Positions 1-64,000 of a stretch of DNA of 64,000 nt are shown here, piece after piece; the first letter of the stretch is position 1, and every line of letters starts with the position of its first letter. The position numbers and the translations under genes are program-made. The stretch is from Burkholderiaceae bacterium (GTDB lineage: Bacteria; Pseudomonadota; Gammaproteobacteria; Burkholderiales; Burkholderiaceae_B). The stretch spans positions 1-64,000 of the forward strand of contig JANQYI010000012.1 in NCBI GenBank assembly GCA_030728985.1, written 5' to 3'. Under the pieces are notes generated by a model that saw only the letters and a program-made list of their open reading frames with translations, was not told where the DNA came from and made no database searches.

Positions 1-413
1 GATATTGGTGATGCAAATTAAATTATTAATGACTTTTACGGCAGATGCGCTACCGACATCACCGCAATGATTGTGCGGCTATATTGGTTGCAACTGGGGA
101 GGTGTTTAATGCGGGCACGAAATTTGGTCTCGATCCCCGCGTCATGCAGCAAATTGTGAGCGCATCGAGTGGCGACAGCTTTATGTCAAGCATTGTCTGG
201 CCCAAAGCCATCATCCCAGAAACTTGGGATTTTGGTTTTACTACTCAACTCATGAAAAAAGACGTCGATATTGGCATGTCTATTCTTCAGGCAATGGGAA
301 TGAAAGCCACTGTTTCATCAGAAAGTGCTGCTGTTTGGAGTGATGCCTTGAGTATGATGGGTTCAAATACTGATATGACAGAGATTGTGAAGTTTCTCAG
401 AAAATCAGATTGA
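1..413 (+). pseudogene. Decayed 3-hydroxyisobutyrate dehydrogenase-like gene, 3' part
   Basis: The open part (from about 75) encodes the C-terminal helical domain of the beta-hydroxyacid dehydrogenase family (3-hydroxyisobutyrate or tartronate semialdehyde reductases): a stretch like EVFNAGTKFGLDP, then SASSGDSF and the FTTQLMKKDVDIG helix, ending at 413. Upstream, family-like sequence is spread over three frames: KLL in frame 2, then NDFYG and ATDITAM in frame 1, then AAILVATGEV in frame 3. That implies at least two frameshifts within the first 80 bases. The NAD-binding Rossmann domain would lie left of the window. I infer a pseudogene; two sequencing errors close together are the alternative. 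Confidence 0.6.
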
Positions 414-449
414 ATAGTATTTAAATTGATAAAAATTTTTGCGGTTTAG

Positions 450-2435
450 TTAAATACTGTGACCAGCTTGATGGCCATCTGACGTCGCCGCAATCATATC
501 TCTGGGTGATTTGCAGTCACCGATTAAATAAACTTCGATACCATGCTGCTTGAGAGGCAATGCGAGTTCATCATTACGTTTTCGAGGTGTGGAGTAGGTG
601 ACCAAGGCAACGTTTTTGATTTGATACTGTTCGTGCGTGATGGCATGCTGCCAGGTAAGGATGCCGTTTTCAACATCATCAGTCCATACAGGAACAGCGA
701 GCAATTGAATTCCAATTTTTTTAGAATACAAACGACGAAGAACGCCTTGACGTGTTACGACAGCCATATCGTCTGCTAGAGAATGTCGAGGCGTCAAAAT
801 CACAACATGCTCAAAAAGTTCATTGAGTCGCTCAGCCATCGCATACGTCCCCTCGGTGTGATCCATATCAAAAATCACTGCGGTACCAGGCTGTTTAAAA
901 GTAACGTCCTTCAGTCCTAACATGGTCTCTCTGAGATCGAGCACGAGCCCTTCATCCCTAACGCTGACAGGCAGCCACGAAGGAGCAATCATTGTGGAGC
1001 CAGTCGCTAAAACAACGACGTCAGGCTCCAGGTTTACAACGTCAGCAACGCTTACGTGTCGCCCTAGTTCGATTTTTGCACCTCCTCGCATGGCAGCGAC
1101 TGTTTGATAGTCGTAGATGCTGCTGACTTCTTCGCCACCTGGAAAGTGGGAGCGAAGCCAGGCTTTGCCACCGATTTGACTTCCTGAGCCTATAACGGTC
1201 ACTCGATGACCTCTGGCCGCAGCGGTCCAGGCCGCTTCCATGCCGGCAATCCCTGCGCCCACGATGACAACTCGTTTGCTATTCGGGGTGGGATTCGGCC
1301 AGTAATCCACTTCATCAGACTTTCGAACTCTAGGATTGTTGACGCAGGCTAGGGGTTCATGCCTAGAAATAATAGTGTCCCAGCAGGTATTGCAAGCGAG
1401 ACAGTAACGAATTTCGTTGATGCGGGATTGAGCAACCTTGAGTGGCCAAGCGGGATCTGCAATTAAGGCGCGACCCATGCCGATTAACTCCGCTTCTTGA
1501 TTTTCTAGAATAGCTTCTGCTTCAGCCGGATCACTGATCCGACCAAGAGACATAATGGGGATGTTAGGAATTGTTTGACGTAATTTTTTAATCAGATCTC
1601 TGTAGGGTGTGCGAGATCCAAACCGATCTGGAATATGCATCTCTAGAGAAAATGCGTGCGTGCCTTGAGCAAAACACACGTAATTGACCTGATTAGATTC
1701 AGTCAGTATGCGTGCAATGATTTCAGCTTGATCTGGACCAATGCCGTCTGGTAAACCATCGTCGCCTGGTAGCTTGAGTCCGATGATAAAAGCCGAGCCG
1801 CATTTTTCGCGAATCGACGCTACGATATTGTTAACGAATCGGCAGCGGTTGATCCAGCTCCCACCATAATTGTCTTCTCTGATATTGGATTGGGGCGATA
1901 AAAACTGATGAAATAAATGACCGTGTCCGCATGACAGCTCAACACCACTAAAGCCATAGGTCTGCAGACGTGCTGCGTTATCTGAAAAGTCACTGACAAG
2001 TTGCTCAATTTCTTCAATGCTTAAGGCGCGAGGTACGGACCAGCTCATATCATCCGGTAGTACAGAGGGTGCGATTGCGTTTAGATGTCTACCAGCGTGA
2101 TGCCTTGCTCGCCCAGGGTCTTGTATCTGTCCTAGTAGTCTACAGTCATGTTGTTCGACTGCTTGAGCCATGCGCATGAGGCCTTCAGCGTTGTCAGGGT
2201 TAAAGACATGTGTTTTAGTTGGAACAGCCTGCATAGGTGACATCGAGAGTGGCTCAGTAATCACCATGGCCGCGCCTCCGCGCGCACGACTCTCAAAATA
2301 TGCTATTTGCTCTTCGGCGACTGCTCCATTTCGGACAGTGAGTGTTGTCATTGATGCATGCACAATTCGGTTGCGCAGTGTTTTTCCGGCGAGATCAAAG
2401 GGCGTAAATAAGAGGGAGGGCGTGGCAGGAATCAT
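450..2435 (-). CDS. Trimethylamine-dehydrogenase-like FMN/4Fe-4S/FAD oxidoreductase
   Basis: About 661 residues with the layout of the 2,4-dienoyl-CoA reductase / trimethylamine dehydrogenase family: an N-terminal FMN TIM barrel (LFTPFDLAGKTLRNRIV start, SCGHGHLFHQFLSP active-site strand), a cysteine cluster around residue 350, and a C-terminal FAD/NAD-type domain with VVIVGAGIAGMEAAW. The cysteine spacing C-x2-C-x2-C-x12-C fits trimethylamine dehydrogenase better than dienoyl-CoA reductase. The cysteine that holds FMN covalently in trimethylamine dehydrogenase is absent (HASMTT at that place). Relatives demethylate secondary or tertiary amines and pass electrons to ETF, and an EtfBA-like pair lies 5 kb away. 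The ATG at 2435 is chosen over the TTG at 2438. A 32-bp tandem duplication covers the start. Confidence 0.8.
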   Translation of the reverse strand: MIPATPSLLFTPFDLAGKTLRNRIVHASMTTLTVRNGAVAEEQIAYFESRARGGAAMVITEPLSMSPMQAVPTKTHVFNPDNAEGLMRMAQAVEQHDCRLLGQIQDPGRARHHAGRHLNAIAPSVLPDDMSWSVPRALSIEEIEQLVSDFSDNAARLQTYGFSGVELSCGHGHLFHQFLSPQSNIREDNYGGSWINRCRFVNNIVASIREKCGSAFIIGLKLPGDDGLPDGIGPDQAEIIARILTESNQVNYVCFAQGTHAFSLEMHIPDRFGSRTPYRDLIKKLRQTIPNIPIMSLGRISDPAEAEAILENQEAELIGMGRALIADPAWPLKVAQSRINEIRYCLACNTCWDTIISRHEPLACVNNPRVRKSDEVDYWPNPTPNSKRVVIVGAGIAGMEAAWTAAARGHRVTVIGSGSQIGGKAWLRSHFPGGEEVSSIYDYQTVAAMRGGAKIELGRHVSVADVVNLEPDVVVLATGSTMIAPSWLPVSVRDEGLVLDLRETMLGLKDVTFKQPGTAVIFDMDHTEGTYAMAERLNELFEHVVILTPRHSLADDMAVVTRQGVLRRLYSKKIGIQLLAVPVWTDDVENGILTWQHAITHEQYQIKNVALVTYSTPRKRNDELALPLKQHGIEVYLIGDCKSPRDMIAATSDGHQAGHSI

Positions 2436-2472
2436 CAATTTAAGAGGGAGGGCGTGGCAGGAATCATCAATT
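2409..2472. repeat. Perfect 32-bp tandem duplication over a start codon
   Basis: Two identical, directly adjacent 32-bp copies occupy 2409-2440 and 2441-2472. Each contains, on the minus strand, ATG plus the first codons of the amine-dehydrogenase-like gene. The unit is not a multiple of three, so the upstream copy opens a ten-codon reading frame that ends in TGA overlapping the true ATG (TGATG). Confidence 0.95.
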
Positions 2473-2615
2473 GCTTTAATTATTATTCATTGACAGAAGT
2501 ATATCTAATCAATATATTAAATAAAAGAAAACTAGCACATGCGTGTTGTTTAGCATTCATACTGCATTCAATAGTCGCTTGTATACGAATAAATAACAAT
2601 ATCGGAGACTTTAAT

Positions 2616-3602
2616 ATGAAATTTGGCGTATCACGTCGTTTAGCTTTAGCGCTTGGAATGGTTGCGCTCACTTCAGTCATGACGGTCGACTCAGTATTCG
2701 CGCAGGACTATCCAAATAAACCAATTAAATTGATTGTCCCTTACGGGCCGGGTGGGGGAGTTGATATCGTGGCTCGAACCCTGGGTGATTACATATCAAC
2801 CAAACTCGGCAAACTTGTCATAGTTGAAAATCGTGTAGGGGCGGGTAGTAATGTTGGATCTACTTTTGTTGCCAAGTCCGATCCTGATGGGTACACGCTG
2901 TTATTGGGCTCTAATGCAAATGCTGTGAACAAAAGCTTGTATCCAAACCCTGGTTATGATGCTTCCAAAGACCTTACTCCGGTTGTATTGGTGGGGCAAG
3001 TGCCAATGGTTCTACTTGCAGCGCCTACAGTATCAGCAAAAAACATAGCTGAACTTTTGGCGCAGTCAAAAGCTAAGCCTGGAAGTTTTAATGTGGGATC
3101 TGGCGGAAGTGGTACCGCTGAGCACTTGTCATTTGAGTTATTCAAAAGACAAACTGGAATGGAGGGCGTTCATATTCCCTATAAGGGCGGTGGAGCAGTG
3201 TACACAGACCTAATAGGTGGGCAGATCCAGTTATTTTTTAATAATCAGCTTGGCGCAACTCCTCATATCCGCTCTGGTAAATTGCGTGCCCTTGGTATCA
3301 CGAGTCCGACACGATCCGTTGCTTTGCCTGATGTCCCTACGTTTGCCGAACAAGGTTTGCCTGAGTTCAAGGTTTTCGTATGGTGGGGTGTGATCGGTCC
3401 ATCTGGCATTCCTAAAAATATCGTGACGCAAATCAACGCGCTTTTTAATCAGGCTATTTCATCGCCTGAAGTCTCCAAACGCTTGGAATCTATGGGTGCA
3501 CAACCTAAAGGCGGGACGTCAGAGATGTTTTCGAATTTTTTCAACGCTGAAATAAAGACTTGGGCTGAAGTCATCAAGCTTGCAAACATTAAGCTCGAAT
3601 GA
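2616..3602 (+). CDS. Bug/TctC-family periplasmic solute-binding protein
   Basis: A 328-residue tripartite tricarboxylate receptor. An N-terminal signal peptide ends at about VFAQ-DYPNKPI. The family hallmark PIKLIVPYGPGGGVD follows, then VVENRVGAGSNVG and DGYTLL. Bug proteins capture carboxylates or other small organics in the periplasm and normally hand them to TctA/TctB membrane proteins. The ATG at 2616 has GGAG eight bases upstream and places the signal peptide at the terminus; an in-frame extension to 2454 is open but has no ribosome site. It is divergent from the amine-dehydrogenase-like gene and is followed by two more Bug genes. The ligand is unknown. Confidence 0.9.
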   Translation: MKFGVSRRLALALGMVALTSVMTVDSVFAQDYPNKPIKLIVPYGPGGGVDIVARTLGDYISTKLGKLVIVENRVGAGSNVGSTFVAKSDPDGYTLLLGSNANAVNKSLYPNPGYDASKDLTPVVLVGQVPMVLLAAPTVSAKNIAELLAQSKAKPGSFNVGSGGSGTAEHLSFELFKRQTGMEGVHIPYKGGGAVYTDLIGGQIQLFFNNQLGATPHIRSGKLRALGITSPTRSVALPDVPTFAEQGLPEFKVFVWWGVIGPSGIPKNIVTQINALFNQAISSPEVSKRLESMGAQPKGGTSEMFSNFFNAEIKTWAEVIKLANIKLE

Positions 3603-3689
3603 TTTAGTTTGTAAATGATTTTTACTTTTAGACTATCTTTTTATTTTCATCTTTATCTAATACAGTTGTTGAAATTTTTAGCTGGAACT

Positions 3690-3740
3690 TTGGAAGATAG
3701 TTGCTAAAGTAGGTCATCGACCTTAGAGAGCTATCTTCAA
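3690..3740. promoter_or_regulatory. Nested inverted repeat upstream of second Bug gene
   Basis: Outer arms GAAGATAG (3693-3700) and CTATCTTC (3731-3738) enclose an inner hairpin with CTAA/TTAG and GGTC-ATC-GACC (3704-3726). It ends 31 bases before the next start codon and has no T-run after it, so it is not a simple terminator. It could be an operator or a structured mRNA leader that sets expression of the downstream receptor genes. Confidence 0.5.
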
Positions 3741-3770
3741 ATATAAAAATCTATTTAGGAGACATAAATA

Positions 3771-4757
3771 ATGGTAAATGTAATCTCTTTAATTAAATCC
3801 AAGACAGTCATTGCTTTTGCACTTGCAGTCTTAAGTCCTTTTGTGACGAATGCTCAGGGGACCTACCCTGATCGAACAATAAGAATGGTCGTTCCTTACA
3901 ATGCGGGTGGAGGTACCGATGTGTTGGCGCGATCAGTAGCAGCAGCTACCAGCAAAATTCTTAATCAGTCGGTCGTAGTGGAAAACCGTGCTGGTGCGAG
4001 TGGAATGATCGGCTCAGACTATGTTGCAAAATCTAAACCTGATGGTTATACCTTGCTGATGACGGCGGCGGATACTCATTCGGTTAACCCGCACGTATAC
4101 CCTAAGATTTCTTATGATGCACGTAAAGATTTTATTCCTATTGCGCAGGTGGGTTTGTTGCCATATGCGTTAGTCATCAACCCCAAGATTAAGGCTAATA
4201 ATGTTCAAGAGTTCATTGCCCTGGCTAAAAGTCAGCCTGGTAAATTGACGTATGCCTCTTGGGGGGTTGGCAGTTCTAGTCAAGTCGCGATGGAAATGTT
4301 GATCGTGATGCAAAAGCTAAACATTCTTCACGTCCCTTTTACGGGCGCTGCCCCGGCAATGACTGCAGTTCTGGGTGGTCAAGTGGATGCAATGTTTGTG
4401 CCATTGAGTTTAGCTGTCCCGAATGCTCAGGCTGGGAAAGTCAAAATTCTGGGTCTTGGTGCTCCTAAGAGATTTTCAGATGCACCGAATGTTCCTACTC
4501 TCGTTGAGCAAGGGGTTGATCTAAACACTTCTCCCTGGATCGGCATTTTAGGTCCAGCAAAGATGTCGCCCGCAGCTGCGCAGACGTTTGCAAAAGCCTT
4601 AATACAGGCTGCCAAGGAGCCTGGTCTTCAAGAAGCACTAACTAAAGGTGGTTTGATTATTGAGATCCTCGATCCTAAGCAGTTCGGTCAGTTTTTGATC
4701 ACTGAGTTCGACCGATGGGGGGCGACAGTCAAGGCGGCGGGTATTAAAGCCGACTAA
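3771..4757 (+). CDS. Bug/TctC-family periplasmic solute-binding protein
   Basis: 328 residues. The signal peptide ends near TNAQG, followed by YPDRTIRMVVPYNAGGGTD and VVENRAGASGMIGSD, the Bug-family signature blocks. AGGAG lies nine bases before the ATG. It shares the GAAPAMTAVLGGQVD block with the next gene, so these two are the closest pair of the three tandem receptors. No TctA/TctB accompanies them, so they must use a transporter encoded elsewhere or act in sensing. Ligand not predictable. Confidence 0.9.
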   Translation: MVNVISLIKSKTVIAFALAVLSPFVTNAQGTYPDRTIRMVVPYNAGGGTDVLARSVAAATSKILNQSVVVENRAGASGMIGSDYVAKSKPDGYTLLMTAADTHSVNPHVYPKISYDARKDFIPIAQVGLLPYALVINPKIKANNVQEFIALAKSQPGKLTYASWGVGSSSQVAMEMLIVMQKLNILHVPFTGAAPAMTAVLGGQVDAMFVPLSLAVPNAQAGKVKILGLGAPKRFSDAPNVPTLVEQGVDLNTSPWIGILGPAKMSPAAAQTFAKALIQAAKEPGLQEALTKGGLIIEILDPKQFGQFLITEFDRWGATVKAAGIKAD

Positions 4758-4824
4758 AGGTGTCAAGGGTGCCTGCGCCTGCAGAGTTGTGCTCGCATTT
4801 TGAGAAAATAAAAGGGAGAGTATT

Positions 4825-5805
4825 TTGAACGTTTTCAGACTTTGGGCAAGACATTTACTGCAAGCTATTTTGCTTGTTTTAGCGACGGGAATCAGTAATC
4901 TTGCTTTTGCAAGCTTTCCTGATAAACCGATCCGAATGATTATTCCATGGCCTCCTGGGGGTGGCTCAGACGTTTTGGGTCGCATCGTTGCTAAATACAT
5001 GTCTGATGTTTTGGGACAGCCTGTTGTCGTTGAAAATCGAGCTGGAGCCACAGGTCTGATCGGTACGGACGCGTTAGTGAAATCGGCGCCAGATGGTTAC
5101 ACCATTGTTTTCATCGCAGACTCATATATTGTGAGTCCCTTAGTTTCACCCAAAACAGCGCGTTACGATGTAAATAAAGATTTTACAAATATCGGCATGG
5201 TTGGGTTTTTCCCTTTTGTTCTGGTTGTGAATGCCCAAAATAATCCAGGAGACTTAAAACAGTTTATTCAAAAGGGAAAAAATCCCGCTTCAAAGATGAC
5301 TTACTCATCATGGGGGATCGGTAGTTCAAGTCATCTCGCAACTGAAATGTTCTTGGCCCAGACGGGTAGCAAGATGTTGCATGTGCCTTTTCAGGGTGCA
5401 GCACCCGCTATGACGGCTGTACTGGGAGGGCAAGTTGATTCAGTTTTTGTCCCTGCTGTGGTTGCTTTGCCTCATCACAACTCTGGACGCGCAAAGATTC
5501 TTGGTGTTTCTAGTCAAAACAGACTTGCTGCTGCACCTCAGCTCATGACAATGGCTGAGCAGGGCGTTCGATCCTGGATTTCGTGGATGGGTGTATTGGG
5601 GCCTGCGAAAATTCCTGCTGACCGTGCAGACAAACTGACAGCAGCGCTTAAGGCTGTCATTGAAAATCCAAAGGTACGCGAAGAGTTGACTAAAGGTGGT
5701 TTAGATCCAAATTTTATGAATCAAAAACAATTGACTGATTTTGTTCGCTCTGAGAATGTTCGAGTAGGAGATATCGTTAAAAACGCGAAAATCTCCGTAG
5801 ATTAA
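4825..5805 (+). CDS. Bug/TctC-family periplasmic solute-binding protein, TTG start
   Basis: 326 residues. The start is read as TTG at 4825 because GGGAGAG lies just upstream and the hydrophobic signal sequence begins there; no ATG is suitably placed. Family blocks: FPDKPIRMIIPWPPGGGSD, VVENRAGATGLIGTD, and GAAPAMTAVLGGQVD shared with the preceding gene. It is third and last in the tandem set, and a strong intrinsic terminator follows at 5837. Confidence 0.88.
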   Translation: MNVFRLWARHLLQAILLVLATGISNLAFASFPDKPIRMIIPWPPGGGSDVLGRIVAKYMSDVLGQPVVVENRAGATGLIGTDALVKSAPDGYTIVFIADSYIVSPLVSPKTARYDVNKDFTNIGMVGFFPFVLVVNAQNNPGDLKQFIQKGKNPASKMTYSSWGIGSSSHLATEMFLAQTGSKMLHVPFQGAAPAMTAVLGGQVDSVFVPAVVALPHHNSGRAKILGVSSQNRLAAAPQLMTMAEQGVRSWISWMGVLGPAKIPADRADKLTAALKAVIENPKVREELTKGGLDPNFMNQKQLTDFVRSENVRVGDIVKNAKISVD

Positions 5806-5836
5806 AGTAAATATTAAAGGTTATTCAGTAAATTAT

Positions 5837-5864
5837 TCGGATGAGAAATCATCCGATTTTTTTT
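5837..5864 (+). terminator. Rho-independent terminator after Bug receptor cluster
   Basis: Stem CGGATGA / TCATCCG (5838-5844 and 5849-5855), closed by a T-A pair, with a GAAA tetraloop and eight T residues (5857-5864). It ends transcription of the receptor genes and separates them from the FAD oxidoreductase operon starting at 5987. Confidence 0.92.
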
Positions 5865-5986
5865 AGCGTGAGTGATGAAACAATAAAATTGAAAAGTCTA
5901 TTCAAGGCTAAAGTGTTTTTCTTGCTGCTGAATAGAATCAAAATAAAGCATACCCATGACAATCCTAGAGAAAGACTGAACATTCC

Positions 5987-7360
5987 ATGCAAAAAGAATT
6001 AGATCTGATCATTGTTGGTGGTGGTTTAGCTGGATTTTCAGCAGCGTTAGAGGCAGGTCAAGCGGGACGAGAGGTATTGCTTCTTGAGAAAATGCCTGAA
6101 ACAGGGGGGTCTTCAGCGATGAGTGGGGGCTGTCTGGCTTTTGCCGGAACGGATTTACAAAAAGCACAGGGTGTGAATGATTCAGATGCGCTCTTGTTCG
6201 AGGATTTGAGAGAAGTCGGTAAATTTGAAAACGATGAATCACTTGTAGAGTGCTACGTCACGCATCAACTCGAGACATACGAATGGCTCAAGAAAGCAGG
6301 TGTCAAGTTTTCATCTCTCATCGAGACTTCGTCTGGTCAATCGGTTCCTCGAGTGCACAACGTTGATCCAGCCGACACTGTTAGAGCGGTAGCAGCGCGT
6401 GCGCTTGAAACAGGAAACGTAAAGGTTTTAACAGGTGCTGCAGCACAGCGTTTGATCGTGAATGCTCAGGGACGTGTGAGCGGAGTGACATTTATTCACA
6501 AGCAAAATGAACAGTCTATTGAGAGCCGCTGTGGTGTGCTGTTAGCAAGCGGTGGTTTTTGTAAAAACCTTACGATGGTTCATCGTTATGCACCGCAGTA
6601 TGACAATGCTGTATTTATCGGCGGTGAAGGTAATGTCGGTGATGGTTTGAAAATGGCCTGGAAACTGGGTGCTGATGTGTGCGACATGGCCTACATCAAA
6701 GGGACCTTTGGTAAGCATCCCACTGACGAAACAAATCATCACAGTTGCTTGGCGGTTTACAAAGGCGCGATTGCCGTGAACCAGAATGGAAAACGGTTTG
6801 TCGACGAATCCATTTCTTATAAATTGTTAGGTGATGCCTGTATCGCTCAGCCCTATGGTGCAACTTATCAGATACTTGATCACGCCATCTTAAAAAGTGG
6901 AGATAATTTGACACGAATTTTGGACTTTGAACGTCGTCTTGAAGAAGGCCTCATGATTGAGGCGCAATCTCTGGAGGAACTCGCCATCCTGACTGAAATA
7001 CCCGCGGAGATGTTACTGGCAACAGTCGAGCGATACAACAGTTTTGTTGATGCAGGTCACGATCCTGAGTTCAATCGAAAACATCTTGTCCATCAGCATG
7101 GAAGTCTGGTCAAAATCCTACAAGCCCCTTTTTATGCCTATCCGTCAACGGCGGCAGTATTTGGTACCTATTGCGGATTGCGTGTCGACGCGAGCATGCG
7201 TGTGATAGATGTTTATGCGCAAGTCTTAGAAGGTCTCTATGCTGCGGGCGAGGTGGTGGGAGGACTGCATGGAGCTGCCTATATGACAGGCTCAGCTCTT
7301 GGTAAAGCGACTATATTTGGTCGTGTTGCTGCTCGTTCCGCTATTTCGACATTACAGTAA
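5987..7360 (+). CDS. FAD-binding fumarate-reductase/flavocytochrome-c-type oxidoreductase
   Basis: 457 residues of the FAD_binding_2 family. The N-terminal dinucleotide fold LIIVGGGLAGFSAALEA is followed by LLEKMPETGGSSAMSGG. The C-terminal FAD-closing block is EVVGGLHGAAYMTGSALGKATIFG. Relatives include fumarate reductase, tricarballylate dehydrogenase and 3-ketosteroid dehydrogenase, all of which introduce or reduce C=C bonds next to a carbonyl. It is the first gene of a likely operon with the EtfB/EtfA-like pair (6-base gap), suggesting this dehydrogenase gives its electrons to that flavoprotein. Substrate unknown. Confidence 0.82.
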   Translation: MQKELDLIIVGGGLAGFSAALEAGQAGREVLLLEKMPETGGSSAMSGGCLAFAGTDLQKAQGVNDSDALLFEDLREVGKFENDESLVECYVTHQLETYEWLKKAGVKFSSLIETSSGQSVPRVHNVDPADTVRAVAARALETGNVKVLTGAAAQRLIVNAQGRVSGVTFIHKQNEQSIESRCGVLLASGGFCKNLTMVHRYAPQYDNAVFIGGEGNVGDGLKMAWKLGADVCDMAYIKGTFGKHPTDETNHHSCLAVYKGAIAVNQNGKRFVDESISYKLLGDACIAQPYGATYQILDHAILKSGDNLTRILDFERRLEEGLMIEAQSLEELAILTEIPAEMLLATVERYNSFVDAGHDPEFNRKHLVHQHGSLVKILQAPFYAYPSTAAVFGTYCGLRVDASMRVIDVYAQVLEGLYAAGEVVGGLHGAAYMTGSALGKATIFGRVAARSAISTLQ

Positions 7361-7366
7361 ATTGTT

Positions 7367-8197
7367 ATGAAAATTGCTGTGGTGATTTCAGGTGTCGCGG
7401 ACGCTAAAAGACCGATTGAAATGCCTTCCACTCGTCAGTGGAGCGACTTAATAGCAACACCTACGACGCCGTTCAAACTGAGTCCTTTTGATGAGGCAGC
7501 ACTGGAGGTTGCTCTGAAAATGCGTGACCGCTGTTCGAGCACGACGGTTCATATCATTGTTACAGATGGTTCGCTTGATACTGCGCTAATGAGACATATC
7601 GCGTCTTACCGGCCAGACTCCTTGGTCGGACTTCGCATAGAGCCTACGCAACGCGGTGATGCGCGTTGTTTAAGTCAGCATGTGAAGCAACTGATTCCTG
7701 CAGATTTGCAAATTGACTTGTGGCTGATTGGCCGAGAGCATGGTGACATGGACGACGGTGTGGTGCCTGTGACACTGGCTGAGAGTTGGAGACTCCCATT
7801 TTTAAGTCTTGTCCTGACAGTAAAAAAAGATCTGGCGTCTGACCAAGCAGTGCTGGTAGAAAGAATGGCGAGCGATCAGATCGAGTTAGTTCAATGCCCT
7901 TTTCCGGCCCTTCTGAGTGTCAGTAATGATAAAAGTAATCGGTTGCGCCATCCTTTGATGAAAAACGTCATGTTGGCAAAACAGCAGACAATCGATGTGC
8001 ATTCACCGCAAACTCCGTTGACGGGCCCAATGCTGACGCAGGCATGTCCAGTTTCTAAGTTGGTACCGACTGACCTTGCCGCGCGAGGTCTGAAACCCTG
8101 CAAAATGATCGAGGGGAGTGTTGAGCAACAGGTGCAGGCTTTAGCGCAGCATCTTGACCGGTGGCGCCAGTCTGGAATGCAAAATGTCGATAGTTAA
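7367..8197 (+). CDS. Electron transfer flavoprotein beta-subunit-like protein
   Basis: 276 residues. EtfB/FixA features are FKLSPFDEAALEVALKMRD (family: DPFDEAALEEALRL) and the late GDMDDGVVPVTLAE block. Sequence is diverged from housekeeping EtfB: the AMP-site region is hard to recognise and the C-terminal third is unusual. It overlaps the EtfA-like start by 14 bases, so the two are translationally coupled and should form a heterodimer carrying electrons from the upstream FAD enzyme, and perhaps from the amine-dehydrogenase-like protein, to the quinone pool. Confidence 0.8.
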   Translation: MKIAVVISGVADAKRPIEMPSTRQWSDLIATPTTPFKLSPFDEAALEVALKMRDRCSSTTVHIIVTDGSLDTALMRHIASYRPDSLVGLRIEPTQRGDARCLSQHVKQLIPADLQIDLWLIGREHGDMDDGVVPVTLAESWRLPFLSLVLTVKKDLASDQAVLVERMASDQIELVQCPFPALLSVSNDKSNRLRHPLMKNVMLAKQQTIDVHSPQTPLTGPMLTQACPVSKLVPTDLAARGLKPCKMIEGSVEQQVQALAQHLDRWRQSGMQNVDS

Positions 8198-9209
8198 TAT
8201 CAAAAATATTTGTGCTGTATTTTGCGGATTGCCAGGCGATGTTGAGAGCGCTGAGTCGCTGTTGTTGCGGATTAGAGATCTCGCTGAGAAATACCCTTGT
8301 GAAACGGGTGCTGTCATTTTGGGTTCCAATGATCCGACATCTAAGAGAATCTTTGCGCTCGCGTCTTCGTTCGGCATTGATCAAGTCTGGTGTCTTGAGA
8401 CCCAAGTCGATATCTTGACTTTGCAGCGGCATGAGCGCATTGATGTGTTGGCAGCGATCTTGCCCACTTTACAGGTTGCTCATGAAAATTGCCTCTTTCT
8501 CATGAATGCAAGTGGGGATGAAGAGGAGGTCGCTGCGGCAGTCGCAGTTCGCATGAATGCTTGGGCGCTAGGCCGGTGCGAACAGATTTTAGTGAATGAC
8601 GAAAATGAGCTTTCGGTAGTGAAATCATGCTTTGGGGGGCGTATGAAAATAACGCGCTCACTGTCAGCAGGGATTTTTTTTGCTGCAGTGCGCTGTGTCG
8701 AGCAGCCCAGGATTACGTCTGCGCCAAAGACCTCTATAGTCACGAAGCATGAAGTGTCTGCGATCGAACAACGTCCTCGATTTTTTATTACGCTTTTACC
8801 CAAGTCAGAACGCTATCCAAGCATTGACGGTGCGCGAATTCTTGTTTCTGGCGGAAGAGGCATTGGAAGTGAAGCTGGTTTTGAGAGCCTGTATGCGTTA
8901 GCTGAGACGTTGGGAGGGGCTGTAAGTGCAAGCTTACCTGCTGTGGATGCAGGCTGGGCCCCTGTGGCTCGACAGGTCGGTCAGTCAGGAAAGTATGTCA
9001 GGCCTGATATCTATCTGGCCATTGCAATGTCGGGGACGCCCCAACATATGGCTGGGATTGACCCCCATACACAGATTATTGCAATCAACTCCGATCCAGA
9101 GGCACCTATTTTCAAACAGGCTCAGATCGGAGTTGTCGCAGACTGGTCTCAAATTGTCCCCGCCCTCGAGGCGAAGCTCCATTCGCTCGAGGTGAAGTCG
9201 TTAGATTGA
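8184..9209 (+). CDS. Electron transfer flavoprotein alpha-subunit-like protein
   Basis: About 341 residues from the ATG at 8184. The C-terminal FAD domain is canonical: ILVSGGRGIGSEAGFE, then AVDAGWAPVARQVGQSGK, PDIYLAIAMSGTPQHMAGI, and INSDPEAPIFKQAQIGVV. The N-terminal half is diverged. The start is picked because it sits inside the end of the EtfB-like gene (ATG at 8184, EtfB stop at 8197); an in-frame ATG at 8154 would overlap further. Its 3' end overlaps the convergent isochorismatase-like gene by nine bases. Confidence 0.85.
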   Translation: MSIVNIKNICAVFCGLPGDVESAESLLLRIRDLAEKYPCETGAVILGSNDPTSKRIFALASSFGIDQVWCLETQVDILTLQRHERIDVLAAILPTLQVAHENCLFLMNASGDEEEVAAAVAVRMNAWALGRCEQILVNDENELSVVKSCFGGRMKITRSLSAGIFFAAVRCVEQPRITSAPKTSIVTKHEVSAIEQRPRFFITLLPKSERYPSIDGARILVSGGRGIGSEAGFESLYALAETLGGAVSASLPAVDAGWAPVARQVGQSGKYVRPDIYLAIAMSGTPQHMAGIDPHTQIIAINSDPEAPIFKQAQIGVVADWSQIVPALEAKLHSLEVKSLD

Positions 9210-9800
9210 GGGGTGAGCAAAAACGACTGTATCGGTTTTTTCTACTTTACAGAATCGGGCAATGCTCCCCATTGAGTTGGCATGCTCCTCATCGCTATGT
9301 GCGCAGCTTGCATCTTCGAGCACGATCATTTCATAGTCACGGTCGTGTCCATCGCGAACAGTTGCTTGAACAACGGCTTGTGTTGAAACGCCAGAGCAAT
9401 AGATACGTGTGATGTTGCGTGCACGCAATGCGGCTTCGAGTCCCGTTGAATAAAAGGGACTGACACGATGTTTAGCAACTTGAATGTCACCTTCACGTTG
9501 TTCGAGCTCGGGGTGAATTTCAGTTCCCCATGCACCAAGCTTGAACAGTCCAGCGCCGGGAGCACCTGAGAAAATAGGTGACCCGGGGGGGCACTCGGGA
9601 TATCCCGCGGTAAAGCCAACTCGAACAAATCCCACCAATATGCCGGCCTCTCGGGCCTTTTTAATGGCTTGTGCAGTTTTGGCAATCAATTGTCGTTTTT
9701 GGACTTGAGCACCGAGTGGGCTTTTTCCGTTTGGACCGTCGGCATGAACCAGGTCGTTTTGCATATCGAGGACAAGATAAATAGAACGTGCTTGTTGCAT
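9201..9800 (-). CDS. Isochorismatase-fold hydrolase lacking the nucleophile cysteine
   Basis: 199 residues of the isochorismatase/cysteine hydrolase fold: YLVLDMQNDLVH carries the catalytic Asp, VAKHRVSPFYST the Lys, and GVSTQAVVQATVRDGHDRDY aligns with the GVxTxxCVxxTxRDA active-site strand. The position where nicotinamidase or N-carbamoylsarcosine amidase has its nucleophilic Cys is valine here. It may be a Cys-independent member, as isochorismatase itself is, or an inactive relative. GAGAG lies upstream of the ATG. It is convergent with the EtfA-like gene. Confidence 0.82.
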   Translation of the reverse strand: MQQARSIYLVLDMQNDLVHADGPNGKSPLGAQVQKRQLIAKTAQAIKKAREAGILVGFVRVGFTAGYPECPPGSPIFSGAPGAGLFKLGAWGTEIHPELEQREGDIQVAKHRVSPFYSTGLEAALRARNITRIYCSGVSTQAVVQATVRDGHDRDYEMIVLEDASCAHSDEEHANSMGSIARFCKVEKTDTVVFAHPSI

Positions 9801-9837
9801 TCGTTTTCTCTCTATTAAAAAAATTAATGATCACTTA

Positions 9838-10611
9838 TTAATCAGCCCACAGACCGCCATTCACATCTAATATTTCTCCTGTAATAAATGCACTATCAGG
9901 CGCCGCAAGGAATAGAATCGCAGAGGCAACCTCAGACGCATTTCCCATTCTCCCTGCAGGTATCAAATCACGCAATATTTTTGGAAAGTTAGTGGTCATG
10001 GCAGATCCAATGGGTCCAGGTGCGACTGCATTGACCGTAATGCCAAAAGAAGCTAGCTCCTTGGCTAAATAAACGGTCATCATGTGGACGCCGGCTTTGG
10101 AAACGCCATAAGCGATGTTTCCTGCTCGATCTTGCTCTGCAGGATCAATCCAAGGGCGAGGGTTACCACCATTTTTTCCAAGTACAGAACCTAAATTAAT
10201 GATACGCCCAAATTTTTGTTGCTTCATAATGCCCATCACGGCCTGGCACATCAGGAAAGTACCTTTGAGATTGATATCAATCACTCGGTCCCATTCCTGT
10301 TCGCTCAGGTGTTGAGCATTACCTGCTGAAACAACCCCGGCGACGTTGACCAATACATCAATACGGCGATACGCGGCTAAGACCTGAGCCACACAGGATT
10401 GAATGTTTCTTGCTTGTGTCACATCCATAGTAAGCCAAGTCAGACGCTCGTGGGTGAGACCAACCTGCGGGCCGAGGTCTGCTCCCACTACCCGAGCGCC
10501 TACTTGCAAAAAGGCTTGAACAACTGCTTGACCGATACCTCCCGCTGCACCAGTGACTAACGCGACGCGCTCATTGAGCAGCGTCGGGCTGTACATGTTG
10601 CTTTGAGTCAT
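9838..10611 (-). CDS. Short-chain dehydrogenase/reductase
   Basis: 257-residue classical SDR. The cofactor motif is VTGAAGGIGQA, followed by NVAGVVSAG, the serine in NLGSVLG, and the YGVSK catalytic pair. AVAPGPIGSAMT and ITGEILDVNGGLWAD mark the C-terminus. It reads like the 3-oxoacyl-ACP reductase (FabG) branch, whose members reduce or oxidise many ketone/alcohol pairs. Its ATG overlaps the stop of the upstream FAD oxidoreductase by four bases (ATGA), so the two are co-translated and probably act on one pathway. Confidence 0.88.
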   Translation of the reverse strand: MTQSNMYSPTLLNERVALVTGAAGGIGQAVVQAFLQVGARVVGADLGPQVGLTHERLTWLTMDVTQARNIQSCVAQVLAAYRRIDVLVNVAGVVSAGNAQHLSEQEWDRVIDINLKGTFLMCQAVMGIMKQQKFGRIINLGSVLGKNGGNPRPWIDPAEQDRAGNIAYGVSKAGVHMMTVYLAKELASFGITVNAVAPGPIGSAMTTNFPKILRDLIPAGRMGNASEVASAILFLAAPDSAFITGEILDVNGGLWAD

Positions 10612-12053
10612 TTTGAGCGAGCAAGATGGTGTGCTGCCAAACGTCCAAAAACAAGCCCCTTGAGCACAGAAGTTGACCCTGTATAGTTGGTGTAGTACAT
10701 ACCAATCACTTCTCCCGCTGCATAAAGATTTGGCATTGGCTCGCCATCAGTGTTTACCACTTGACCTTCAGGAGTAACTTTCAGTCCACCAAAGGTGAAC
10801 ACGTTGGCTGAAATAATTGGGTAGGCTATGTATGGACCTTGATCGATTGGCAAGGCCCAGTTTGATTTAGGAGGGTAGATTCCCTCGGTCGAGACACCAT
10901 CGAGATTGAGAGGGTCGTATTGAGAGGAAGATTTACAGCTTGCGTTGTATTGTGTGAGTGTTTCAGATAGCATTTCAATAGGCATCTGCAGCTTGGCTGC
11001 TAGTGCGACGATGGAGTCGGCTTCGATCGCGGACTGGTCAGTACGAATGGCAAGACGATAGTTTGGAATGCTCTTTACGCGCTGATCGAGAATGACATAA
11101 GCGATTCCCTCTTGTTGTTCATAGATTTGGCGAGTGATGCGCTCGTAGTAAGCGTCAACCGTACCCGGAGCTTCATCCACGAAGCGTTTTCCTTGTTTGT
11201 TAACCAGGATGCCATAAGGAAAGATGAAGACAGATGCTTCGGCGACACCAGAGCGAGGGTCGATTGGTTCTGCATGATAACTGCCAAACTCACCCGAAGG
11301 GGCGGCGCCTATATCCAAAGCCATTTCTATACCTTCGCCTCGGTTGTAAAAACCGCCTTTACAGATTGGACGTAAGTAAACCGAACGGGGGCCGATGTAT
11401 TTTGTCAGCATTTGAGGATTGCCCTCGAAACCACCGCAGGCTAGGACAACTTTACCGGATAAACGCAAGACACCTTTTCCTTGCTGGTGTGCTTGTAGCC
11501 CTTTGACAACACCATCGTCATCGGTGATCAGTTTGCGGGCAGTTGTTTGATAAAAAAAGGTGACCCCGATTTTTTCGGCAGCGGCCGCCAAGGCTTCTAC
11601 TAGGGCCCATCCACCCCCCACGGGGAGCAGTCTCGGTTGGGTCTTCGTCAAAAACTGAGTTGGAAGAAAGTCAAACTTTACGCCTAAACCCTGAAGCCAT
11701 TTGATCGTCGCAGGAACGTGTTCGGCGAAATTGGCAATGACTTCGGTATCTGTGATGGCTAAAGCGCGCGCCTGATGAGACCAGCCGTCTCGACCTGTCG
11801 ACATTTCGTTCATCAAATCCGGATCGTTGTAAGGCCCAAGATTTTCTGCCAAATGGGTTTCAAAGTCGTCAGTGACTTGATCCATCGCCTTCATGCGTAA
11901 ATAAGCTTCTGTGTATCTACTCTGTCCGCCGCGCTCTTCGCGTGTGGCGCGCTCCAAGATCGCAACTTTCAGCCCTTTTTCCGCTGCGCTGACAGCTGCC
12001 GATAAGCCTGCGACGCCACAACCCGCTACAACGACATCAAATTCCTGATTCAT
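10608..12053 (-). CDS. FAD-binding fumarate-reductase-type oxidoreductase
   Basis: About 481 residues. VVVAGCGVAGLSAAVSAAEKG with LERATREERGGQSRY forms the N-terminal FAD site, and AAGEVIGMYYTNYTGSTSVLKGLVFGRLAA the C-terminal FAD block. It is of the same superfamily as the gene at 5987 but clearly different in sequence, closer to tricarballylate dehydrogenase or 3-ketosteroid-delta1-dehydrogenase-like proteins. The ATG at 12053 (AAAGGG upstream) is preferred to an in-frame TTG at 12074. It is divergent from a LysR regulator, the usual position of a LysR target. Confidence 0.82.
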   Translation of the reverse strand: MNQEFDVVVAGCGVAGLSAAVSAAEKGLKVAILERATREERGGQSRYTEAYLRMKAMDQVTDDFETHLAENLGPYNDPDLMNEMSTGRDGWSHQARALAITDTEVIANFAEHVPATIKWLQGLGVKFDFLPTQFLTKTQPRLLPVGGGWALVEALAAAAEKIGVTFFYQTTARKLITDDDGVVKGLQAHQQGKGVLRLSGKVVLACGGFEGNPQMLTKYIGPRSVYLRPICKGGFYNRGEGIEMALDIGAAPSGEFGSYHAEPIDPRSGVAEASVFIFPYGILVNKQGKRFVDEAPGTVDAYYERITRQIYEQQEGIAYVILDQRVKSIPNYRLAIRTDQSAIEADSIVALAAKLQMPIEMLSETLTQYNASCKSSSQYDPLNLDGVSTEGIYPPKSNWALPIDQGPYIAYPIISANVFTFGGLKVTPEGQVVNTDGEPMPNLYAAGEVIGMYYTNYTGSTSVLKGLVFGRLAAHHLARSK

Positions 12054-12175
12054 GACAAAGTCCAGCCCTTTCAAAGACGATTTTCAATATAAACTGACCA
12101 AGTGTATGGCTTCAAGTAAGCTACAAATAGCGCTCGGGATCTAAAGCCCTTTTAAATAAAACTGAAAGACGGAAA

Positions 12176-13129
12176 ATGGACAAACTTTGGGCAATGGAGG
12201 TTTTTGTTCGTGTGATGGAGTGCGGCAGTTTTTCACGTGCTGCAGAGTCACTCAATCTTGCGAATGCGACGATAACGTCCAGTCTCCGTAATCTTGAAAC
12301 CCACCTCGGCGTCATGTTGATTCAGCGCAATACTCGTCATCTCAGGCTGACTGAAGAAGGAGAAATCTTTCTCCCAAAATGTAAAGAAATTCTTAAATCT
12401 GTTGCGCAGATTGAGTCAGAAGTCACTGTGCACGCGACAGAAATCTCAGGTATGTTGCGTGTGGAATCGCCGTTCGCCATTGGGCAAAATATTCTTTGTC
12501 CAAAGCTTCCCGAGTTGCACAAGCGTTATCCCAATCTTTCTGTCGCAGTCAATCTTACCAATGAGCCACACAGCATGATTGAGCGCGCGACAGATGTTGC
12601 GATAAGGATGGGACGTGTCGAAGACGCTGATCTTGTAGCCAGACCGATATACGAGGCACGATATATTATTTGCGGCGCACCATCGCTCGTGATAGAGCTT
12701 GGCTCGGTTAGCCCCTCTGAACTTGATCCTCGAATCTGTATGGGTTTGCTCAAAGACAATTACCAAACCCCAAATCTCTGGACTTTGACATGTCAAAGCG
12801 AGGAGGTGGTGATTCGTCCACAAGGAGCTTTAAGTTTTAACAATACTGCAGCGTTGATTCAGGCCGCGACGTCAAAAATGGGTCTGATCTATGTTTTGGA
12901 TATATTTGTTGTCGAGGCAATCAGTCAGGGAAAATTAGTGCAAATTTTCTCCGATTGGGAGACTTCGGTGTGTACGTTCCACGCTGTGACAGTCAAGTCT
13001 AGATTTGCATCACCTAAAATTCGTGCCTTTATAGACTTTATGCTCGAGGTTCTGGACCCTGAGCATCGGCCCGATCTCAAGAGTCAGATCGCAGTCGGTT
13101 CAGACCGTAAAATGAGAAAACTTCGTTGA
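12176..13129 (+). CDS. LysR-family transcriptional regulator
   Basis: 317 residues. The N-terminal winged helix-turn-helix reads MDKLWAMEVFVRVMECGSFS, then AAESLNLANATITSSLRNLE and RNTRHLRLTEEG, followed by a periplasmic-binding-like effector domain (VESPFAIGQNILCPKLPEL and onward). It probably controls the divergent FAD oxidoreductase/SDR operon from the 122-base space between them. Its last 53 bases overlap the convergent racemase-fold gene, an unusually long tail-to-tail overlap. Confidence 0.9.
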   Translation: MDKLWAMEVFVRVMECGSFSRAAESLNLANATITSSLRNLETHLGVMLIQRNTRHLRLTEEGEIFLPKCKEILKSVAQIESEVTVHATEISGMLRVESPFAIGQNILCPKLPELHKRYPNLSVAVNLTNEPHSMIERATDVAIRMGRVEDADLVARPIYEARYIICGAPSLVIELGSVSPSELDPRICMGLLKDNYQTPNLWTLTCQSEEVVIRPQGALSFNNTAALIQAATSKMGLIYVLDIFVVEAISQGKLVQIFSDWETSVCTFHAVTVKSRFASPKIRAFIDFMLEVLDPEHRPDLKSQIAVGSDRKMRKLR

Positions 13130-13886
13130 TGCGATCTGCTTCGGGGCGCTTGTGATAGAAGCCTTTGCGAGTAGCCTGCGTACCGCATAAGCGTCGAAGG
13201 TCAACCATCGTTTCAGCTTGCTTGACCCATGTTGCAAGAGAGTCGACGACGGGCACATCGTCCACTGAATTTATTCCATTTTGAGCCATCAATATGTTCA
13301 TAGGGGCTTCACCTGGAATAATGACGTCTGCGCCTTGAGCGATGAGCTTACGCGCGCCGGCTTTGAATCGCTCAATGAGAGGTTCTGGGTCGGCAAAGCC
13401 ATTAAGCACGTCAGTAAAGGCAAAGCCGACGGGCATACAGCCTGCGAAACGAGAGCTCAAACCATAACTTTCGACGTTGCTGGCGATTAGTTCATTGAAA
13501 TCGTCGATAAATACTAAGACTCCAAATTTGCGACCGAGCGTGCAAGATGTCAGCATGGCCGACTCCCCGTAACCCACGACTGGAATATCAATCATTCCAC
13601 GAATTTCACGCAGAGCTGGATCAGGAAGTGTACTAATGGCATAGGCATCAAAGCCGTTGTTCTGCGCTTCTACTGCATTGAACATAAATTGCAGGCTGTG
13701 AAGATAGTACAGAGAGGCGTGGCGAATATCGTTGCCAGGGTAATTGCTGCGATATGTCCCGGGAGCCATACCATGCATCACAATTTCTGTATCTGGTCTA
13801 GCAATGCGCGCGAAGTGTTTTTTCAGCGCATCGGAATATGGACCTAAGTCACTCAGTACAGTAAAGCTTTGATGCCAGATTTTCAT
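13077..13886 (-). CDS. Aspartate/glutamate/hydantoin racemase-fold protein without catalytic cysteines
   Basis: 269 residues. The fold is recognised from IWHQSFTVLSDLGPYSDALKKH, DAYAISTLPDPALREIRG, VVGYGESAMLTSCTLGRKFGVL and GADVIIPGEAPMN. In hydantoin or Asp/Glu racemases the two cysteines sit at the AISTLPDP and VIIPGEAP positions; both are missing here, although CTLGRKFGVL resembles the family. It is therefore probably not a racemase with the two-base cysteine mechanism. A second cysteine-less member lies at 20802. Function unknown; related folds include maleate isomerase and arylmalonate decarboxylase, which also need cysteine. Confidence 0.7.
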   Translation of the reverse strand: MKIWHQSFTVLSDLGPYSDALKKHFARIARPDTEIVMHGMAPGTYRSNYPGNDIRHASLYYLHSLQFMFNAVEAQNNGFDAYAISTLPDPALREIRGMIDIPVVGYGESAMLTSCTLGRKFGVLVFIDDFNELIASNVESYGLSSRFAGCMPVGFAFTDVLNGFADPEPLIERFKAGARKLIAQGADVIIPGEAPMNILMAQNGINSVDDVPVVDSLATWVKQAETMVDLRRLCGTQATRKGFYHKRPEADRINEVFSFYGLNRLRSDS

Positions 13887-14025
13887 TTGATCATTATGGT
13901 TCAGAAGTTAAGACATGACCATTGTGATTGTCAATATAACTATTGCCTACATCTAATCTCTGAAGACCCTTTTCATTAATTTTGAAAATTACTAGGTTGT
14001 ACTGGGAGAGATATGGAGTCTTAGA

Positions 14026-15678
14026 TTACGTCAGATTAAGATCCTGTTTAGCAAGTTCTGTGAGCGCCCCTTTTTGAATTTTCCCAGTACTGGTGCGTGG
14101 AATGGCTGTTACAATTTTCAAGTATCTCGGCACTTTGTAAGTGGCCAAGGCATTTTGACAAAAATCTCGTAACTCGGGAAGTGTCACTGAGTGACCCTCA
14201 TAACACTCGACGAAGGCAAAGCCAACTTCGCTGAGTCGCTCGTCAGGAACACCTACTACTGCCACCATTTTAATTGCCTGATGCTTGACTAAATGTTGCT
14301 CAATCTCAGCAGGATAAACATTGGTGCCACCAGATTTAAACATTTCTTTTAGACGCCCAGTGATGCTTAGGTAGCCTTCTTTATCCATGCAGCCAAGATC
14401 TCCTGTCTTGAGCCACCCCTCAGCATCGACGGTATCTTGTGTAGCCTGAGGATTTTTATAGTAACCAAGCATCACGGTTTCGCCACGACACCAGACTTCG
14501 CCAATTTCGTTAGGCCCACAAACTTTTCCCGAAGTTGGATCAATCAGGACAATTTCAGTTGGGCCTAAAATAGGAGCTTGATTAAGACAGCAACGTTCGA
14601 TCGGATCATCGAGTCTATTAAAGGTGGTGGAAATTGTATTTTCTGTCATCCCGTAGGTGGACATAAGTTGATTAATATTTAATAATTTTTTAAATCTTTC
14701 AAATGTCGAGCGCATGACGGGCGCTCCTCCAATCCACCCGTTACGAATACGAGAAAGATCTCGTTCCGGCAGGGTAGGATCGTTAACGAGATCAACAAAG
14801 TGTGTCGGTATCCCGCCAAATGTTGTGACTTCTTCGCGTTCAATGAGGTCTAGCGCTTGAGCGCCATCCCAGTGCGGCATGTTGATGAAACAGGCGCCGA
14901 GCGTCATCGCAGGAATAAGGCCCATATATAAACCAGCGACATGATAAAGAGGCATATGTCCAAGTAGTCGATCGCCGGCTTTGAGATCAAGTGCGAGGCC
15001 GACCCGTGTAGCCTGCTTGATCACGCCATGGTGATGCATCACGCCTTTGGGATGGCCCGTCGTGCCAGAGGTATAGCAAATAATGAGTAAGTCATCTGTA
15101 CGTACGCTTTGCTCTGCCTGTGCTAGCAATGCGTGCTCATGAGGCGTGCTTACCATACGATCGAAATCATGTGCATAGGCCGCTTCCTCTACTTGAATGC
15201 CAATGATATGTTTTAGTGAAGGAAAGTTTTCTAAGATTAGATGACCTGGTTCTTGTTTCACGATCTCTGGAGCCATAGATTCCAGTAACTTCGGGAAATT
15301 AATTTTGAAGAGTGTGCCTGTCAGGATCAATACTTTTGAGTCAGATTGCTTGATAATGTAAGCAGCTTCACTTTCGGTGTAGCGTGTATTAATAGGGATG
15401 ACAACCGCGCCAATTCTGGCGCATGAAAAAAAGGATAGGGCCCATTCGAGCGAGTTGCCCAACCAGACTGCGACATGATCGCCGCGCTCTATGCCTAAAT
15501 TCAATAAGGCACTGGAAAATTGATCGACTTTTTGATCAAAATCAGCAAAGGTAACGTCGTCATCTGCTGTTTTAAAAAAAGAATAGTCCGAATACGCGGA
15601 TGCTGAACGTCTAAGCGCCTGACCCATGGTTGTGTCATTGAGTTGGTCCACAACCGGATGATTCAAAATGTTTTTCAT
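14026..15678 (-). CDS. AMP-forming acyl-CoA synthetase
   Basis: 550 residues of the ANL superfamily. The phosphate-binding loop is IICYTSGTTGHPKGVMHHH. STYGMTENTIST is the A5 region, KTGDLGCMDKEGYLSITGR the hinge, and PRTSTGKIQKGAL carries the C-terminal catalytic lysine. It resembles medium-chain or aryl acid-CoA ligases (FadD3 or cyclohexanecarboxylate-CoA ligase style). It should activate a carboxylate to its CoA thioester. Its start overlaps the SDR stop by four bases, so both are one operon reading leftward from the divergent region at 16.5 kb. Confidence 0.88.
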   Translation of the reverse strand: MKNILNHPVVDQLNDTTMGQALRRSASAYSDYSFFKTADDDVTFADFDQKVDQFSSALLNLGIERGDHVAVWLGNSLEWALSFFSCARIGAVVIPINTRYTESEAAYIIKQSDSKVLILTGTLFKINFPKLLESMAPEIVKQEPGHLILENFPSLKHIIGIQVEEAAYAHDFDRMVSTPHEHALLAQAEQSVRTDDLLIICYTSGTTGHPKGVMHHHGVIKQATRVGLALDLKAGDRLLGHMPLYHVAGLYMGLIPAMTLGACFINMPHWDGAQALDLIEREEVTTFGGIPTHFVDLVNDPTLPERDLSRIRNGWIGGAPVMRSTFERFKKLLNINQLMSTYGMTENTISTTFNRLDDPIERCCLNQAPILGPTEIVLIDPTSGKVCGPNEIGEVWCRGETVMLGYYKNPQATQDTVDAEGWLKTGDLGCMDKEGYLSITGRLKEMFKSGGTNVYPAEIEQHLVKHQAIKMVAVVGVPDERLSEVGFAFVECYEGHSVTLPELRDFCQNALATYKVPRYLKIVTAIPRTSTGKIQKGALTELAKQDLNLT

Positions 15679-16463
15679 ACGGAATAACCACCATCAACGC
15701 GTAAATGTTGGCCTGTGACGTAAGCGGCTGCGGGTGAAGCCAGAAATGCAACGACATCAGATACCTCACGAATAGAACCAAAGCGTCGTAAGGCCGTGTT
15801 TTTTTTCATCGCTTCAATAAACTGCGGTGTAATTTGTGTTTTAAGACGATCAAACAGACCACCGTCAATCACGCCAGGTGCAATCGAATTGGCGCGGATA
15901 TTAAAGCGACCCTCCTCTCGGGCGATTCCTCGAATCAACGCTTCTATGCCGGCTTTCGGAACTACAGATAGAATATCTAAAGGAGGGTGTCGATGAATTC
16001 CTGCAGAGGTCACAGCTAAAATGGATCCACCGCCACTCTTGCGCATCATAGGCAGTGCTGCTTTGATCACGTTAAAAAAACCTGTCAATTCGCCATCCAA
16101 CGTTGCCTGCCACTCATCAGGATCAATATTGGCGACATAGGTCATTGTGATATCAGCCCCGGCTGCGAAAATGACGGAATGAATTGATCCAAATCGCTCC
16201 TGAACAGCAATAAACAACTCCTCTACATGAGCACGTTCTGAGAGGTTGACTTGAAAAGCGGAAGATTGAAAGCCTAGCTGTTCGACCATTGAAACGGTTG
16301 TCTCTGCGGCTTGCTTGTTGTTCCGATATGTGAGGGCAACATTGAAGCCATTTCTTGCAAGTGCTTGGCAGATTCCTTGGCCAATCCCACCACTGCCTCC
16401 TATTACTAAGGCTGTGCCGGAAGGAATGGTCTGAGGCACTGAGCTTAACTTTTGACGATCCAT
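15675..16463 (-). CDS. SDR-family protein with altered catalytic tyrosine
   Basis: About 262 residues. The cofactor motif VIGGSGGIGQGICQALA is intact, and AVTSAGIHRH holds a serine. Where SDRs carry YxxxK the sequence reads ILSVVPKAGIEAL: the lysine is kept but Ser replaces Tyr, and the enoyl-reductase-type Y-x6-K spacing is not met either (Asp at that place). IAPGVIDGGLF and VTGQHLRVDGGYSV complete the fold. The ATG at 16463, with GGAGA nine bases upstream, is preferred over 16478. It is first gene of the operon with the acyl-CoA ligase and divergent from the monooxygenase gene. Confidence 0.8.
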   Translation of the reverse strand: MDRQKLSSVPQTIPSGTALVIGGSGGIGQGICQALARNGFNVALTYRNNKQAAETTVSMVEQLGFQSSAFQVNLSERAHVEELFIAVQERFGSIHSVIFAAGADITMTYVANIDPDEWQATLDGELTGFFNVIKAALPMMRKSGGGSILAVTSAGIHRHPPLDILSVVPKAGIEALIRGIAREEGRFNIRANSIAPGVIDGGLFDRLKTQITPQFIEAMKKNTALRRFGSIREVSDVVAFLASPAAAYVTGQHLRVDGGYSV

Positions 16464-16598
16464 CGTGTTTGTCTCCATCTTATTGTTTATAGATTACAGT
16501 CATTGGTCAGATCGATTTGCGCAATATTAGCAAGTATCATTAAAAATATTAAATATGGTTTTTAATGCGTTCAGTTACGGTCATTTGTTGAGACAAAT

Positions 16599-18509
16599 AT
16601 GAATATGAAGCATGACATAGAAGTCAGAAAGCATTTAGATGGAGGAAATGTTGTTCCGTTAGCGATGGCCTTAATTCACTTAAGCGGTGATTTGACCATT
16701 CTAGATGAGATCAAAAGTTACGTTCGTGGAGCTTGGGAACATCTCGAAGCTGTCCCTCCTGACCTGGCAGATCGATTGAGAAATCGGATCGCAGAGGAAA
16801 TGAAACGCATTTCGGAGGGAGGGCAGCCTGAGTTGGAAAATCCTTCGTACGAAACGATTCAAAGAATGATGTCTGTTGCCGTGGCCGAAGAAGTTCATCC
16901 TGAATATATCCCAATGCTGCTTGAACAAATGGGCTTGAGCAGAGAGGAGCTTACGAGTGAAAAAATAATTTTCTCTAAATCGACGACCGATGACAAGGAA
17001 GATGATTTTCACGTTGTCATTATTGGTGCGGGTGCCTCAGGACTATGCGCTGCCATACAACTGGGAAAAAAAGGTATTCGATATACCGTTCTGGAAAAAA
17101 ATGAAAATGTAGGCGGAACGTGGTTTGAAAATACCTATCCTGGTTGCGCAGTAGACACGCCTAATCATTTCTATCAATTCTCCTTTGAACCAAACAACCA
17201 GTGGCCTAATTATTTTTCAAAGCAACAAAGTATTCAAGAGTACCTGATTCATTGTGCAAATAAATATGATGTGCTGTCGCACACCCATTTCAATACAGAG
17301 GCTGAATCTGCGATTTATGATGTGGAAAATGGTGCCTGGGATGTAATGGCTCGAACTCAAACGGGAGAGAAAATTGCACTTAGAGCAGATGCTATTTTTT
17401 GTGCTGTTGGACAATTAAATCGCCCCGCACTCCCAAATATAGAAGGACTTGAAAACTTTAAAGGAGAAGTTTTACATACGGCATCATGGTCAAAGGAGAC
17501 AAACTTACAAGGCAAGAAAGTCGCCCTTGTTGGCACAGGTGCTAGTGCAATACAAGTAGGTCCCGCGATTGTCAATCAGGTTGAGTCACTCGCCGTGTTG
17601 CAGCGCTCGGGCAGTTGGGTGATGCGTCGTCCAAATATTGACGGAGTAGTCACTGAAGATAAAAAATGGGTGTTGGATCACGTACCTTTTTATGCGGCAT
17701 GGTATAGATTTCAACTATTTTGGGCATTTGGCGATGGTTTGTTTGAAGCGCTAAAGATTGATCCTGCTTGGCAAGGTGGTCATGAGTCGATCAGTCATTT
17801 GAATGCACAGATCCGTGAAAAAATGGTGAAGTATGTTCATAAGGAACTCGAAGGCCGAGAGGATCTTTTGCAGAAAGTGATTCCTTCTTACCCACCATTT
17901 GGAAAGCGTGTGCTTGGCGACCCAGGTTGGTTCAAGATGTTACGGAGTCATAATGTTCAGTTGCATACTGCTGCAATAAAACGAATCCATGCTCGAAGTA
18001 TCGCTCTTGAGGACGGAACACAGATTGAAGCAGATTCAATTATTTTTGCAACAGGTTTTCAAGCAACAAAAATGCTCTGGCCAATGCATATTTGTGGAAG
18101 GTCTGGTGTAAGTATCAGAGAGAAATGGGGAGATAGTGATGCCCGAGCTTACTTAGGAATTACTGTTCCTGACTATCCCAATATGTTTATTTTATTTGGC
18201 CCTAATACCAATCTCGGTCACGGTGGCAGTGCCATATTTTTGGCTGAGTGTCAGGTTAGATATGCTTTGAAATTAATATTGGCGCTGCGTCACAAAGATA
18301 AAAAAATAGCTGAGTGCCGACAAGATGTTCATGATCGTTATAACGAATTGATTGATGAAAAACTGGCAAAACTCTCTTGGAGTCACCCTAGCGTATCAAC
18401 TTGGTATAAAAATGCAGCAGGTCGAATCGTGACAAATCAGCCATGGCGCCTCGTAGATTATTGGCGACTGACGCACGATCCTACACTCGACGATTATCTT
18501 GTCAGCTAG
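16599..18509 (+). CDS. Baeyer-Villiger-type flavin monooxygenase (HAPMO-like)
   Basis: 636 residues. An N-terminal extension of about 140 residues precedes the FAD fold VVIIGAGASGLCAAIQLG. The Baeyer-Villiger fingerprint FxGxxxHxxxW is present as FKGEVLHTASW, followed by a second dinucleotide motif, VALVGTGASAIQV. The extension and total length match 4-hydroxyacetophenone monooxygenase (about 640 residues). Such enzymes insert oxygen next to a ketone using NADPH and FAD, giving an ester or lactone. It is divergent from the SDR/CoA-ligase operon, and an Old Yellow Enzyme gene overlaps its 3' end convergently; alcohol to ketone to ester to acid-CoA would be a coherent order, which is inference. 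Confidence 0.88.
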   Translation: MNMKHDIEVRKHLDGGNVVPLAMALIHLSGDLTILDEIKSYVRGAWEHLEAVPPDLADRLRNRIAEEMKRISEGGQPELENPSYETIQRMMSVAVAEEVHPEYIPMLLEQMGLSREELTSEKIIFSKSTTDDKEDDFHVVIIGAGASGLCAAIQLGKKGIRYTVLEKNENVGGTWFENTYPGCAVDTPNHFYQFSFEPNNQWPNYFSKQQSIQEYLIHCANKYDVLSHTHFNTEAESAIYDVENGAWDVMARTQTGEKIALRADAIFCAVGQLNRPALPNIEGLENFKGEVLHTASWSKETNLQGKKVALVGTGASAIQVGPAIVNQVESLAVLQRSGSWVMRRPNIDGVVTEDKKWVLDHVPFYAAWYRFQLFWAFGDGLFEALKIDPAWQGGHESISHLNAQIREKMVKYVHKELEGREDLLQKVIPSYPPFGKRVLGDPGWFKMLRSHNVQLHTAAIKRIHARSIALEDGTQIEADSIIFATGFQATKMLWPMHICGRSGVSIREKWGDSDARAYLGITVPDYPNMFILFGPNTNLGHGGSAIFLAECQVRYALKLILALRHKDKKIAECRQDVHDRYNELIDEKLAKLSWSHPSVSTWYKNAAGRIVTNQPWRLVDYWRLTHDPTLDDYLVS

Positions 18510-19686
18510 GCTCAAACTTACCAACAGGGGATCCTGAGGGAGTCAAGCCAAAATTTGAAATAGCGACCGCTCTTTTTTTGAGCCACCATCCTGGCTCAAC
18601 AGGCCAGTTTTCAAACTCTGCGTCTGGAGATAAATGTTGGCGTGCATGAAGTGGCCAGTATGGGTCATAGAGTGCTTGTCTGCCTAGAGCAATTAAGTCG
18701 GCTTGACCCGAGTCAATGATGTCTTGTGCTTGCTCAGGAGTCAATATCAAGCCGACAGCCATAGTAGGGACTTTGGTGATGTTTTTGATTTGGTCAGCAA
18801 ATGGAACCTGATAACCCAGCCCAAGTTTGGTGTTTTGAACGGTAGCAGATCCTTGGATGCCTCCAGATGAGCAGTCTATTAAATCGACTCCCGCGTCTTT
18901 AAGGAGCGGAGCAATGGCGAGGGAGTCTTCCATTCCCCATCCTTCGGGACCGCCGCCATCTTGGGCTGAAATTCTAAAAAAAAGTGGTTTTTCTTTTGGC
19001 CAAACCTCACGAATCGCTGTCGCGATTTCTAAAGAAAATCGCATACGCCCCTTGCGATCGCCTCCGTAAATATCCGTGCGCGTATTGGTAATAGGACTTA
19101 GAAAGCTAGAGATTAGATAACCATGCGCGCCGTGAATTTCAATCACATCGAAGCCTGCGCGATCCGCCCGAGCAGCGGTTTGAGCAAAAGATTGAACAAG
19201 TCTTTCAATTTCTTTGATAGTGAGGGCGTGTGGTTTGGGAAAATCTTTTCCATAAGGAACGTCAGTTGGGCCGACGGGTTGCCATGGGTGATCACCTTTG
19301 GCGGCATCTTCTTGCGTCAGTGCACTAGAGCCTTCCCATGCTCTTCGGGTCGACGCTTTTCGTCCCGCATGACCAATCTGAATGGCGGCGAGTGATCCTT
19401 GAGAGTGAATGAAATCGGTGCAGCGTTTCAGCCCCACAATTTGTTCATCAGACCAAAGTCCTAAGTCGCCACAGGAAATCCGACCCGTTTTTTCAACAGC
19501 GACGACTTCAGTCATAACAGCACCAAAACCACCTAGTGCAAATTTTCCGAGATGGACGATATGCCAATCAGAAACAAAACCATCTGTTGCTCGATACTGC
19601 ATCATTGGAGCTAGAACGAGACGGTTTGGAAAGGTGGTATTCCGCAGTCGATAAGGCGTAAAAAGAGAAGATGGTTTATGCTGCAT
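18502..19686 (-). CDS. Old Yellow Enzyme-family NADH:flavin oxidoreductase
   Basis: About 394 residues, a single FMN TIM barrel of the YqjM/xenobiotic reductase branch: LFTPYRLRNTTFPNRLVLAP, the QIGHAGRKAST active-site strand, and EIHGAHGYLISSFLSPITN. There is no iron-sulfur or FAD domain, in contrast to the gene at 450. It should reduce activated C=C bonds (enones, enoates) or nitro groups. The ATG at 19686 is chosen because the longer open frame would run into the preceding Bug gene. It lies 52 bases downstream of that Bug gene and is probably co-transcribed with it. Confidence 0.88.
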   Translation of the reverse strand: MQHKPSSLFTPYRLRNTTFPNRLVLAPMMQYRATDGFVSDWHIVHLGKFALGGFGAVMTEVVAVEKTGRISCGDLGLWSDEQIVGLKRCTDFIHSQGSLAAIQIGHAGRKASTRRAWEGSSALTQEDAAKGDHPWQPVGPTDVPYGKDFPKPHALTIKEIERLVQSFAQTAARADRAGFDVIEIHGAHGYLISSFLSPITNTRTDIYGGDRKGRMRFSLEIATAIREVWPKEKPLFFRISAQDGGGPEGWGMEDSLAIAPLLKDAGVDLIDCSSGGIQGSATVQNTKLGLGYQVPFADQIKNITKVPTMAVGLILTPEQAQDIIDSGQADLIALGRQALYDPYWPLHARQHLSPDAEFENWPVEPGWWLKKRAVAISNFGLTPSGSPVGKFEPS

Positions 19687-19738
19687 AATTCGTATCGTTA
19701 TAGTCGTTAAAATTCGTTGAGCCGGAGAAAAGGCTTGG

Positions 19739-20704
19739 TTAGTCAGCGCGAATGCCAGCTTCAGTGATAACTTTCGCCCACATTTGTCTCTCATCTTTCA
19801 CACGGGTAGCGAGTTCCTGTGGCGAAGAACCCACTGCAGCAATTCCTCGACCTAACAAGTCTTTTACTATTTTGGGATCACGAACGATTGAAGCTAATTC
19901 GCGTGAAAGTCGATCTACTATTGGTTGTGGGGTTCCGGCGGGGACAAATATTCCAAACCAACCACTTACGTCAACATTCTGAAGCCCTGCTTCTTCCATA
20001 CCAGGTAAATCAACTGTTGTAGAGCGATTGCGACTACTGACAGCTAATGCACGAAGCTTGCCGGATTGATGCTGAGGCATAACGAGCTGCACCGAGTCGA
20101 AAACTAACTGGATACGACCAGATATCAGGTCGGTCATCGCTGGCGCTGCTCCCTTGTAAGGGATATGCGTCATTTCTATGCCGGCCTGGCGTCTCAGTAG
20201 CTCCATTGCGAGGTGTGATGTGCTCGCATTGCCAGCAGAGCCGTAGGATAGGTGGCCGGGCTTACTTCGTGCGTATTCAACGAGTTCAGATACTGTTTTT
20301 GCTGGCACGGAGGGATGAACGGCTAATACCATTGGGTAGGTGCCAAGCAAGCTGACAGCTTTCAGGTCGCGCTCAGGGTCGTAACTAAGCGACTTAGTCA
20401 GAGTTGGGCTCACGACAATTGGTCCTGGATATGCAAACAAAAGTGTGTAGCCATCAGGTGCAGCACGCACTACGGTTTCCGCCCCGATATTGCCGCCTGC
20501 ACCAGGTCGATTTTCTGTGATAACAGGTTGACCAAGGCGTTCAGCGAGTTTGGCACCGATAACGCGTGAAACGACGTCTGTCATACCACCTGAAGCAATA
20601 GGTGTCACCATACGAATAGGACGGTTTGGGTAGTCTTGGGCTGAAGCTGTAGCCGCTGTGATGAGCGCGGTACAAGCAAGGGTAATCAATGTAGTCAATT
20701 TCAT
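19739..20704 (-). CDS. Bug/TctC-family periplasmic solute-binding protein
   Basis: 321 residues. The signal peptide ends near ATASAQ, followed by DYPNRPIRMVTPIASGGMTD, then VITENRPGAGGNIGAE, DGYTLLFAYPG and HIPYKGAAPAMTDL. AGGAGAC lies just before the ATG. It sits between a racemase-fold gene and the Old Yellow Enzyme gene on one strand, so its ligand is probably the substrate of that small operon. No membrane components are adjacent. Confidence 0.9.
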   Translation of the reverse strand: MKLTTLITLACTALITAATASAQDYPNRPIRMVTPIASGGMTDVVSRVIGAKLAERLGQPVITENRPGAGGNIGAETVVRAAPDGYTLLFAYPGPIVVSPTLTKSLSYDPERDLKAVSLLGTYPMVLAVHPSVPAKTVSELVEYARSKPGHLSYGSAGNASTSHLAMELLRRQAGIEMTHIPYKGAAPAMTDLISGRIQLVFDSVQLVMPQHQSGKLRALAVSSRNRSTTVDLPGMEEAGLQNVDVSGWFGIFVPAGTPQPIVDRLSRELASIVRDPKIVKDLLGRGIAAVGSSPQELATRVKDERQMWAKVITEAGIRAD

Positions 20705-20801
20705 TTTGTCTCCTACTGAGTTTTAAAACTCATTTTTATCAATATTGATATTTTATTGATCGTAGTTGAGCAGTCGCAAGAATACAAGCTGCAATGCATG
20801 A

Positions 20802-21587
20802 TCAGGGAGGTGGAACGAGGAAAAGTTCACGTAGTTTTTGTTTCCACTCTGTGGAAAAGACAATTGGCCCGCGTACTAGCATGCCAGAATCTCGAAGAGC
20901 AATTTGTGTCTCAACTTCTTTAAGAGCAAGTCCAAGAATATCAAGCAGAGGAACGCCGTCGACATCACGAAAGTTGTTTTCAATAAAAAACATATTGAGT
21001 GGCCCCCCAGCTGGAATCAGCACGCGGGCACCTCGCGCGATCGCTTTACGGGCTAGAACTTTAAAGGACTCAAGAGCAGGCGCAGGATTGGCATACATCG
21101 CCGCAAAGTCGTGATAAGTGAGGTTCATCGAGGCGCCTTCAACTAATTGATCTTCAAGTCCGTATTGACGCGTAAAAGCTTCCATTCGAAGACGTGAGCC
21201 GCTATTGTGTGTCAGGAAAGCAAAAGTACCACCGATTTGGGCGGCAAGATGAACCGCAGCTTCGGTAATGAAAACAGCTGGAAAATCTGTCAACTCACGA
21301 ATTTCGCGATGGCCCGTTTCATTAGTGCTGACATTTACAAATCCCGCATATTCACTTTGCTCGGCAAGAATTGCATTTCGGACAACTTCTCGGGTCGCTA
21401 AGTGAAAAGAGCTATCTGAATAGTCAACAGCGGGGTAGGTACGACTGACTCCATGAAACTCAAAATCGTATTGCGGGCTTAATAAAGTACGTGCATGACG
21501 TCGGGCCGCTTGCTGATAGACACTCCATATCGCTGCGTCACTGTCGGATGAGCTGCTTTGTAGCCAGATTTTTCGTTTGCTATTCAT
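20802..21587 (-). CDS. Aspartate/glutamate racemase-fold protein without catalytic cysteines
   Basis: 261 residues and a diverged paralogue of the protein at 13077. Shared features are the IWLQSSSSDSD start, FVNVSTNETGHREIREL, AAVHLAAQIGGTFAFLTH, and RGARVLIPAGGPLNMFFIE near the C-terminus. The two cysteine positions are Ser/Thr and Gly here, as in the paralogue. It is first in an apparent operon with the Bug receptor and the Old Yellow Enzyme. Two cysteine-less members in one catabolic region suggest a distinct subfamily with its own chemistry rather than random decay. Confidence 0.68.
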   Translation of the reverse strand: MNSKRKIWLQSSSSDSDAAIWSVYQQAARRHARTLLSPQYDFEFHGVSRTYPAVDYSDSSFHLATREVVRNAILAEQSEYAGFVNVSTNETGHREIRELTDFPAVFITEAAVHLAAQIGGTFAFLTHNSGSRLRMEAFTRQYGLEDQLVEGASMNLTYHDFAAMYANPAPALESFKVLARKAIARGARVLIPAGGPLNMFFIENNFRDVDGVPLLDILGLALKEVETQIALRDSGMLVRGPIVFSTEWKQKLRELFLVPPP

Positions 21588-21691
21588 TTATAAGATTTCC
21601 CTATCGATGTTGGTTAAAAAGCTCTAAAACATCTTTGCAGCCCTCGGCAGTCACGCTAGGGCTGGACTGGTTGGTGTTGGTACAGCTTGTA

Positions 21692-22735
21692 TTATTGACC
21701 ATGATCAAGATGGCGCTCTCTCAGATTAACAAGCGCGGGAGGCATTACCCTTGCCACCCACTTTTGAATTGATCGTTCATTTCTTTGCCACCAAATCCCG
21801 ATCCCGATAGTCAGTAAGCCGAGCACGGTGAGACTTAAGGGGAACCCGATGCTGTCTTTAAAAATCGTTCTAGACAGATCACCCAGTATGATCAGGACGC
21901 CTAAGCCACCAAACACCAAAAAAACTTTACGCATCAGACAGGTGCCGATGGCGATCAGCAGCACATTGAAGCCAAGGTAAAGTAGCTTTGCAAAAAGAAA
22001 GTGGCTCTCTTGCACGCTAATACCTAACCACAGCGTAAATACACCAAAGAAATACAACCAAAACGCAAAGTCTTTGTTACTGCGATCATAAATGTCTGTG
22101 AAGAGGGCGACGACAAGTATGCAAAGTCCAAACCAAACAGAAACGCTTGGGTAAAAGCTCATGATGGATTTTTCTTCGGTAAACAAAGATGCTGTCAAAT
22201 CCATACTTAGGTAAAACAGCGCCAAACAGATCGGCATCAAGATGAAGCCGATTCGATAGCGCATTAGTACGAGCAAGCCCGCGATTACTGTGGAGAGTTC
22301 GATGATGATCCAGCGAGTATCTACAAGTTTATAAAAGCCTTGATAGGTAGTGCCTTTTTCGAAATATCCCAGCGTCGTCTGTATCCCGTATACAAAGAGC
22401 GGCACCATCGCCACGGTGAGTGCGGCCATGATTCCTGCTGGAATGGTGAGTGATTTCTTTTGAAAGTATTCGGATAAGAGAAGGCTGATTAAGGCATAGG
22501 CAAACGCGATCGCACTCAGTCCTTTTCCTCCAAAGGTTTCCCAGCCTAGGTTCATGAAGATCGTCATTGCGCCGATGGCGATACATCCCCCTAGGTAATA
22601 AAGGATACTGGTGGAGTTCAACGAGGGGGTAGGTTGAGTTTGTTGATCCAGATAGCTCCAAAGATCTTCAACTTGTTGAGTTGTGATGAGACCTTTATCG
22701 GCGGCTTGGTTGAGAGATTGTTTGGAGATTTTCAT
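21692..22735 (-). CDS. DUF2157-type integral membrane protein
   Basis: About 347 residues from the ATG at 22735. A short soluble N-terminal segment (KISKQSLNQAADKGLITTQQVEDLW), typical of DUF2157 proteins, is followed by some ten hydrophobic segments beginning ILYYLGGCIAIGAMTIFMNL. No enzymatic motif is visible and the function of the family is not known. An open frame extends to 22888 but without a ribosome site. It is divergent from tctB. The paired GDYXXLXY-type protein often found beside DUF2157 genes is not present. Confidence 0.7.
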   Translation of the reverse strand: MKISKQSLNQAADKGLITTQQVEDLWSYLDQQTQPTPSLNSTSILYYLGGCIAIGAMTIFMNLGWETFGGKGLSAIAFAYALISLLLSEYFQKKSLTIPAGIMAALTVAMVPLFVYGIQTTLGYFEKGTTYQGFYKLVDTRWIIIELSTVIAGLLVLMRYRIGFILMPICLALFYLSMDLTASLFTEEKSIMSFYPSVSVWFGLCILVVALFTDIYDRSNKDFAFWLYFFGVFTLWLGISVQESHFLFAKLLYLGFNVLLIAIGTCLMRKVFLVFGGLGVLIILGDLSRTIFKDSIGFPLSLTVLGLLTIGIGIWWQRNERSIQKWVARVMPPALVNLRERHLDHGQ

Positions 22736-22966
22736 ATGGATACGATAGTCCAAACTGAGCAAATTATTAAATAGATTTTTATGCATGGGATCAACACTGA
22801 ATGACAAAGGTGAAATGGAGGTTTTTCCATTATTTGGACTGCCACACTTCTTCTGTTTTACCCGGTTGACAAATGACAACCCCGACACCTACCATCAGGT
22901 AAGAACGAAAACCTAAGTTTTCAATACCAGAGAAAAATAAAGTCATGCCAGCAGGGGGAGCGTCAT

Positions 22967-23428
22967 ATGAATGCAGAAAGAGTCGTGAGCGTGCTTTGGC
23001 TTATCGTGGGTGGAGCCGTGATGCACACGAGCTATGGTCTTGGCCTAGGGAGTGGTGGTGAGCCCGGCTCAGGGTTTTTACCTATCATTGCCGGTGGTTT
23101 TATCTGTGCGATGGCTATTGTCATTTACCTCCAAACCTATACCAACAAGGACATGGCGAAGTCCAGATTTTCGGATCATTGGCAGGGTACGCATTGGTCG
23201 CGCACCATCATCCTTGTGTTGTTGACGCTTGCCTTTGTTTGGCTCATTGAAATTCTTGGCTATTTTGTGACGAGCATCTTGTTGTTGGTCGTCATTATGA
23301 AATTTCTGGAAAAACTGAACTGGTTTAAATCGATTGTGATTCCCATCATTACCGTCACATTGACATACCTTTTGTTTACGTCAATGTTGGATACGAATAT
23401 GCCGCGTGGCGTGATCGGTCTTTGGTAA
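22967..23428 (+). CDS. tctB: Tripartite tricarboxylate transporter small membrane subunit TctB
   Basis: 153 residues with four hydrophobic segments. The GEPGSGFLPIIAGGFICAMA loop is the family hallmark. GGGGAG lies before the ATG. It is the first gene of a compact TctB-TctA-TctC operon (12-base gap to tctA). TctB is the small four-helix subunit that works with TctA in proton- or sodium-driven uptake of di- and tricarboxylates. Confidence 0.88.
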   Translation: MNAERVVSVLWLIVGGAVMHTSYGLGLGSGGEPGSGFLPIIAGGFICAMAIVIYLQTYTNKDMAKSRFSDHWQGTHWSRTIILVLLTLAFVWLIEILGYFVTSILLLVVIMKFLEKLNWFKSIVIPIITVTLTYLLFTSMLDTNMPRGVIGLW

Positions 23429-23440
23429 AGGGCATCAATC

Positions 23441-24955
23441 ATGGATTTAGTTGACAACATTACGCTTGGTTTTTCCGTTGCGTTTCAGTGGCAAAACCTA
23501 TTCTTTTGTTTTGTAGGTGTGTTGATTGGCACGCTCATTGGGGTATTGCCGGGCTTGGGACCCGTCGGCGCGATGGCGATTTTGTTGCCGATCACCTATG
23601 GCATTTCTCCGGTGACCGCCATCGTGATGCTGGCAGGTATTTATTACGGTGCCCAGTATGGGGGCTCGACCACTTCAATTTTGGTGGGGATTCCAGGTGA
23701 GTCTTCATCTGTGGTGACAGCGCTGGATGGACATCAGATGGCGCTTCAAGGTCGTGCGGGTCCTGCGCTGGGGATTGCGGCATTCAGTTCTTTTATCGCT
23801 GGTACGGTGGCGATTGTAGGGCTGATGTTGATGTCTGTTCCGCTGGTCAAGTTCGCGCTTAAATTCGGTCCTGCTGAATATTTTTCTTTGATGGTATTGG
23901 GTCTCATCATTTTGACCTATCTCGCTCAAAAGTCGATGGTGAAAGCTCTGTTGATGGCCTCATTTGGTGTTGTTCTTGGTTTGATCGGCCTTGATAGCAT
24001 TACTGGGATGCCACGTTTTACGGCCGATATGCCTGAGTTGCTCGATGGCATCGGAATCGCGCCACTTGCGATGGGTCTTTTTGGTGTATCTGAAATACTG
24101 CTCAATATCGAAAGACAGATTAAACGTAGTGTGGTCGTCAAACGCGTTAAAAATTTACTACCTAACTTGCAGGACTGGAAAGATTCTGCTGCGCCAATGG
24201 CAAGGGGAACTGCGATTGGCTATCTGGTTGGAATCCTGCCGGGCGGTGGCACTGTACTGTCTTCTTTTCTTTCTTATGGCGTTGAAAAGCGTCTCTCAAA
24301 AGAACCAGAAAAATTTGGTAAGGGTGCGATTGCTGGTGTTGCAGGTCCTGAAGCCTCAAATAACGCCGCAGCGCAAGCGGGTTTTATACCGCTATTGTCC
24401 TTAGGTATTCCAGCGAGTGCAGTCATGGGTATTCTGCTCGGTGCACTAATGATCCACGGGATTCAGCCTGGTCCGCTGTTGATGAGAAATGAACCAGAAT
24501 TATTTTGGGGCGTGATTGCCAGTATGTACATCGGCAATATCATGTTGCTTGTTTTGAACTTACCGATGATTGGGCTCTGGGTTCGTCTCCTAATGGTGCC
24601 ATATAGCGTGTTGTTTCCCATCATTTTATTCGTGGCATTGACCGGCGCGTTTGTGGTCAATGGCAGCATCCTTGATTTGTATCTGATGTTGGGTTTTGGT
24701 GTCCTAGGCTACTTTATGCGCAAATTCGATTATGAGCCTGCGCCTTTGATTTTGGCCTTTGTCTTGGCGCCTATTCTCGAGCTCTCATTGCGTCAATCCT
24801 TGATTATTTCAGGTGGCGACATCAGTATATTTTTTGTCAGACCGATTTCTTTGACGCTGCTTGTGATTTCAGCACTTTTACTTTTATCCGCTTTAATTCC
24901 TTCGATTCGCTCTAAGCGGGAGAAAATCGTGGCGCAAGCCGAGGAAGATGTTTGA
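23441..24955 (+). CDS. tctA: Tripartite tricarboxylate transporter large permease TctA
   Basis: 504 residues with about twelve hydrophobic segments. The conserved repeats are GVLPGLGPVGAMAILLPIT near the N-terminus and GILPGGGTVLSSFLSYGVEK in the middle, with YYGAQYGGSTTSILVGIPGE and GIPASAVMGILLGAL. It is the transport-conducting subunit. The gene lies between tctB and tctC, and its last codons reach the stretch before the tctC ribosome site. The only complete TTT system in the window, it could also serve the orphan Bug receptors. Confidence 0.93.
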   Translation: MDLVDNITLGFSVAFQWQNLFFCFVGVLIGTLIGVLPGLGPVGAMAILLPITYGISPVTAIVMLAGIYYGAQYGGSTTSILVGIPGESSSVVTALDGHQMALQGRAGPALGIAAFSSFIAGTVAIVGLMLMSVPLVKFALKFGPAEYFSLMVLGLIILTYLAQKSMVKALLMASFGVVLGLIGLDSITGMPRFTADMPELLDGIGIAPLAMGLFGVSEILLNIERQIKRSVVVKRVKNLLPNLQDWKDSAAPMARGTAIGYLVGILPGGGTVLSSFLSYGVEKRLSKEPEKFGKGAIAGVAGPEASNNAAAQAGFIPLLSLGIPASAVMGILLGALMIHGIQPGPLLMRNEPELFWGVIASMYIGNIMLLVLNLPMIGLWVRLLMVPYSVLFPIILFVALTGAFVVNGSILDLYLMLGFGVLGYFMRKFDYEPAPLILAFVLAPILELSLRQSLIISGGDISIFFVRPISLTLLVISALLLLSALIPSIRSKREKIVAQAEEDV

Positions 24956-25005
24956 CCCTAAAACTCAACAGAAGTCATTCTTTTATCAACTCTAGGAGAG
25001 ACAGT

Positions 25006-25971
25006 ATGAAAGCAAAAATGGTTTTGACCGCGCTCACGATGGCGGTGGGATTGACGGCGGCAGGTACGGCGATGGCTCAAAAATACCCGACTAAAACGAT
25101 TACGATGTATGTGGCGTTTTCTGCTGGTGGTACCACTGATTTAACGGCACGCGCGATTGCACAGGGTATGGAAAAAATTCTAGGTGTCCCTGTCGCGGTT
25201 GAAAACAAGGGTGGGGGCGGAGGAACAGTGTCCGGTGCTCTGTTGGCGGCACAAAAGCCTGATGGCTATACGCTCCTGGTCGCCTCCACGGGTCTGCTCA
25301 CTATGCGTCCGATGATGATGAAGGTGGCTTTTAAGCCTTCAAGTTTTACGCCTCTGATTCAATACAGTGAGTATGTGGGTTCTCTCACGGTACGCAAAGA
25401 TGCACCCTACGACACAATTGAGAAATTCGTTGAGCATGCCAAGAAAAATCCAGGCATGACTTATGCGTCCTCTGGTGTCAATACGCAGCAACAAATTGGT
25501 GTTGAAACCGTTGCCAAGTGCAAAGGTCTGACCTTTAAGCATGTTCCACAAAAGGGTGGCTCGAACTCGAACACGCAGTTGATGGGCGGTCATATTGATT
25601 TTATCGCGGGCTCTGGCTCGCACTTACCTTTCGTCCAACAGGGTGAGTTCCGTGAGTTGGTCGTTCTCCATCGTGAAACGCGGGATCCTACAAAGCCTAA
25701 TGTGCCCATCATGAAGGATATCGGTTGCCCACCAAGCAATCCGGCACTTGGCATGATTGTAGTTGCGCCTGCGGGTTTGCCAGCGGATGTCGCTAAAAAG
25801 CTTGAGCAAACAATGAAAACTGTTGTGGAACAAGCTTCCTTTCAAGAGCTTCTCAAGCGTTTTAATCTTCCCTATGATTTTAAGGACAGCGCCCAGCTCA
25901 AACAGTCTTTGGCAAAAGAGACGGAGTGGTATAAAAAATATCTGACCGATAACAATCTTTTGCTTAAGTAA
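25006..25971 (+). CDS. tctC: Tripartite tricarboxylate transporter receptor TctC (Bug family)
   Basis: 321 residues. The signal peptide ends near GTAMAQ, then KYPTKTITMYVAFSAGGTTD, VAVENKGGGGGTVSG and PDGYTLLV. The ATG at 25006 follows TAGGAGAGACAGT, whereas the longer frame from 24952 overlaps tctA and lacks a ribosome site. It is more diverged than the other four Bug proteins (three Met after the ligand loop). It is convergent with the LeuC/LeuD-like genes, whose substrates are also di- or tricarboxylates. Confidence 0.9.
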   Translation: MKAKMVLTALTMAVGLTAAGTAMAQKYPTKTITMYVAFSAGGTTDLTARAIAQGMEKILGVPVAVENKGGGGGTVSGALLAAQKPDGYTLLVASTGLLTMRPMMMKVAFKPSSFTPLIQYSEYVGSLTVRKDAPYDTIEKFVEHAKKNPGMTYASSGVNTQQQIGVETVAKCKGLTFKHVPQKGGSNSNTQLMGGHIDFIAGSGSHLPFVQQGEFRELVVLHRETRDPTKPNVPIMKDIGCPPSNPALGMIVVAPAGLPADVAKKLEQTMKTVVEQASFQELLKRFNLPYDFKDSAQLKQSLAKETEWYKKYLTDNNLLLK

Positions 25972-25997
25972 ACATCATGAAGCTAAAAAGGCAGCGG

Positions 25998-26483
25998 TCA
26001 CATGGTCTTGCGACTGATAAATGGGACTAAACCGCCTACCTTAAGAATCTCATGAATGATGGCGGGAAAGGGTCGAGCTTGAAAAGTGGTTGCATTAAGA
26101 ATGAACGTGCCAGATGCGATATCTACGTCGATGATATCGCCCATCTTGGAATGTTCCACAAGCTCGGGACATTCGAATACGGGTAGACCAATATTAATGG
26201 CATTACGGTAGAAAATTCGGGCAAAGCTCGTCGCAATCACGCAGGAGATTCCTGAGGCTTTGATGGCGATGGGCGCATGCTCGCGAGAGGAGCCTGTGCC
26301 GAAATTTTTACCGGCAATCACCACATCACCTACTTTTACGCGAGTGATGAATTCGGGATCGAGGCCTTCGAGGCAATGGGGTTTCAGATCCTCTGCTTTA
26401 TAGAGGTTGAGATATTGACCAGGCAAAATTAAATCTGTGTTGATGTCATGGCCATAGCGATGCACGGATGCAGTTTTTTTCAT
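25998..26483 (-). CDS. LeuD-like small subunit of an aconitase-family dehydratase
   Basis: 161 residues. The swivelling domain of isopropylmalate or homoaconitate dehydratases: RYGHDINTDLILPGQYLNLY, the substrate-recognition block GKNFGTGSSREHAPIAIK, and CVIATSFARIFYRNAINIGLP. The start at 26483 overlaps the stop of the large subunit gene (ATGA). The short archaeal/HACN type of small subunit suggests 2,3-dimethylmalate, methylmalate or isopropylmalate-type substrates rather than the leucine pathway proper. Adjacent convergent tctC supports a role in catabolism of imported carboxylates. Confidence 0.85.
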   Translation of the reverse strand: MKKTASVHRYGHDINTDLILPGQYLNLYKAEDLKPHCLEGLDPEFITRVKVGDVVIAGKNFGTGSSREHAPIAIKASGISCVIATSFARIFYRNAINIGLPVFECPELVEHSKMGDIIDVDIASGTFILNATTFQARPFPAIIHEILKVGGLVPFISRKTM

Positions 26484-27781
26484 GGCTGCGGCTCCTGTAG
26501 GAGGAGCGCAGGATCGCAAATCTCTCCCCTGACGGCAGCCGCTGCTGCGACCCAAGCGTTGGCTAAAAAGACTTGCGAATCAACATGCCCCATTCTGCCG
26601 CGGAAATTTCGATTGGTGGTGGCAACGGCGGTCTCGCCTGCAGCCAAAATCCCCATGTGTCCTCCAAAACAGGCGCCACAGGTTGGCATTGAAACAAATG
26701 CACCCGCTCTGGCAAAGATGTCGAGCAATCCTTCTTGGCTGGCTTGTCGATAGATTTTGTTAGTGGCTGGAACAATCACAAGCCTAACCTCGGCTTTGAC
26801 ATCGTGATTGCGCAAGATGCTCGCGGCTTGTCTGAGATCGGTCATCGTTCCGTTTGAACAGTTGCCGATATAGACTTGGTCTACTTTAGTTCCAAGCAAT
26901 GCTGTGAGTGGTTTGCAATTGTCGGGAGAGGGAGGTGCTGCGAGGACCGGTTGCAACGTATCAAGCGCGATCTGGATGACGCTTTGATATTGCGCGTCAT
27001 GATCTGGGTAAACAGGGGAATGCTGCTGCCATCCAGAGCGTTCGATATAGTCTTTAACTTGTTCATCAAACTCAAATACGCACGTCTCCGCACCTGCTTC
27101 AACCGCCATATTTGCGATAGCAAAGCGTTCATCAATATTGAGATTGCAGAGACCGGATCCACCGAACTCAAGGGCAGTGTTGAGCGCGCCATCGCAGCCA
27201 ATCTGTCCGATGATTGACAAGATGATGTCCTTGCCTGTCACATAAGATTTGGGTTTTCCGCTGAGCTCGATCCTGATTGAGGGAGGTATCTTGACCCACA
27301 ACTCTCCAGCAGCTAAAACAGCTGCGAGATCGGTGGATCCAAAACCCATGCCTGAGGCATTGAGAGCCCCAGCAGTACAGGTATGAGAGTCTGCGCCAAA
27401 CACAAGTCCCCCAGGTCCGATCAACCCGATCTCTGGAAGCAGTGCATGTTCGATGCCACCGCGGCCGGAGTCGTAGAGATGCTTGATACCCATGTCTTTT
27501 GAGAGATTTTTTAGTATGCGCACGGAGTCAGCGCTGGTAATGTCTTTAGGTGGGTAAAAGTGATCGGTCACGACGACGACTTGATCAGGGTTGGCAATCT
27601 TTTTAACCCCCATCAGTTTGAGTTGCGCGGTCGTGATCGTGCCACTGGTATCGTTTAAAAGTACGACGTCTGGCACGATGATCGCGATATCACCGGACCG
27701 CACGTTTTTTTCTTTGCTATGTGCAGCATAAATTTTTTCCGTCATCGTCATAGACGTTGAGGTTGCTGGGGAGAGGCTCAT
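26480..27781 (-). CDS. LeuC-like large subunit of an aconitase-family dehydratase
   Basis: About 433 residues. The 4Fe-4S cysteines are in GADSHTCTAGALNASGMG (the serine/histidine-rich active-site loop), YIGNCSNGTMTDL and PTCGACFGGHMG. RNFRGRMG is the conserved C-terminal arginine block. It hydrates and dehydrates a hydroxy-di- or tricarboxylate through an isomerase-type reaction together with the LeuD-like partner. The ATG at 27781 is the first plausible start; others follow within 12 codons. LeuA and LeuB are not adjacent, so this is a second, pathway-specific copy by inference. Confidence 0.87.
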   Translation of the reverse strand: MSLSPATSTSMTMTEKIYAAHSKEKNVRSGDIAIIVPDVVLLNDTSGTITTAQLKLMGVKKIANPDQVVVVTDHFYPPKDITSADSVRILKNLSKDMGIKHLYDSGRGGIEHALLPEIGLIGPGGLVFGADSHTCTAGALNASGMGFGSTDLAAVLAAGELWVKIPPSIRIELSGKPKSYVTGKDIILSIIGQIGCDGALNTALEFGGSGLCNLNIDERFAIANMAVEAGAETCVFEFDEQVKDYIERSGWQQHSPVYPDHDAQYQSVIQIALDTLQPVLAAPPSPDNCKPLTALLGTKVDQVYIGNCSNGTMTDLRQAASILRNHDVKAEVRLVIVPATNKIYRQASQEGLLDIFARAGAFVSMPTCGACFGGHMGILAAGETAVATTNRNFRGRMGHVDSQVFLANAWVAAAAAVRGEICDPALLLQEPQP

Positions 27782-27923
27782 AGGGATCCGGTATGTAGAT
27801 GTTTGAACATTAATATAAATCATAAGTGTTGTACACTTTTTTTAAAATTAATGAAGTCATCAACAAAATAATATTCATTCGTTTGAGCGGCAGTTCCTGA
27901 ATTCAATCAAAGGCTAGGCTTCC

Positions 27924-29114
27924 ATGCATGAAATCATCTGCCCCCATTGCAGTAAAGCGTTCAAGATCGATGAAGCGGGCTACGCCGACATTCTCAAGCA
28001 AGTCCGCGATGGCGAGTTTGAGCAACAATTGCACGAACGGCTAGAGCTTGCGGAGCAGGAGAAACGTAATGCCGTTGCACTCGCCGAGGCCAAGCTCGCC
28101 AATGCGTCGCAGCAGGCAGCCGCGGCCAAGGATGCGGAGATTCAGGCCCTGAAGTCAAAGCTTGAGGCCGGAGGGATGGCGCAGCAGCTGGCGATCGCCC
28201 AGGCACTCGCAAGTGTTGAAAAAGAGCGTGATGCACTGAAGGGTGGGCTTGAGCGCGCGCAGCTTGAGAAAGCGCTCGCGGAAAAATCACTCAAAGATAA
28301 ATACGAAACGCAGCTTAAGGATCGTGATGATGCGATCGAGCGTCTGCGGGATATGAAGGCGCGATTGTCGACCAAGATGGTGGGCGAGACGTTGGAGCAG
28401 CATTGCGAGACAGAATTCAACCGCATCCGTGCCACGGCCTTTCCAAGAGCGTATTTCGAGAAAGACAACGACGCCAGATCTGGCAGTAAGGGTGACTTCA
28501 TTTTTCGTGATGCGGATGAAGCTGGCACTGAGATTGTGTCTATTATGTTTGAAATGAAAAATGAAAGCGATTTGACGGCGACCAAGAGTAAAAATGAGGA
28601 TTTTCTCAAGGAGCTTGACAAGGATCGAAATGAAAAGGGTTGTGAGTATGCGGTGATGGTGTCGCTGCTCGAGCCCGACAATGAGTTTTACAACACGGGG
28701 ATCGTGGATATGTTTCATCGCTTCCCCAAAATGTATATCGTACGTCCTCAGTTTTTTATTCCTATCATCACGCTACTGCGTAACGCGGCGATGAATTCGA
28801 TGAGATACAAAACCGAGCTTGCGCTCGTCAAAGCACAGAGCGTCGATGTTACGAATTTTGAAAACGAGCTCGAGACGTTTAAGAGCGCCTTTGCTAGAAA
28901 CTTCGACTTGGCCTCGCAGCGTTTTCATAAGGCAATCGATGAAATTGATAAGTCAATCGATCATTTGCAAAAGACCAAGGAAGCTCTGCTCAGCACGGAT
29001 CGTAATCTGCGTTTGGCAAATGACAAAGCGCAGGATGTGACGATTAAAAAGCTGACGAAAGGGAATCCGACGATGGCGGCGAAGTTTGTGGAGTTAAAGG
29101 GGGAGGGGAAGTAA
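27924..29114 (+). CDS. DUF2130 domain protein with coiled coil
   Basis: 396 residues. The N-terminal zinc-ribbon-like CPHCSKAF is followed by a long Glu/Lys/Ala-rich coiled coil (about residues 30-150), then the DUF2130 domain with [18 protein letters not shown] and [10 protein letters not shown], resembling PD-(D/E)XK nuclease-like folds. A second coiled segment follows. Family function is not established. The base composition appears richer in GC than the flanking transport genes. Its stop overlaps the next ATG by one base. Confidence 0.78.
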
Positions 29115-29749
29115 TGGAAATCGATATCACTGCTCTACCACCGATCGAGCAATATAAGCTGTTAGCCTCAACAGTTGTACCTCGTCCCATTGCTCTGGTC
29201 ACAACGATATCGGATGAGTTTGGTGACAATGCCGCGCCGTATAGTTTTTTTAACTGTATGGGCGAGGATCCACCCGTCATGGTCTTGGGTCTCGAGACCA
29301 AAAGACACAATCAGTCCTTGAAAGATACGACTGTCAATATTCGTGACAACGGTCAGTTTGTCATTCATCTGATAGATGAGCCGATGGCGCAAGCGATGAA
29401 TATCTGTGCGATAGATTTTCCAAGCAACATTTCAGAGGTCGAGGAGGCGGGACTAACGCTCACACCTTCTCGAATCGTCCGTCCGAAGCGTATCGTTGAA
29501 GCGCCTGTCGCGTTTGAGTGCGAAAAAATCGCATTGCTACAAATTGGTCCCACGCGCAATATCGCGATCGGCAAGGTCGTCAGAATGCATGTGCGCGATG
29601 GTTTGTTCGATCCTGTCACGCATTACATTAATCCAGAGCTGTATCGTCCGATAGGAAGGATGTATGGTAAGTTGTATGCGCGTATGACCGATCACTTCGA
29701 AATGGAAGTTCCGAGCTATGAAGCGTGGCAGCGTGAGAAAGGATTTTAA
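29114..29749 (+). CDS. Flavin reductase-like domain protein
   Basis: 211 residues of the flavin-reductase-like FMN-binding family: STVVPRPIALVTTISDEFG, NAAPYSFFNCMGEDPPVMVLG, and FVIHLIDEPMAQAMN, as in small FMN-binding proteins related to the reductase components of two-component monooxygenases. It overlaps the DUF2130 gene (TAATG), so they are co-translated, though no functional tie is known. It may supply reduced flavin to a monooxygenase elsewhere. Confidence 0.85.
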   Translation: MEIDITALPPIEQYKLLASTVVPRPIALVTTISDEFGDNAAPYSFFNCMGEDPPVMVLGLETKRHNQSLKDTTVNIRDNGQFVIHLIDEPMAQAMNICAIDFPSNISEVEEAGLTLTPSRIVRPKRIVEAPVAFECEKIALLQIGPTRNIAIGKVVRMHVRDGLFDPVTHYINPELYRPIGRMYGKLYARMTDHFEMEVPSYEAWQREKGF

Positions 29750-29757
29750 TTAGACTT

Positions 29758-29880
29758 TGAACATGGGTGGGCATTGCCCGCCTCCGGTGTGCAATGCAAG
29801 AAGCTGGAGCGCATAGGGGATGAGGTGGCGCCATGCCACGTCGGTCGTGCGTGACGAGCCAGGCGCGTTTTTTGCGCAGT
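29758..29880 (+). pseudogene. Fragment of a ChrR-like cupin gene
   Basis: This stretch is a diverged copy of 32332-32455 inside the intact cupin gene. Blocks such as GCCCGCCTCCGGTGTGCAA and GAGCCAGGCGCG are shared in the same order, with substitutions and small indels that break the frame. It corresponds to the segment around DWVGSPASGVQRKMLERMG of the intact protein. It ends just before lemA. It is a partial duplication left behind when the region was rearranged. Confidence 0.75.
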
Positions 29881-29921
29881 ATTTGTCTAGTATTTATCAT
29901 TGACTAAAGACGGGGTGCCCC

Positions 29922-30524
29922 ATGCGTAAATATCTCTCTCTTATGTTGTTGCTCGCGATGCTCAGCCTGTCAGGTTGCGGCTACAACACATTTCAAACCA
30001 CAGATGAAAAGGTCAAGGCTGCTTGGGCTGAGGTCTTGAACCAATATCAACGCCGCGCTGATTTAGTGCCGAATTTGGTCAATACGGTCAAGGGGGAAGC
30101 GGGCTTTGAGCAAGAGACACTGACCAAGGTGGTCGAGGCGCGTGCCCGTGCAACCGGTATTCAAGCCACGCCTGAGTTGATCAACGATCCTGCTGCGTTT
30201 CAAAAATTTCAGGCTGCGCAAGGTCAGTTGACGGGTGCGTTGAGTCGCTTGATGGTCGTGGTGGAAAACTATCCTAAATTACAGTCTAACCAGAGCTTCC
30301 AAGAGCTCCGGGCGCAATTAGAAGGTACGGAAAATCGGATTACCGTTGCGCGCAATCGTTTCATTCAAGCTGTTCAGGAATATAACGTTGCGGTTCGCTC
30401 CTTCCCTTCGAATATTACGGCAATGATTTTTGGCTACAAGACCAAGGCGAGCTTTACAGTCGAAAATGAAGCCGATATTTCAAAAGTGCCAGCGGTCAAC
30501 TTTGATAAAGCACCTGCCAAATAA
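29922..30524 (+). CDS. lemA: LemA-family lipoprotein
   Basis: 200 residues. The lipoprotein signal is MRKYLSLMLLLAMLSLSGCG, with the cysteine as lipidation site. The LemA domain follows: WAEVLNQYQRRADLVPNLVN, then YNVAVRSFPSNITAMIFGY. LemA proteins are anchored coiled-coil proteins of unclear role, commonly encoded with TPM-domain proteins exactly as here. The TAATG junction overlaps the next gene's neighbourhood, so it is the first gene of a three-gene operon. Confidence 0.92.
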   Translation: MRKYLSLMLLLAMLSLSGCGYNTFQTTDEKVKAAWAEVLNQYQRRADLVPNLVNTVKGEAGFEQETLTKVVEARARATGIQATPELINDPAAFQKFQAAQGQLTGALSRLMVVVENYPKLQSNQSFQELRAQLEGTENRITVARNRFIQAVQEYNVAVRSFPSNITAMIFGYKTKASFTVENEADISKVPAVNFDKAPAK

Positions 30525-31465
30525 TGCCTATGATTCTGGGTGAGCGAGTGCTTCAGCCTGCTTGGGTCGCGCGTTTTTTTAGCGTGATGTTTTTGTTTGT
30601 GTTGATTTTTCCTTGGCACGTCTCGGCAGAGGTTGCCGTACCAGCATTGTCTGGACGTGTGATGGATCAAACGAAAACACTCACGTCTGAACAGCTTCGT
30701 ACCCTGGATCAAAAGCTGCGTGATATCGAGACCCGCAAAGGTAGTCAGGTGGCCGTACTGATAGTGCCTACCACTAGTCCTGAAGAGATTGAGCAGTATG
30801 CGATCCGCGTTGCTGATCGGTGGAAGTTGGGTCGCAAAAAGGCCGATGATGGGGTTATTTTGCTGATCGCTAAAAATGACCGTACTGTGCGTATCGAGGT
30901 GGGCTATGGTCTTGAGGGTGCCTTGACCGATGCCTTGAGCAAACGGATTATTAATGATGCGATTATTCCGCGATTTAAACTGCAGGATTTTTACGGTGGC
31001 ATTCTTGCGGGAGTTGTTCAGATTGGTCTTGTGATTGATGGGGAGGCTTTACCTACTCCAGTGCCTGCTCAGAAACTCGTGGTCGATCAAGAGGGGGTAT
31101 TGTCATCCCTCTTTATATTATTTTTGATTGGTCTGCTAATGGGTGGATTTTTACGAAAAATATTTGGCCGTAGTCTGGGTGCGGTGATCACAGGCTTCGC
31201 GGTTTTGATGATCGGATGGTTTATCGCGGATAGCCTGATCACGGCACTGTTGGGAGGCTTAATCGCCTTTATCGTCACCTTGCTTGGAGGTGGCTTGGGA
31301 GGTTTGACGTCTGGACATTACGGAGGCAGCGGTTCTGGACGAGTCTCGGGTCGTGATTCAACGCATGGCAGCTTTGGAGGTGGATCAGGCAGTGGCAGCT
31401 TTGGCGGTGGCTTTGGGGGCGGCGGTGGTGGTTTCGGTGGCGGCGGCGCGTCAGGGAGATGGTAG
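30524..31465 (+). CDS. TPM-domain (YgcG-like) membrane protein with Gly-rich tail
   Basis: 313 residues. A signal peptide (about residues 1-37) precedes the TPM domain: VMDQTKTLTSEQLRTLDQKL, VAVLIVPTTSPEEIEQYAIRVADRWKLG in two blocks, and RIEVGYGLEGALTDA. Two or three hydrophobic segments follow, then a long glycine/serine tail with FGGGFGGGGGGFGGGG repeats. The arrangement is the standard LemA partner. It is proposed in the family to act in membrane-protein quality control or photosystem repair in other organisms; in bacteria its role is unclear. Confidence 0.9.
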   Translation: MPMILGERVLQPAWVARFFSVMFLFVLIFPWHVSAEVAVPALSGRVMDQTKTLTSEQLRTLDQKLRDIETRKGSQVAVLIVPTTSPEEIEQYAIRVADRWKLGRKKADDGVILLIAKNDRTVRIEVGYGLEGALTDALSKRIINDAIIPRFKLQDFYGGILAGVVQIGLVIDGEALPTPVPAQKLVVDQEGVLSSLFILFLIGLLMGGFLRKIFGRSLGAVITGFAVLMIGWFIADSLITALLGGLIAFIVTLLGGGLGGLTSGHYGGSGSGRVSGRDSTHGSFGGGSGSGSFGGGFGGGGGGFGGGGASGRW

Positions 31466-31467
31466 CC

Positions 31468-31968
31468 ATGCGTTTAAAGCGATTATTCAGGCATGGATTG
31501 ACCACTCGGTTCCAGCTAAATCAGGCTTTTCCAAAAGCCACTTTAAACGAAATTGAGGCGGTTATTCAGGCAGGCGAACAATCCCATGCGGGCGAAGTAC
31601 GTTTTGCCGTAGAGTCCTCGCTTGAACCGCTCGATGTGCTCAGGGGACAAACGTCTCGCACACGCGCCATTGAGTTATTTTCAAACTTACGGATCTGGGA
31701 TACTGAGCATAATTGTGGCTTGCTGATCTATGTGTTGATGGCGGATCATGCTGTCGAAATTGTGGCAGATCGCGGGATTCATGCCAGAGTCGGAGAGGCT
31801 GAATGGATAAGGATATGTCGCGTGATGGAGGCCGCATTCCGTCGGGATGATTTTCGGAGTGGTGTGATCGCAGGAATCGAGGCTGTGACGCAGCATTTGC
31901 AGGAACATTTTCCGCTCGGGACCGCGGATCGAAACGAATTATCCGATGTGCCGGTAGTCTTGGGGTAA
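31468..31968 (+). CDS. TPM-domain protein, short paralogue
   Basis: About 166 residues. The TPM-domain core is IEAVIQAGEQSHAGEVRFAVES, then AIELFSNLRIWDTEHNCGLLIYVLM and VEIVADRGIHARV. No signal peptide or membrane tail is visible. The ATG at 31468 is chosen over 31459: GGGAG of the preceding gene's end is nine bases before it but directly abuts the earlier one. It overlaps nothing else and ends the lemA operon. Confidence 0.86.
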   Translation: MRLKRLFRHGLTTRFQLNQAFPKATLNEIEAVIQAGEQSHAGEVRFAVESSLEPLDVLRGQTSRTRAIELFSNLRIWDTEHNCGLLIYVLMADHAVEIVADRGIHARVGEAEWIRICRVMEAAFRRDDFRSGVIAGIEAVTQHLQEHFPLGTADRNELSDVPVVLG

Positions 31969-32014
31969 TACCTTATGGTTGCGAAGTGGAGGGAATGAAA
32001 ATCATCTTAAAACC

Positions 32015-32247
32015 ATGAATAATTTCATTTTGCGCAATGCATCTATTCAGTTATCTCAATGTGCTCGGCTCGGTCTGACATTTGATCATGTGATCAATGA
32101 TTCGGAGTTGTGGGGCAAAATGGTTCTCTACCAGGTTTAAAGAAATTCAAGCAACATTACGCCTCGAGTCAGGCTTTGTTAGTGGAGACTGGCGGAGTAT
32201 CTCTTGAGGAGTTTCTACTGGTCTCGCCTGAGCAGTGGCTCATTTAA
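32015..32247 (+). pseudogene. Remnant of a DUF4143-type AAA ATPase gene
   Basis: A 42-codon frame from 32015 ends with LTFDHVINDSELWGKMV, which resembles the DPELWGRLVESAVGAHL region of ATP-binding DUF4143 proteins. After a frame change, GSLPGLKKFKQHYASSQALL and VETGGVSLEEFLLVSPEQWL run to a TAA at 32245-32247, like the C-terminal end of the same family. The middle is deleted and the ATPase half is gone. Resemblance is from memory of the family and should be confirmed by search. Confidence 0.55.
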
Positions 32248-32261
32248 TTGATTGGGTCGAT

Positions 32262-32957
32262 ATGGACACGATGAATATGATAAACATTCACAATGACACC
32301 ACCCAACGCGTCGTCTTGTACACACCTCAAATGGACTGGGTGGGCTCGCCCGCCTCCGGTGTGCAACGCAAGATGCTTGAACGTATGGGTAATGAGGTAG
32401 CGCGTGCCACATCGGTCGTGCGTTACGAGCCAGGCGCGTCTTTTGCGGCGCATGAGCATGGTGGGGGTGAAGAAATCTTGGTTCTGGAGGGCGTGTTCTC
32501 TGATGAACATGCCGAGTATCCTGCGGGGACGTATTTACGCAGTCCACCTGGCAGCCAGCACAGTCCTGGTTCGCAGATGGGCTGTTTGTTGCTAGTTAAA
32601 CTTTGGCAGTTTTGTTCCGGCGACCATCAGTCCGTACAGGTCGATACCCGCTCAGCGCAGTGGTATCAGGGTATGGTGCCTGGCTTGACTGTGTTGCCTT
32701 TGCATGAATTCAACGGTGTGAATACGGCGCTAGTGCGTTGGGCACCCGATACCGTATTCAATCGGCATGTGCATCCTGGAGGTGAGGAAATCTTTGTGCT
32801 CGAAGGTGTGTTTCATGATGAGTATGGAAGCTATCCAACGGGTTCGTGGATACGGAGTCCCCGCTATAGCATACACACACCGTTTACCAAAGGTGAGGGT
32901 GCGCTGATTTATGTCAAAACTGGGCATCTGGATGCGGAGTATTTGCCGCTTCCTTAG
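32262..32957 (+). CDS. Double-cupin ChrR-like protein
   Basis: About 231 residues with two cupin repeats. The first holds YEPGASFAAHEHGGGEEILVLEG and the second WAPDTVFNRHVHPGGEEIFVLEG, both with the His-x-His and Glu metal ligands, then similar SPPGSQHSP and RSPRYSIHTP loops. It resembles the cupin of anti-sigma factor ChrR without the zinc-binding N-terminal domain. The start at 32262 is a guess among 32235, 32262 and 32271. A decayed copy of part of the first repeat lies at 29758. Confidence 0.82.
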   Translation: MDTMNMINIHNDTTQRVVLYTPQMDWVGSPASGVQRKMLERMGNEVARATSVVRYEPGASFAAHEHGGGEEILVLEGVFSDEHAEYPAGTYLRSPPGSQHSPGSQMGCLLLVKLWQFCSGDHQSVQVDTRSAQWYQGMVPGLTVLPLHEFNGVNTALVRWAPDTVFNRHVHPGGEEIFVLEGVFHDEYGSYPTGSWIRSPRYSIHTPFTKGEGALIYVKTGHLDAEYLPLP

Positions 32958-33212
32958 TGATCATTAAAAATTATCTTGCAGTATTTGAACATGCGACCTT
33001 AGATTGCAATCACTCAGTGAGGAGACAAAAGTGATGACTGTGGATCTATATGAGGCGTTACTTGCTCAGGCCTATTAAGTTGTTGCGCTTTCAAGCACCT
33101 TATGGACCATAAGGAATCGAAGAGTGATGCGTAACCCCTAACTGAGAGGTATTCAGAGGATTTCACTCGACGCAACGTCGACGATAATATTTTTTTAGTA
33201 CCAACAAAGCTT
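32958..33212. other. Gene-poor spacer with a 14-codon frame behind a good ribosome site
   Basis: This spacer plus the remnant at 33213-33517 makes about 550 bases without an intact gene. GAGGAG precedes an ATG at 33034 that opens only 14 codons (MTVDLYEALLAQAY) before TAA at 33076-33078. This may be the start of another lost gene. TCGACG-CAA-CGTCGA at 33167-33181 is a perfect inverted repeat followed, eight bases on, by seven T residues, a poor fit to a terminator. Nothing else is recognisable. Confidence 0.4.
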
Positions 33213-33517
33213 TTATTTTTTCTGCGAGACAAGCCGATCGGCGAGTGCGCTGATCTGATCATTCCAGTCAAGATTGGCGATACTTTCCATTGGAAGAAAA
33301 AGCGGCTTGTCGTACATATGACTGATGGTATCAGCGATGGTCGCAAGCCATTTGCTGTTGTCCCAGCCGCTCATGGCCGAGAGATCGCGTCCACTGGGCG
33401 CTGATTTGTACCGAGAACTGATCCATTGGGTCAGGATTCAGCGCAAATTACACCATCCAGCCAGAGCGTGATCTCGAGGCCGGGTAGTCGCTTGATGAGT
33501 TCACCGATACGGCTCAC
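33213..33517 (-). pseudogene. Decayed next subunit of the NRPS operon
   Basis: A GTG at 33517 overlaps the NRPS stop (GTGA) and has a perfect AGGAGG ten bases upstream inside the NRPS gene, the layout of coupled megasynthase subunits. The frame reads VSRIGELIKRLPGLEITLWL, then DG, and stops after 28 codons at 33431. LxxL...LWLDG resembles TubC-type N-terminal docking domains of NRPS subunits. A different open stretch on the same strand (33213-33374 from ATG; LATIADTISHMYDKPLFLPM then NLDWNDQISALADRL) ends in TAA at 33213 and could be the far end of the same gene, perhaps a thioesterase lid; that part is weak. Confidence 0.5.
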
Positions 33518-36500
33518 AGTCTGAATTCCTCCTCATCATGACTGAGCACTTCGCTGCGCGGATTCATTTGTTTGGTCGCCCATAACAAACTATCGATGTG
33601 TTCAGATAAAGCTTTGACCGTTGATTTTTCAAAAATAGTCGAAAGGGGAAGCTGCACTGAAAGTTTGTTGGAGACGGCCGCGACGAATCGTCCTGCGAGC
33701 AAGGAATGACCGCCAAGATCAAAAAAGTCATCGGTCGCGCTGATGCGACTGATTTGAAGGGTTTGTGACATAAGTTCCGTGATAAGAGCTTCGGTATGTG
33801 TGGAGGGTTCAACAAATGCATCATGATGATCTCTGCCAGGTTCAGGCAAGGCTTGTCGGTCAAGCTTTCCGTTGGGTGTGAGCGGAAAGTTATCGAGAAT
33901 GACCCACTCTGTGGGAATCATGTATGCGGGAAGTTGAGTGCGTAACCACGACTTAAGCGTGTCGGTATTTGATTCGTCCTGTTGATTGACGACGTAGGCG
34001 ACAAGTCTTTTGTCGTCTGGATGGGGCGTCCAAATCGAAACAAGTGCCTGTTTTACTGAGGGATGTTGCTTAATAAGGGCTTCAATTTCGCCAGGCTCGA
34101 CACGGAAACCTCTAATTTTGATTTGATGATCAATGCGCCCTAAACAAACAAACGAACCATCCGCACGTTGATAGGCGAGATCACCGGTCCGATAGAGCTT
34201 TGCGCTTGCGTCAAGTCCAAAGGGATCTGGAACGAATTTTTCAGCGGTGAGATCTGCCCGATGCCAATATCCCAGGGATAAACCCGCACCGCCGATCAGT
34301 AGCTCTCCCGGGGCGCCACGAGGCATCAGATTCATATACTGGTCGACAATATAAATTTGCGTGTTGTCGATAGGGTGTCCAATATCTTCGTAGGGTGCAC
34401 TGATGGCGTGTGCTTCAATATGCTTAGCGCAAGACCAAACTGTTGTCTCCGTTGGGCCATAGAGGTTCCAGAACTCGATACCGTAGCCAATCAAGTTTTG
34501 AGCAAGCTCTTGTGGAACGCCTTCACCACCGCAGAATCCTTTTTTGAGTGAGGTAATGGTGTGCTTAGTTTCAAGCAACATACGCCATGTCGTTGGGGTC
34601 GCCTGAAGAACTGTGACGCCATGGTCCTGAATGAGCGTTGAAAGTTTGCCGCTATCGACAGCATCCTTTCTGGAAGCCAGGACGACCCTTGATCCAGTGA
34701 TCAAAGGTAAATACAGCTCAAGACCTGCGATATCAAAAGAAATCGTCGTGACAGCGAGTAAAACATCATGGTCAGTCAGTCCTGGCGTACGTTGCATCGA
34801 CAGCAAGAAATTCGTCAGGCTTGCATGTGAAATGGGCACGCCCTTGGGGCGGCCAGTCGAGCCTGAGGTGTAGATTATGTAGGCCAAATTCTGCATTTTG
34901 GCGTCAACCCTCTCCGACATTTTGTCTGAAATCTCTGTGCTGTCAAGATTATCCGTACCCTTGAGTAGCGTTTGGACGGATAGTCTCGTTGCAGTAGTTT
35001 TAGGCAATTTATGTAGCAGCGTATCCTCTGAAATGATCAAGAGAGCTTGGCTATCATCGAGCATGTATTGGATGCGTCCAGATGGATAGCCAGGATCGAG
35101 TGGTACATAGGTTGCACCCGTGCTTTGGATCGCCAGCAATGTGGCAACCATATTGATGGTTCGGTGTTGATAGATGCCGATGCGCGTTCCAGGTATCGCA
35201 CCATGTTCGCGTAATGAGGCGCCGATCGCTAGACTGCGCGCGTAAAGTTCTGCGTACGAAATTTTTTCCTCTGCGCAGATCACTGCGATAGAAGATGCGT
35301 GCGTTTGAACTCGTCGTTCAAACAGCTCAAAGAACGTACACTGGTGATCGGGGCTCTCATGCGCAGTACGATTAAATTGTTGGGTCAGTTGTTCGACTTC
35401 TTCGGTCCCCATCATCGACGTACTCCATTGCGCTACTGTGTTAGGGAGATCTGTGGTCAGGCGCGTCAATAGATTGGTCAAATGTTCGAGCAGGCGAACG
35501 GCTTGCCCTGTTTCAAAACGTGAGGTTTCCCAGGACAGTTTGAGCGGAATACATTCTCCCGGAGCTGCCGTCAGTGTGAGCGGAAATCCTGTTTGCTCAT
35601 GCACCTCAACTTCGTCGATGCGTAGGGCTTGCGCTTGCGCGTCCAGCGTGCTGTCGACGGGATAGTTTTCAAAAATGACGATACTGTCGAATAGGGAATG
35701 CCGTTTAGGGATATCGGTACATGCGTGGATATCCACTAAGGGCGTGAATGCATATTCATCCCGGGTGAGTTGATCGTCACGCATACGGAGGAAAAACGCG
35801 GGGAGTGATTCACTTGTGTCAATACGGGCGCGAACAGGCAAAGTATTAATAAACAGACCAATCATCTGCTCAACGCCCACAATCTCTGCGGGACGTCCAG
35901 AGACCGTCGCACCGAACACCACATCATCAGATCCGCTGTAGCGACTCAGCAGCACGCTCCATGCTGACTGAATCAGGACACTCAAGGTCAGACCTTGGAT
36001 TCTGGCTAGTTGAGTCAGGCTGTGTGTTGTCTGGACATCGAGAGCGATGGTGCACGATCCGTAGCGTGGTTCGTTGTCACGCGTTTCGCTCGAAGCATGC
36101 GCGAGCAAACGCTTCTGATCGACACCAAGGGAGGTTGGCGTATCAAAACCCTGCAAATAATCTCGCCAAAAAGTCTTAGCTTGATCGAGATCTTTAGACT
36201 GAAGCCACTCGATATACTCACGATAAAGGGGGGGTAAGGGTGCATCGTATGGGCGATCCGAAACAAAGGACTCGTAACATTCCAGCACTTCGCGCATCAA
36301 GATGGGCAGACACCAGCCATCGGTGAGGAGATGATGATGGCTCCACAGAAAGCGCCAGGAGTGGTCCTCTATTTGAACAAGCGTGCAACGCATCAGGGGA
36401 CAGGTTTCAGCGTCAAACCCTTTTTTTCGATCAGTATCGAGCAAGGCGAGCCATTGCTCGTGTTGTGCTTCAGGGCTCAAATCCCGCCAGTCGAAATCAA

Positions 36501-39500
36501 ACCATGGGAGTTTCGCTTGGGACACAATCTTTTGGAGAGGATCAAGCCCAGGAGGCGTAACGATCACCGCACGTAAACTTGGGTGCCGATCTAGCACCTC
36601 TTGCCAGGCTTTCATGAACAGAGAAGGGCAAAAATCTCCCTGCATCCTGCTTGAAAGTTGTATGGTGTATGCGCCAGGCTCTTGTCCCAACTGGCTGTGG
36701 AACAACATGCCTTGTTGCATGGGCGACAAGGGATAAAGATCTTGTAGATTGTTGGGACCTACATCACACAAGGCAACGATCTCAGTCAGTACGTTCATGA
36801 AATGCTCTGCGAGCAAGTCAATAGTCTTTGTGTGATGTAAGTTGATACTAAAAGTCCAGTTGACCTCAAGGTGATCGCGACAGTGCAAAGCGTTGATCTC
36901 GATCAACGGTTTTCGCATGCCTAATGGGCTGTGCTCGTGATCGGTAGGTTCGAGTGCTTCACCCAGAATCCAAGTGCTGGCTTGCGAAGCTTTAAATTGT
37001 CCAAGATAGTTAAAGCTTAATTGTGCGTCATGTCCGCCATGCAAGGATTGTCGGATGGCTTGGTCTGGATGGAGGAAGCTCAATATTCCGAAACCAACGC
37101 CTTTATTAGGAATCGATTGCAACAAATTTTTTGTGTGCAGGATATTGTCGATATGGTTATTGCTGGGAGCTTTCGTCAGAACAACAGGAAAACCACTCGT
37201 AAACCATCCGACTGTTCGAGAAATATCGATATCCTCGAAAAGCTCTTCTCGTCCGTGTCCTTCAAGTGTAATGCGCGCGCTGTTCTGACCTGTCCAGCGG
37301 TTGAGCGCCATCATGAGTGCGGCAAGTAAGACGTCGTTCATTTGTGTTTTGAAGGCACTTGGCGCTTTGAGCAACAGCGCTTCGGAAAGCGTGGCTGGTA
37401 AAATTTTAGTCAATGTCAGCGCACTGGATTTGGTATTAAGTCGTGGATCAACAACCGAGACTGTATCCACAGGTAAAAAGGGCACCTCAGTGGAAACGAT
37501 ATTTTTCCAATAATTCAATTCAGCTTCGCATTCATTCGAAGCGCTATAGTCTGTCAAACGCTGAGACCATGCGGGAAAGGAGTCTGTTTTTGGCTGAAAG
37601 CTGATTTCTCGCCGCCCGTGGCATTGTTCGAGCGCCTGTTCAAGATCTTCGAGCAAGATTCGCCAGGAAATGCCATCAACAGAAAGATGATGAATGATCC
37701 AAAGAAGTTTGTCTGGCCCTTCATCACTGAGGTGATAGCGTATCGCTGTTGAAATCGAACCCCTAGCGAGATCCAGCGAGGCCTGTGCCTTGCGTGCATG
37801 TTCGATCATGGCTGTGCTGCGTTGCTCGACAGGCAAGTCTCTGAGGTCGATGCTATGGACACTTGCTGTGCATTCTTCGATAGGTTCGATATGCGCCTGC
37901 CAGCCATTTGTCTTGCAAATGAAACGCGAACGAAGCATGTCATGATGAGAAGCAATTGCTGAAAATGCTTTAAATATTATGTCTTGCGTCAATCCTGTTT
38001 GGAGATTGAGGAGCAAAGATTGATTAAAGTGATGAGGCTCGGGTGGATGCTGATCAAGAAACCAGTGTTGGACCGGTCCTAAGAGAAAAGGGCCGTTCAA
38101 AGGTCCTTGCTCGATTAAACGCGTATTTCCTTGACCAATTTGACCAGATAGCTTGGCGATGGTTTGATGTTGATAAAGTTGTTTAACGGATAAGCCTAAA
38201 CCTAGCTGGTTGGCGCGGCTCACAATCTGGATGCTCAAAATTGAATCGCCGCCGAGCATAAAGAAGTTATCGTGAATGCCAACCTGCTGGATCCCAAGTA
38301 CATTGCCCCAAATTTTGCAAAGCTTCTCTTCTATCCCGTTGCGAGCCGCAGTAAACGTTGAGCTCGGTGTTATCGAATCGGGCGCCGGAAGCGATTTATG
38401 ATCAAGCTTTCCGTTTGCGGTTAGAGGCAAGGCTTGCATCAACACAAAGGCCGATGGCACCATGTATTCTGGCAAAGAAGACCGCGCAAACTGCGTGAGC
38501 GAGGTGATCAGGTTGCTCTGTTGATTGCTTTGATCAGTGGTGTGAGGCACAAGATAGGCGGTCAGTTTCTTGCTCGAACCTTGTTTAACGGCAACCACGA
38601 CAAGTTCGGCGACGCCAGGATGCGCCCGAAGGGTCGCTTCGATCTCGCCAAGTTCTACTCTGAATCCACGAATTTTGACCTGATGGTCTTGTCTTCCTAA
38701 AAATTCGATATTGCCTTGAATATTAATCTTTCCCAAATCACCGCTGCGGTACATGCGCGCCCCGGGTTGATCGGAAAAAGGGTCTGGCAAGAAATGCTCG
38801 GCTGTGAGCGCAGGTCGTCCAAGATAGCCCGAACTGACCTGAGGACCACCGACGCAAATTTCACCTGTCAGTCCTGATGGGACATGATGAAGTGCGTGAT
38901 CAAACAAATACATTTTACTTGGAGACATCGGACGGCCAATCGGTATGGGCTGTTCCGAATCGTGTACCGCGCAAGCATAAGCGCAACACATAATGGTTGT
39001 TTCAGTCGGTCCGTATTCGTTAAAGAGGCCTGCCTGAGGCACGATCTCTTTGTGCTTTTGGACCAAAGGTAAGGGCATTTGCTCGCCGCCCACGATGATC
39101 GTTCTCAACGCGAGGAGTTGTTCGGGCGTCGCCAAGTCGAGTAAGGGAGCATAAAGCAAGGGCAACAAGACTAAGTGCGAGGATTGAGTCCGCACAAGAC
39201 AATCGAGCAGTCGTTGCGGATCTTGCGCGACGGAACGAGGTTCCAAAAAGAGCGTTGCACCGGCGCAAAGTGTCCAGAAAATATTACCTGTCGCTACATC
39301 AAAAGAAAAGGGCTGAAGCAAGATCAGTCCACTAAATTCATTGTTGTAATAGTTAAGTCTTGAAAGGGTCGCTTGTGCGAGATTGTCACGGGTCACCATG
39401 ACGCCTTTGGGCTGTCCCGTCGAGCCTGACGTATAAATAATGTAGGCAATTCCTTTTTCGTCCAAGCCCCAATCTTGGTAAACCTTGTCTTCGGTTTGAG

Positions 39501-42500
39501 TGAGTTGCTCCAGCGTGAGCACGGGTGTTTCTGATCCAGGCACTTTAAGCAAACTATCTGTCACATCGATCACAAGTTTGGCTGAACATTCGTTTAGCAT
39601 CAAACTAAGGCGTTCTGCAGGTGTGCCGGGTAAAAGGGGTAGATAGGTTGCGCCTGCCTTTAAAATTGCGAGCAAGGAGATGATCATCTCAGGAGTTGGC
39701 TCAGCGTAAAGACCTACGACGTCGTGTGCGCGTACACCAAAAGTTCTAATATGGGCCGCGATTTTTTCTGCCCGTGCATTGAGTTCACCATAGCTTAGTG
39801 TCGCTTGGTCAGCGCTGAGCGCGATCGCCTCAGGTTGCTCTAGAACTTTTTTCTTGAACTGTTCAAGAACGGAAGGGAGTTTCGCATCAATCTTTGTCTG
39901 CGTGTGTGTTTCAGTCGTCGCTGATGCGTGCAGACAGTCGCTTAACTGTTTCGCTTGATACGAAGACATCAAACTGATGCTGTCGATCATTGCAGCGGGT
40001 CGTTGGGCCATCGACGCGAGCACATACTCGTACTGTTCAATCATACGGGTGATTGATGATGCATCAAATAAATCGGTATTGAATTCAATCACACCATTCA
40101 GTCCTGCTTGGTGCTCCTCGATGGATAGGGTCAGATCGAATTTTGCCGCGCGTAATTCTTGCTCAATGAATTCAAGCGCCAAGCCGCCGAAGGACAGATC
40201 GGCACTCGGAGCGTTTTGCATGACGAACATTGTTTGAAAGATTGGCGCATGACTCAGATTGCGCTCGGGTTTGACGTCCTGGACGATATATTCAAAGGGT
40301 ACGTCTTGGTGCTTAAACGCATCGAGGACTTTTTGCCTATTTTGTTCCAGTAATTCAATGGTGGATTTGGTTCTATCGATACGTATTCTGAGCGCAACGG
40401 TATTGACGAAAAATCCGATTAAGGATTCGAGCTCGGAACGACTTCTGTTTGTTACGGGTGAGCCAATGACGAGGTCGCTTGTGCGAGCATGTCTGCTGAG
40501 TAAAACGGACCATCCTGAGAGCAAAGTCATAAAGAGCGTCGCGCCGCAAGAGTGGCCGAGCGTACGTAATCGGCTCGTCAGAGACGGTTCAATGCGAAAT
40601 GGTATGGTTTTGCCTATATAACGCTGCACGGCAGGTCTGGGGCGGTCCGTCGGCAATTCCAGAAGCGTTGGTGCGTCATGAAGTTCACTCACCCAATAAT
40701 TTAGGTGTTCGGCGAGTCGCTCGCGCGTCATCCACTGACGTTGCCAAGCCGCGTAATCAGCGAACTGCAAGGGCAAGGGTGCAAGTGGCGAGGTTTGAGC
40801 TTGACTAAAAGCAGAGTAAAGTTTTGCGACTTCAACTTGCAGAAGTCCAAGCGACCATTCGTCTGAAATAATATGATGCAAGGTCAGCATCATGACATGT
40901 TCATGATGATTGGTTTGGATCAATGTGACCCGTAACAGCAAGTCTTGCGTCAAGTCGAAGGTTTCAGTCGCTTCGTTTTCAAGAAGCTGTGCAACCGAGA
41001 CGGCTTTTTGCTCTTTTGTTTCGTTCAATACAGAAAAGCGTTGAACTTTGAAGGGCTGGTGAGGCGCAAGCTTTGCAACGGGTGCGCCATTTATCTTGAC
41101 AAAATGGGTACGCAGAGTTTCGTGGCGCAAAACGATTTCATCGAAACAGCGTTCCAGGGTCTCAACGACGAGTGCTCCTTTGATCTTGACGGCACCAGAG
41201 ATATGATAGGTGACACTCGTACCTTCGAGTTCATTGAGAAACCATAGGCGTTGCTGAGAAAAGGAGAGAGGGGCATGCGTTCGCTCTTGTTCGGTCAACA
41301 GACGAATGGTCGGCGCTTGCAAGGTATTGTTGGGTTGGTTTGTGGTGAGAAGTTCAGCGAGCTGACCTAAGGTCGGCGCATCAAATAAAGCTTGGAGCGG
41401 CAACTCAATAGAGAAATAATCTCGAATTTTTGAAATCACTTGCACTGCCAGTAGAGAATGACCACCAAGGTTAAAGAAGTTATCTCGAACGCCGATGCGC
41501 TCAATGCCCAGAATATCCTCCCATATTCTCACTAAGTGCATTTCAGCTTCGTTGCGAGGAGCTAAATAAGTGGCTTGTTGCGCCACGGCGTCAGGAGCCG
41601 GAAGAGAGAAACGATCGATTTTTCCATTGGGAGTCAGCGGGAGTCTATCGAGACATACGATCGAGGCCGGTACCATGTAGGCGGGTAGAGCTTCTTGGAG
41701 TGTTTGTCGCAAGCTTGAGATTAAAAGTTTTTTACTTAGATTCCGATCTGGATAATTGGTCCAAGCAGCGAAATTTGGTGTTTTCAACGCGGCGTCTTCG
41801 TACACCATTTCGATGGCGATACCATGCATCGTGACATCGGATTCTTTTTTGACAAAGACGATATCCATCGTACGGTATGGTTGCCTTTCGCTCCATGCGG
41901 AGCCCATTTCCATCCCGAGTGTATTCGCGAGTTCGGTCATCGACGCGATGCTCAGCCCCTTGACTGGAGTTTGTCCCAGTTGCTTGCGAAATGCCGCGAC
42001 ATCTTGGTGAAATTGAGTGCTTTTAAGCCACTCATGTGTAGCCGCATCGTGTTGCAAACGCTGATTGTCAACGTTACGAAGACATAATCCCAGCGGATGA
42101 TCACGAAGGCGTTGCGTCAAACCTTCAAGCGTGAGCGCGTGTTGCGAGGTGTCAATTTCAGGAAGGGCGGCTTGCAGTGTTGCGAGTGCAACACTGCGAA
42201 AGGGTTGACGACCTATCTCAATCACAACGTCATAGCGAAAGCACGTCATTTCGTTGTGCGCAGCGCCAGACTTTAATCTCAGTGAAATCGATTGAATACG
42301 TGGTTCAAGACTGCGTAAAGTCGAAAAGAATCTTGGATGAATCAAGAGTTCTTCTTCGCGATCGATGGCGGCTTGAATCCTTCTGTTTAATTCCTCTTTA
42401 TCGCAATGGTCCTCTGCCTGAAATAACTGCACCGAGGTATGTTGCAATTCCAACATTTGCAAACCACGTAAGTCACCTATAAAGAGCCTTCCACCATCCG

Positions 42501-45500
42501 CCACTTTTGAGCAAGCGCCTAAGAGAGCTTGGATCAGATAGTCTACGGTTGGAAAATATTGGGCGACTGAATTGATCACGAAGGTATCGACTGATTCTTG
42601 CTCAATGTCATGTAAGTCGTTCGCGTCGCGGCACAGTAACGAAACATGATCAAAAGAATGTGTTTCGAGCCGTCTCTGCAATCGTTCGATCACTGCGCGT
42701 GAGAAATCTACTCCCGTGTATTGAGCGACATGAGGTGCTAACCGCGACAGTAACAGCCCAGTCCCACAGCCAATCTCCATGACACGTTGGGGTTTGAGCG
42801 CCAAAATACTGGATACGGTCTGCGTCACCCACTCTTTCATTTCCTCTTTTGGAATAGGTTGTCTAGTGTGACTGCTTAGCCAACCACTGAGATCATCCCA
42901 GCTCGTTTCTGCGCCGGCAGTGCCGCGGTATGTTTCATTCCATACAGTCTGCCATTTTTCATTCAGGGTATTGGTTCGGCCTTGATCCTGAGTAGACTCT
43001 TTCCAATCGGTCTTTGTTTCCACATAGGCCACGAGCTGGGCCTGGCCGAGATGGTCGGGTCGCGCGATTGCGACGGCATGGCTGACTGCCGGATGTTCGG
43101 CGAGTTTCGCTTCGATTTCACCTAGTTCGATGCGAAAGCCTCGAATTTTGACTTGATGGTCAATGCGACCGACATAGGTGATGATGCCGTCCTCTCTCGC
43201 GCGAACTAAATCGCCGGTTCGGTAGATTCTGGCGCCGGGTACTTCGCTATACGGATCTGGAAGAAATCGTTCCGCGGTCAGGCCGGGTTGACCAAGGTAG
43301 CCGCGACCAACGCCAAGACCGCCGATATAGAGTTCTCCGGAAAGTCCTTGTGGGGTCGGATCCAATGACGCGTCGAGAATATAGGTCTGTGTGTTGCCGA
43401 TCGGAAGCCCGATAGCCGCACCGGATCCAAGCTGAGCATTCTTTTCGGCCTCTGTGCGTTTGACTTTAGTGGCCACTGACCAGATCGTGGTTTCTGTTGG
43501 ACCGTATAGATTCCAGATTTGTGCGTCGGTTTGTACAAGCTGATTCGCCAGTGCACTGTCGAGAGCCTCGCCACCACAGAGGATGCGCCGCATTGGAAAG
43601 GTTTTAGTCCCCGTTGCAAGCAGCATACGCCAAGTCGATGGTGTTGCTTGCATGACGGTCGGCAGATGGGTTTCAATTTCCCTGAGGAGTTGAAAGCCAT
43701 CAGAGACCGTTTCGCGAGAAACAAGAACGACCCTGGCCCCGGTAATGAGGGGTAAATACAACTCAAGGCCTGCGATATCAAACGAAATCGTGGTGACGGC
43801 TAAAAGTACATCCTCGGTCTGCAAGCCCTGCTGATCTTGCATGGTTAGCAAGAAATTGAGCAAGGCTTGATGCGAAATCTGTACGCCTTTCGGCTTGCCG
43901 GTAGAGCCAGAGGTATAAATAACGTACGCAAGTGATTCGGGTGCAATGTTTGGGCTGTTCGCTCTGGGCGGGGTTATTAAGATCTCGCTCCAGTCACGAT
44001 CCAACAATATTCGGACAGCGACTCTACAGCTTATATGAGCGGCATGACTAGTGTGCTTAGCGTCTGGAAGGCATGATTCAGTCGCAGTTTGTGCAACGAT
44101 GATTCCGAGTTGAGCGCTCTCGATCATGGCCGCCAGTCGCTCTTTTGGATAATCAGGATCTAGGGGAATATAGGCCGCACCGGCTTTGAGGATGCCAAGC
44201 AAGCCGACCATCATATTGATCGAACGATCCAGACAAAGACCGACGAGTGTCTCTACGCCAACGCCTTTGTTGAAGAGGTAGCTCGCGAATTTTTCAGCGG
44301 CAAGATTGAGTTCTGCGTAGGTTATGGATTGTTCACCCATCGACACTGCAATGTTATCGGGTGATTGGCGCGCTTGCTCTTCGAACAGACTCACGATGGA
44401 TTGTTCAGTCGGCAGGGTCTGGTAGGTTTGATTCGCCTCGAACAAAACAGCTTTTGCTTGAGACGCTGACATCAGCGGGATGCGCGCAACGATTTGATCG
44501 CGCGACTGGATCAGGCCTTTGAGCATATTGGTGTAATAGCTTACAAACCTCTCGATCCAGCTCAAGTCGAACAAGGCCGTGTTGTATTCGAACTCACCAA
44601 GCAGTTCGCCGCCTTGCTCTTCGAGTTTCAAGGTTAGGTCGAACATCGAAGTCGCGGTATCCATCGGGATGCTGGTCATGGAGAGATCGCCGATCTTGAG
44701 CCCTGTTCTTTCCTGGTTTTGCGTCTGCAAAATAAACATAACTTGGAACAAGGGTGTAAAGCTTGGGTTACGTTCGGGTTTGAGGTGCTCCACTAGCCGT
44801 TCAAAGGGAATATCTTGATTTTGAAAGGCTTCGAGACAATTGTTTCTAACTTGCGCAAGCAGTTCGTGTCCCGTCGTCTCGGGCCCCAGCGAGGTGCGCA
44901 TGACCAGTGTGTTGACGAAGAACCCGATCAATGGCTCGAGATCTGGGTGAGTACGATTGGCGATCGGAGAGCCCACGACAACATCTTCTTGACGGCTATA
45001 GCGCGAGAGCAGGGCCGAAAATCCCGCTAATAAGGTCATGAACAGGGTGCATCCGGCAGCTTGGCTGAGGGCTTTGACTTCAGTCAGCAACTCGGCGGGA
45101 AGAGCAAAGCTATGCGCCGCGCCACTGAATGTTTGCGCGGGCGGGCGTGGACGATCCGTCGGCAAGTCAATCAGTGCGGGCACGCCGGCGAGTTTGTTTT
45201 TCCAGTAATTGAGTTGGTTGTTTAAACGAGAGCCGCTGAGCCAGTTTCTTTGCCATGAAGCGAAATCCCCATATTGGATCTTGAGAGCAGGCAGGGGTGA
45301 GGGCTGACCTTTGACGAAGGCTTCATAGAGGGTTTTAAATTCATGAAGCAGGACATTTCCGACAGACCAGCCGTCAGAAATGATGTGGTGAATCGAGACA
45401 GAGACAACATTATCAAGCGCAGAGAGCCGCAGAATACTGACCCTGAGCAACAGATCGCGAGTCAAATTGAATGTTTTTTGCGCTTCGAGTCGCAAGAGTG

Positions 45501-45921
45501 TTTCGAGCTGTCGTTCCTGCTCAATGACGTCTAAAAAGCTCAAATCAACCTGAGGGATGTGAAGGGTGACGCGCTCGGCAATGACTTGCGCTGGTTGACC
45601 CCGCTCGGATTGAAAATTAGTGCGCAATGATTCGTGTCTTTGAATGATTTCATCAAAGACGCGGTGTAAGGCTTTATAGTCAAGCTGCCCGTGTAGACGG
45701 AAAGCGATTGGCATATTGTAGGTTGCGTTCGCACCTTCAAGCTGATCTAAAAACCAGAGTCGCTGCTGAGCGAAAGACAACACGTCGCGACCGCTCGAGC
45801 GATCGCGCTTATTTATTTCTACATAACCGAATTGCTCTTGTTCGCCTATACTCTTGGAGAGTTGCAGCAATGCACGTTTAGCTGGCGATAGTTTGGCCAG
45901 ACGGTCAGCGACAGAACTCAT
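33514..45921 (-). CDS. Trimodular NRPS: C-A-nMT-PCP / C-A-PCP-E / C-A-PCP
   Basis: 4135 residues. Module 1: C (HHIISDG near 181), A (YTSGSTG near 670, YGPTETT near 807), an N-methyltransferase inserted before the last A motifs (VMEIGCGTGLLLS near 1049), PCP (LGGHSLL near 1488). Module 2: C (HHIISDEW near 1686), A (near 2168 and 2303), PCP (LGGDSI near 2557), epimerisation domain (HHLSVDG near 2746, EGHGRE, FNYLGQF). Module 3: C of the type that follows E domains (HHLLTDG near 3198), A (near 3686), PCP (near 4072), then an acidic end with no thioesterase. Pocket residues aligned by eye: module 1 D-I-L-Q-L-G-L-I-W, the glycine pattern; module 3 D-I-L-Q-F-G-L-V-W, glycine-like; module 2 D-V-G-L-I-G-E-I-M, unassigned. 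So N-methyl-Gly, a D-residue, then Gly is the likely order. AGGAG lies eight bases before the ATG. Confidence 0.93.
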   Translation of the reverse strand: MSSVADRLAKLSPAKRALLQLSKSIGEQEQFGYVEINKRDRSSGRDVLSFAQQRLWFLDQLEGANATYNMPIAFRLHGQLDYKALHRVFDEIIQRHESLRTNFQSERGQPAQVIAERVTLHIPQVDLSFLDVIEQERQLETLLRLEAQKTFNLTRDLLLRVSILRLSALDNVVSVSIHHIISDGWSVGNVLLHEFKTLYEAFVKGQPSPLPALKIQYGDFASWQRNWLSGSRLNNQLNYWKNKLAGVPALIDLPTDRPRPPAQTFSGAAHSFALPAELLTEVKALSQAAGCTLFMTLLAGFSALLSRYSRQEDVVVGSPIANRTHPDLEPLIGFFVNTLVMRTSLGPETTGHELLAQVRNNCLEAFQNQDIPFERLVEHLKPERNPSFTPLFQVMFILQTQNQERTGLKIGDLSMTSIPMDTATSMFDLTLKLEEQGGELLGEFEYNTALFDLSWIERFVSYYTNMLKGLIQSRDQIVARIPLMSASQAKAVLFEANQTYQTLPTEQSIVSLFEEQARQSPDNIAVSMGEQSITYAELNLAAEKFASYLFNKGVGVETLVGLCLDRSINMMVGLLGILKAGAAYIPLDPDYPKERLAAMIESAQLGIIVAQTATESCLPDAKHTSHAAHISCRVAVRILLDRDWSEILITPPRANSPNIAPESLAYVIYTSGSTGKPKGVQISHQALLNFLLTMQDQQGLQTEDVLLAVTTISFDIAGLELYLPLITGARVVLVSRETVSDGFQLLREIETHLPTVMQATPSTWRMLLATGTKTFPMRRILCGGEALDSALANQLVQTDAQIWNLYGPTETTIWSVATKVKRTEAEKNAQLGSGAAIGLPIGNTQTYILDASLDPTPQGLSGELYIGGLGVGRGYLGQPGLTAERFLPDPYSEVPGARIYRTGDLVRAREDGIITYVGRIDHQVKIRGFRIELGEIEAKLAEHPAVSHAVAIARPDHLGQAQLVAYVETKTDWKESTQDQGRTNTLNEKWQTVWNETYRGTAGAETSWDDLSGWLSSHTRQPIPKEEMKEWVTQTVSSILALKPQRVMEIGCGTGLLLSRLAPHVAQYTGVDFSRAVIERLQRRLETHSFDHVSLLCRDANDLHDIEQESVDTFVINSVAQYFPTVDYLIQALLGACSKVADGGRLFIGDLRGLQMLELQHTSVQLFQAEDHCDKEELNRRIQAAIDREEELLIHPRFFSTLRSLEPRIQSISLRLKSGAAHNEMTCFRYDVVIEIGRQPFRSVALATLQAALPEIDTSQHALTLEGLTQRLRDHPLGLCLRNVDNQRLQHDAATHEWLKSTQFHQDVAAFRKQLGQTPVKGLSIASMTELANTLGMEMGSAWSERQPYRTMDIVFVKKESDVTMHGIAIEMVYEDAALKTPNFAAWTNYPDRNLSKKLLISSLRQTLQEALPAYMVPASIVCLDRLPLTPNGKIDRFSLPAPDAVAQQATYLAPRNEAEMHLVRIWEDILGIERIGVRDNFFNLGGHSLLAVQVISKIRDYFSIELPLQALFDAPTLGQLAELLTTNQPNNTLQAPTIRLLTEQERTHAPLSFSQQRLWFLNELEGTSVTYHISGAVKIKGALVVETLERCFDEIVLRHETLRTHFVKINGAPVAKLAPHQPFKVQRFSVLNETKEQKAVSVAQLLENEATETFDLTQDLLLRVTLIQTNHHEHVMMLTLHHIISDEWSLGLLQVEVAKLYSAFSQAQTSPLAPLPLQFADYAAWQRQWMTRERLAEHLNYWVSELHDAPTLLELPTDRPRPAVQRYIGKTIPFRIEPSLTSRLRTLGHSCGATLFMTLLSGWSVLLSRHARTSDLVIGSPVTNRSRSELESLIGFFVNTVALRIRIDRTKSTIELLEQNRQKVLDAFKHQDVPFEYIVQDVKPERNLSHAPIFQTMFVMQNAPSADLSFGGLALEFIEQELRAAKFDLTLSIEEHQAGLNGVIEFNTDLFDASSITRMIEQYEYVLASMAQRPAAMIDSISLMSSYQAKQLSDCLHASATTETHTQTKIDAKLPSVLEQFKKKVLEQPEAIALSADQATLSYGELNARAEKIAAHIRTFGVRAHDVVGLYAEPTPEMIISLLAILKAGATYLPLLPGTPAERLSLMLNECSAKLVIDVTDSLLKVPGSETPVLTLEQLTQTEDKVYQDWGLDEKGIAYIIYTSGSTGQPKGVMVTRDNLAQATLSRLNYYNNEFSGLILLQPFSFDVATGNIFWTLCAGATLFLEPRSVAQDPQRLLDCLVRTQSSHLVLLPLLYAPLLDLATPEQLLALRTIIVGGEQMPLPLVQKHKEIVPQAGLFNEYGPTETTIMCCAYACAVHDSEQPIPIGRPMSPSKMYLFDHALHHVPSGLTGEICVGGPQVSSGYLGRPALTAEHFLPDPFSDQPGARMYRSGDLGKINIQGNIEFLGRQDHQVKIRGFRVELGEIEATLRAHPGVAELVVVAVKQGSSKKLTAYLVPHTTDQSNQQSNLITSLTQFARSSLPEYMVPSAFVLMQALPLTANGKLDHKSLPAPDSITPSSTFTAARNGIEEKLCKIWGNVLGIQQVGIHDNFFMLGGDSILSIQIVSRANQLGLGLSVKQLYQHQTIAKLSGQIGQGNTRLIEQGPLNGPFLLGPVQHWFLDQHPPEPHHFNQSLLLNLQTGLTQDIIFKAFSAIASHHDMLRSRFICKTNGWQAHIEPIEECTASVHSIDLRDLPVEQRSTAMIEHARKAQASLDLARGSISTAIRYHLSDEGPDKLLWIIHHLSVDGISWRILLEDLEQALEQCHGRREISFQPKTDSFPAWSQRLTDYSASNECEAELNYWKNIVSTEVPFLPVDTVSVVDPRLNTKSSALTLTKILPATLSEALLLKAPSAFKTQMNDVLLAALMMALNRWTGQNSARITLEGHGREELFEDIDISRTVGWFTSGFPVVLTKAPSNNHIDNILHTKNLLQSIPNKGVGFGILSFLHPDQAIRQSLHGGHDAQLSFNYLGQFKASQASTWILGEALEPTDHEHSPLGMRKPLIEINALHCRDHLEVNWTFSINLHHTKTIDLLAEHFMNVLTEIVALCDVGPNNLQDLYPLSPMQQGMLFHSQLGQEPGAYTIQLSSRMQGDFCPSLFMKAWQEVLDRHPSLRAVIVTPPGLDPLQKIVSQAKLPWFDFDWRDLSPEAQHEQWLALLDTDRKKGFDAETCPLMRCTLVQIEDHSWRFLWSHHHLLTDGWCLPILMREVLECYESFVSDRPYDAPLPPLYREYIEWLQSKDLDQAKTFWRDYLQGFDTPTSLGVDQKRLLAHASSETRDNEPRYGSCTIALDVQTTHSLTQLARIQGLTLSVLIQSAWSVLLSRYSGSDDVVFGATVSGRPAEIVGVEQMIGLFINTLPVRARIDTSESLPAFFLRMRDDQLTRDEYAFTPLVDIHACTDIPKRHSLFDSIVIFENYPVDSTLDAQAQALRIDEVEVHEQTGFPLTLTAAPGECIPLKLSWETSRFETGQAVRLLEHLTNLLTRLTTDLPNTVAQWSTSMMGTEEVEQLTQQFNRTAHESPDHQCTFFELFERRVQTHASSIAVICAEEKISYAELYARSLAIGASLREHGAIPGTRIGIYQHRTINMVATLLAIQSTGATYVPLDPGYPSGRIQYMLDDSQALLIISEDTLLHKLPKTTATRLSVQTLLKGTDNLDSTEISDKMSERVDAKMQNLAYIIYTSGSTGRPKGVPISHASLTNFLLSMQRTPGLTDHDVLLAVTTISFDIAGLELYLPLITGSRVVLASRKDAVDSGKLSTLIQDHGVTVLQATPTTWRMLLETKHTITSLKKGFCGGEGVPQELAQNLIGYGIEFWNLYGPTETTVWSCAKHIEAHAISAPYEDIGHPIDNTQIYIVDQYMNLMPRGAPGELLIGGAGLSLGYWHRADLTAEKFVPDPFGLDASAKLYRTGDLAYQRADGSFVCLGRIDHQIKIRGFRVEPGEIEALIKQHPSVKQALVSIWTPHPDDKRLVAYVVNQQDESNTDTLKSWLRTQLPAYMIPTEWVILDNFPLTPNGKLDRQALPEPGRDHHDAFVEPSTHTEALITELMSQTLQISRISATDDFFDLGGHSLLAGRFVAAVSNKLSVQLPLSTIFEKSTVKALSEHIDSLLWATKQMNPRSEVLSHDEEEFRL

Positions 45922-45978
45922 TCAACAAACTCCTGACCAATGCTGGTGTCTTCAATCTTGATCGAATAATGGTCGTGA

Positions 45979-46164
45979 TCAGCGATTGTGAATGACGAAA
46001 TCAAACGAGAATCCACCGCGCGAAAAAATAAAATAGCCTCCGGCGACGAGGTCACTCACAGCTTCGGGCAAGTCTGCGGGATCGGCAAGCAGTCTTTGCT
46101 TGAATGATTCGTCAGCCCAGCATTTTTTGATAAGTTTTTCGTAGGGTTTGGCGTGGTTAAACAT
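45979..46164 (-). CDS. Nitrile-hydratase-type leader-peptide-like small protein
   Basis: 61 residues. The N-terminal half, [19 protein letters not shown] then ADP, closely resembles the helix shared by nitrile hydratase alpha subunits and the leader peptides of NHLP/TOMM-type ribosomal peptides (LIxxAWxDxxFKxxLLxDP). The second half, [20 protein letters not shown], is Gly/Phe/Ser-rich, has no Cys, and could be a core peptide or a short beta segment. The ATG at 46164 overlaps the mbtH stop by eight bases, so translation is coupled to mbtH, and the NRPS begins 57 bases downstream. A longer frame up to 46266 would lie inside mbtH. It could be a modified peptide, an NRPS-binding accessory protein, or a relic. 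Confidence 0.6.
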
Positions 46165-46366
46165 GTTGAGCCATTTTTTTTCGGAGTGAGAGAGGTCGCA
46201 TGTCGGTCCAAACAGTATTGATATGTTCGAGGCATGCGCTTTTGATGCCTCTGAAGCCTGCATCATGCCAGCCCGCAGGCAGGTCTTTAAAGTCTGGCCA
46301 AATAGAGTATTGTTCTTCGTGATTGATCACGACGATGAAGATCGGTTCTTTGGATTCTGAGGTCAT
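46157..46366 (-). CDS. MbtH-like NRPS accessory protein
   Basis: 69 residues, the whole family length. Hallmarks: [19 protein letters not shown], the GxxG stretch [14 protein letters not shown], and [11 protein letters not shown]. MbtH proteins bind A domains and allow their folding or activity; the trimodular NRPS downstream in the same operon is the obvious client. It is the first gene of the operon and divergent from the phosphopantetheinyl transferase. Confidence 0.96.
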
Positions 46367-46501
46367 AGTTGAATGTCTGATTAAAAATCACGATGCCTCA
46401 GCGTGTGCATCGATTGAAAAAATCACGACAAATCTCGCGACTCGTATAGAGTTCAGTTTATTCTCTATCCTTTATCAAACCAACGCGCAAGCAGTATCAC
46501 C
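46367..46501. promoter_or_regulatory. Divergent promoter region between mbtH/NRPS operon and PPTase/export cassette
   Basis: 135 bases separate the mbtH and PPTase start codons. The region is AT-richer than its flanks (for example TTGAAAAAATCACGAC and a TAGAGTTCAGTTTATTCTCTAT stretch split over the middle), and it must hold the promoters of both operons. No recognisable regulator site was found by eye. Confidence 0.5.
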
Positions 46502-47260
46502 ATGGCAGATTACTCGCAAAACCTCACGCAGGCGTTGGTATGGCATCTCGAGCCTGAGAGTATCGAAGATGCCGCAACGTGTGATTCGTTGATGCGATGG
46601 TTGTCCGATGATGAGCGCGCGCGCATGCAGAGATTTCATGCATCGCGCCATCGGCACGCTTACTTAATCAGCCATGCGTTAGTCAGGGGGGCATTGGCTA
46701 GAGAGCTTTCGTGCGATCCTGGCAGCCTTGTGTTTGAGACGAATGCGTTTGGTAAACCTCAACTGGTGCAGCCTGCGTCAACGCCGCGCTTGGAGTTCAA
46801 TTTAAGCCACACAGACGGACTCTGTGTGGTGGCGTTGTCTTGGCAATCCAGGCTTGGTTGTGATGTCGAGCACTTAAACCGACTGGGTCTCGATGTGGAG
46901 ATCTCGAGACGATTTTTTACGCCTGAAGAAAGCGAAGAGATCGCAACGCATCCTTCCGAGCGACAAATTCACCGCTTGCTATCTTATTGGACGCTCAAGG
47001 AAGCCTATATCAAGGCGGAGGGGAAAGGATTATCCATGGGCCTTGATACGTTTTATTTCAGTCTTGATAACGACTCGCCAAGACTGATACTCAAGCACGG
47101 TGCCCAGCAACCATCAGCGTCATGGCAGTTTCAGCAAGTGATTCTGAGGGATCGTTTCCTGTTTTCACTCGCGATCGCATGTGCTGAAGGCGTCTCGGAG
47201 AGCAAAGAAACAACGGTTGTATTTAATCAAGCAGATTGGATCGCGCATTCTTTGCAATAG
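46502..47260 (+). CDS. Sfp-type 4'-phosphopantetheinyl transferase
   Basis: 252 residues. Sfp-family motifs: FNLSHTDGLCVVAL, the magnesium-binding GCDVEHLNR, and the WTLKEAYIKAEGKGLSMGLD block. It loads the phosphopantetheine arm from CoA onto the PCP and ACP domains of the synthetases in this locus. It is the first gene of the plus-strand cassette, 114 bases before the lipoprotein gene. The ATG at 46502 gives a normal length for the family. Confidence 0.94.
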   Translation: MADYSQNLTQALVWHLEPESIEDAATCDSLMRWLSDDERARMQRFHASRHRHAYLISHALVRGALARELSCDPGSLVFETNAFGKPQLVQPASTPRLEFNLSHTDGLCVVALSWQSRLGCDVEHLNRLGLDVEISRRFFTPEESEEIATHPSERQIHRLLSYWTLKEAYIKAEGKGLSMGLDTFYFSLDNDSPRLILKHGAQQPSASWQFQQVILRDRFLFSLAIACAEGVSESKETTVVFNQADWIAHSLQ

Positions 47261-47373
47261 GTTCAATCAGATGCCCGGCCTGTGAGGTTTTGCGAGCATT
47301 GAAGCACGAGCGCCTCTTAACATGTATTTCATGCGTATTGAATAACTCTTTTAAACTTAGGATAATTGCGTCC

Positions 47374-48618
47374 ATGTCGATTAGATCTATTGTTGGAGGT
47401 CTGTCTGCTGCGGCCTTATTGGCACTCTCGGGTTGCAAGTCGATTGGCCCGGACTTTAATGAAATGACTGCCGCATACGCGGGCAGCATGGAAGTCCATT
47501 CACGCAACAACATATTGACTAATATCATGCGTGCCGCTTTTGACATGCCCATGACTTTTACGGACATCCCTACTGTTTTGGGACAGGGTTTGACTCAGGG
47601 GCAGGCCGGATTGACTGGCAATATCATGAGTATGGATCCCTCGACGCTGGCAGGATTCTTTTCGGCGGCACCACAAAGTAATTACACTCTTCAAGCTGGT
47701 CTAACAGTATCCCGGCAGTTTAGTTTCACTCTTTCCTCCCTCGATAATCAACAATTTACCAAGGGATTTTTGACGCCGGTGTCTCTGGACAACGTTCACT
47801 TTTTTGCTAAGTCAAGCCAATTATCTAAAGATCTTTTATTCAGTATTTTGGTTTATTCGATTGGAGTACACGAGCCGGGCAAACCAACCCAGGTCTTTTA
47901 TAACAATCCAGCTGATCCCGATTACCCAAAATATGAAACGCTCATTAATACGCTTCTTGATTTCGGGCTTACCACTGAAGCTGTCGTTAAGCCTATTGAT
48001 CTTGGGCCCGTCCTGACCTCCGAGCAAGCGGTGCGTTACATGACAAGCCCTATCGGGAATTTGCCACCTGGTGTGATACTGCGCAAGCTAAACACTCCGC
48101 AAGGTGAGCGTTTTCAGGCTTCCATCGTGAAACCGACGACTAGTTTTTGCATGAGAAATCGCGAAAAACAAAACGAGATTGCTGCACGTTTCGGCACAGG
48201 CATCTTCTGTAGCGATACTGACAGTAAAGGCAATGTTATCAACAAGCAACAAAGTGCAGCAAAAGGATCGGCTTCTGTCCAGAGACTTAGCATTAATATT
48301 CGTTCCACCCGCGATATCTTCCGCTACCTCGGCAAGGTTGCGGCGGACCAAACAGCCTCTACGCCTCGTGTTATGAAGGTTAGAACTTATATGGGTTATG
48401 GCAAGTACGACTACATACCACTTCTTAAGGTTAACAAGGGTTCAAACACAGGGTCTGGTCCCGTGATAGCTTCGGTTAAGTATTTTGGAAATGATTACAG
48501 TGTTCCGCTCGAAAAAAATGGATACTCCTCGGTTGTGTTTGACTTGTTGTCCCTACTAGTGACATTAAGCAAGATCCCTGGTGCGATTCCAGCTTCACCT
48601 GGAATCTTGATACAGTAA
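47374..48618 (+). CDS. Lipoprotein of unknown function
   Basis: About 414 residues. The lipoprotein signal is SIVGGLSAAALLALSGCKSI with the cysteine as lipidation site. No domain was recognised. It is rich in Ser, Thr and Asn, with a few cysteines in the middle (TSFCMRNREK and GTGIFCSDTD), and ends with a hydrophobic SSVVFDLLSLLVTLSKIPG. The position between the PPTase and the DUF697/ParA genes suggests an envelope component of the same cassette, perhaps an outer-membrane partner of the exporter. AGGATAA lies before the ATG at 47374; the longer frame from 47236 overlaps the PPTase. Confidence 0.72.
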   Translation: MSIRSIVGGLSAAALLALSGCKSIGPDFNEMTAAYAGSMEVHSRNNILTNIMRAAFDMPMTFTDIPTVLGQGLTQGQAGLTGNIMSMDPSTLAGFFSAAPQSNYTLQAGLTVSRQFSFTLSSLDNQQFTKGFLTPVSLDNVHFFAKSSQLSKDLLFSILVYSIGVHEPGKPTQVFYNNPADPDYPKYETLINTLLDFGLTTEAVVKPIDLGPVLTSEQAVRYMTSPIGNLPPGVILRKLNTPQGERFQASIVKPTTSFCMRNREKQNEIAARFGTGIFCSDTDSKGNVINKQQSAAKGSASVQRLSINIRSTRDIFRYLGKVAADQTASTPRVMKVRTYMGYGKYDYIPLLKVNKGSNTGSGPVIASVKYFGNDYSVPLEKNGYSSVVFDLLSLLVTLSKIPGAIPASPGILIQ

Positions 48619-48706
48619 TGAGATTATCTTTTACTGTCTTAATCCAGTAACGTAACTTTATTATCATGATTACTCTAATTTTCTAGCTCTTAAGATGGAG
48701 AAGATG

Positions 48707-49195
48707 ATGACTACAACAACCGATGCAACAGATACTTATGCCGTTGAGTTAAAAAAATTTCAGCGTCTGGATGCGGCTGGAGAAATTATTGCTTCTAATA
48801 CAAAGTGGAGCGTAGCGGCATCTTTGATCCCCGTTCCTTATTTGGATATCGCCGCACTCGGGGCTATACAGGTCAATATGATTGTTAACTTGGCAACCTT
48901 GTACGATCAGAAGGTGACCAAACAAGCAGTGCAGGGCGTGATTTCAGTCATGTTGGGTACGCTTGTTCCGGCTGGCGCCGCGCAGCTCGCTGTGACTTCA
49001 AGCGCAAAGTTGGTGCCTGGTTACGGCACGGCAATTGGTACAATTTCTTTGGCTACTTTTGGTACAGCAGCGACTTACTCAATCGGTAAGGTGTTTGTTC
49101 GTCACTTTGAAAAAGGTGGCACGATAGGAAATTTCAGTACAGCTGCTGTTCAGGAAGACCTCAAAAAAGAATTCGCACAAGCTTCGGAAAGCTGA
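48707..49195 (+). CDS. DUF697-like membrane-associated protein
   Basis: About 162 residues. The core WSVAASLIPVPYLDIAALGA followed by QVNMIVNLATLYDQKV is the signature of the DUF697 family (YcjF and GTPase-associated proteins). A Gly/Ala-rich hydrophobic stretch LGTLVPAGAAQLAV and GTISLATFGTAATYSIGKVF follow, ending with FVRHFEKGGTIGNF. The start is ambiguous; 48707 follows GGAG by six bases, 48695 and 48704 are alternatives. A second protein with the same core is encoded at 50083, and ParA lies between them. Confidence 0.75.
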   Translation: MTTTTDATDTYAVELKKFQRLDAAGEIIASNTKWSVAASLIPVPYLDIAALGAIQVNMIVNLATLYDQKVTKQAVQGVISVMLGTLVPAGAAQLAVTSSAKLVPGYGTAIGTISLATFGTAATYSIGKVFVRHFEKGGTIGNFSTAAVQEDLKKEFAQASES

Positions 49196-49217
49196 GCACT
49201 CGTTAGATTTCTTTCTG

Positions 49218-49246
49218 CGGATCATGTGCTTTAAACACATGATCCG
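49218..49246. other. Perfect 11-bp inverted repeat upstream of the parA-like gene
   Basis: Arms CGGATCATGTG (49218-49228) and CACATGATCCG (49236-49246) around a 7-base loop that itself contains TTTAAA. There is no T-run on either side, so it does not look like a terminator. It could be an mRNA hairpin or a protein-binding palindrome; its place 58 bases before a ParA-type gene makes a centromere-like site worth considering. Confidence 0.6.
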
Positions 49247-49303
49247 TAACCATTTCCGATCCCGCAGCCGAGAGCTGTTTTGTCAATAAGGTTGTTTGAT
49301 CGA

Positions 49304-50071
49304 ATGAAAGTCATCGCAGTCGCAAATCAAAAGGGAGGGTGTGCTAAAACGACAACAGTCGTGAATTTAGCGGCCGGCCTAGCACTGCGTGACTTTTCAG
49401 TTCTCGTCATCGATCTTGATTCTCAAGCAAATGCAACGAACTGGTTGGCTGGAAGCGTCAGCACGCCCGGTTCTTGGCAAATGTTGACAACACGTGAAGA
49501 CTTAGCAAGCCTGATTGTTCCTTCCAGTGTTTCAGGGGTTTCTTTGCTTGCCGGCTCAAGAGAACTCGCTAATCTCGAAAAAGCCTTGGCGGGCGAGTTA
49601 TCAGTCGAGACTTTGCTTAAACGCAGACTGGCAAAGCTTGGTAAAGAAGCTTTTGATTATGTATTAATCGATACACCACCAACCTTAGGGCTGATTACAC
49701 TGAACGCTTTATCGGCTGCTCAGCAGTTACTGATTCCCCTGACGACACACGTCATGAGTTTGTCGGGCGTCGCACAAATGTTTAGAACCGTGGATCAGGT
49801 CCGGGAAGTTTTAAATCCAGACCTTAATATACTTGGACTCGTGGCTTCGCGCGTCGATCTCAGAACACGCCATGCAAAAGATGTGTTGTCGACTCTGTCT
49901 GAGCGGTTTGGCGATAAGTTATTAAAAAGTTATGTGTATGAAAATGTCAGACTCGCTGAAGCTCCGTCCTTTCAACAAAGTATCCTGACTTACAATCCAC
50001 TTTCCACTGCAGCTCAAAATTACAGAGACTTGGCTGATGAGGTTGTTGCATTGACTTCGTCATTTAACTAA
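49304..50071 (+). CDS. ParA/Soj-family ATPase
   Basis: About 255 residues. Deviant Walker A VIAVANQKGGCAKTTTVVNL (the second P-loop glycine is Ala, as in some other ParA relatives), Walker A' region VIDLDSQANATNWL, and Walker B FDYVLIDTPPTLG. C-terminal SRVDLRTRHAKDVLSTL is typical of the family. Such ATPases use ATP-driven dimers on DNA or membranes to position plasmids, chromosomes or protein cargo. No ParB is encoded. It is flanked by two DUF697 proteins, one with a basic tail, suggesting cargo positioning at the membrane. The ATG at 49304 is preferred to 49280. Confidence 0.88.
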   Translation: MKVIAVANQKGGCAKTTTVVNLAAGLALRDFSVLVIDLDSQANATNWLAGSVSTPGSWQMLTTREDLASLIVPSSVSGVSLLAGSRELANLEKALAGELSVETLLKRRLAKLGKEAFDYVLIDTPPTLGLITLNALSAAQQLLIPLTTHVMSLSGVAQMFRTVDQVREVLNPDLNILGLVASRVDLRTRHAKDVLSTLSERFGDKLLKSYVYENVRLAEAPSFQQSILTYNPLSTAAQNYRDLADEVVALTSSFN

Positions 50072-50082
50072 AAGCTAAAACT

Positions 50083-51015
50083 ATGGCCTCACGTTCAAGA
50101 AAAACCATCCTGAGTAATCCGCTCGACGACATTAATCCTCAGAGTGTTTCAAAAGTATCGCCTTCCAAAAAGAGCGCTTTAGAAATACAAGCTCCCTCTT
50201 CAAAAAAATCCACTGCTAAGAAGACGTTCTCGAAATTGACCAAAACAACCCCAAGCTCAGCAAAAAAAAATCTTCAGAAAAAAACATCTGTAAAAGAGAC
50301 ACCTGTAAAAAAGACGGCATTAAAAACCGTCAAGAAAGATGCTGAACCGAGTGTTGAGTCTGCTCAAGCAATGTCAAAGTTCGATGAGTTGGCTGAAGTA
50401 TTGATTCTTGACGCCACAAATAGTCAAGCGAAAGCGAATAATCATTCGAAAAGTAAAAAGCAGTCCTCTGAAACAATTCAAAATCAGCCACGTGCCGACG
50501 ATGTGTTTGATGCGGAGTTGAGCAAAGAGCCACCTTGTGGGTTGATACGCGTTCGCCTCATCTCCGATCGTCAAACGCGCGCGATGAAAGTCGTCAAAAC
50601 CTGGTCTCAATGGTCTGTTGCAGCAGGAATTGTTCCTGTACCACTCATGGATGTGGCATTGGTATCGGGTATTCAGGTCAAGATGATTTATGACTTGTGC
50701 CAGATCTATAGCATCCCATTTGAAAAAAAATCTGCCCTCGCCGTTGCAAGCGGTCTCGTCGGCGGATCTTTGAGTTCAGGTGTTGCTCGAATAGCCGGTG
50801 AGATGGCATTGAAAACAATACCCTACGTCGAACAAGTATTGCAACCTACTCTGGCTTTCGCGACGACCTACAGTATGGGTTATGTTTTTGTAAAGCATTT
50901 CGAAAGTTCGGGAACGCTCTTGAATTTTGATACGAGTAAGATGAACATTTATTTTCAAGAACAGTTTGAGAAAAGTAAAAAACTGTTTTCCAAAAAACAA
51001 GCTGCAACCGCTTGA
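50083..51015 (+). CDS. DUF697-like protein with histone-like basic N-terminal region
   Basis: 310 residues. Residues 1-115 are low-complexity and very rich in Lys, Ser and Thr (KKTSVKETPVKKTALKTVKK), like eukaryotic H1 tails or bacterial AlgP/HctB-type proteins that bind DNA or polyanions. From about 170 comes a DUF697 core with WSVAAGIVPVPLMDVALVSG, QVKMIYDLCQIY and YVFVKHFESSGTLLNF, colinear with the protein at 48707. It starts 11 bases after parA. The basic region might engage the ParA-DNA matrix while the DUF697 part sits at the membrane; this is inference. Confidence 0.75.
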   Translation: MASRSRKTILSNPLDDINPQSVSKVSPSKKSALEIQAPSSKKSTAKKTFSKLTKTTPSSAKKNLQKKTSVKETPVKKTALKTVKKDAEPSVESAQAMSKFDELAEVLILDATNSQAKANNHSKSKKQSSETIQNQPRADDVFDAELSKEPPCGLIRVRLISDRQTRAMKVVKTWSQWSVAAGIVPVPLMDVALVSGIQVKMIYDLCQIYSIPFEKKSALAVASGLVGGSLSSGVARIAGEMALKTIPYVEQVLQPTLAFATTYSMGYVFVKHFESSGTLLNFDTSKMNIYFQEQFEKSKKLFSKKQAATA

Positions 51016-51039
51016 GTATCATAGAGTTGTTTATAAATA

Positions 51040-52701
51040 ATGCGTCTTAACATCCAGTCAGACTTAATTCAGTTTATCGCGCGTGAAAGCCTGAGTGATC
51101 TGAAAAGAGTTATCGCCATATCGTTCTTTGTTGGTTTGACCAATATGGGACTGATTGCCCTGATTAATAATGCTGCAGCCGATGTGAGCGAAGGTGAAAG
51201 CGTCACTCTGCAGTTTTTTATGTTCGCCATCATGCTGACGACGTTTCTGCTCATGACGAATATCGCGAACAGAGAAAACATCAAAAGCACCCAGAATCTG
51301 ATCTATAAGTTTAAGATGCGGATCATGCGCGAGGTGTTTCAGTCCGACATCTCTAAAGTAGATGATATTGGACGGGCTGAAATACTGCAAATCCTAGCCC
51401 GTGACACCCAGACTGTTTCTCAGTCCCTCACGATTTTGGTTGCTGCATGTCAGTCTTTGGCGACGCTTGCGTTTTTGACGCTTTATATGGCGACGATATC
51501 GTTAACCGCATTTTTTATTATCTTGATCTCGAGTGTGCTTATCTTCACGGCGGGCATAAGTGCGCTGCGCAACGTGACGGATGAGCTTGAAAAAGTATGG
51601 AAGCGGGAAAGTGCTCTCAATGAAATGTTCTCTGATTTCTTGAATGGATTTAAAGAAATCAAGATGCACTCAGATCGCGCTTATGATATCTCTCGCGAAA
51701 TGGTGGACGATGCCCGAGAAACGACGGACGTGAAAGCACAAGTGTTGATCTTAGTGGCGAATTTTTTTAACTATTTGCAGGTGCTGTTATATGTTGTCGT
51801 TGGTTTGATGATTTTCGTCGTTCCGATCATCTCTACGGATTTTTCAAAGAGCGTGATGCAGGCGGCGACGACCTCGCTCTTTTTGACGGCGTCTCTGACA
51901 GGTATTATCCAGAGCATTCCAAACCTTTCTCAGTCCAACGCTGCAGCACGCGCTTTGACACAACTCGAGAAAAAATTACTGTCCAGCAGTGATGAGCACA
52001 AGAATAATGCGCGTGAAGTTTTTGGCGATATTGAATCTATTCGTATTGAAAATATCAGATATCACTATCCAAATGGACAAGCAAATGAAAAGCCGAATGA
52101 AATTCGCGTAGACAATCAAAAATTTGGACTAGGTCCGATCAGTTATGAGTTCGAAGCTGGCAAGGTGTATTTTGTTCGTGGCAATAACGGCTCAGGCAAG
52201 ACCACGTTGATTCGTATTCTGGTTGGCTTGGCTCAGGCTGACGAGGGCGATATCTATGTCAATGGCACACCGATTTCTTTGCCTGCCACCAGTGACTATC
52301 GAAATCTCTTTTCGGTTGTTTTCACGGATTTCCATCTGTTTAAAAAGCTTTATGGTTTGAGTGATGTCACCCCTACCGAAATTGATCATTTAATTGAACT
52401 TTTCCAGATGAAAAAGAAATTGTCGATCACTGACGGTGTTTTCTCGAATCTTAGATTTTCAACGGGTCAAAAAAAGCGCCTTGCCTTAATGGTTGCCTTG
52501 CTTGAAAAGAGGCAAGTAATTATTCTTGATGAGTGGGCCGCGGACCAGGATCCTGAGTTCCGTCATTTGTTTTATGAGAAGATCATTCCGATGTTTAGAG
52601 CGATGGGAAAAACGGTAATCGCGATTACCCACGATGATCATTACTATCAATCCGCCGATCATTTGCTTCAGTTGGTAAATGGCCAACTCGTGTCAAGCTG
52701 A
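51040..52701 (+). CDS. Cyclic-peptide-export ABC transporter (SyrD/PvdE type)
   Basis: 553 residues with fused membrane and ATPase halves. Six hydrophobic segments occupy about residues 1-330. The nucleotide-binding half has Walker A RGNNGSGKTTLIRILVG, signature LRFSTGQKKRLALMVAL, Walker B VIILDEWAADQDPEFR and H-loop VIAITHDDHYY. The degenerate signature and the EWAADQDP block are typical of the SyrD/PvdE cyclic-peptide exporter family. It presumably exports the NRPS-PKS product to the periplasm. It is 24 bases after the second DUF697 gene and two bases before the SPFH gene. Confidence 0.9.
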   Translation: MRLNIQSDLIQFIARESLSDLKRVIAISFFVGLTNMGLIALINNAAADVSEGESVTLQFFMFAIMLTTFLLMTNIANRENIKSTQNLIYKFKMRIMREVFQSDISKVDDIGRAEILQILARDTQTVSQSLTILVAACQSLATLAFLTLYMATISLTAFFIILISSVLIFTAGISALRNVTDELEKVWKRESALNEMFSDFLNGFKEIKMHSDRAYDISREMVDDARETTDVKAQVLILVANFFNYLQVLLYVVVGLMIFVVPIISTDFSKSVMQAATTSLFLTASLTGIIQSIPNLSQSNAAARALTQLEKKLLSSSDEHKNNAREVFGDIESIRIENIRYHYPNGQANEKPNEIRVDNQKFGLGPISYEFEAGKVYFVRGNNGSGKTTLIRILVGLAQADEGDIYVNGTPISLPATSDYRNLFSVVFTDFHLFKKLYGLSDVTPTEIDHLIELFQMKKKLSITDGVFSNLRFSTGQKKRLALMVALLEKRQVIILDEWAADQDPEFRHLFYEKIIPMFRAMGKTVIAITHDDHYYQSADHLLQLVNGQLVSS

Positions 52702-52702
52702 G

Positions 52703-53824
52703 ATGAACATGCAAAAGACAAAGCGTCATATTTTCTCTCGCGCATGGAATGCGTTATTGCGCTGGGCACAAAAAAAAATATTGACCATTTTCTTCTTGGT
52801 CGTATTGCTCGTGTCCTCATTAATTGTATTGTGGCCCCGGATGTTTGTCCTCGTTCCCGCAGGCAATATTGGCGTGATCTATCGACCCTTGAGTCAGGGT
52901 GTTGACCTTGGTTTTGTGTTGCGGGAGGGTGCGTATCTGATTTTGCCTTGGAACAAGGTGACGCAGTATACGGTGCAGATTCAACTCAAAGAATTGCATC
53001 TTGAGTTGATGACATCGGACCTGCTCAAAACGAACGTCACGGTTTCTTTTCAGTTCGAGGCCAATCCCAATACGCTACCGTTGCTGCACAAATATGTTGG
53101 CGTCGACTATCTTGAAAAGCTGATCATTCCACAGGTCATTAAAGTCACCCGTGAAAAAGTCGCTCAGTTGAATTCGCGTATGGCGTATACCGGTGATATT
53201 GGTCAGGTCGCCAGTGATATCGCGATCACGACGGATAACCTTTTGATCCAACAACTTAGCCCGCCAGGTTTATCTAATGTGCGTTTAATTCGCGTGAGTT
53301 CCGTTCAGCTTACTTCAGTGTTATATCCCCCCTTCGTTCAAGCGGCGATTGATAATAAAGTCGTCGAGTCGGAAATTGCCGAAGCTTATAAATTCAAAAT
53401 CCAAGCTTCTCGCCTAGAAGCCGAACGTAAGGTGATTGAGGCGACAGGTATCCGTGACTTTCAAAATATTGTGAACGAGGGGATGACGGAAAATTATCTG
53501 AGGTTCCGCGGCATCCAGGCGACAGAGGAGTTAGCCAAATCTTCGAACGCCAAGACGTTGATATTTGGTTCAGGGCCATCTGGACTACCATTGGTGTTGG
53601 GTAATGCGGTGGATAATGCACCACCCGGAGCAATTGGAGGAACTGTGATTCAGGATCCGTTGAAGCAACCTGTGATGCAATCAACGGAAAGCAGCCAGAC
53701 AAAAAAGAATGCTGTGACAAAAGACGTCCCTGCGAAGGGGGGAGCCACTAAGGATGTACAACCTCAGGAGTCACCGACTAATGAACCCCCCGCGCCAGCG
53801 GCAGCGGTACCCATTAAAAAATAG
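52703..53824 (+). CDS. SPFH/prohibitin-domain membrane protein
   Basis: About 373 residues. One N-terminal membrane segment (ILTIFFLVVLLVSSLIVLW) is followed by a band-7/SPFH domain: VPAGNIGVIYRPLSQGVDLG, LREGAYLILPWNKV, NVTVSFQFEANP. An Ala/Glu helical stretch, EAYKFKIQASRLEAERKVIE, precedes a Pro/Lys/Thr-rich tail. SPFH proteins oligomerise on membranes and often stabilise partner proteins or microdomains. The start lies two bases after the exporter stop (52703; 52709 is the alternative), which ties it to the exporter. Confidence 0.87.
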   Translation: MNMQKTKRHIFSRAWNALLRWAQKKILTIFFLVVLLVSSLIVLWPRMFVLVPAGNIGVIYRPLSQGVDLGFVLREGAYLILPWNKVTQYTVQIQLKELHLELMTSDLLKTNVTVSFQFEANPNTLPLLHKYVGVDYLEKLIIPQVIKVTREKVAQLNSRMAYTGDIGQVASDIAITTDNLLIQQLSPPGLSNVRLIRVSSVQLTSVLYPPFVQAAIDNKVVESEIAEAYKFKIQASRLEAERKVIEATGIRDFQNIVNEGMTENYLRFRGIQATEELAKSSNAKTLIFGSGPSGLPLVLGNAVDNAPPGAIGGTVIQDPLKQPVMQSTESSQTKKNAVTKDVPAKGGATKDVQPQESPTNEPPAPAAAVPIKK

Positions 53825-53860
53825 ATCAAACGAGTCTTGGTACACGCATTACATTGTGAA

Positions 53861-54157
53861 CTAAGCGGCTCTAAAAGAGAAGAAACGTCTAGTCTTAGAG
53901 AAGAAACGTCTAGTCTTTTTCTGGGGGGGCAGGGGTGTTACCGGGCTGAGTTCTGTTGTCTTTGTTGTCTTTGTTGTATTTGTTGTCTTTGTTGTATTTG
54001 GACATGTTGTACCGAAAAAGAGTAACGCGGCCCCTACGACCAACGGTGTCATATACAAGGAAGTCAGCAATACTCCCCAAAACTTTAATCGACTGTTGCG
54101 TCCCAGATAAGCCAACAATATCGAAAAAATAATTTGGGCTGCAATGATGTAGTACAT
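53861..54157 (-). CDS. Small membrane protein with repeat-built tail
   Basis: About 98 residues. Two hydrophobic segments (YYIIAAQIIFSILLAYL and VLLTSLYMTPLVVGAALLFF) are followed by a Thr/Lys/Asn repeat region from 9-bp units and a basic end made of two KTRRFFS copies. The start at 54157 is preferred because GGGAGTG precedes it; 54169 is the alternative. It resembles short superinfection or accessory membrane proteins only in general terms; function unknown. It is the same strand as the PKS, 80 bases downstream of it. Confidence 0.5.
   Translation of the reverse strand: MYYIIAAQIIFSILLAYLGRNSRLKFWGVLLTSLYMTPLVVGAALLFFGTTCPNTTKTTNTTKTTKTTELSPVTPLPPQKKTRRFFSKTRRFFSFRAA
53876..53917. repeat. 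Two tandem 21-bp copies
   Basis: Identical 21-base units at 53876-53896 and 53897-53917. The unit is in frame and encodes a duplicated seven-residue KTRRFFS block at the C-terminus of the small membrane protein on the minus strand. Confidence 0.93.
53954..53998. repeat. Five 9-bp tandem units
   Basis: Five units of TGTTGTCTT or TGTTGTATT occupy 53954-53998. On the minus strand they encode a run of Thr-Thr-Lys or Thr-Thr-Asn within the small membrane protein. Copy-number change by slippage would alter the linker length without breaking the frame. Confidence 0.93.
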
Positions 54158-54237
54158 GCTCACTCCCATGTCATAAAATAAATAAACTTTGTCTCATTAT
54201 TTGGTCAATCATACTAGAGAGTAGGATTAAAGAGAGG

Positions 54238-57200
54238 CTATTTTTTTATCGTTTTTTTATGATTTGCAACGGAATCTCTGGTTCCAAGCGCTTCCAAAAG
54301 CTCCAAAGACAACTCTCCGCTCGCTAAAAGTGCCTCGACCTCTTCGTCGGTCATGCTCTCAAGACAATCAAGTTGGGCGGCGAGCTGATCCGTATCACTA
54401 TTTTCCAATTGCTTGTCCAAGAGCGCCTGGCTGAGTTGCGCGACGGTCGGATGCGCGAAAAGAAGCGCGATATCGACGTTGACTTTAAAGTCATATTGAA
54501 GCTCTAGAGTGAGCTGTGCCCCAAGCAGGGAGTGCCCCCCCAAGTCGAAGAAATTGTCTTCGACGCCGATTTGCTTGATACCCAAGCATTTTTGCCATGT
54601 TTGCGCAACGCTTTGCTCATACTCGTTGCGCGGAGCAACATAAGGGTTGGACAGGTAGGGGCGTTCGTACAGGCGATCTTCCGAAGAGGTGGCTGGACCC
54701 GAGGCGCTGTTCTTCTGTTGCCGCAGAATTTGTTCGCGGCGCGCCATCGGTGGATTGGTTGCGATCGTGACGCAAGCCATTTCATCGAGCTTCATCAGAC
54801 GCTCAAACGCTTGCATTCCTTCTTCAGGAGACAAGGGTAGATCTGTCCGTGCAGAAAGTTCTGATTTAGCGGTATTTTCTGCTTTCCAACTGTCCCATTG
54901 GATAACCATCCATGGCACATCGTGACGTTGATTATGTTGATGGGCAAAGGCTTCGAGATGCAGCGCGGCGACAGTGTGGGCGACTTGTCCTGTGCCGCTG
55001 ATTTGCGCCGTTAAAGACGACATCACCATGCAAAGATTCACTTCATGCTTTTCTAATGCCGTTTCTAGCTCGAGGAGTTGATTCTGTTGCGCGTTCCAAT
55101 AGGTCGAAAGCGCTTGTTCGTCTAGTGCTTGTATGAGCCCAAAGGGTTTTTTAGAGTGCATATCGACGGCATGTATAAATACATCGATGGCTTGCCATTT
55201 TTCTTGGACGCGTTCAAGGAGCGCAGAGAGTGACTGTGTTGAGATCTCCTTGAGCTCTACGGCCTCGACGCTCGCTCCGAGCGCTCTTAAGGACTCGATC
55301 TCCGCTTGTCGGCGTGTCAGTGTCGCGCTTGATTGGGCGGTCAGCACCATTTTGCTACCCGGAAGTTTGGCCAGTGCTTTGGCAAAGACGAGGCCTATAT
55401 CTTCTAGACCATCAGTAATTACATATACACAGTGAGCTTTAAAAATACCCAACGCGGGATCGCGTTCCTCTGGGTGGATTGGGCGCAATTCTGGAATCCA
55501 GCGATTGCTATTACGCAAGACGATTGTTGAATCACAGGTCTCGCTTACCAATTCCGCTGTCAGTTTTTCACAGAGTCTTGATAGTTTTTTTGTTGTAGTT
55601 GGTGTAATGATATCGATTGTTTGCGTATCGAAATGTGTGAATTCATAGTTGAGGGTACGCATCATGCCAAGCAGTGCTGCTTGAGCGGGCTCAATCGTTA
55701 AGCTCGGATCGGTCGCGAGAACATGTTCACTGATCGCGGCGAGTCGCAATGGCCGATCATCGCGCTGTGCCGAGATTGCTTGAACGAGTTTGATCAGTGG
55801 ATCGCAGACAGTGCTAAGCGTACGGGTGATTTTGTCACCGTCTGCTGTATGCGAGCCATTCAGAATGGGCAAGTACACCAAGGTGTCACAGTCCTTGCTC
55901 GAGACGACGCACTCATCATGGGTATGCGACAGAGAGACGGTATGACCCTGTTTAGCCAAGGTGTCGCGCAATAGGCTTGCAAGGGGACTCGATGGTCCGT
56001 AAAGGGAAAAGCGTTGTGCATTTGGCGTCGCTTTTCCATTTGGGCTCTGACTTAGTACCCAGCCAGGCAAATAAAACCAGTCGTCTGGATTCTTACGGCG
56101 ACGTGCATCGTTCTGCGCGAAACTTGAAGCTGATTTCTGACCACCAGGTTGAATCCAGAATTTTTGTCTTTCAAAGGGATAGGTCGGAAGCGGGACACGC
56201 AGTCTACTCTCGTTTTCATAAAAACCTGCCCAGTCAATGGCGACACCAGCACACCAAAGTTGGCCCAGCGCGGTGAGCATGAAGGCTTGCGCGCCGATGG
56301 TTGCTTGCGCGGTCGGTAAGCTTACGACTAACGTGCGTTGATTTTCCTGAACCGCTATCGAAGCCAGGCTGGTCAGGGTGCGTCCTGGACCTATTTCGAG
56401 CAGAACGGCATGCTTGTCTGAATGCAATAAAGTTTGAATCCCAGCTGAAAAACGTACAGTTTGTCTGATGTGTTCACGCCAATAGTTGGGGTCGGTGACT
56501 TGCGCTGCGGTGATCCAGGTGCCAGTTAGGTTGGAGATATAAGGAATCTGAGGAGCTTGAAAAGAAATATGCCGCGTTTGAGCGCTAAAGCTCTCAAGCA
56601 TTGGCTCCATCATCGAGGAGTGAAAGGCGTGCGAAGTTTGCAGGACCGTGCCGTTGACGTTCTGCGCGAGCAAATGTGCTTTGAAGGCGTCGATGTTTTC
56701 AATGGTGCCTGAAACAACCGTAAGGGCTGGTCCATTGACCGCTGCGATATCAAGAGAGATCTTACTTGCCGTGAGTTGTTCCATGACCTTGTGCTCAGCC
56801 AAGGGTACAGAAAGCATAGCTCCAGGCGGCATGCTCTGCATCAGGCGACTGCGAATACTCACCAGTGTTAGTCCATCCTCCAAGCTAAAGACGCCGGCCA
56901 GACAGGCGGCGACATATTCGCCGAGGCTGTGACCGATCATGGCCTTAGGTGCTACACCCCAGCGCATCCACACGCGCGCGAGGGCATATTCAAGTGCGAA
57001 GAGCGCAGGTTGTGTCAACGAGGTATTTTTGAGCATTTCCTGAGCTTGAGCCTGCGCCTCAGGAAGTGGGAAAAGCACGGCGCGAATATCCTGACCGATC
57101 AAGGGTTCCAGAAACTCGGCACACTGATCGATGAGGGCGGTGAATAAAGGTTCATGTTGATAAAGCTCTCTACCCATGCCTGAATACTGGCTTCCTTGTC

Positions 57201-58833
57201 CGGGGAACAAGAACACAATTTCCGGCGCGCTTGAGGACTCTACGAAGGCAGACGTTGTATTGGGAAGCTGTTGAATCGCTTCTTGGATATCTTTAACGGA
57301 GAGGCTCAAACGATGAGAAAACCGTTTTCTGCCGCGTTGCAAGGTATGCGTGACATCCGCGAGGTTACACGTGGGATGTTCGGTCAGGTGGTTCACCAAG
57401 CGTTGGACGCTTGAGTTCAAGGCGGATTCGGTGCGCGCGGATAGCACCAGAAGGTGGTTGGCACGCGAGCTTGAGCCTGGCTGTGCCAGAGGGGCCTCGG
57501 CAAGGATGGCATGGGCATTCGTGCCACCGACACCAAACGAACTTAAGGCCGCGATTCTGGGTTTGTTTTCCTGGCGTGGCCAAGGTTTCAGTGTGTTGAC
57601 AATATAAAAAGGCGTATTGGGTAGATCAAGCTTTGGGTTGGGAGCTTGCCAGTGCAGAGTTGGTACCAACTGCTCATGCTCAAGTGAAAGTGCTGTTTTG
57701 ATCAGCCCGGCGAGTCCGGCGGCCTTGTCGACGTGACCGATATTGGATTTCACTGCGCCCAAGCCGCAATAGCCTGTTAGGTCGGTTTGTGTTCTAAAGG
57801 CCTGGGTCAGCGCGGCGACCTCAATGGGATCACCCAAGGGAGTTGCTGTGCCATGGGCTTCGACATAGCTGATTTCTTCGGGCAAGACCCCTGCCATGGC
57901 CTGAGCTTCGAGAATGACTTCGGCCTGACCATCGATGCTGGGTGCGGAGTAGCCAATTTTGTCGGAACCATCATTATTGATCGCACTGCCACGGATCACG
58001 GCATGAATGTGATCACCATCAGCGATGGCATCGCTGAGTCGTTTCAGAACGACAGCCGCGGCACCATTGCCATCGACCAAACCACTCGGTGTGGCGTCAA
58101 ACGGTCTGCAGTGCCCGTCTGGTGAATACGCCGTGCCCCCCTCGTCAACATAAGCCGTTTTCTGCGGCAGGTGCACTGTCACACCGCCGACGAGCACCAT
58201 GTCGGACTGGTAGGTCAATAGATGTTGGCAGGCCATATGCACGCCAACCAAAGAAGAGGAGCAGGCTGTACCAATGTCGATCGCCGGTCCGTGGGTATTC
58301 ATGCTGTAGGCGATACGCGTTGGGACAAAATCCTTGTCGTTATAAATCGACAACTGAAAACCGCCGACTTGCTCCATCAATCCTGGATTGGTCAGGATAT
58401 TGAATGCAAGATAGGTATTCATCCCGGCACTCGTAAAAATCGCGACGCGACCTGGGTATTGCGCAGGGTCGTAACCCGCTCCTTCCATGGCTTCCCAGGC
58501 GCATTCAAGCATCACTCGGTGTTGCGGATCAATGAGTTCAGCCTCCCTTGGAGAAATGCCAAAAAAACTTGCGTCAAAGAGATCGACATCGGCGAGATAA
58601 CCTTTGGCTGCGACGCTTTTTTCATGATTCACCACATCAGGGTCCGCACCCACGCCGAGCATTTCTTCTTTTGAAAACTGGACAATGGCTTCTTTACCGT
58701 CACGCAACAAGGTCCAAAAGGCATTGAGGTCGGGGCTGCCTGGCATTCTTGCCGACATGCCGATGATGGCAATGCTATCTGTCTGGTCGCGGTTGTCTGA
58801 ATCTTGAGCCACAGAGGGATTTCCAATGGTCAT
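54238..58833 (-). CDS. Type I PKS module: KS-AT-(inactive KR)-ACP
   Basis: 1531 residues. KS: DIGTACSSSL (Cys near 191), EAHGTATPLGDP and KSNIGHVDKAAG, complete. AT: FPGQGSQYSGMG, GHSLGEYVAA (near 634) and TSHAFHSSMM; HAFH indicates malonyl-CoA. KR-like region (about 1080-1330): the NADPH loop is ITDGLEDIG, and 13 residues after the catalytic Ser (MSSLTAQ) the Tyr is replaced by His (GQVAHTVAAL), with the following Asn also lost, so ketone reduction is unlikely. ACP: FFDLGGHSLLGAQL (near 1433), then an acidic docking tail DEEVEALLASGELSLELLE. Its start overlaps the stop of the upstream synthetase gene (ATGA). It should add one unreduced malonate unit. Confidence 0.92.
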   Translation of the reverse strand: MTIGNPSVAQDSDNRDQTDSIAIIGMSARMPGSPDLNAFWTLLRDGKEAIVQFSKEEMLGVGADPDVVNHEKSVAAKGYLADVDLFDASFFGISPREAELIDPQHRVMLECAWEAMEGAGYDPAQYPGRVAIFTSAGMNTYLAFNILTNPGLMEQVGGFQLSIYNDKDFVPTRIAYSMNTHGPAIDIGTACSSSLVGVHMACQHLLTYQSDMVLVGGVTVHLPQKTAYVDEGGTAYSPDGHCRPFDATPSGLVDGNGAAAVVLKRLSDAIADGDHIHAVIRGSAINNDGSDKIGYSAPSIDGQAEVILEAQAMAGVLPEEISYVEAHGTATPLGDPIEVAALTQAFRTQTDLTGYCGLGAVKSNIGHVDKAAGLAGLIKTALSLEHEQLVPTLHWQAPNPKLDLPNTPFYIVNTLKPWPRQENKPRIAALSSFGVGGTNAHAILAEAPLAQPGSSSRANHLLVLSARTESALNSSVQRLVNHLTEHPTCNLADVTHTLQRGRKRFSHRLSLSVKDIQEAIQQLPNTTSAFVESSSAPEIVFLFPGQGSQYSGMGRELYQHEPLFTALIDQCAEFLEPLIGQDIRAVLFPLPEAQAQAQEMLKNTSLTQPALFALEYALARVWMRWGVAPKAMIGHSLGEYVAACLAGVFSLEDGLTLVSIRSRLMQSMPPGAMLSVPLAEHKVMEQLTASKISLDIAAVNGPALTVVSGTIENIDAFKAHLLAQNVNGTVLQTSHAFHSSMMEPMLESFSAQTRHISFQAPQIPYISNLTGTWITAAQVTDPNYWREHIRQTVRFSAGIQTLLHSDKHAVLLEIGPGRTLTSLASIAVQENQRTLVVSLPTAQATIGAQAFMLTALGQLWCAGVAIDWAGFYENESRLRVPLPTYPFERQKFWIQPGGQKSASSFAQNDARRRKNPDDWFYLPGWVLSQSPNGKATPNAQRFSLYGPSSPLASLLRDTLAKQGHTVSLSHTHDECVVSSKDCDTLVYLPILNGSHTADGDKITRTLSTVCDPLIKLVQAISAQRDDRPLRLAAISEHVLATDPSLTIEPAQAALLGMMRTLNYEFTHFDTQTIDIITPTTTKKLSRLCEKLTAELVSETCDSTIVLRNSNRWIPELRPIHPEERDPALGIFKAHCVYVITDGLEDIGLVFAKALAKLPGSKMVLTAQSSATLTRRQAEIESLRALGASVEAVELKEISTQSLSALLERVQEKWQAIDVFIHAVDMHSKKPFGLIQALDEQALSTYWNAQQNQLLELETALEKHEVNLCMVMSSLTAQISGTGQVAHTVAALHLEAFAHQHNQRHDVPWMVIQWDSWKAENTAKSELSARTDLPLSPEEGMQAFERLMKLDEMACVTIATNPPMARREQILRQQKNSASGPATSSEDRLYERPYLSNPYVAPRNEYEQSVAQTWQKCLGIKQIGVEDNFFDLGGHSLLGAQLTLELQYDFKVNVDIALLFAHPTVAQLSQALLDKQLENSDTDQLAAQLDCLESMTDEEVEALLASGELSLELLEALGTRDSVANHKKTIKK

Positions 58834-61800
58834 GCGGTTTTACGACGAGTCGGACGTGCGCCCGCTGCGGCGCGTTGGCGTGAGGCTTGGTTCGCGGCAG
58901 CAGCTTTCTTGACGTTCGTTCTGTCCGCAATGATGGAGGGTTCGCTGATGATGGCGCTTTGCTTAGTGTTGAGATGGCGTACCAGCGATCCAATCGTTGG
59001 AAAGCGGAACAGGTCGATCAAGGCAAAGTCTTTGGGCAAGAGGTGCTGGATACCTTTAAAGACCTGAAGCAGGAGAAGGGAGTTGCCGCCGATATCGAAA
59101 AAGTTATCAAGTAGACCGATTTTTTCGTTCATGAGGCAGGTGCGCCAAACCCGTGCGATTTGCTCTTCGACATCACTGCCCGGACTAATGAAAATGGCAG
59201 CACTGTCCTGAGCGCTTTCATATGCATTTTCAGCGGGAACAGGAAGATTGACTCGATCGATTTTTCCGTGGGTCGTCAAGGGCATTTCGTCCAGTACAGA
59301 GAGTATGGACGGAACCATGTGTGCGGGTAAATTTTGTCTCAAGCTTTGTTTAATTGCCCCAACGTCAATGCTTTGGCCCGCTGCGGCAGTCACATAGGCC
59401 ACCAGACGCGCGGCACCAGGTGTGTCCTGACGTAAGATGACCGCGGCTTCGCGTACGGAAGGAATGCCGATCAATGTTGTCTCGATTTCACCAGGCTCGA
59501 TCCTGAAGCCATTGAGTTTGACCTGACTGTCAATACGACCTAGAAAAATCAAGGTGCCATCGTGGAGATACCGCACACGATCGCCTGTTCGGTAAAGGCG
59601 CGCGCCAGGTGCTTCAAACAGATCTGCAAAAGGATCCGGTACAAAAGAGGCTGCAGTCAGATCGGGACGATCTAAATATCCGCGCGCCAGACCGGCGCCA
59701 CCAATATAAAGCTCACCCTCCACGCCTGGCGGAACAGGTTCGAGCGAAGCGTTCAACGCATACAGTCGGGTGCCTTGAATAGGTTGACCAATAGGTACGA
59801 TCCCATTGATAGGTTGTTTGGCGATGAAAGTACAGCAGCCCACAACCGTTTCGGTTGGACCGTATTCATTAATGCCCAGAGTCGCTGTGCGCTCAAACCA
59901 AGGTGTCAGTGTTGAACCCAGGAGCGCCTCACCGCCAATCACGAGATATTTGGCGAGCTTGAGATCTTGATCGGGTGATTGTTCGCGCAGCGTGTTTAAG
60001 ATTTCAAGATGCGCGGGCGTGAGTTTAATAAAACTGTACTTGTAAGACGTATTAACAAGCGCCTGCAGCGCCTGGAGCCCTTCGCCTTCGGGTAGCAATA
60101 CAACTTTATTTCCCGCGACGAGTGGGACGAAGAGGCTGCTGATCGTCGCATCGAAACCAATCGATCCCAAAACGGGCGATCCATCGCCGACACGGGCCTC
60201 ATAGGCTTGAACGGCCCACTCCAGATAATTGAGTAAGCCGGCATGCGTGATCATCGCTCCTTTAGGTTTGCCCGTTGAGCCGGAGGTGTAAATCACATAA
60301 GCGAGATTTGAAGGGTCCGTCTTGAGAGATAAATTATCCGAGCCGAGCTTATTCAGTGCTTTTGCTTCAAGATCCACGCACAATAAGGGGCTCGCTGTTT
60401 GATCAAGGTTATCTTGTACGCCACTCGTTGTCAGAACAATTTTTATTTTTGCGTCTTGCTGCAAAAAATGTAGTCGGGCCGCAGGATAGTTGGGATCCAT
60501 GGGAACATAGGCAGCTCCTGCTTTGGTCACCGCCAACAACGCGACCATCAGATCAAGAGAGCGTGGCATACACACCCCGACACGGTCGTCTGCCTGAATT
60601 CCCAGTAATACCAGATGGCGCGCAAGTTGGTTGGCACGCGCATTGAGTTGTGCGTAGGTCAGTGACTGACCATCGATCATGTGCTCGACGACCGCGATGT
60701 CCTCGGCGTGTTCAACGCACACTGTCTCAAATACTTGAGCGAGGGTGCGCGGTATCGAAGCCGCCCCAGTCTCATTCCATTGAATCAACTGCTGGTGTCT
60801 TGAGGCGGGACTCAACAAAGGCAGACGCGAGAGCATGATCTCTGGTTGTGTGATCACTTGCTGGATAAAGAATTCAAAATTATCGACCAAGCGTTTAATC
60901 GTGATGGCTTCAAATAAATCTGTGTTGTAGTCGCAATCAAAGATCACTTGCTCACCGATCAAATTCGCTGTCAGCGTCAAATCGACTCTAGTGAACGCGA
61001 TAGGGGGACTGTAAGGTGAGACGGTGATGTCGGCTACGCGTTGAGGGGTGGGTAAACGTTCAAGATTAAAGATCGTCGAGATCAGTGGTGACCTGGATAT
61101 GTCTCTTTTGAGAGAGAGTTGATCGATCAATCTGGCAAAGGGATAGTCCTGGTGCGTATAAGCATCGAGAAGCGTGGTACGAATATGCTGAAGATGATGT
61201 TGAAAACTTGTCGTGTCGTCGATCTCACTCAGGATAGGTAAGAGATGCACGCAGTAGCCGACGAGAGATTGAGCGCCTTCCATGCCTCGACCCGTATAGG
61301 GGGTGCCGACGACAAGACGTTCTTGACTGCTTAATCTATGAATGTATGCGGTGTATGCTGCCATCAACAGCATATAAAGTGTGCAACCCTGTTTGCTTGC
61401 TAGAGTTTTAAGGGCTTGGAGAGTTGAATTTTGCAAAGTATGACGCAGTCTTGCACCTTGGTACGATTTGAGTTCAGGTCGGGGATGATCAATCGGTAAT
61501 TCCAAGTTTGCGGGAGGGTTGGAAAATTGTTTTTTCCAATAGTGCTCATGCTTAAGCATCTTAGTGTTCGAGCGCTCCGACGCAAGCCACTGAACAAAAT
61601 CGCGATACTGTTTAGGCGTTGAAAGTTTGGCCTGTTCACCGGTTTTAGCGGCGTCATACAGGCTCATCAGTTCACCGATAATCGTGCCCATAGAGGGACC
61701 ATCGCTGACGATGTGATGGCCTGTCAGGAAAAGCAGGTGTTGGTTGTGCGAAACCTTGACCAGCGCCGCCTGAAATAAATGCTCTTCATTCAGATTAAAG

Positions 61801-64000
61801 ACCTTGGCAGACTGTTCAAGCAGCCAGGACTGCAATGCAGCATGTTGATCTTTGCGTGCAGACAGATCGATATCGTTCCAAATGATTTCATCATGCTGAG
61901 AGATAGATTGTGTCTTACCGTCTGGATTGACGTTGGCACGCAAAGACTCATGACGTTGCATGATCTGATTTAATCCAGCCTTTAGCACTGCGATATCTGG
62001 CGTGCCTTCAATCCAGACGCAAGCGGGATCGTTGTAGGCACGATTGCCATCTTGGCTCAGTTGCGACAATACATACAACTGTTGTTGCGCTTCGCTCAGG
62101 GGATATTTCTTGTTTTGTGACACAGAGGCCGCGCTAAACATTTCTTTCAGGCGTGTGATGTTTGGAAGATTTTCCATGACTAGGCTAGTCGACACACCAA
62201 AATCGACAAAGCATGCGATTTCATCGACACCCATCTCAACCAAGCGTTGAATCATCGGGACACAGGCCTCTGGCGAACCGATCAAAGCCCGAGTTGCGAC
62301 ATAGCGCTCGTAGGCTTTGCGCACGACGTAGTCTTTGTCTTCCTGACTGGCCCGATTCACGTCTTTGAGGTGCGCTGGCAAGCTTTCCGCCATGCTTTGA
62401 AAGAGTGACAGGCTCGACAACAGATAATTGCACATCGGTTCGCGAGCCTGTTCGACTGCGGTTTCGTTGTTTTCGCAGAGGTAGCTGTGCATCAATACGG
62501 CGACATGTCCGACACTGGCAGGGTGCCCAGCCTCTGCAAGTGCTTGTCGATAAATAGTTAGATTTTTTTCAAGGTCTTCGAGCGATTGTCCAAGCAGGTT
62601 GGTCAATACACCCAACCCCATCTCTCCCGCTTTGCGGTAGGTCTCAGGATTGGCAACGACTGTGAGCCAACCGGAAAGCTCTGGTTGCTTGGGTTGTGGG
62701 TAGACGCGCAAAGAAACGTCTTTTCCATCGCCGCCCTTGAACGAGACGCTCTCGCCACGCCAGAGTCGACGCACGGTATCGATGCCTTCGAAAGTCAGTG
62801 CACGGTTATTACTAAAATTATCAGGCGCCAAGGCGAAGTCATTGGGATGCCAGCCTGAAGCAAAACTGATCCCAGCGCGACCATTGGAAAGATTGTCAAC
62901 GACTGCCCATTCCTCGGCCACTCTCAAGGGATGGTGCAGAGGCATGACAACACTACCGGCACGCAATTGAATGTGCTTTGTTTCGCGGGCAAGTGCTGCC
63001 GCGAGTAAGGAGGGGTTGGGAGAAAAGCCGCCAAATTTATCAAAATGTCGCTCAGGTAACCAAATCGCACTGAAGCCATTTTGGTCTGCGTAGCGTCCAC
63101 CTTGAATCATCAGGTCGTATTTGTCTTGAGAGAAGGCAGCGTCATAGTTGCCAAAGAAGTACAAGCCAAACTGCGCGCTTTTGTTGATCGCGCTGGTGGT
63201 GGCTGTCACGTTAGTGGAGGAGATTGCAGTGACAGCGGTCGCAATCGCGGCTTTGCTTGTATTAAGCGCCAGAGTAGGTTTGCTCTGACCGCTTTTTGGG
63301 GGGAAAAATCCCCCGTCACGCATTTCCTGAATCGTTTCTTTGATCGCCTGAATGACGAAATTGATATCCTCATCTGTATGTGCGGTCGAGAAAAAGCATG
63401 CGCGCCATTCCCAGATGTAGACGCCTTTATCAAGCAGGTGATAATAAAACACTTCGAGGTTACCCGGAAACTTAAAGCCGAACGTCGAGGCGAAGGTCAC
63501 GACTCTCAAGGCAATCTCTTCCTCTTGGAAGAAGGTATTGAGCGTCTGGGCGAATGCGGCAGTCCTCTGGGTTAGACGCTCTTGCAAGGCAGGACCTTCG
63601 GCCTTGAGGTGACGCAGCGTCGCTAGGCAAGCTGCCATGGAAAAAGGATGTTGACAGAAGGTGCCGCCGAAATAGGTCCGTTTAGCCGTCGGATAAGACG
63701 CGTCACCGTACTGCCACATACCGCCATCGATACCGTCTAAATAGCGTGCGTCACCAGCCACTGCACCGATCGGAGTGCCTCCACCTACAATTTTTCCATA
63801 GGTTGCGATATCTGCCTTGATATTAAAAAGACCCTGTACGCCAGCCGGATGTGCTCGAAAACCGCTGACCATTTCATCAAAAATCAGTGCGACATCGAGC
63901 GCTTTGGTAAGTGCGCGCAGCTCTCGCAGGAATTCAATCGGTTGTAGATCGAGACGTCTACTTTGGACAGGTTCGACCAAAACAGCGGCGAGTTCGTGCG
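58830..64000 (-). CDS. Hybrid synthetase: aminotransferase-luciferase-like monooxygenase-C-A-PCP (5' end outside window)
   Basis: The frame is open to the window edge; the visible 1720 or so residues start within the aminotransferase. In order: class III (glutamate-1-semialdehyde type) aminotransferase, with ATYGKIVGGGTPIGAVAG holding the PLP lysine (about 62 of the visible part); luciferase-like flavin monooxygenase (FGLYFFGNYDAAFSQDKYDL onward, about 270-620, of the kind found inside natural-product synthetases); C (HHIVSDG near 755); A (YTSGSTGKPKG near 1232, YGPTETVVG near 1372); PCP (DIGGNSLLLL near 1632); basic Arg/Ala tail. Pocket read by eye as D-A-S-K-V-G-E-V-G, close to asparagine codes. 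Aminotransferase plus monooxygenase in this order suggests a beta-amino, possibly hydroxylated, fatty-acyl start unit made by upstream genes beyond the edge. Confidence 0.9.
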   Translation of the reverse strand, partial: HELAAVLVEPVQSRRLDLQPIEFLRELRALTKALDVALIFDEMVSGFRAHPAGVQGLFNIKADIATYGKIVGGGTPIGAVAGDARYLDGIDGGMWQYGDASYPTAKRTYFGGTFCQHPFSMAACLATLRHLKAEGPALQERLTQRTAAFAQTLNTFFQEEEIALRVVTFASTFGFKFPGNLEVFYYHLLDKGVYIWEWRACFFSTAHTDEDINFVIQAIKETIQEMRDGGFFPPKSGQSKPTLALNTSKAAIATAVTAISSTNVTATTSAINKSAQFGLYFFGNYDAAFSQDKYDLMIQGGRYADQNGFSAIWLPERHFDKFGGFSPNPSLLAAALARETKHIQLRAGSVVMPLHHPLRVAEEWAVVDNLSNGRAGISFASGWHPNDFALAPDNFSNNRALTFEGIDTVRRLWRGESVSFKGGDGKDVSLRVYPQPKQPELSGWLTVVANPETYRKAGEMGLGVLTNLLGQSLEDLEKNLTIYRQALAEAGHPASVGHVAVLMHSYLCENNETAVEQAREPMCNYLLSSLSLFQSMAESLPAHLKDVNRASQEDKDYVVRKAYERYVATRALIGSPEACVPMIQRLVEMGVDEIACFVDFGVSTSLVMENLPNITRLKEMFSAASVSQNKKYPLSEAQQQLYVLSQLSQDGNRAYNDPACVWIEGTPDIAVLKAGLNQIMQRHESLRANVNPDGKTQSISQHDEIIWNDIDLSARKDQHAALQSWLLEQSAKVFNLNEEHLFQAALVKVSHNQHLLFLTGHHIVSDGPSMGTIIGELMSLYDAAKTGEQAKLSTPKQYRDFVQWLASERSNTKMLKHEHYWKKQFSNPPANLELPIDHPRPELKSYQGARLRHTLQNSTLQALKTLASKQGCTLYMLLMAAYTAYIHRLSSQERLVVGTPYTGRGMEGAQSLVGYCVHLLPILSEIDDTTSFQHHLQHIRTTLLDAYTHQDYPFARLIDQLSLKRDISRSPLISTIFNLERLPTPQRVADITVSPYSPPIAFTRVDLTLTANLIGEQVIFDCDYNTDLFEAITIKRLVDNFEFFIQQVITQPEIMLSRLPLLSPASRHQQLIQWNETGAASIPRTLAQVFETVCVEHAEDIAVVEHMIDGQSLTYAQLNARANQLARHLVLLGIQADDRVGVCMPRSLDLMVALLAVTKAGAAYVPMDPNYPAARLHFLQQDAKIKIVLTTSGVQDNLDQTASPLLCVDLEAKALNKLGSDNLSLKTDPSNLAYVIYTSGSTGKPKGAMITHAGLLNYLEWAVQAYEARVGDGSPVLGSIGFDATISSLFVPLVAGNKVVLLPEGEGLQALQALVNTSYKYSFIKLTPAHLEILNTLREQSPDQDLKLAKYLVIGGEALLGSTLTPWFERTATLGINEYGPTETVVGCCTFIAKQPINGIVPIGQPIQGTRLYALNASLEPVPPGVEGELYIGGAGLARGYLDRPDLTAASFVPDPFADLFEAPGARLYRTGDRVRYLHDGTLIFLGRIDSQVKLNGFRIEPGEIETTLIGIPSVREAAVILRQDTPGAARLVAYVTAAAGQSIDVGAIKQSLRQNLPAHMVPSILSVLDEMPLTTHGKIDRVNLPVPAENAYESAQDSAAIFISPGSDVEEQIARVWRTCLMNEKIGLLDNFFDIGGNSLLLLQVFKGIQHLLPKDFALIDLFRFPTIGSLVRHLNTKQSAIISEPSIIADRTNVKKAAAANQASRQRAAAGARPTRRKTA

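Follow-up and report, generated by a model that had tools for sequence, protein, structure and literature searches.

A ParA ATPase and DUF697 proteins encoded with a peptide exporter and an SPFH protein in an NRPS-PKS locus: a putative positioning system for peptide export

How NRPS/PKS megasynthases and their exporters are arranged in the cell is, to our knowledge, little understood, and a 64,000-nucleotide stretch of DNA from a Burkholderiaceae bacterium (the window) raises the question of why a ParA-type ATPase should be encoded among such genes. An earlier note on this sequence had described, besides a PPTase and an exporter, a lipoprotein, two paralogous DUF697 proteins around a ParA, and an SPFH protein directly after the exporter, all encoded by tightly spaced genes. 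Open reading frames together with Pfam and NCBIfam matches confirmed this gene set, its order and its spacing. The genes for PPTase, lipoprotein, DUF697a, ParA, DUF697b, cyclic-peptide ABC exporter and SPFH protein form a single plus-strand run, with gaps of 76, 84, 11, 24 and 1 base from the lipoprotein through the SPFH gene and every reading frame open. This cassette is flanked on the minus strand by an NRPS gene (33514..45921; 4,135 aa, four PF00668 condensation domains) and by a PKS (1,531 aa) and a hybrid NRPS gene (54238..63980; condensation domain at 60792-62114). It lies between NRPS and PKS operons. The small gene at 45979-46266 was considered as an MbtH gene and rejected: Pfam and NCBIfam gave no MbtH match and a weak NHLP-leader match instead, and a regular expression for the NHLP-leader-like motif of its product had no match in loci L033 and later.

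Judged by its sequence, the PPTase gene (46502..47260, plus strand) opens the run as an NRPS/PKS accessory; its product is an Sfp/HetI-type 4'-phosphopantetheinyl transferase (Pfam ACPS, 71 bits, and AASDHPPT_N; HetI-like, under the equivalog cut-off). The lipoprotein (47374..48618, plus strand) has a lipobox, LSGC, recognized by eye and no Pfam or NCBIfam match, and might partner the exporter in the envelope. A search of 61 genomes found relatives in 27, every one of them a member of the source genus, and the family also occurs at four Polynucleobacter cassettes (L221, L222, L224, L225); for loci L033-L072 the linkage to the lipoprotein is biased, as these were retrieved via lipoprotein matches. 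Its AlphaFold model is of low confidence (mean pLDDT 57.8, with only 4 sequences behind it). Neither the lipoprotein nor the DUF697 proteins matched the PDB with E<=1 when their alignments were used as profiles, or with E<=0.001 when their models were compared by Foldseek.

The exporter (51040..52701, plus strand) scored 287.6 bits with TIGR01194, only just above the curated cut-off of 286.2, and is in this respect like the SyrD/PvdE cyclic peptide exporters. We know of no SPFH and DUF697 partners from syringomycin or pyoverdine loci. The SPFH/Band 7 protein (52703..53824, plus strand; Band_7 65.8 bits, cut-off 23.6) is prohibitin-like, with prohibitins as the nearest solved structures in a profile search of the PDB (E 2.8e-18). 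It shares the Band_7 domain with the prohibitin, HflKC and flotillin scaffolds but differs in that its gene adjoins a peptide exporter gene and not FtsH or flotillin partners. In the ParA cassettes of relatives the SPFH gene adjoins the exporter gene wherever both were seen.

The two DUF697 proteins are paralogues with 34% identity. DUF697a (48695..49195, plus strand; PF05128 48 bits, cut-off 27.7) is short and lacks a basic tail, and DUF697b (50083..51015, plus strand) matches PF05128 with 44 bits over residues 156-299. The domain is shared with E. coli-type YcjX-YcjF systems. TIGR01620, which we take to cover YcjF, matched DUF697b with an E value of 0.003 and 17 bits (cut-off 160), and gave no match to DUF697a; on this score gap and the neighboring genes we rejected the reading that they are ordinary YcjF proteins. 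The seven low-scoring DUF697 control loci (57-89 bits against the cassette profile), which we read as YcjF type, differ from the cassette in that none had an SPFH, NRPS/PKS or SyrD-type exporter gene nearby.

ParA (49280..50071, plus strand; AAA_31, 157 bits) carries the deviant Walker A motif KGGxxK. The sequence KGGCAKTT is invariant in 10 cassette ParAs, and the window's ParA is 56-64% identical to the 9 others aligned. Its nearest solved structures are ParA/Soj proteins, such as 1wcv (E 7.7e-63). As in ParABS partition of chromosomes and plasmids the ATPase is Soj-like, but Pfam and NCBIfam detected no ParB family among the seven cassette genes, whereas the other ParA gene of the same genome (L234) is followed by a ParB gene (ParB_N, 126 bits) whose product starts MVTKKPKGLGRGLEALL. 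The proposal that a ParA without ParB could place protein cargo is supported.

If ParB is missing, what would connect ParA to a cargo? The proposed adaptor is DUF697b, which consists of an N-terminal basic motif, MASRSRKTILSNPLDDI, a Lys-rich disordered tether (about residues 26-129) and a five-helix DUF697 domain (156-309). AlphaFold gave pLDDT values below 50 for the tether and mostly 79-96 for the domain, with a dip to 63-67 at residues 231-250. Of 24 distinct ParA cassettes, 23 have on the retrieved stretch a partner protein with the basic N-terminal motif R.RKT[ILMV]..NPL, counted after ParA ORFs below 225 aa had been dropped, duplicates merged by their last 200 residues, and the regular expression loosened (Q and N allowed) after a stricter one had missed L041. 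The motif protein directly follows ParA in 22 of the 24 (as a shortened copy in L221); it lies 6.8 kb from ParA in L222, and no motif protein was found on the contig of L224. One clade carries the motif on a separate small non-DUF697 protein with no Pfam match. The stricter expression matched 41 times in 6,530 ORFs (from 236 overlapping records), 40 times in ParA cassettes and once outside (L087). No match to R.RKT[ILMV]..NPL was present in 25 DUF697 proteins from ParA-less stretches, a set picked by hand from those available, with no cassette ParA seen and some of the stretches short; L202, L211, L212, L093, L094, L102, L124 and some later-read loci are outside this count. One locus in the set, L214, has a weak ParA-like ORF 4.3 kb away.

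Ungapped comparison of 23 adaptors gave a mean pairwise identity of 51% in the first 17 residues (50083..50133, plus strand, in the window), which we propose as the ParA-activating peptide, versus 11% in the next 60; the net charge of the motif is modest (+1 to +5). The earlier note had seen a histone-like basic region in one DUF697 protein that could link membrane and nucleoid. The basic region is real, but it is better read as a short conserved motif followed by a variable Lys-rich disordered linker, and because conservation is concentrated in the first 17 residues while the Lys-rich remainder varies, a histone-like nucleoid binder is disfavored. The sequence makes it more likely that the region is the ParA-binding and -activating tail of a cargo adaptor, and contact with DNA would be the task of ParA itself. 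Known ParA/MinD activators have a positively charged N-terminal peptide grafted onto an interaction domain (PMC7993993, in excerpt). DUF697b likewise combines such a peptide, a flexible tether (predicted to be disordered in the window's protein) and a cargo domain, the features of an adaptor of this type (AAP); by analogy, a motif carried on a disordered tether is how cargo adaptors that activate the ParA ATPase are built, a role that is putative here.

Several systems with non-ParB adaptors offer a comparison. In McdA/McdB of carboxysomes, PpfA/TlpT of chemotaxis clusters and PomX/Y/Z, too, a ParA-type ATPase works with a partner whose N-terminal peptide, disordered and positively charged, is joined to a domain specific for the cargo (excerpts of PMC7993993 and PMC10241942). 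The cassette differs from them in its partner domain, which is DUF697 or another small Pfam-less domain, and in its neighbors, which are peptide exporter, SPFH and NRPS/PKS genes. The excerpts of the same two papers name plasmids, chromosomes, bacterial microcompartments, flagella, chemotaxis clusters, the divisome and conjugation machinery as ParA/MinD cargos, and peptide export is absent from the cargos named there. A search of the open-access literature, with subscription papers mostly outside its scope, found no description of a ParA/DUF697/SPFH/exporter system, in agreement with the earlier note.

The order ParA-DUF697-exporter-SPFH recurs in the Burkholderiales genus of the source and in Polynucleobacter. 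Mobile DNA often carries ParA genes, and with a Soj-like ParA and a basic tail the pair could be the remnant of a DNA partition system hitch-hiking in the cluster. We give this very little credence and rejected it for the lack of ParB among the seven genes; in addition, the ParA-adaptor-exporter-SPFH order is kept in differing neighborhoods in two genera, and the motif sits on DUF697 or another small Pfam-less protein, not on a known DNA-binding protein.

We next asked how closely the cassette is tied to NRPS/PKS genes, using Fisher tests, which ignore kinship among genomes. Among 32 genomes of the source genus, 24 had a cassette-type SPFH and 26 a condensation domain, with 23 having both and 5 neither (P=0.0015). 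In Polynucleobacter all 7 genomes with a condensation domain, out of 151, were among the 9 of 151 matching the SPFH profile (P=1.2e-10), two of these nine matches being a ParA-less variant; with strong SPFH matches only (>320 bits, 7/151), five of the seven also had a condensation domain (P=7e-7). Searching 398 genomes of the phylum for DUF697 gave 17 further loci in 16 other genomes. Condensation domains were present in 13 of these 16 genomes with cassette-type DUF697 versus 95 of 397 overall (P=1.3e-6, or 5e-4 when one genus, which contributed six of the 16, was counted once). On 16 of the 17 stretches we found SPFH, C/KS/A domains or a SyrD-type exporter; except where a Pfam result is given, NRPS, PKS and exporter assignments rest on profiles that were built from genes of the window, and on cut-offs of our own choosing. 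Co-occurrence with condensation domains is seen in the source genus, Polynucleobacter and the phylum sample.

A chance insertion with no functional tie to the NRPS/PKS locus could explain why one clade of five genomes (G005, G011, G016, G025, G031) has the cassette with no NRPS/PKS gene on the stretch. All five have condensation domains elsewhere, and in four of them the cassette lies beside nlpB, plus dapA where this was read, both housekeeping genes. In five further genomes of the source genus (G007, G009, G013, G019, G026) no NRPS/PKS gene was seen on contigs of <10 kb. The earlier note had taken NRPS loci without these genes, and the genes mostly elsewhere, as the sign of such an insertion; at the genome level we did not find this pattern, although the five-genome clade keeps its cassette away from NRPS/PKS genes. 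Its recurrence across many other genomes makes the arrangement more than chance, and given the co-occurrence in three samples and the recurrent neighbors (PKS, NRPS, CmlA-type hydroxylase and MbtH), we rejected a chance insertion as scarcely credible.

Outside the source family most modules had no ParA that we could see, and ParA is therefore dispensable for the basic function. From these gene contents, DUF697, SPFH and a peptide exporter appear to form a wider module to which ParA was added in some lineages. The earlier idea of a machine that positions or clusters megasynthase and exporter is partly supported: the NRPS/PKS association is real, but ParA is an optional part of the module. Two loci (L201, L203) combine DUF697-SPFH with C39-peptidase ABC exporters and no megasynthase on the stretch, and the module's common partner may therefore be the exporter. 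Similar DUF697 proteins in four loci of the Balneolales class (L240-L243) were accompanied by neither SPFH nor megasynthase.

We consider it probable that the cassette, whose linkage we observed directly, encodes a system in which a ParA-type ATPase positions a peptide-export complex scaffolded by SPFH and DUF697 proteins. The SPFH protein would assemble in the inner membrane into a prohibitin-like ring or cage, either surrounding the ABC exporter or next to it, and the DUF697 proteins would dock onto this assembly. ATP-bound ParA would attach to the nucleoid, and the N-terminal motif of DUF697b may bind the ParA dimer and trigger ATP hydrolysis and release, as known ParA activators do. The export assembly, perhaps with the megasynthase feeding it, could in this way be distributed over the length of the cell or held at one particular site, and be passed on to both daughters when the cell divides.

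The megasynthase itself might instead be the cargo, with ParA and the DUF697 adaptor placing or clustering NRPS/PKS and the exporter and SPFH protein serving as membrane dock of a synthesis-export megacomplex. Consistent with this, the genes for NRPS, ParA and DUF697 protein share a strand and overlap in L248, ParA and DUF697 genes lie downstream of an NRPS gene on the same strand in L236, and the window's cassette sits between megasynthase operons; the C39-exporter loci argue against it, and we regard it as the less likely option, though one to be taken seriously. A role in shielding the membrane against the product, also raised by the earlier note, is a further possibility. SPFH proteins organize membranes, the module travels with peptide exporters, and the presence of the cassette tracks NRPS genes even where those lie elsewhere in the genome, so SPFH and DUF697 proteins might shield the inner membrane from the peptide while ParA merely regulates the response. 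We find this rather improbable, since it leaves unexplained why the SPFH gene abuts the exporter gene and why there are two ParA types, each with its own adaptor motif.

The second ParA type is paired with the motif RRRLY in all three distinct loci, L239 and L248 among them, and none of the other ORFs in a set of 7,068 has it. In L239 the motif is at residue 43, not at the extreme start, and the ParA there, at the end of the contig, is a fragment of 69 residues. Returning to the positioning of an export complex, we tentatively suggest, at somewhat short of even chances, that a dedicated ParA-adaptor pair places, spaces and passes on an export (or synthesis-export) complex for natural products that is enclosed in a prohibitin-like cage, and that ParA and DUF697 became paired on at least two occasions, involving two types of ParA and two different motifs, through the grafting of an N-terminal activating peptide onto a DUF697-SPFH-exporter module that already existed, the peptide once having moved to a separate protein. 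If true, peptide-export assemblies served by their own ParA would add a new class to the known cargos. The linkage to genes for antibiotic-type peptides and polyketides in many bacteria points to active placement, in some cells, of the machinery that exports these compounds, and the DUF697-SPFH-peptide exporter module could mark peptide biosynthesis loci. The paired motif and ParA types give specific mutational predictions, and the idea is open to testing in Polynucleobacter yangtzensis, which carries the full cassette (L083).

The run from the PPTase gene (46502-47260) through the lipoprotein, DUF697a, ParA, DUF697b, ABC exporter and SPFH genes (cassette, 47374-53824; run, 46502-53824, + strand) is intact, and is flanked on both sides by − strand megasynthase blocks. 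This bears out the gene set that the earlier note had described at an NRPS-PKS locus: a lipoprotein, two DUF697 proteins, ParA, an ABC exporter and an SPFH protein. The exporter scores 1.4 bits over the threshold of the cyclic peptide export family TIGR01194, and the nearest solved structures are prohibitins for the SPFH protein and Soj/ParA for the cassette ParA. The source genome is 2.35 Mb, with a completeness of 86.7%. Between the NRPS and PPTase genes a − strand gene (45979-46266) encodes a small protein with weak NHLP leader and nitrile hydratase alpha matches, at a place where one might look for MbtH; genes for MbtH adjoin the cassettes in G006, G012, G015 and Polynucleobacter yangtzensis and, by eye, also in G022.

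The co-occurrence with NRPS loci, for which the note had suggested a search, held at the level of genomes. Within the genus, the SPFH profile A1 matched 24 of 32 genomes and the condensation-domain profile PF00668 matched 26; 23 genomes have both and 5 neither. The three with a condensation domain and no SPFH match (G018, G021 and G030) are 83, 65 and 86% complete, and the only one with the reverse pattern, G004, has a 2,533-residue PKS adjoining its cassette. Among the 18 genomes at least 90% complete and at most 5% contaminated, 13 have both, 1 has SPFH only and 4 have neither. Near the cassette we found NRPS genes (G000, G012, G022), a condensation domain (G006, G008), PKS genes (G004, G010, G020, G023) or a CmlA-type NRPS-tethered hydroxylase (G001, G003, G006, G015, G028); in G001 and G003 the hydroxylase link runs through DUF697-ABC-SPFH or an SPFH fragment alone, because the cassette is split across contigs. 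Results against the link come from G005, G011, G016, G025 and G031, where no megasynthase was seen in the fetched cassette stretches; all five carry condensation domains on other contigs. Their cassettes adjoin nlpB and dapA (G005, G031) or nlpB (G011, G016), and G025 shares the downstream lipoprotein/DUF697 arrangement of this group. No megasynthase was seen on the cassette contigs of G007, G009, G013, G019 and G026, each shorter than 10 kb, or with the ParA-less cassettes of G027 and the second contig of G020. Named records with the cassette come from Burkholderiaceae/Alcaligenaceae, beta-proteobacterial MAGs and P. yangtzensis.

Polynucleobacter is an independent test of the linkage between cassette and NRPS, and here too the co-occurrence was seen. 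The SPFH profile matched 9 of 151 genomes, 7 of them above 320 bits. A condensation domain is present in 7 of the 151, and all 7 are among the 9 SPFH matches (P = 1.2e-10), 5 of them among the strong 7 (P = 7e-7; Fisher tests, relatedness of genomes ignored). The two with SPFH and no condensation domain, G107 and G125, have their cassettes on 3.5- and 4.1-kb contigs. The weaker matches G148 and G162 carry a variant (L218, L219) in which SPFH and a PKS are accompanied by a pair of exporter-like ABC genes and a 752-residue protein, and the stretches contain no ParA or DUF697. In G187 (locus L221) the cassette exporter gene and the neighbouring NRPS are both fragmented, as if by joint decay.

The protein encoded after ParA opens with a conserved basic motif, MASRSRKTILSNPLDDI in the window. 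A motif protein directly follows 22 of 24 distinct cassette ParAs (the L221 copy is truncated at 84 residues); the one in L222 is separated from ParA by 6.8 kb, and none was found on the 10.6 kb contig of L224. Mean identity is 51% over the motif residues versus 11% over the following 60. In the AlphaFold model of DUF697b the tether is predicted to be disordered and the DUF697 domain helical, the latter with mostly high confidence. Six genomes (G005, G011, G016, G025, G031 and Polynucleobacter G143), which form one clade in the ParA tree (support 99/96), carry the motif on a separate small protein, and their DUF697b lacks the tail. In the separate motif proteins at L174:14034-14831 and L225:2688-3416, the place of DUF697 is taken by a small C-terminal domain that contains a hydrophobic stretch rich in glycine. 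The motif was absent from all 25 DUF697 proteins in stretches without a cassette ParA, including three of the same genus (L166-L168). A built-in comparison comes from the other ParA of the window's genome (L234), which is followed by a true ParB that likewise has a basic N-terminus.

A second ParA type was found in L236 (Balneolales, G062), L248 (Burkholderiales, G1049) and L239 (G718), in each case ahead of a DUF697 protein that bears the motif RRRLY[EQ]. The motif lies at residue 9-11, or 43 in L239, and RRRLY occurs in these three distinct proteins and no other among 7,068 ORFs (L086 repeats L236). The profile of this second type scored 750 bits in L236, 196 in L248 and at most 85 in all other sequences examined; the L239 ParA, a 69-residue C-terminal fragment at the contig start, was assigned by local alignment. 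Four-base overlaps join the NRPS, ParA and DUF697 genes of L248. Judged by these sequence pairings, there are two ParA types, each with its own basic motif on the same putative cargo domain, DUF697.

PMC7993993 describes the activators of ParA/MinD ATPases as domains that bind protein, DNA or membrane and onto which a peptide with positive charge has been grafted at the N-terminus. DUF697b is built in this way, and we therefore read it, by analogy, as the likely cargo adaptor of ParA, a predicted function in which the exporter-SPFH assembly would be the likely cargo. Positioning systems based on ParA are already known; our search of open-access literature found no account of a peptide-exporter cargo context, a DUF697 adaptor or a DUF697-SPFH-peptide exporter module, in agreement with the earlier note, which knew of no described system of this composition.

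Profile A4, made from the DUF697 proteins of cassettes and named records, was run on 398 genomes of the phylum (E ≤ 1e-15) and matched 24: besides the window's genome, 16 above 149 bits, 6 of them from one genus, and 7 at no more than 91 bits. The 17 loci from the high-scoring genomes contain SPFH in 14, C/KS/A domains in 11 and a SyrD-type exporter in 6, with at least one of these in 16; the exception, L206, begins at a contig end. None of the three was found in the 7 low-scoring control loci. Two further samples (195 Balneolales-class and 399 order genomes) gave 12 more loci, L236 being excluded as a repeat of L086. A megasynthase is present in L238, L244, L246, L247 and L248, a SyrD-type exporter in L239 and a KS-like ORF in L237; L245 combines a SyrD-type exporter with SPFH and has a KS-like ORF where the stretch ends; the stretches read for L240-L243 showed none of these. 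The latter four hold a Balneolales-class DUF697 family (ORFs of 186-240 residues), and in L240 the gene adjoins a KDPG aldolase-type gene, with an M28 peptidase nearby. DUF697 with exporter/SPFH occurs without ParA in records from several phyla, which hints that DUF697 belongs with the exporter and SPFH rather than with ParA.

In L201 and L203 the module lies alongside C39-peptidase ABC exporters, and perhaps it also serves ribosomal peptides. Periplasmic binding proteins recur next to SPFH; at two SPFH/DUF697 loci (L101:7633-9876, L203:5877-9359) the binding domain forms one protein with TSP3 repeats and an OmpA domain, which may act as a peptide carrier anchored to the cell wall.

Relatives of the lipoprotein (47374-48618; L033-L072) were found in 27 of 61 genomes searched, all 27 within the window's genus, with up to several copies per genome, and the order (DUF697a)-ParA-DUF697b-ABC-SPFH recurs around many of them. 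In one case (L037), on a contig without the cassette, the lipoprotein gene lies beside a PKS gene, and the Methylococcaceae locus L101 encodes a weak relative.
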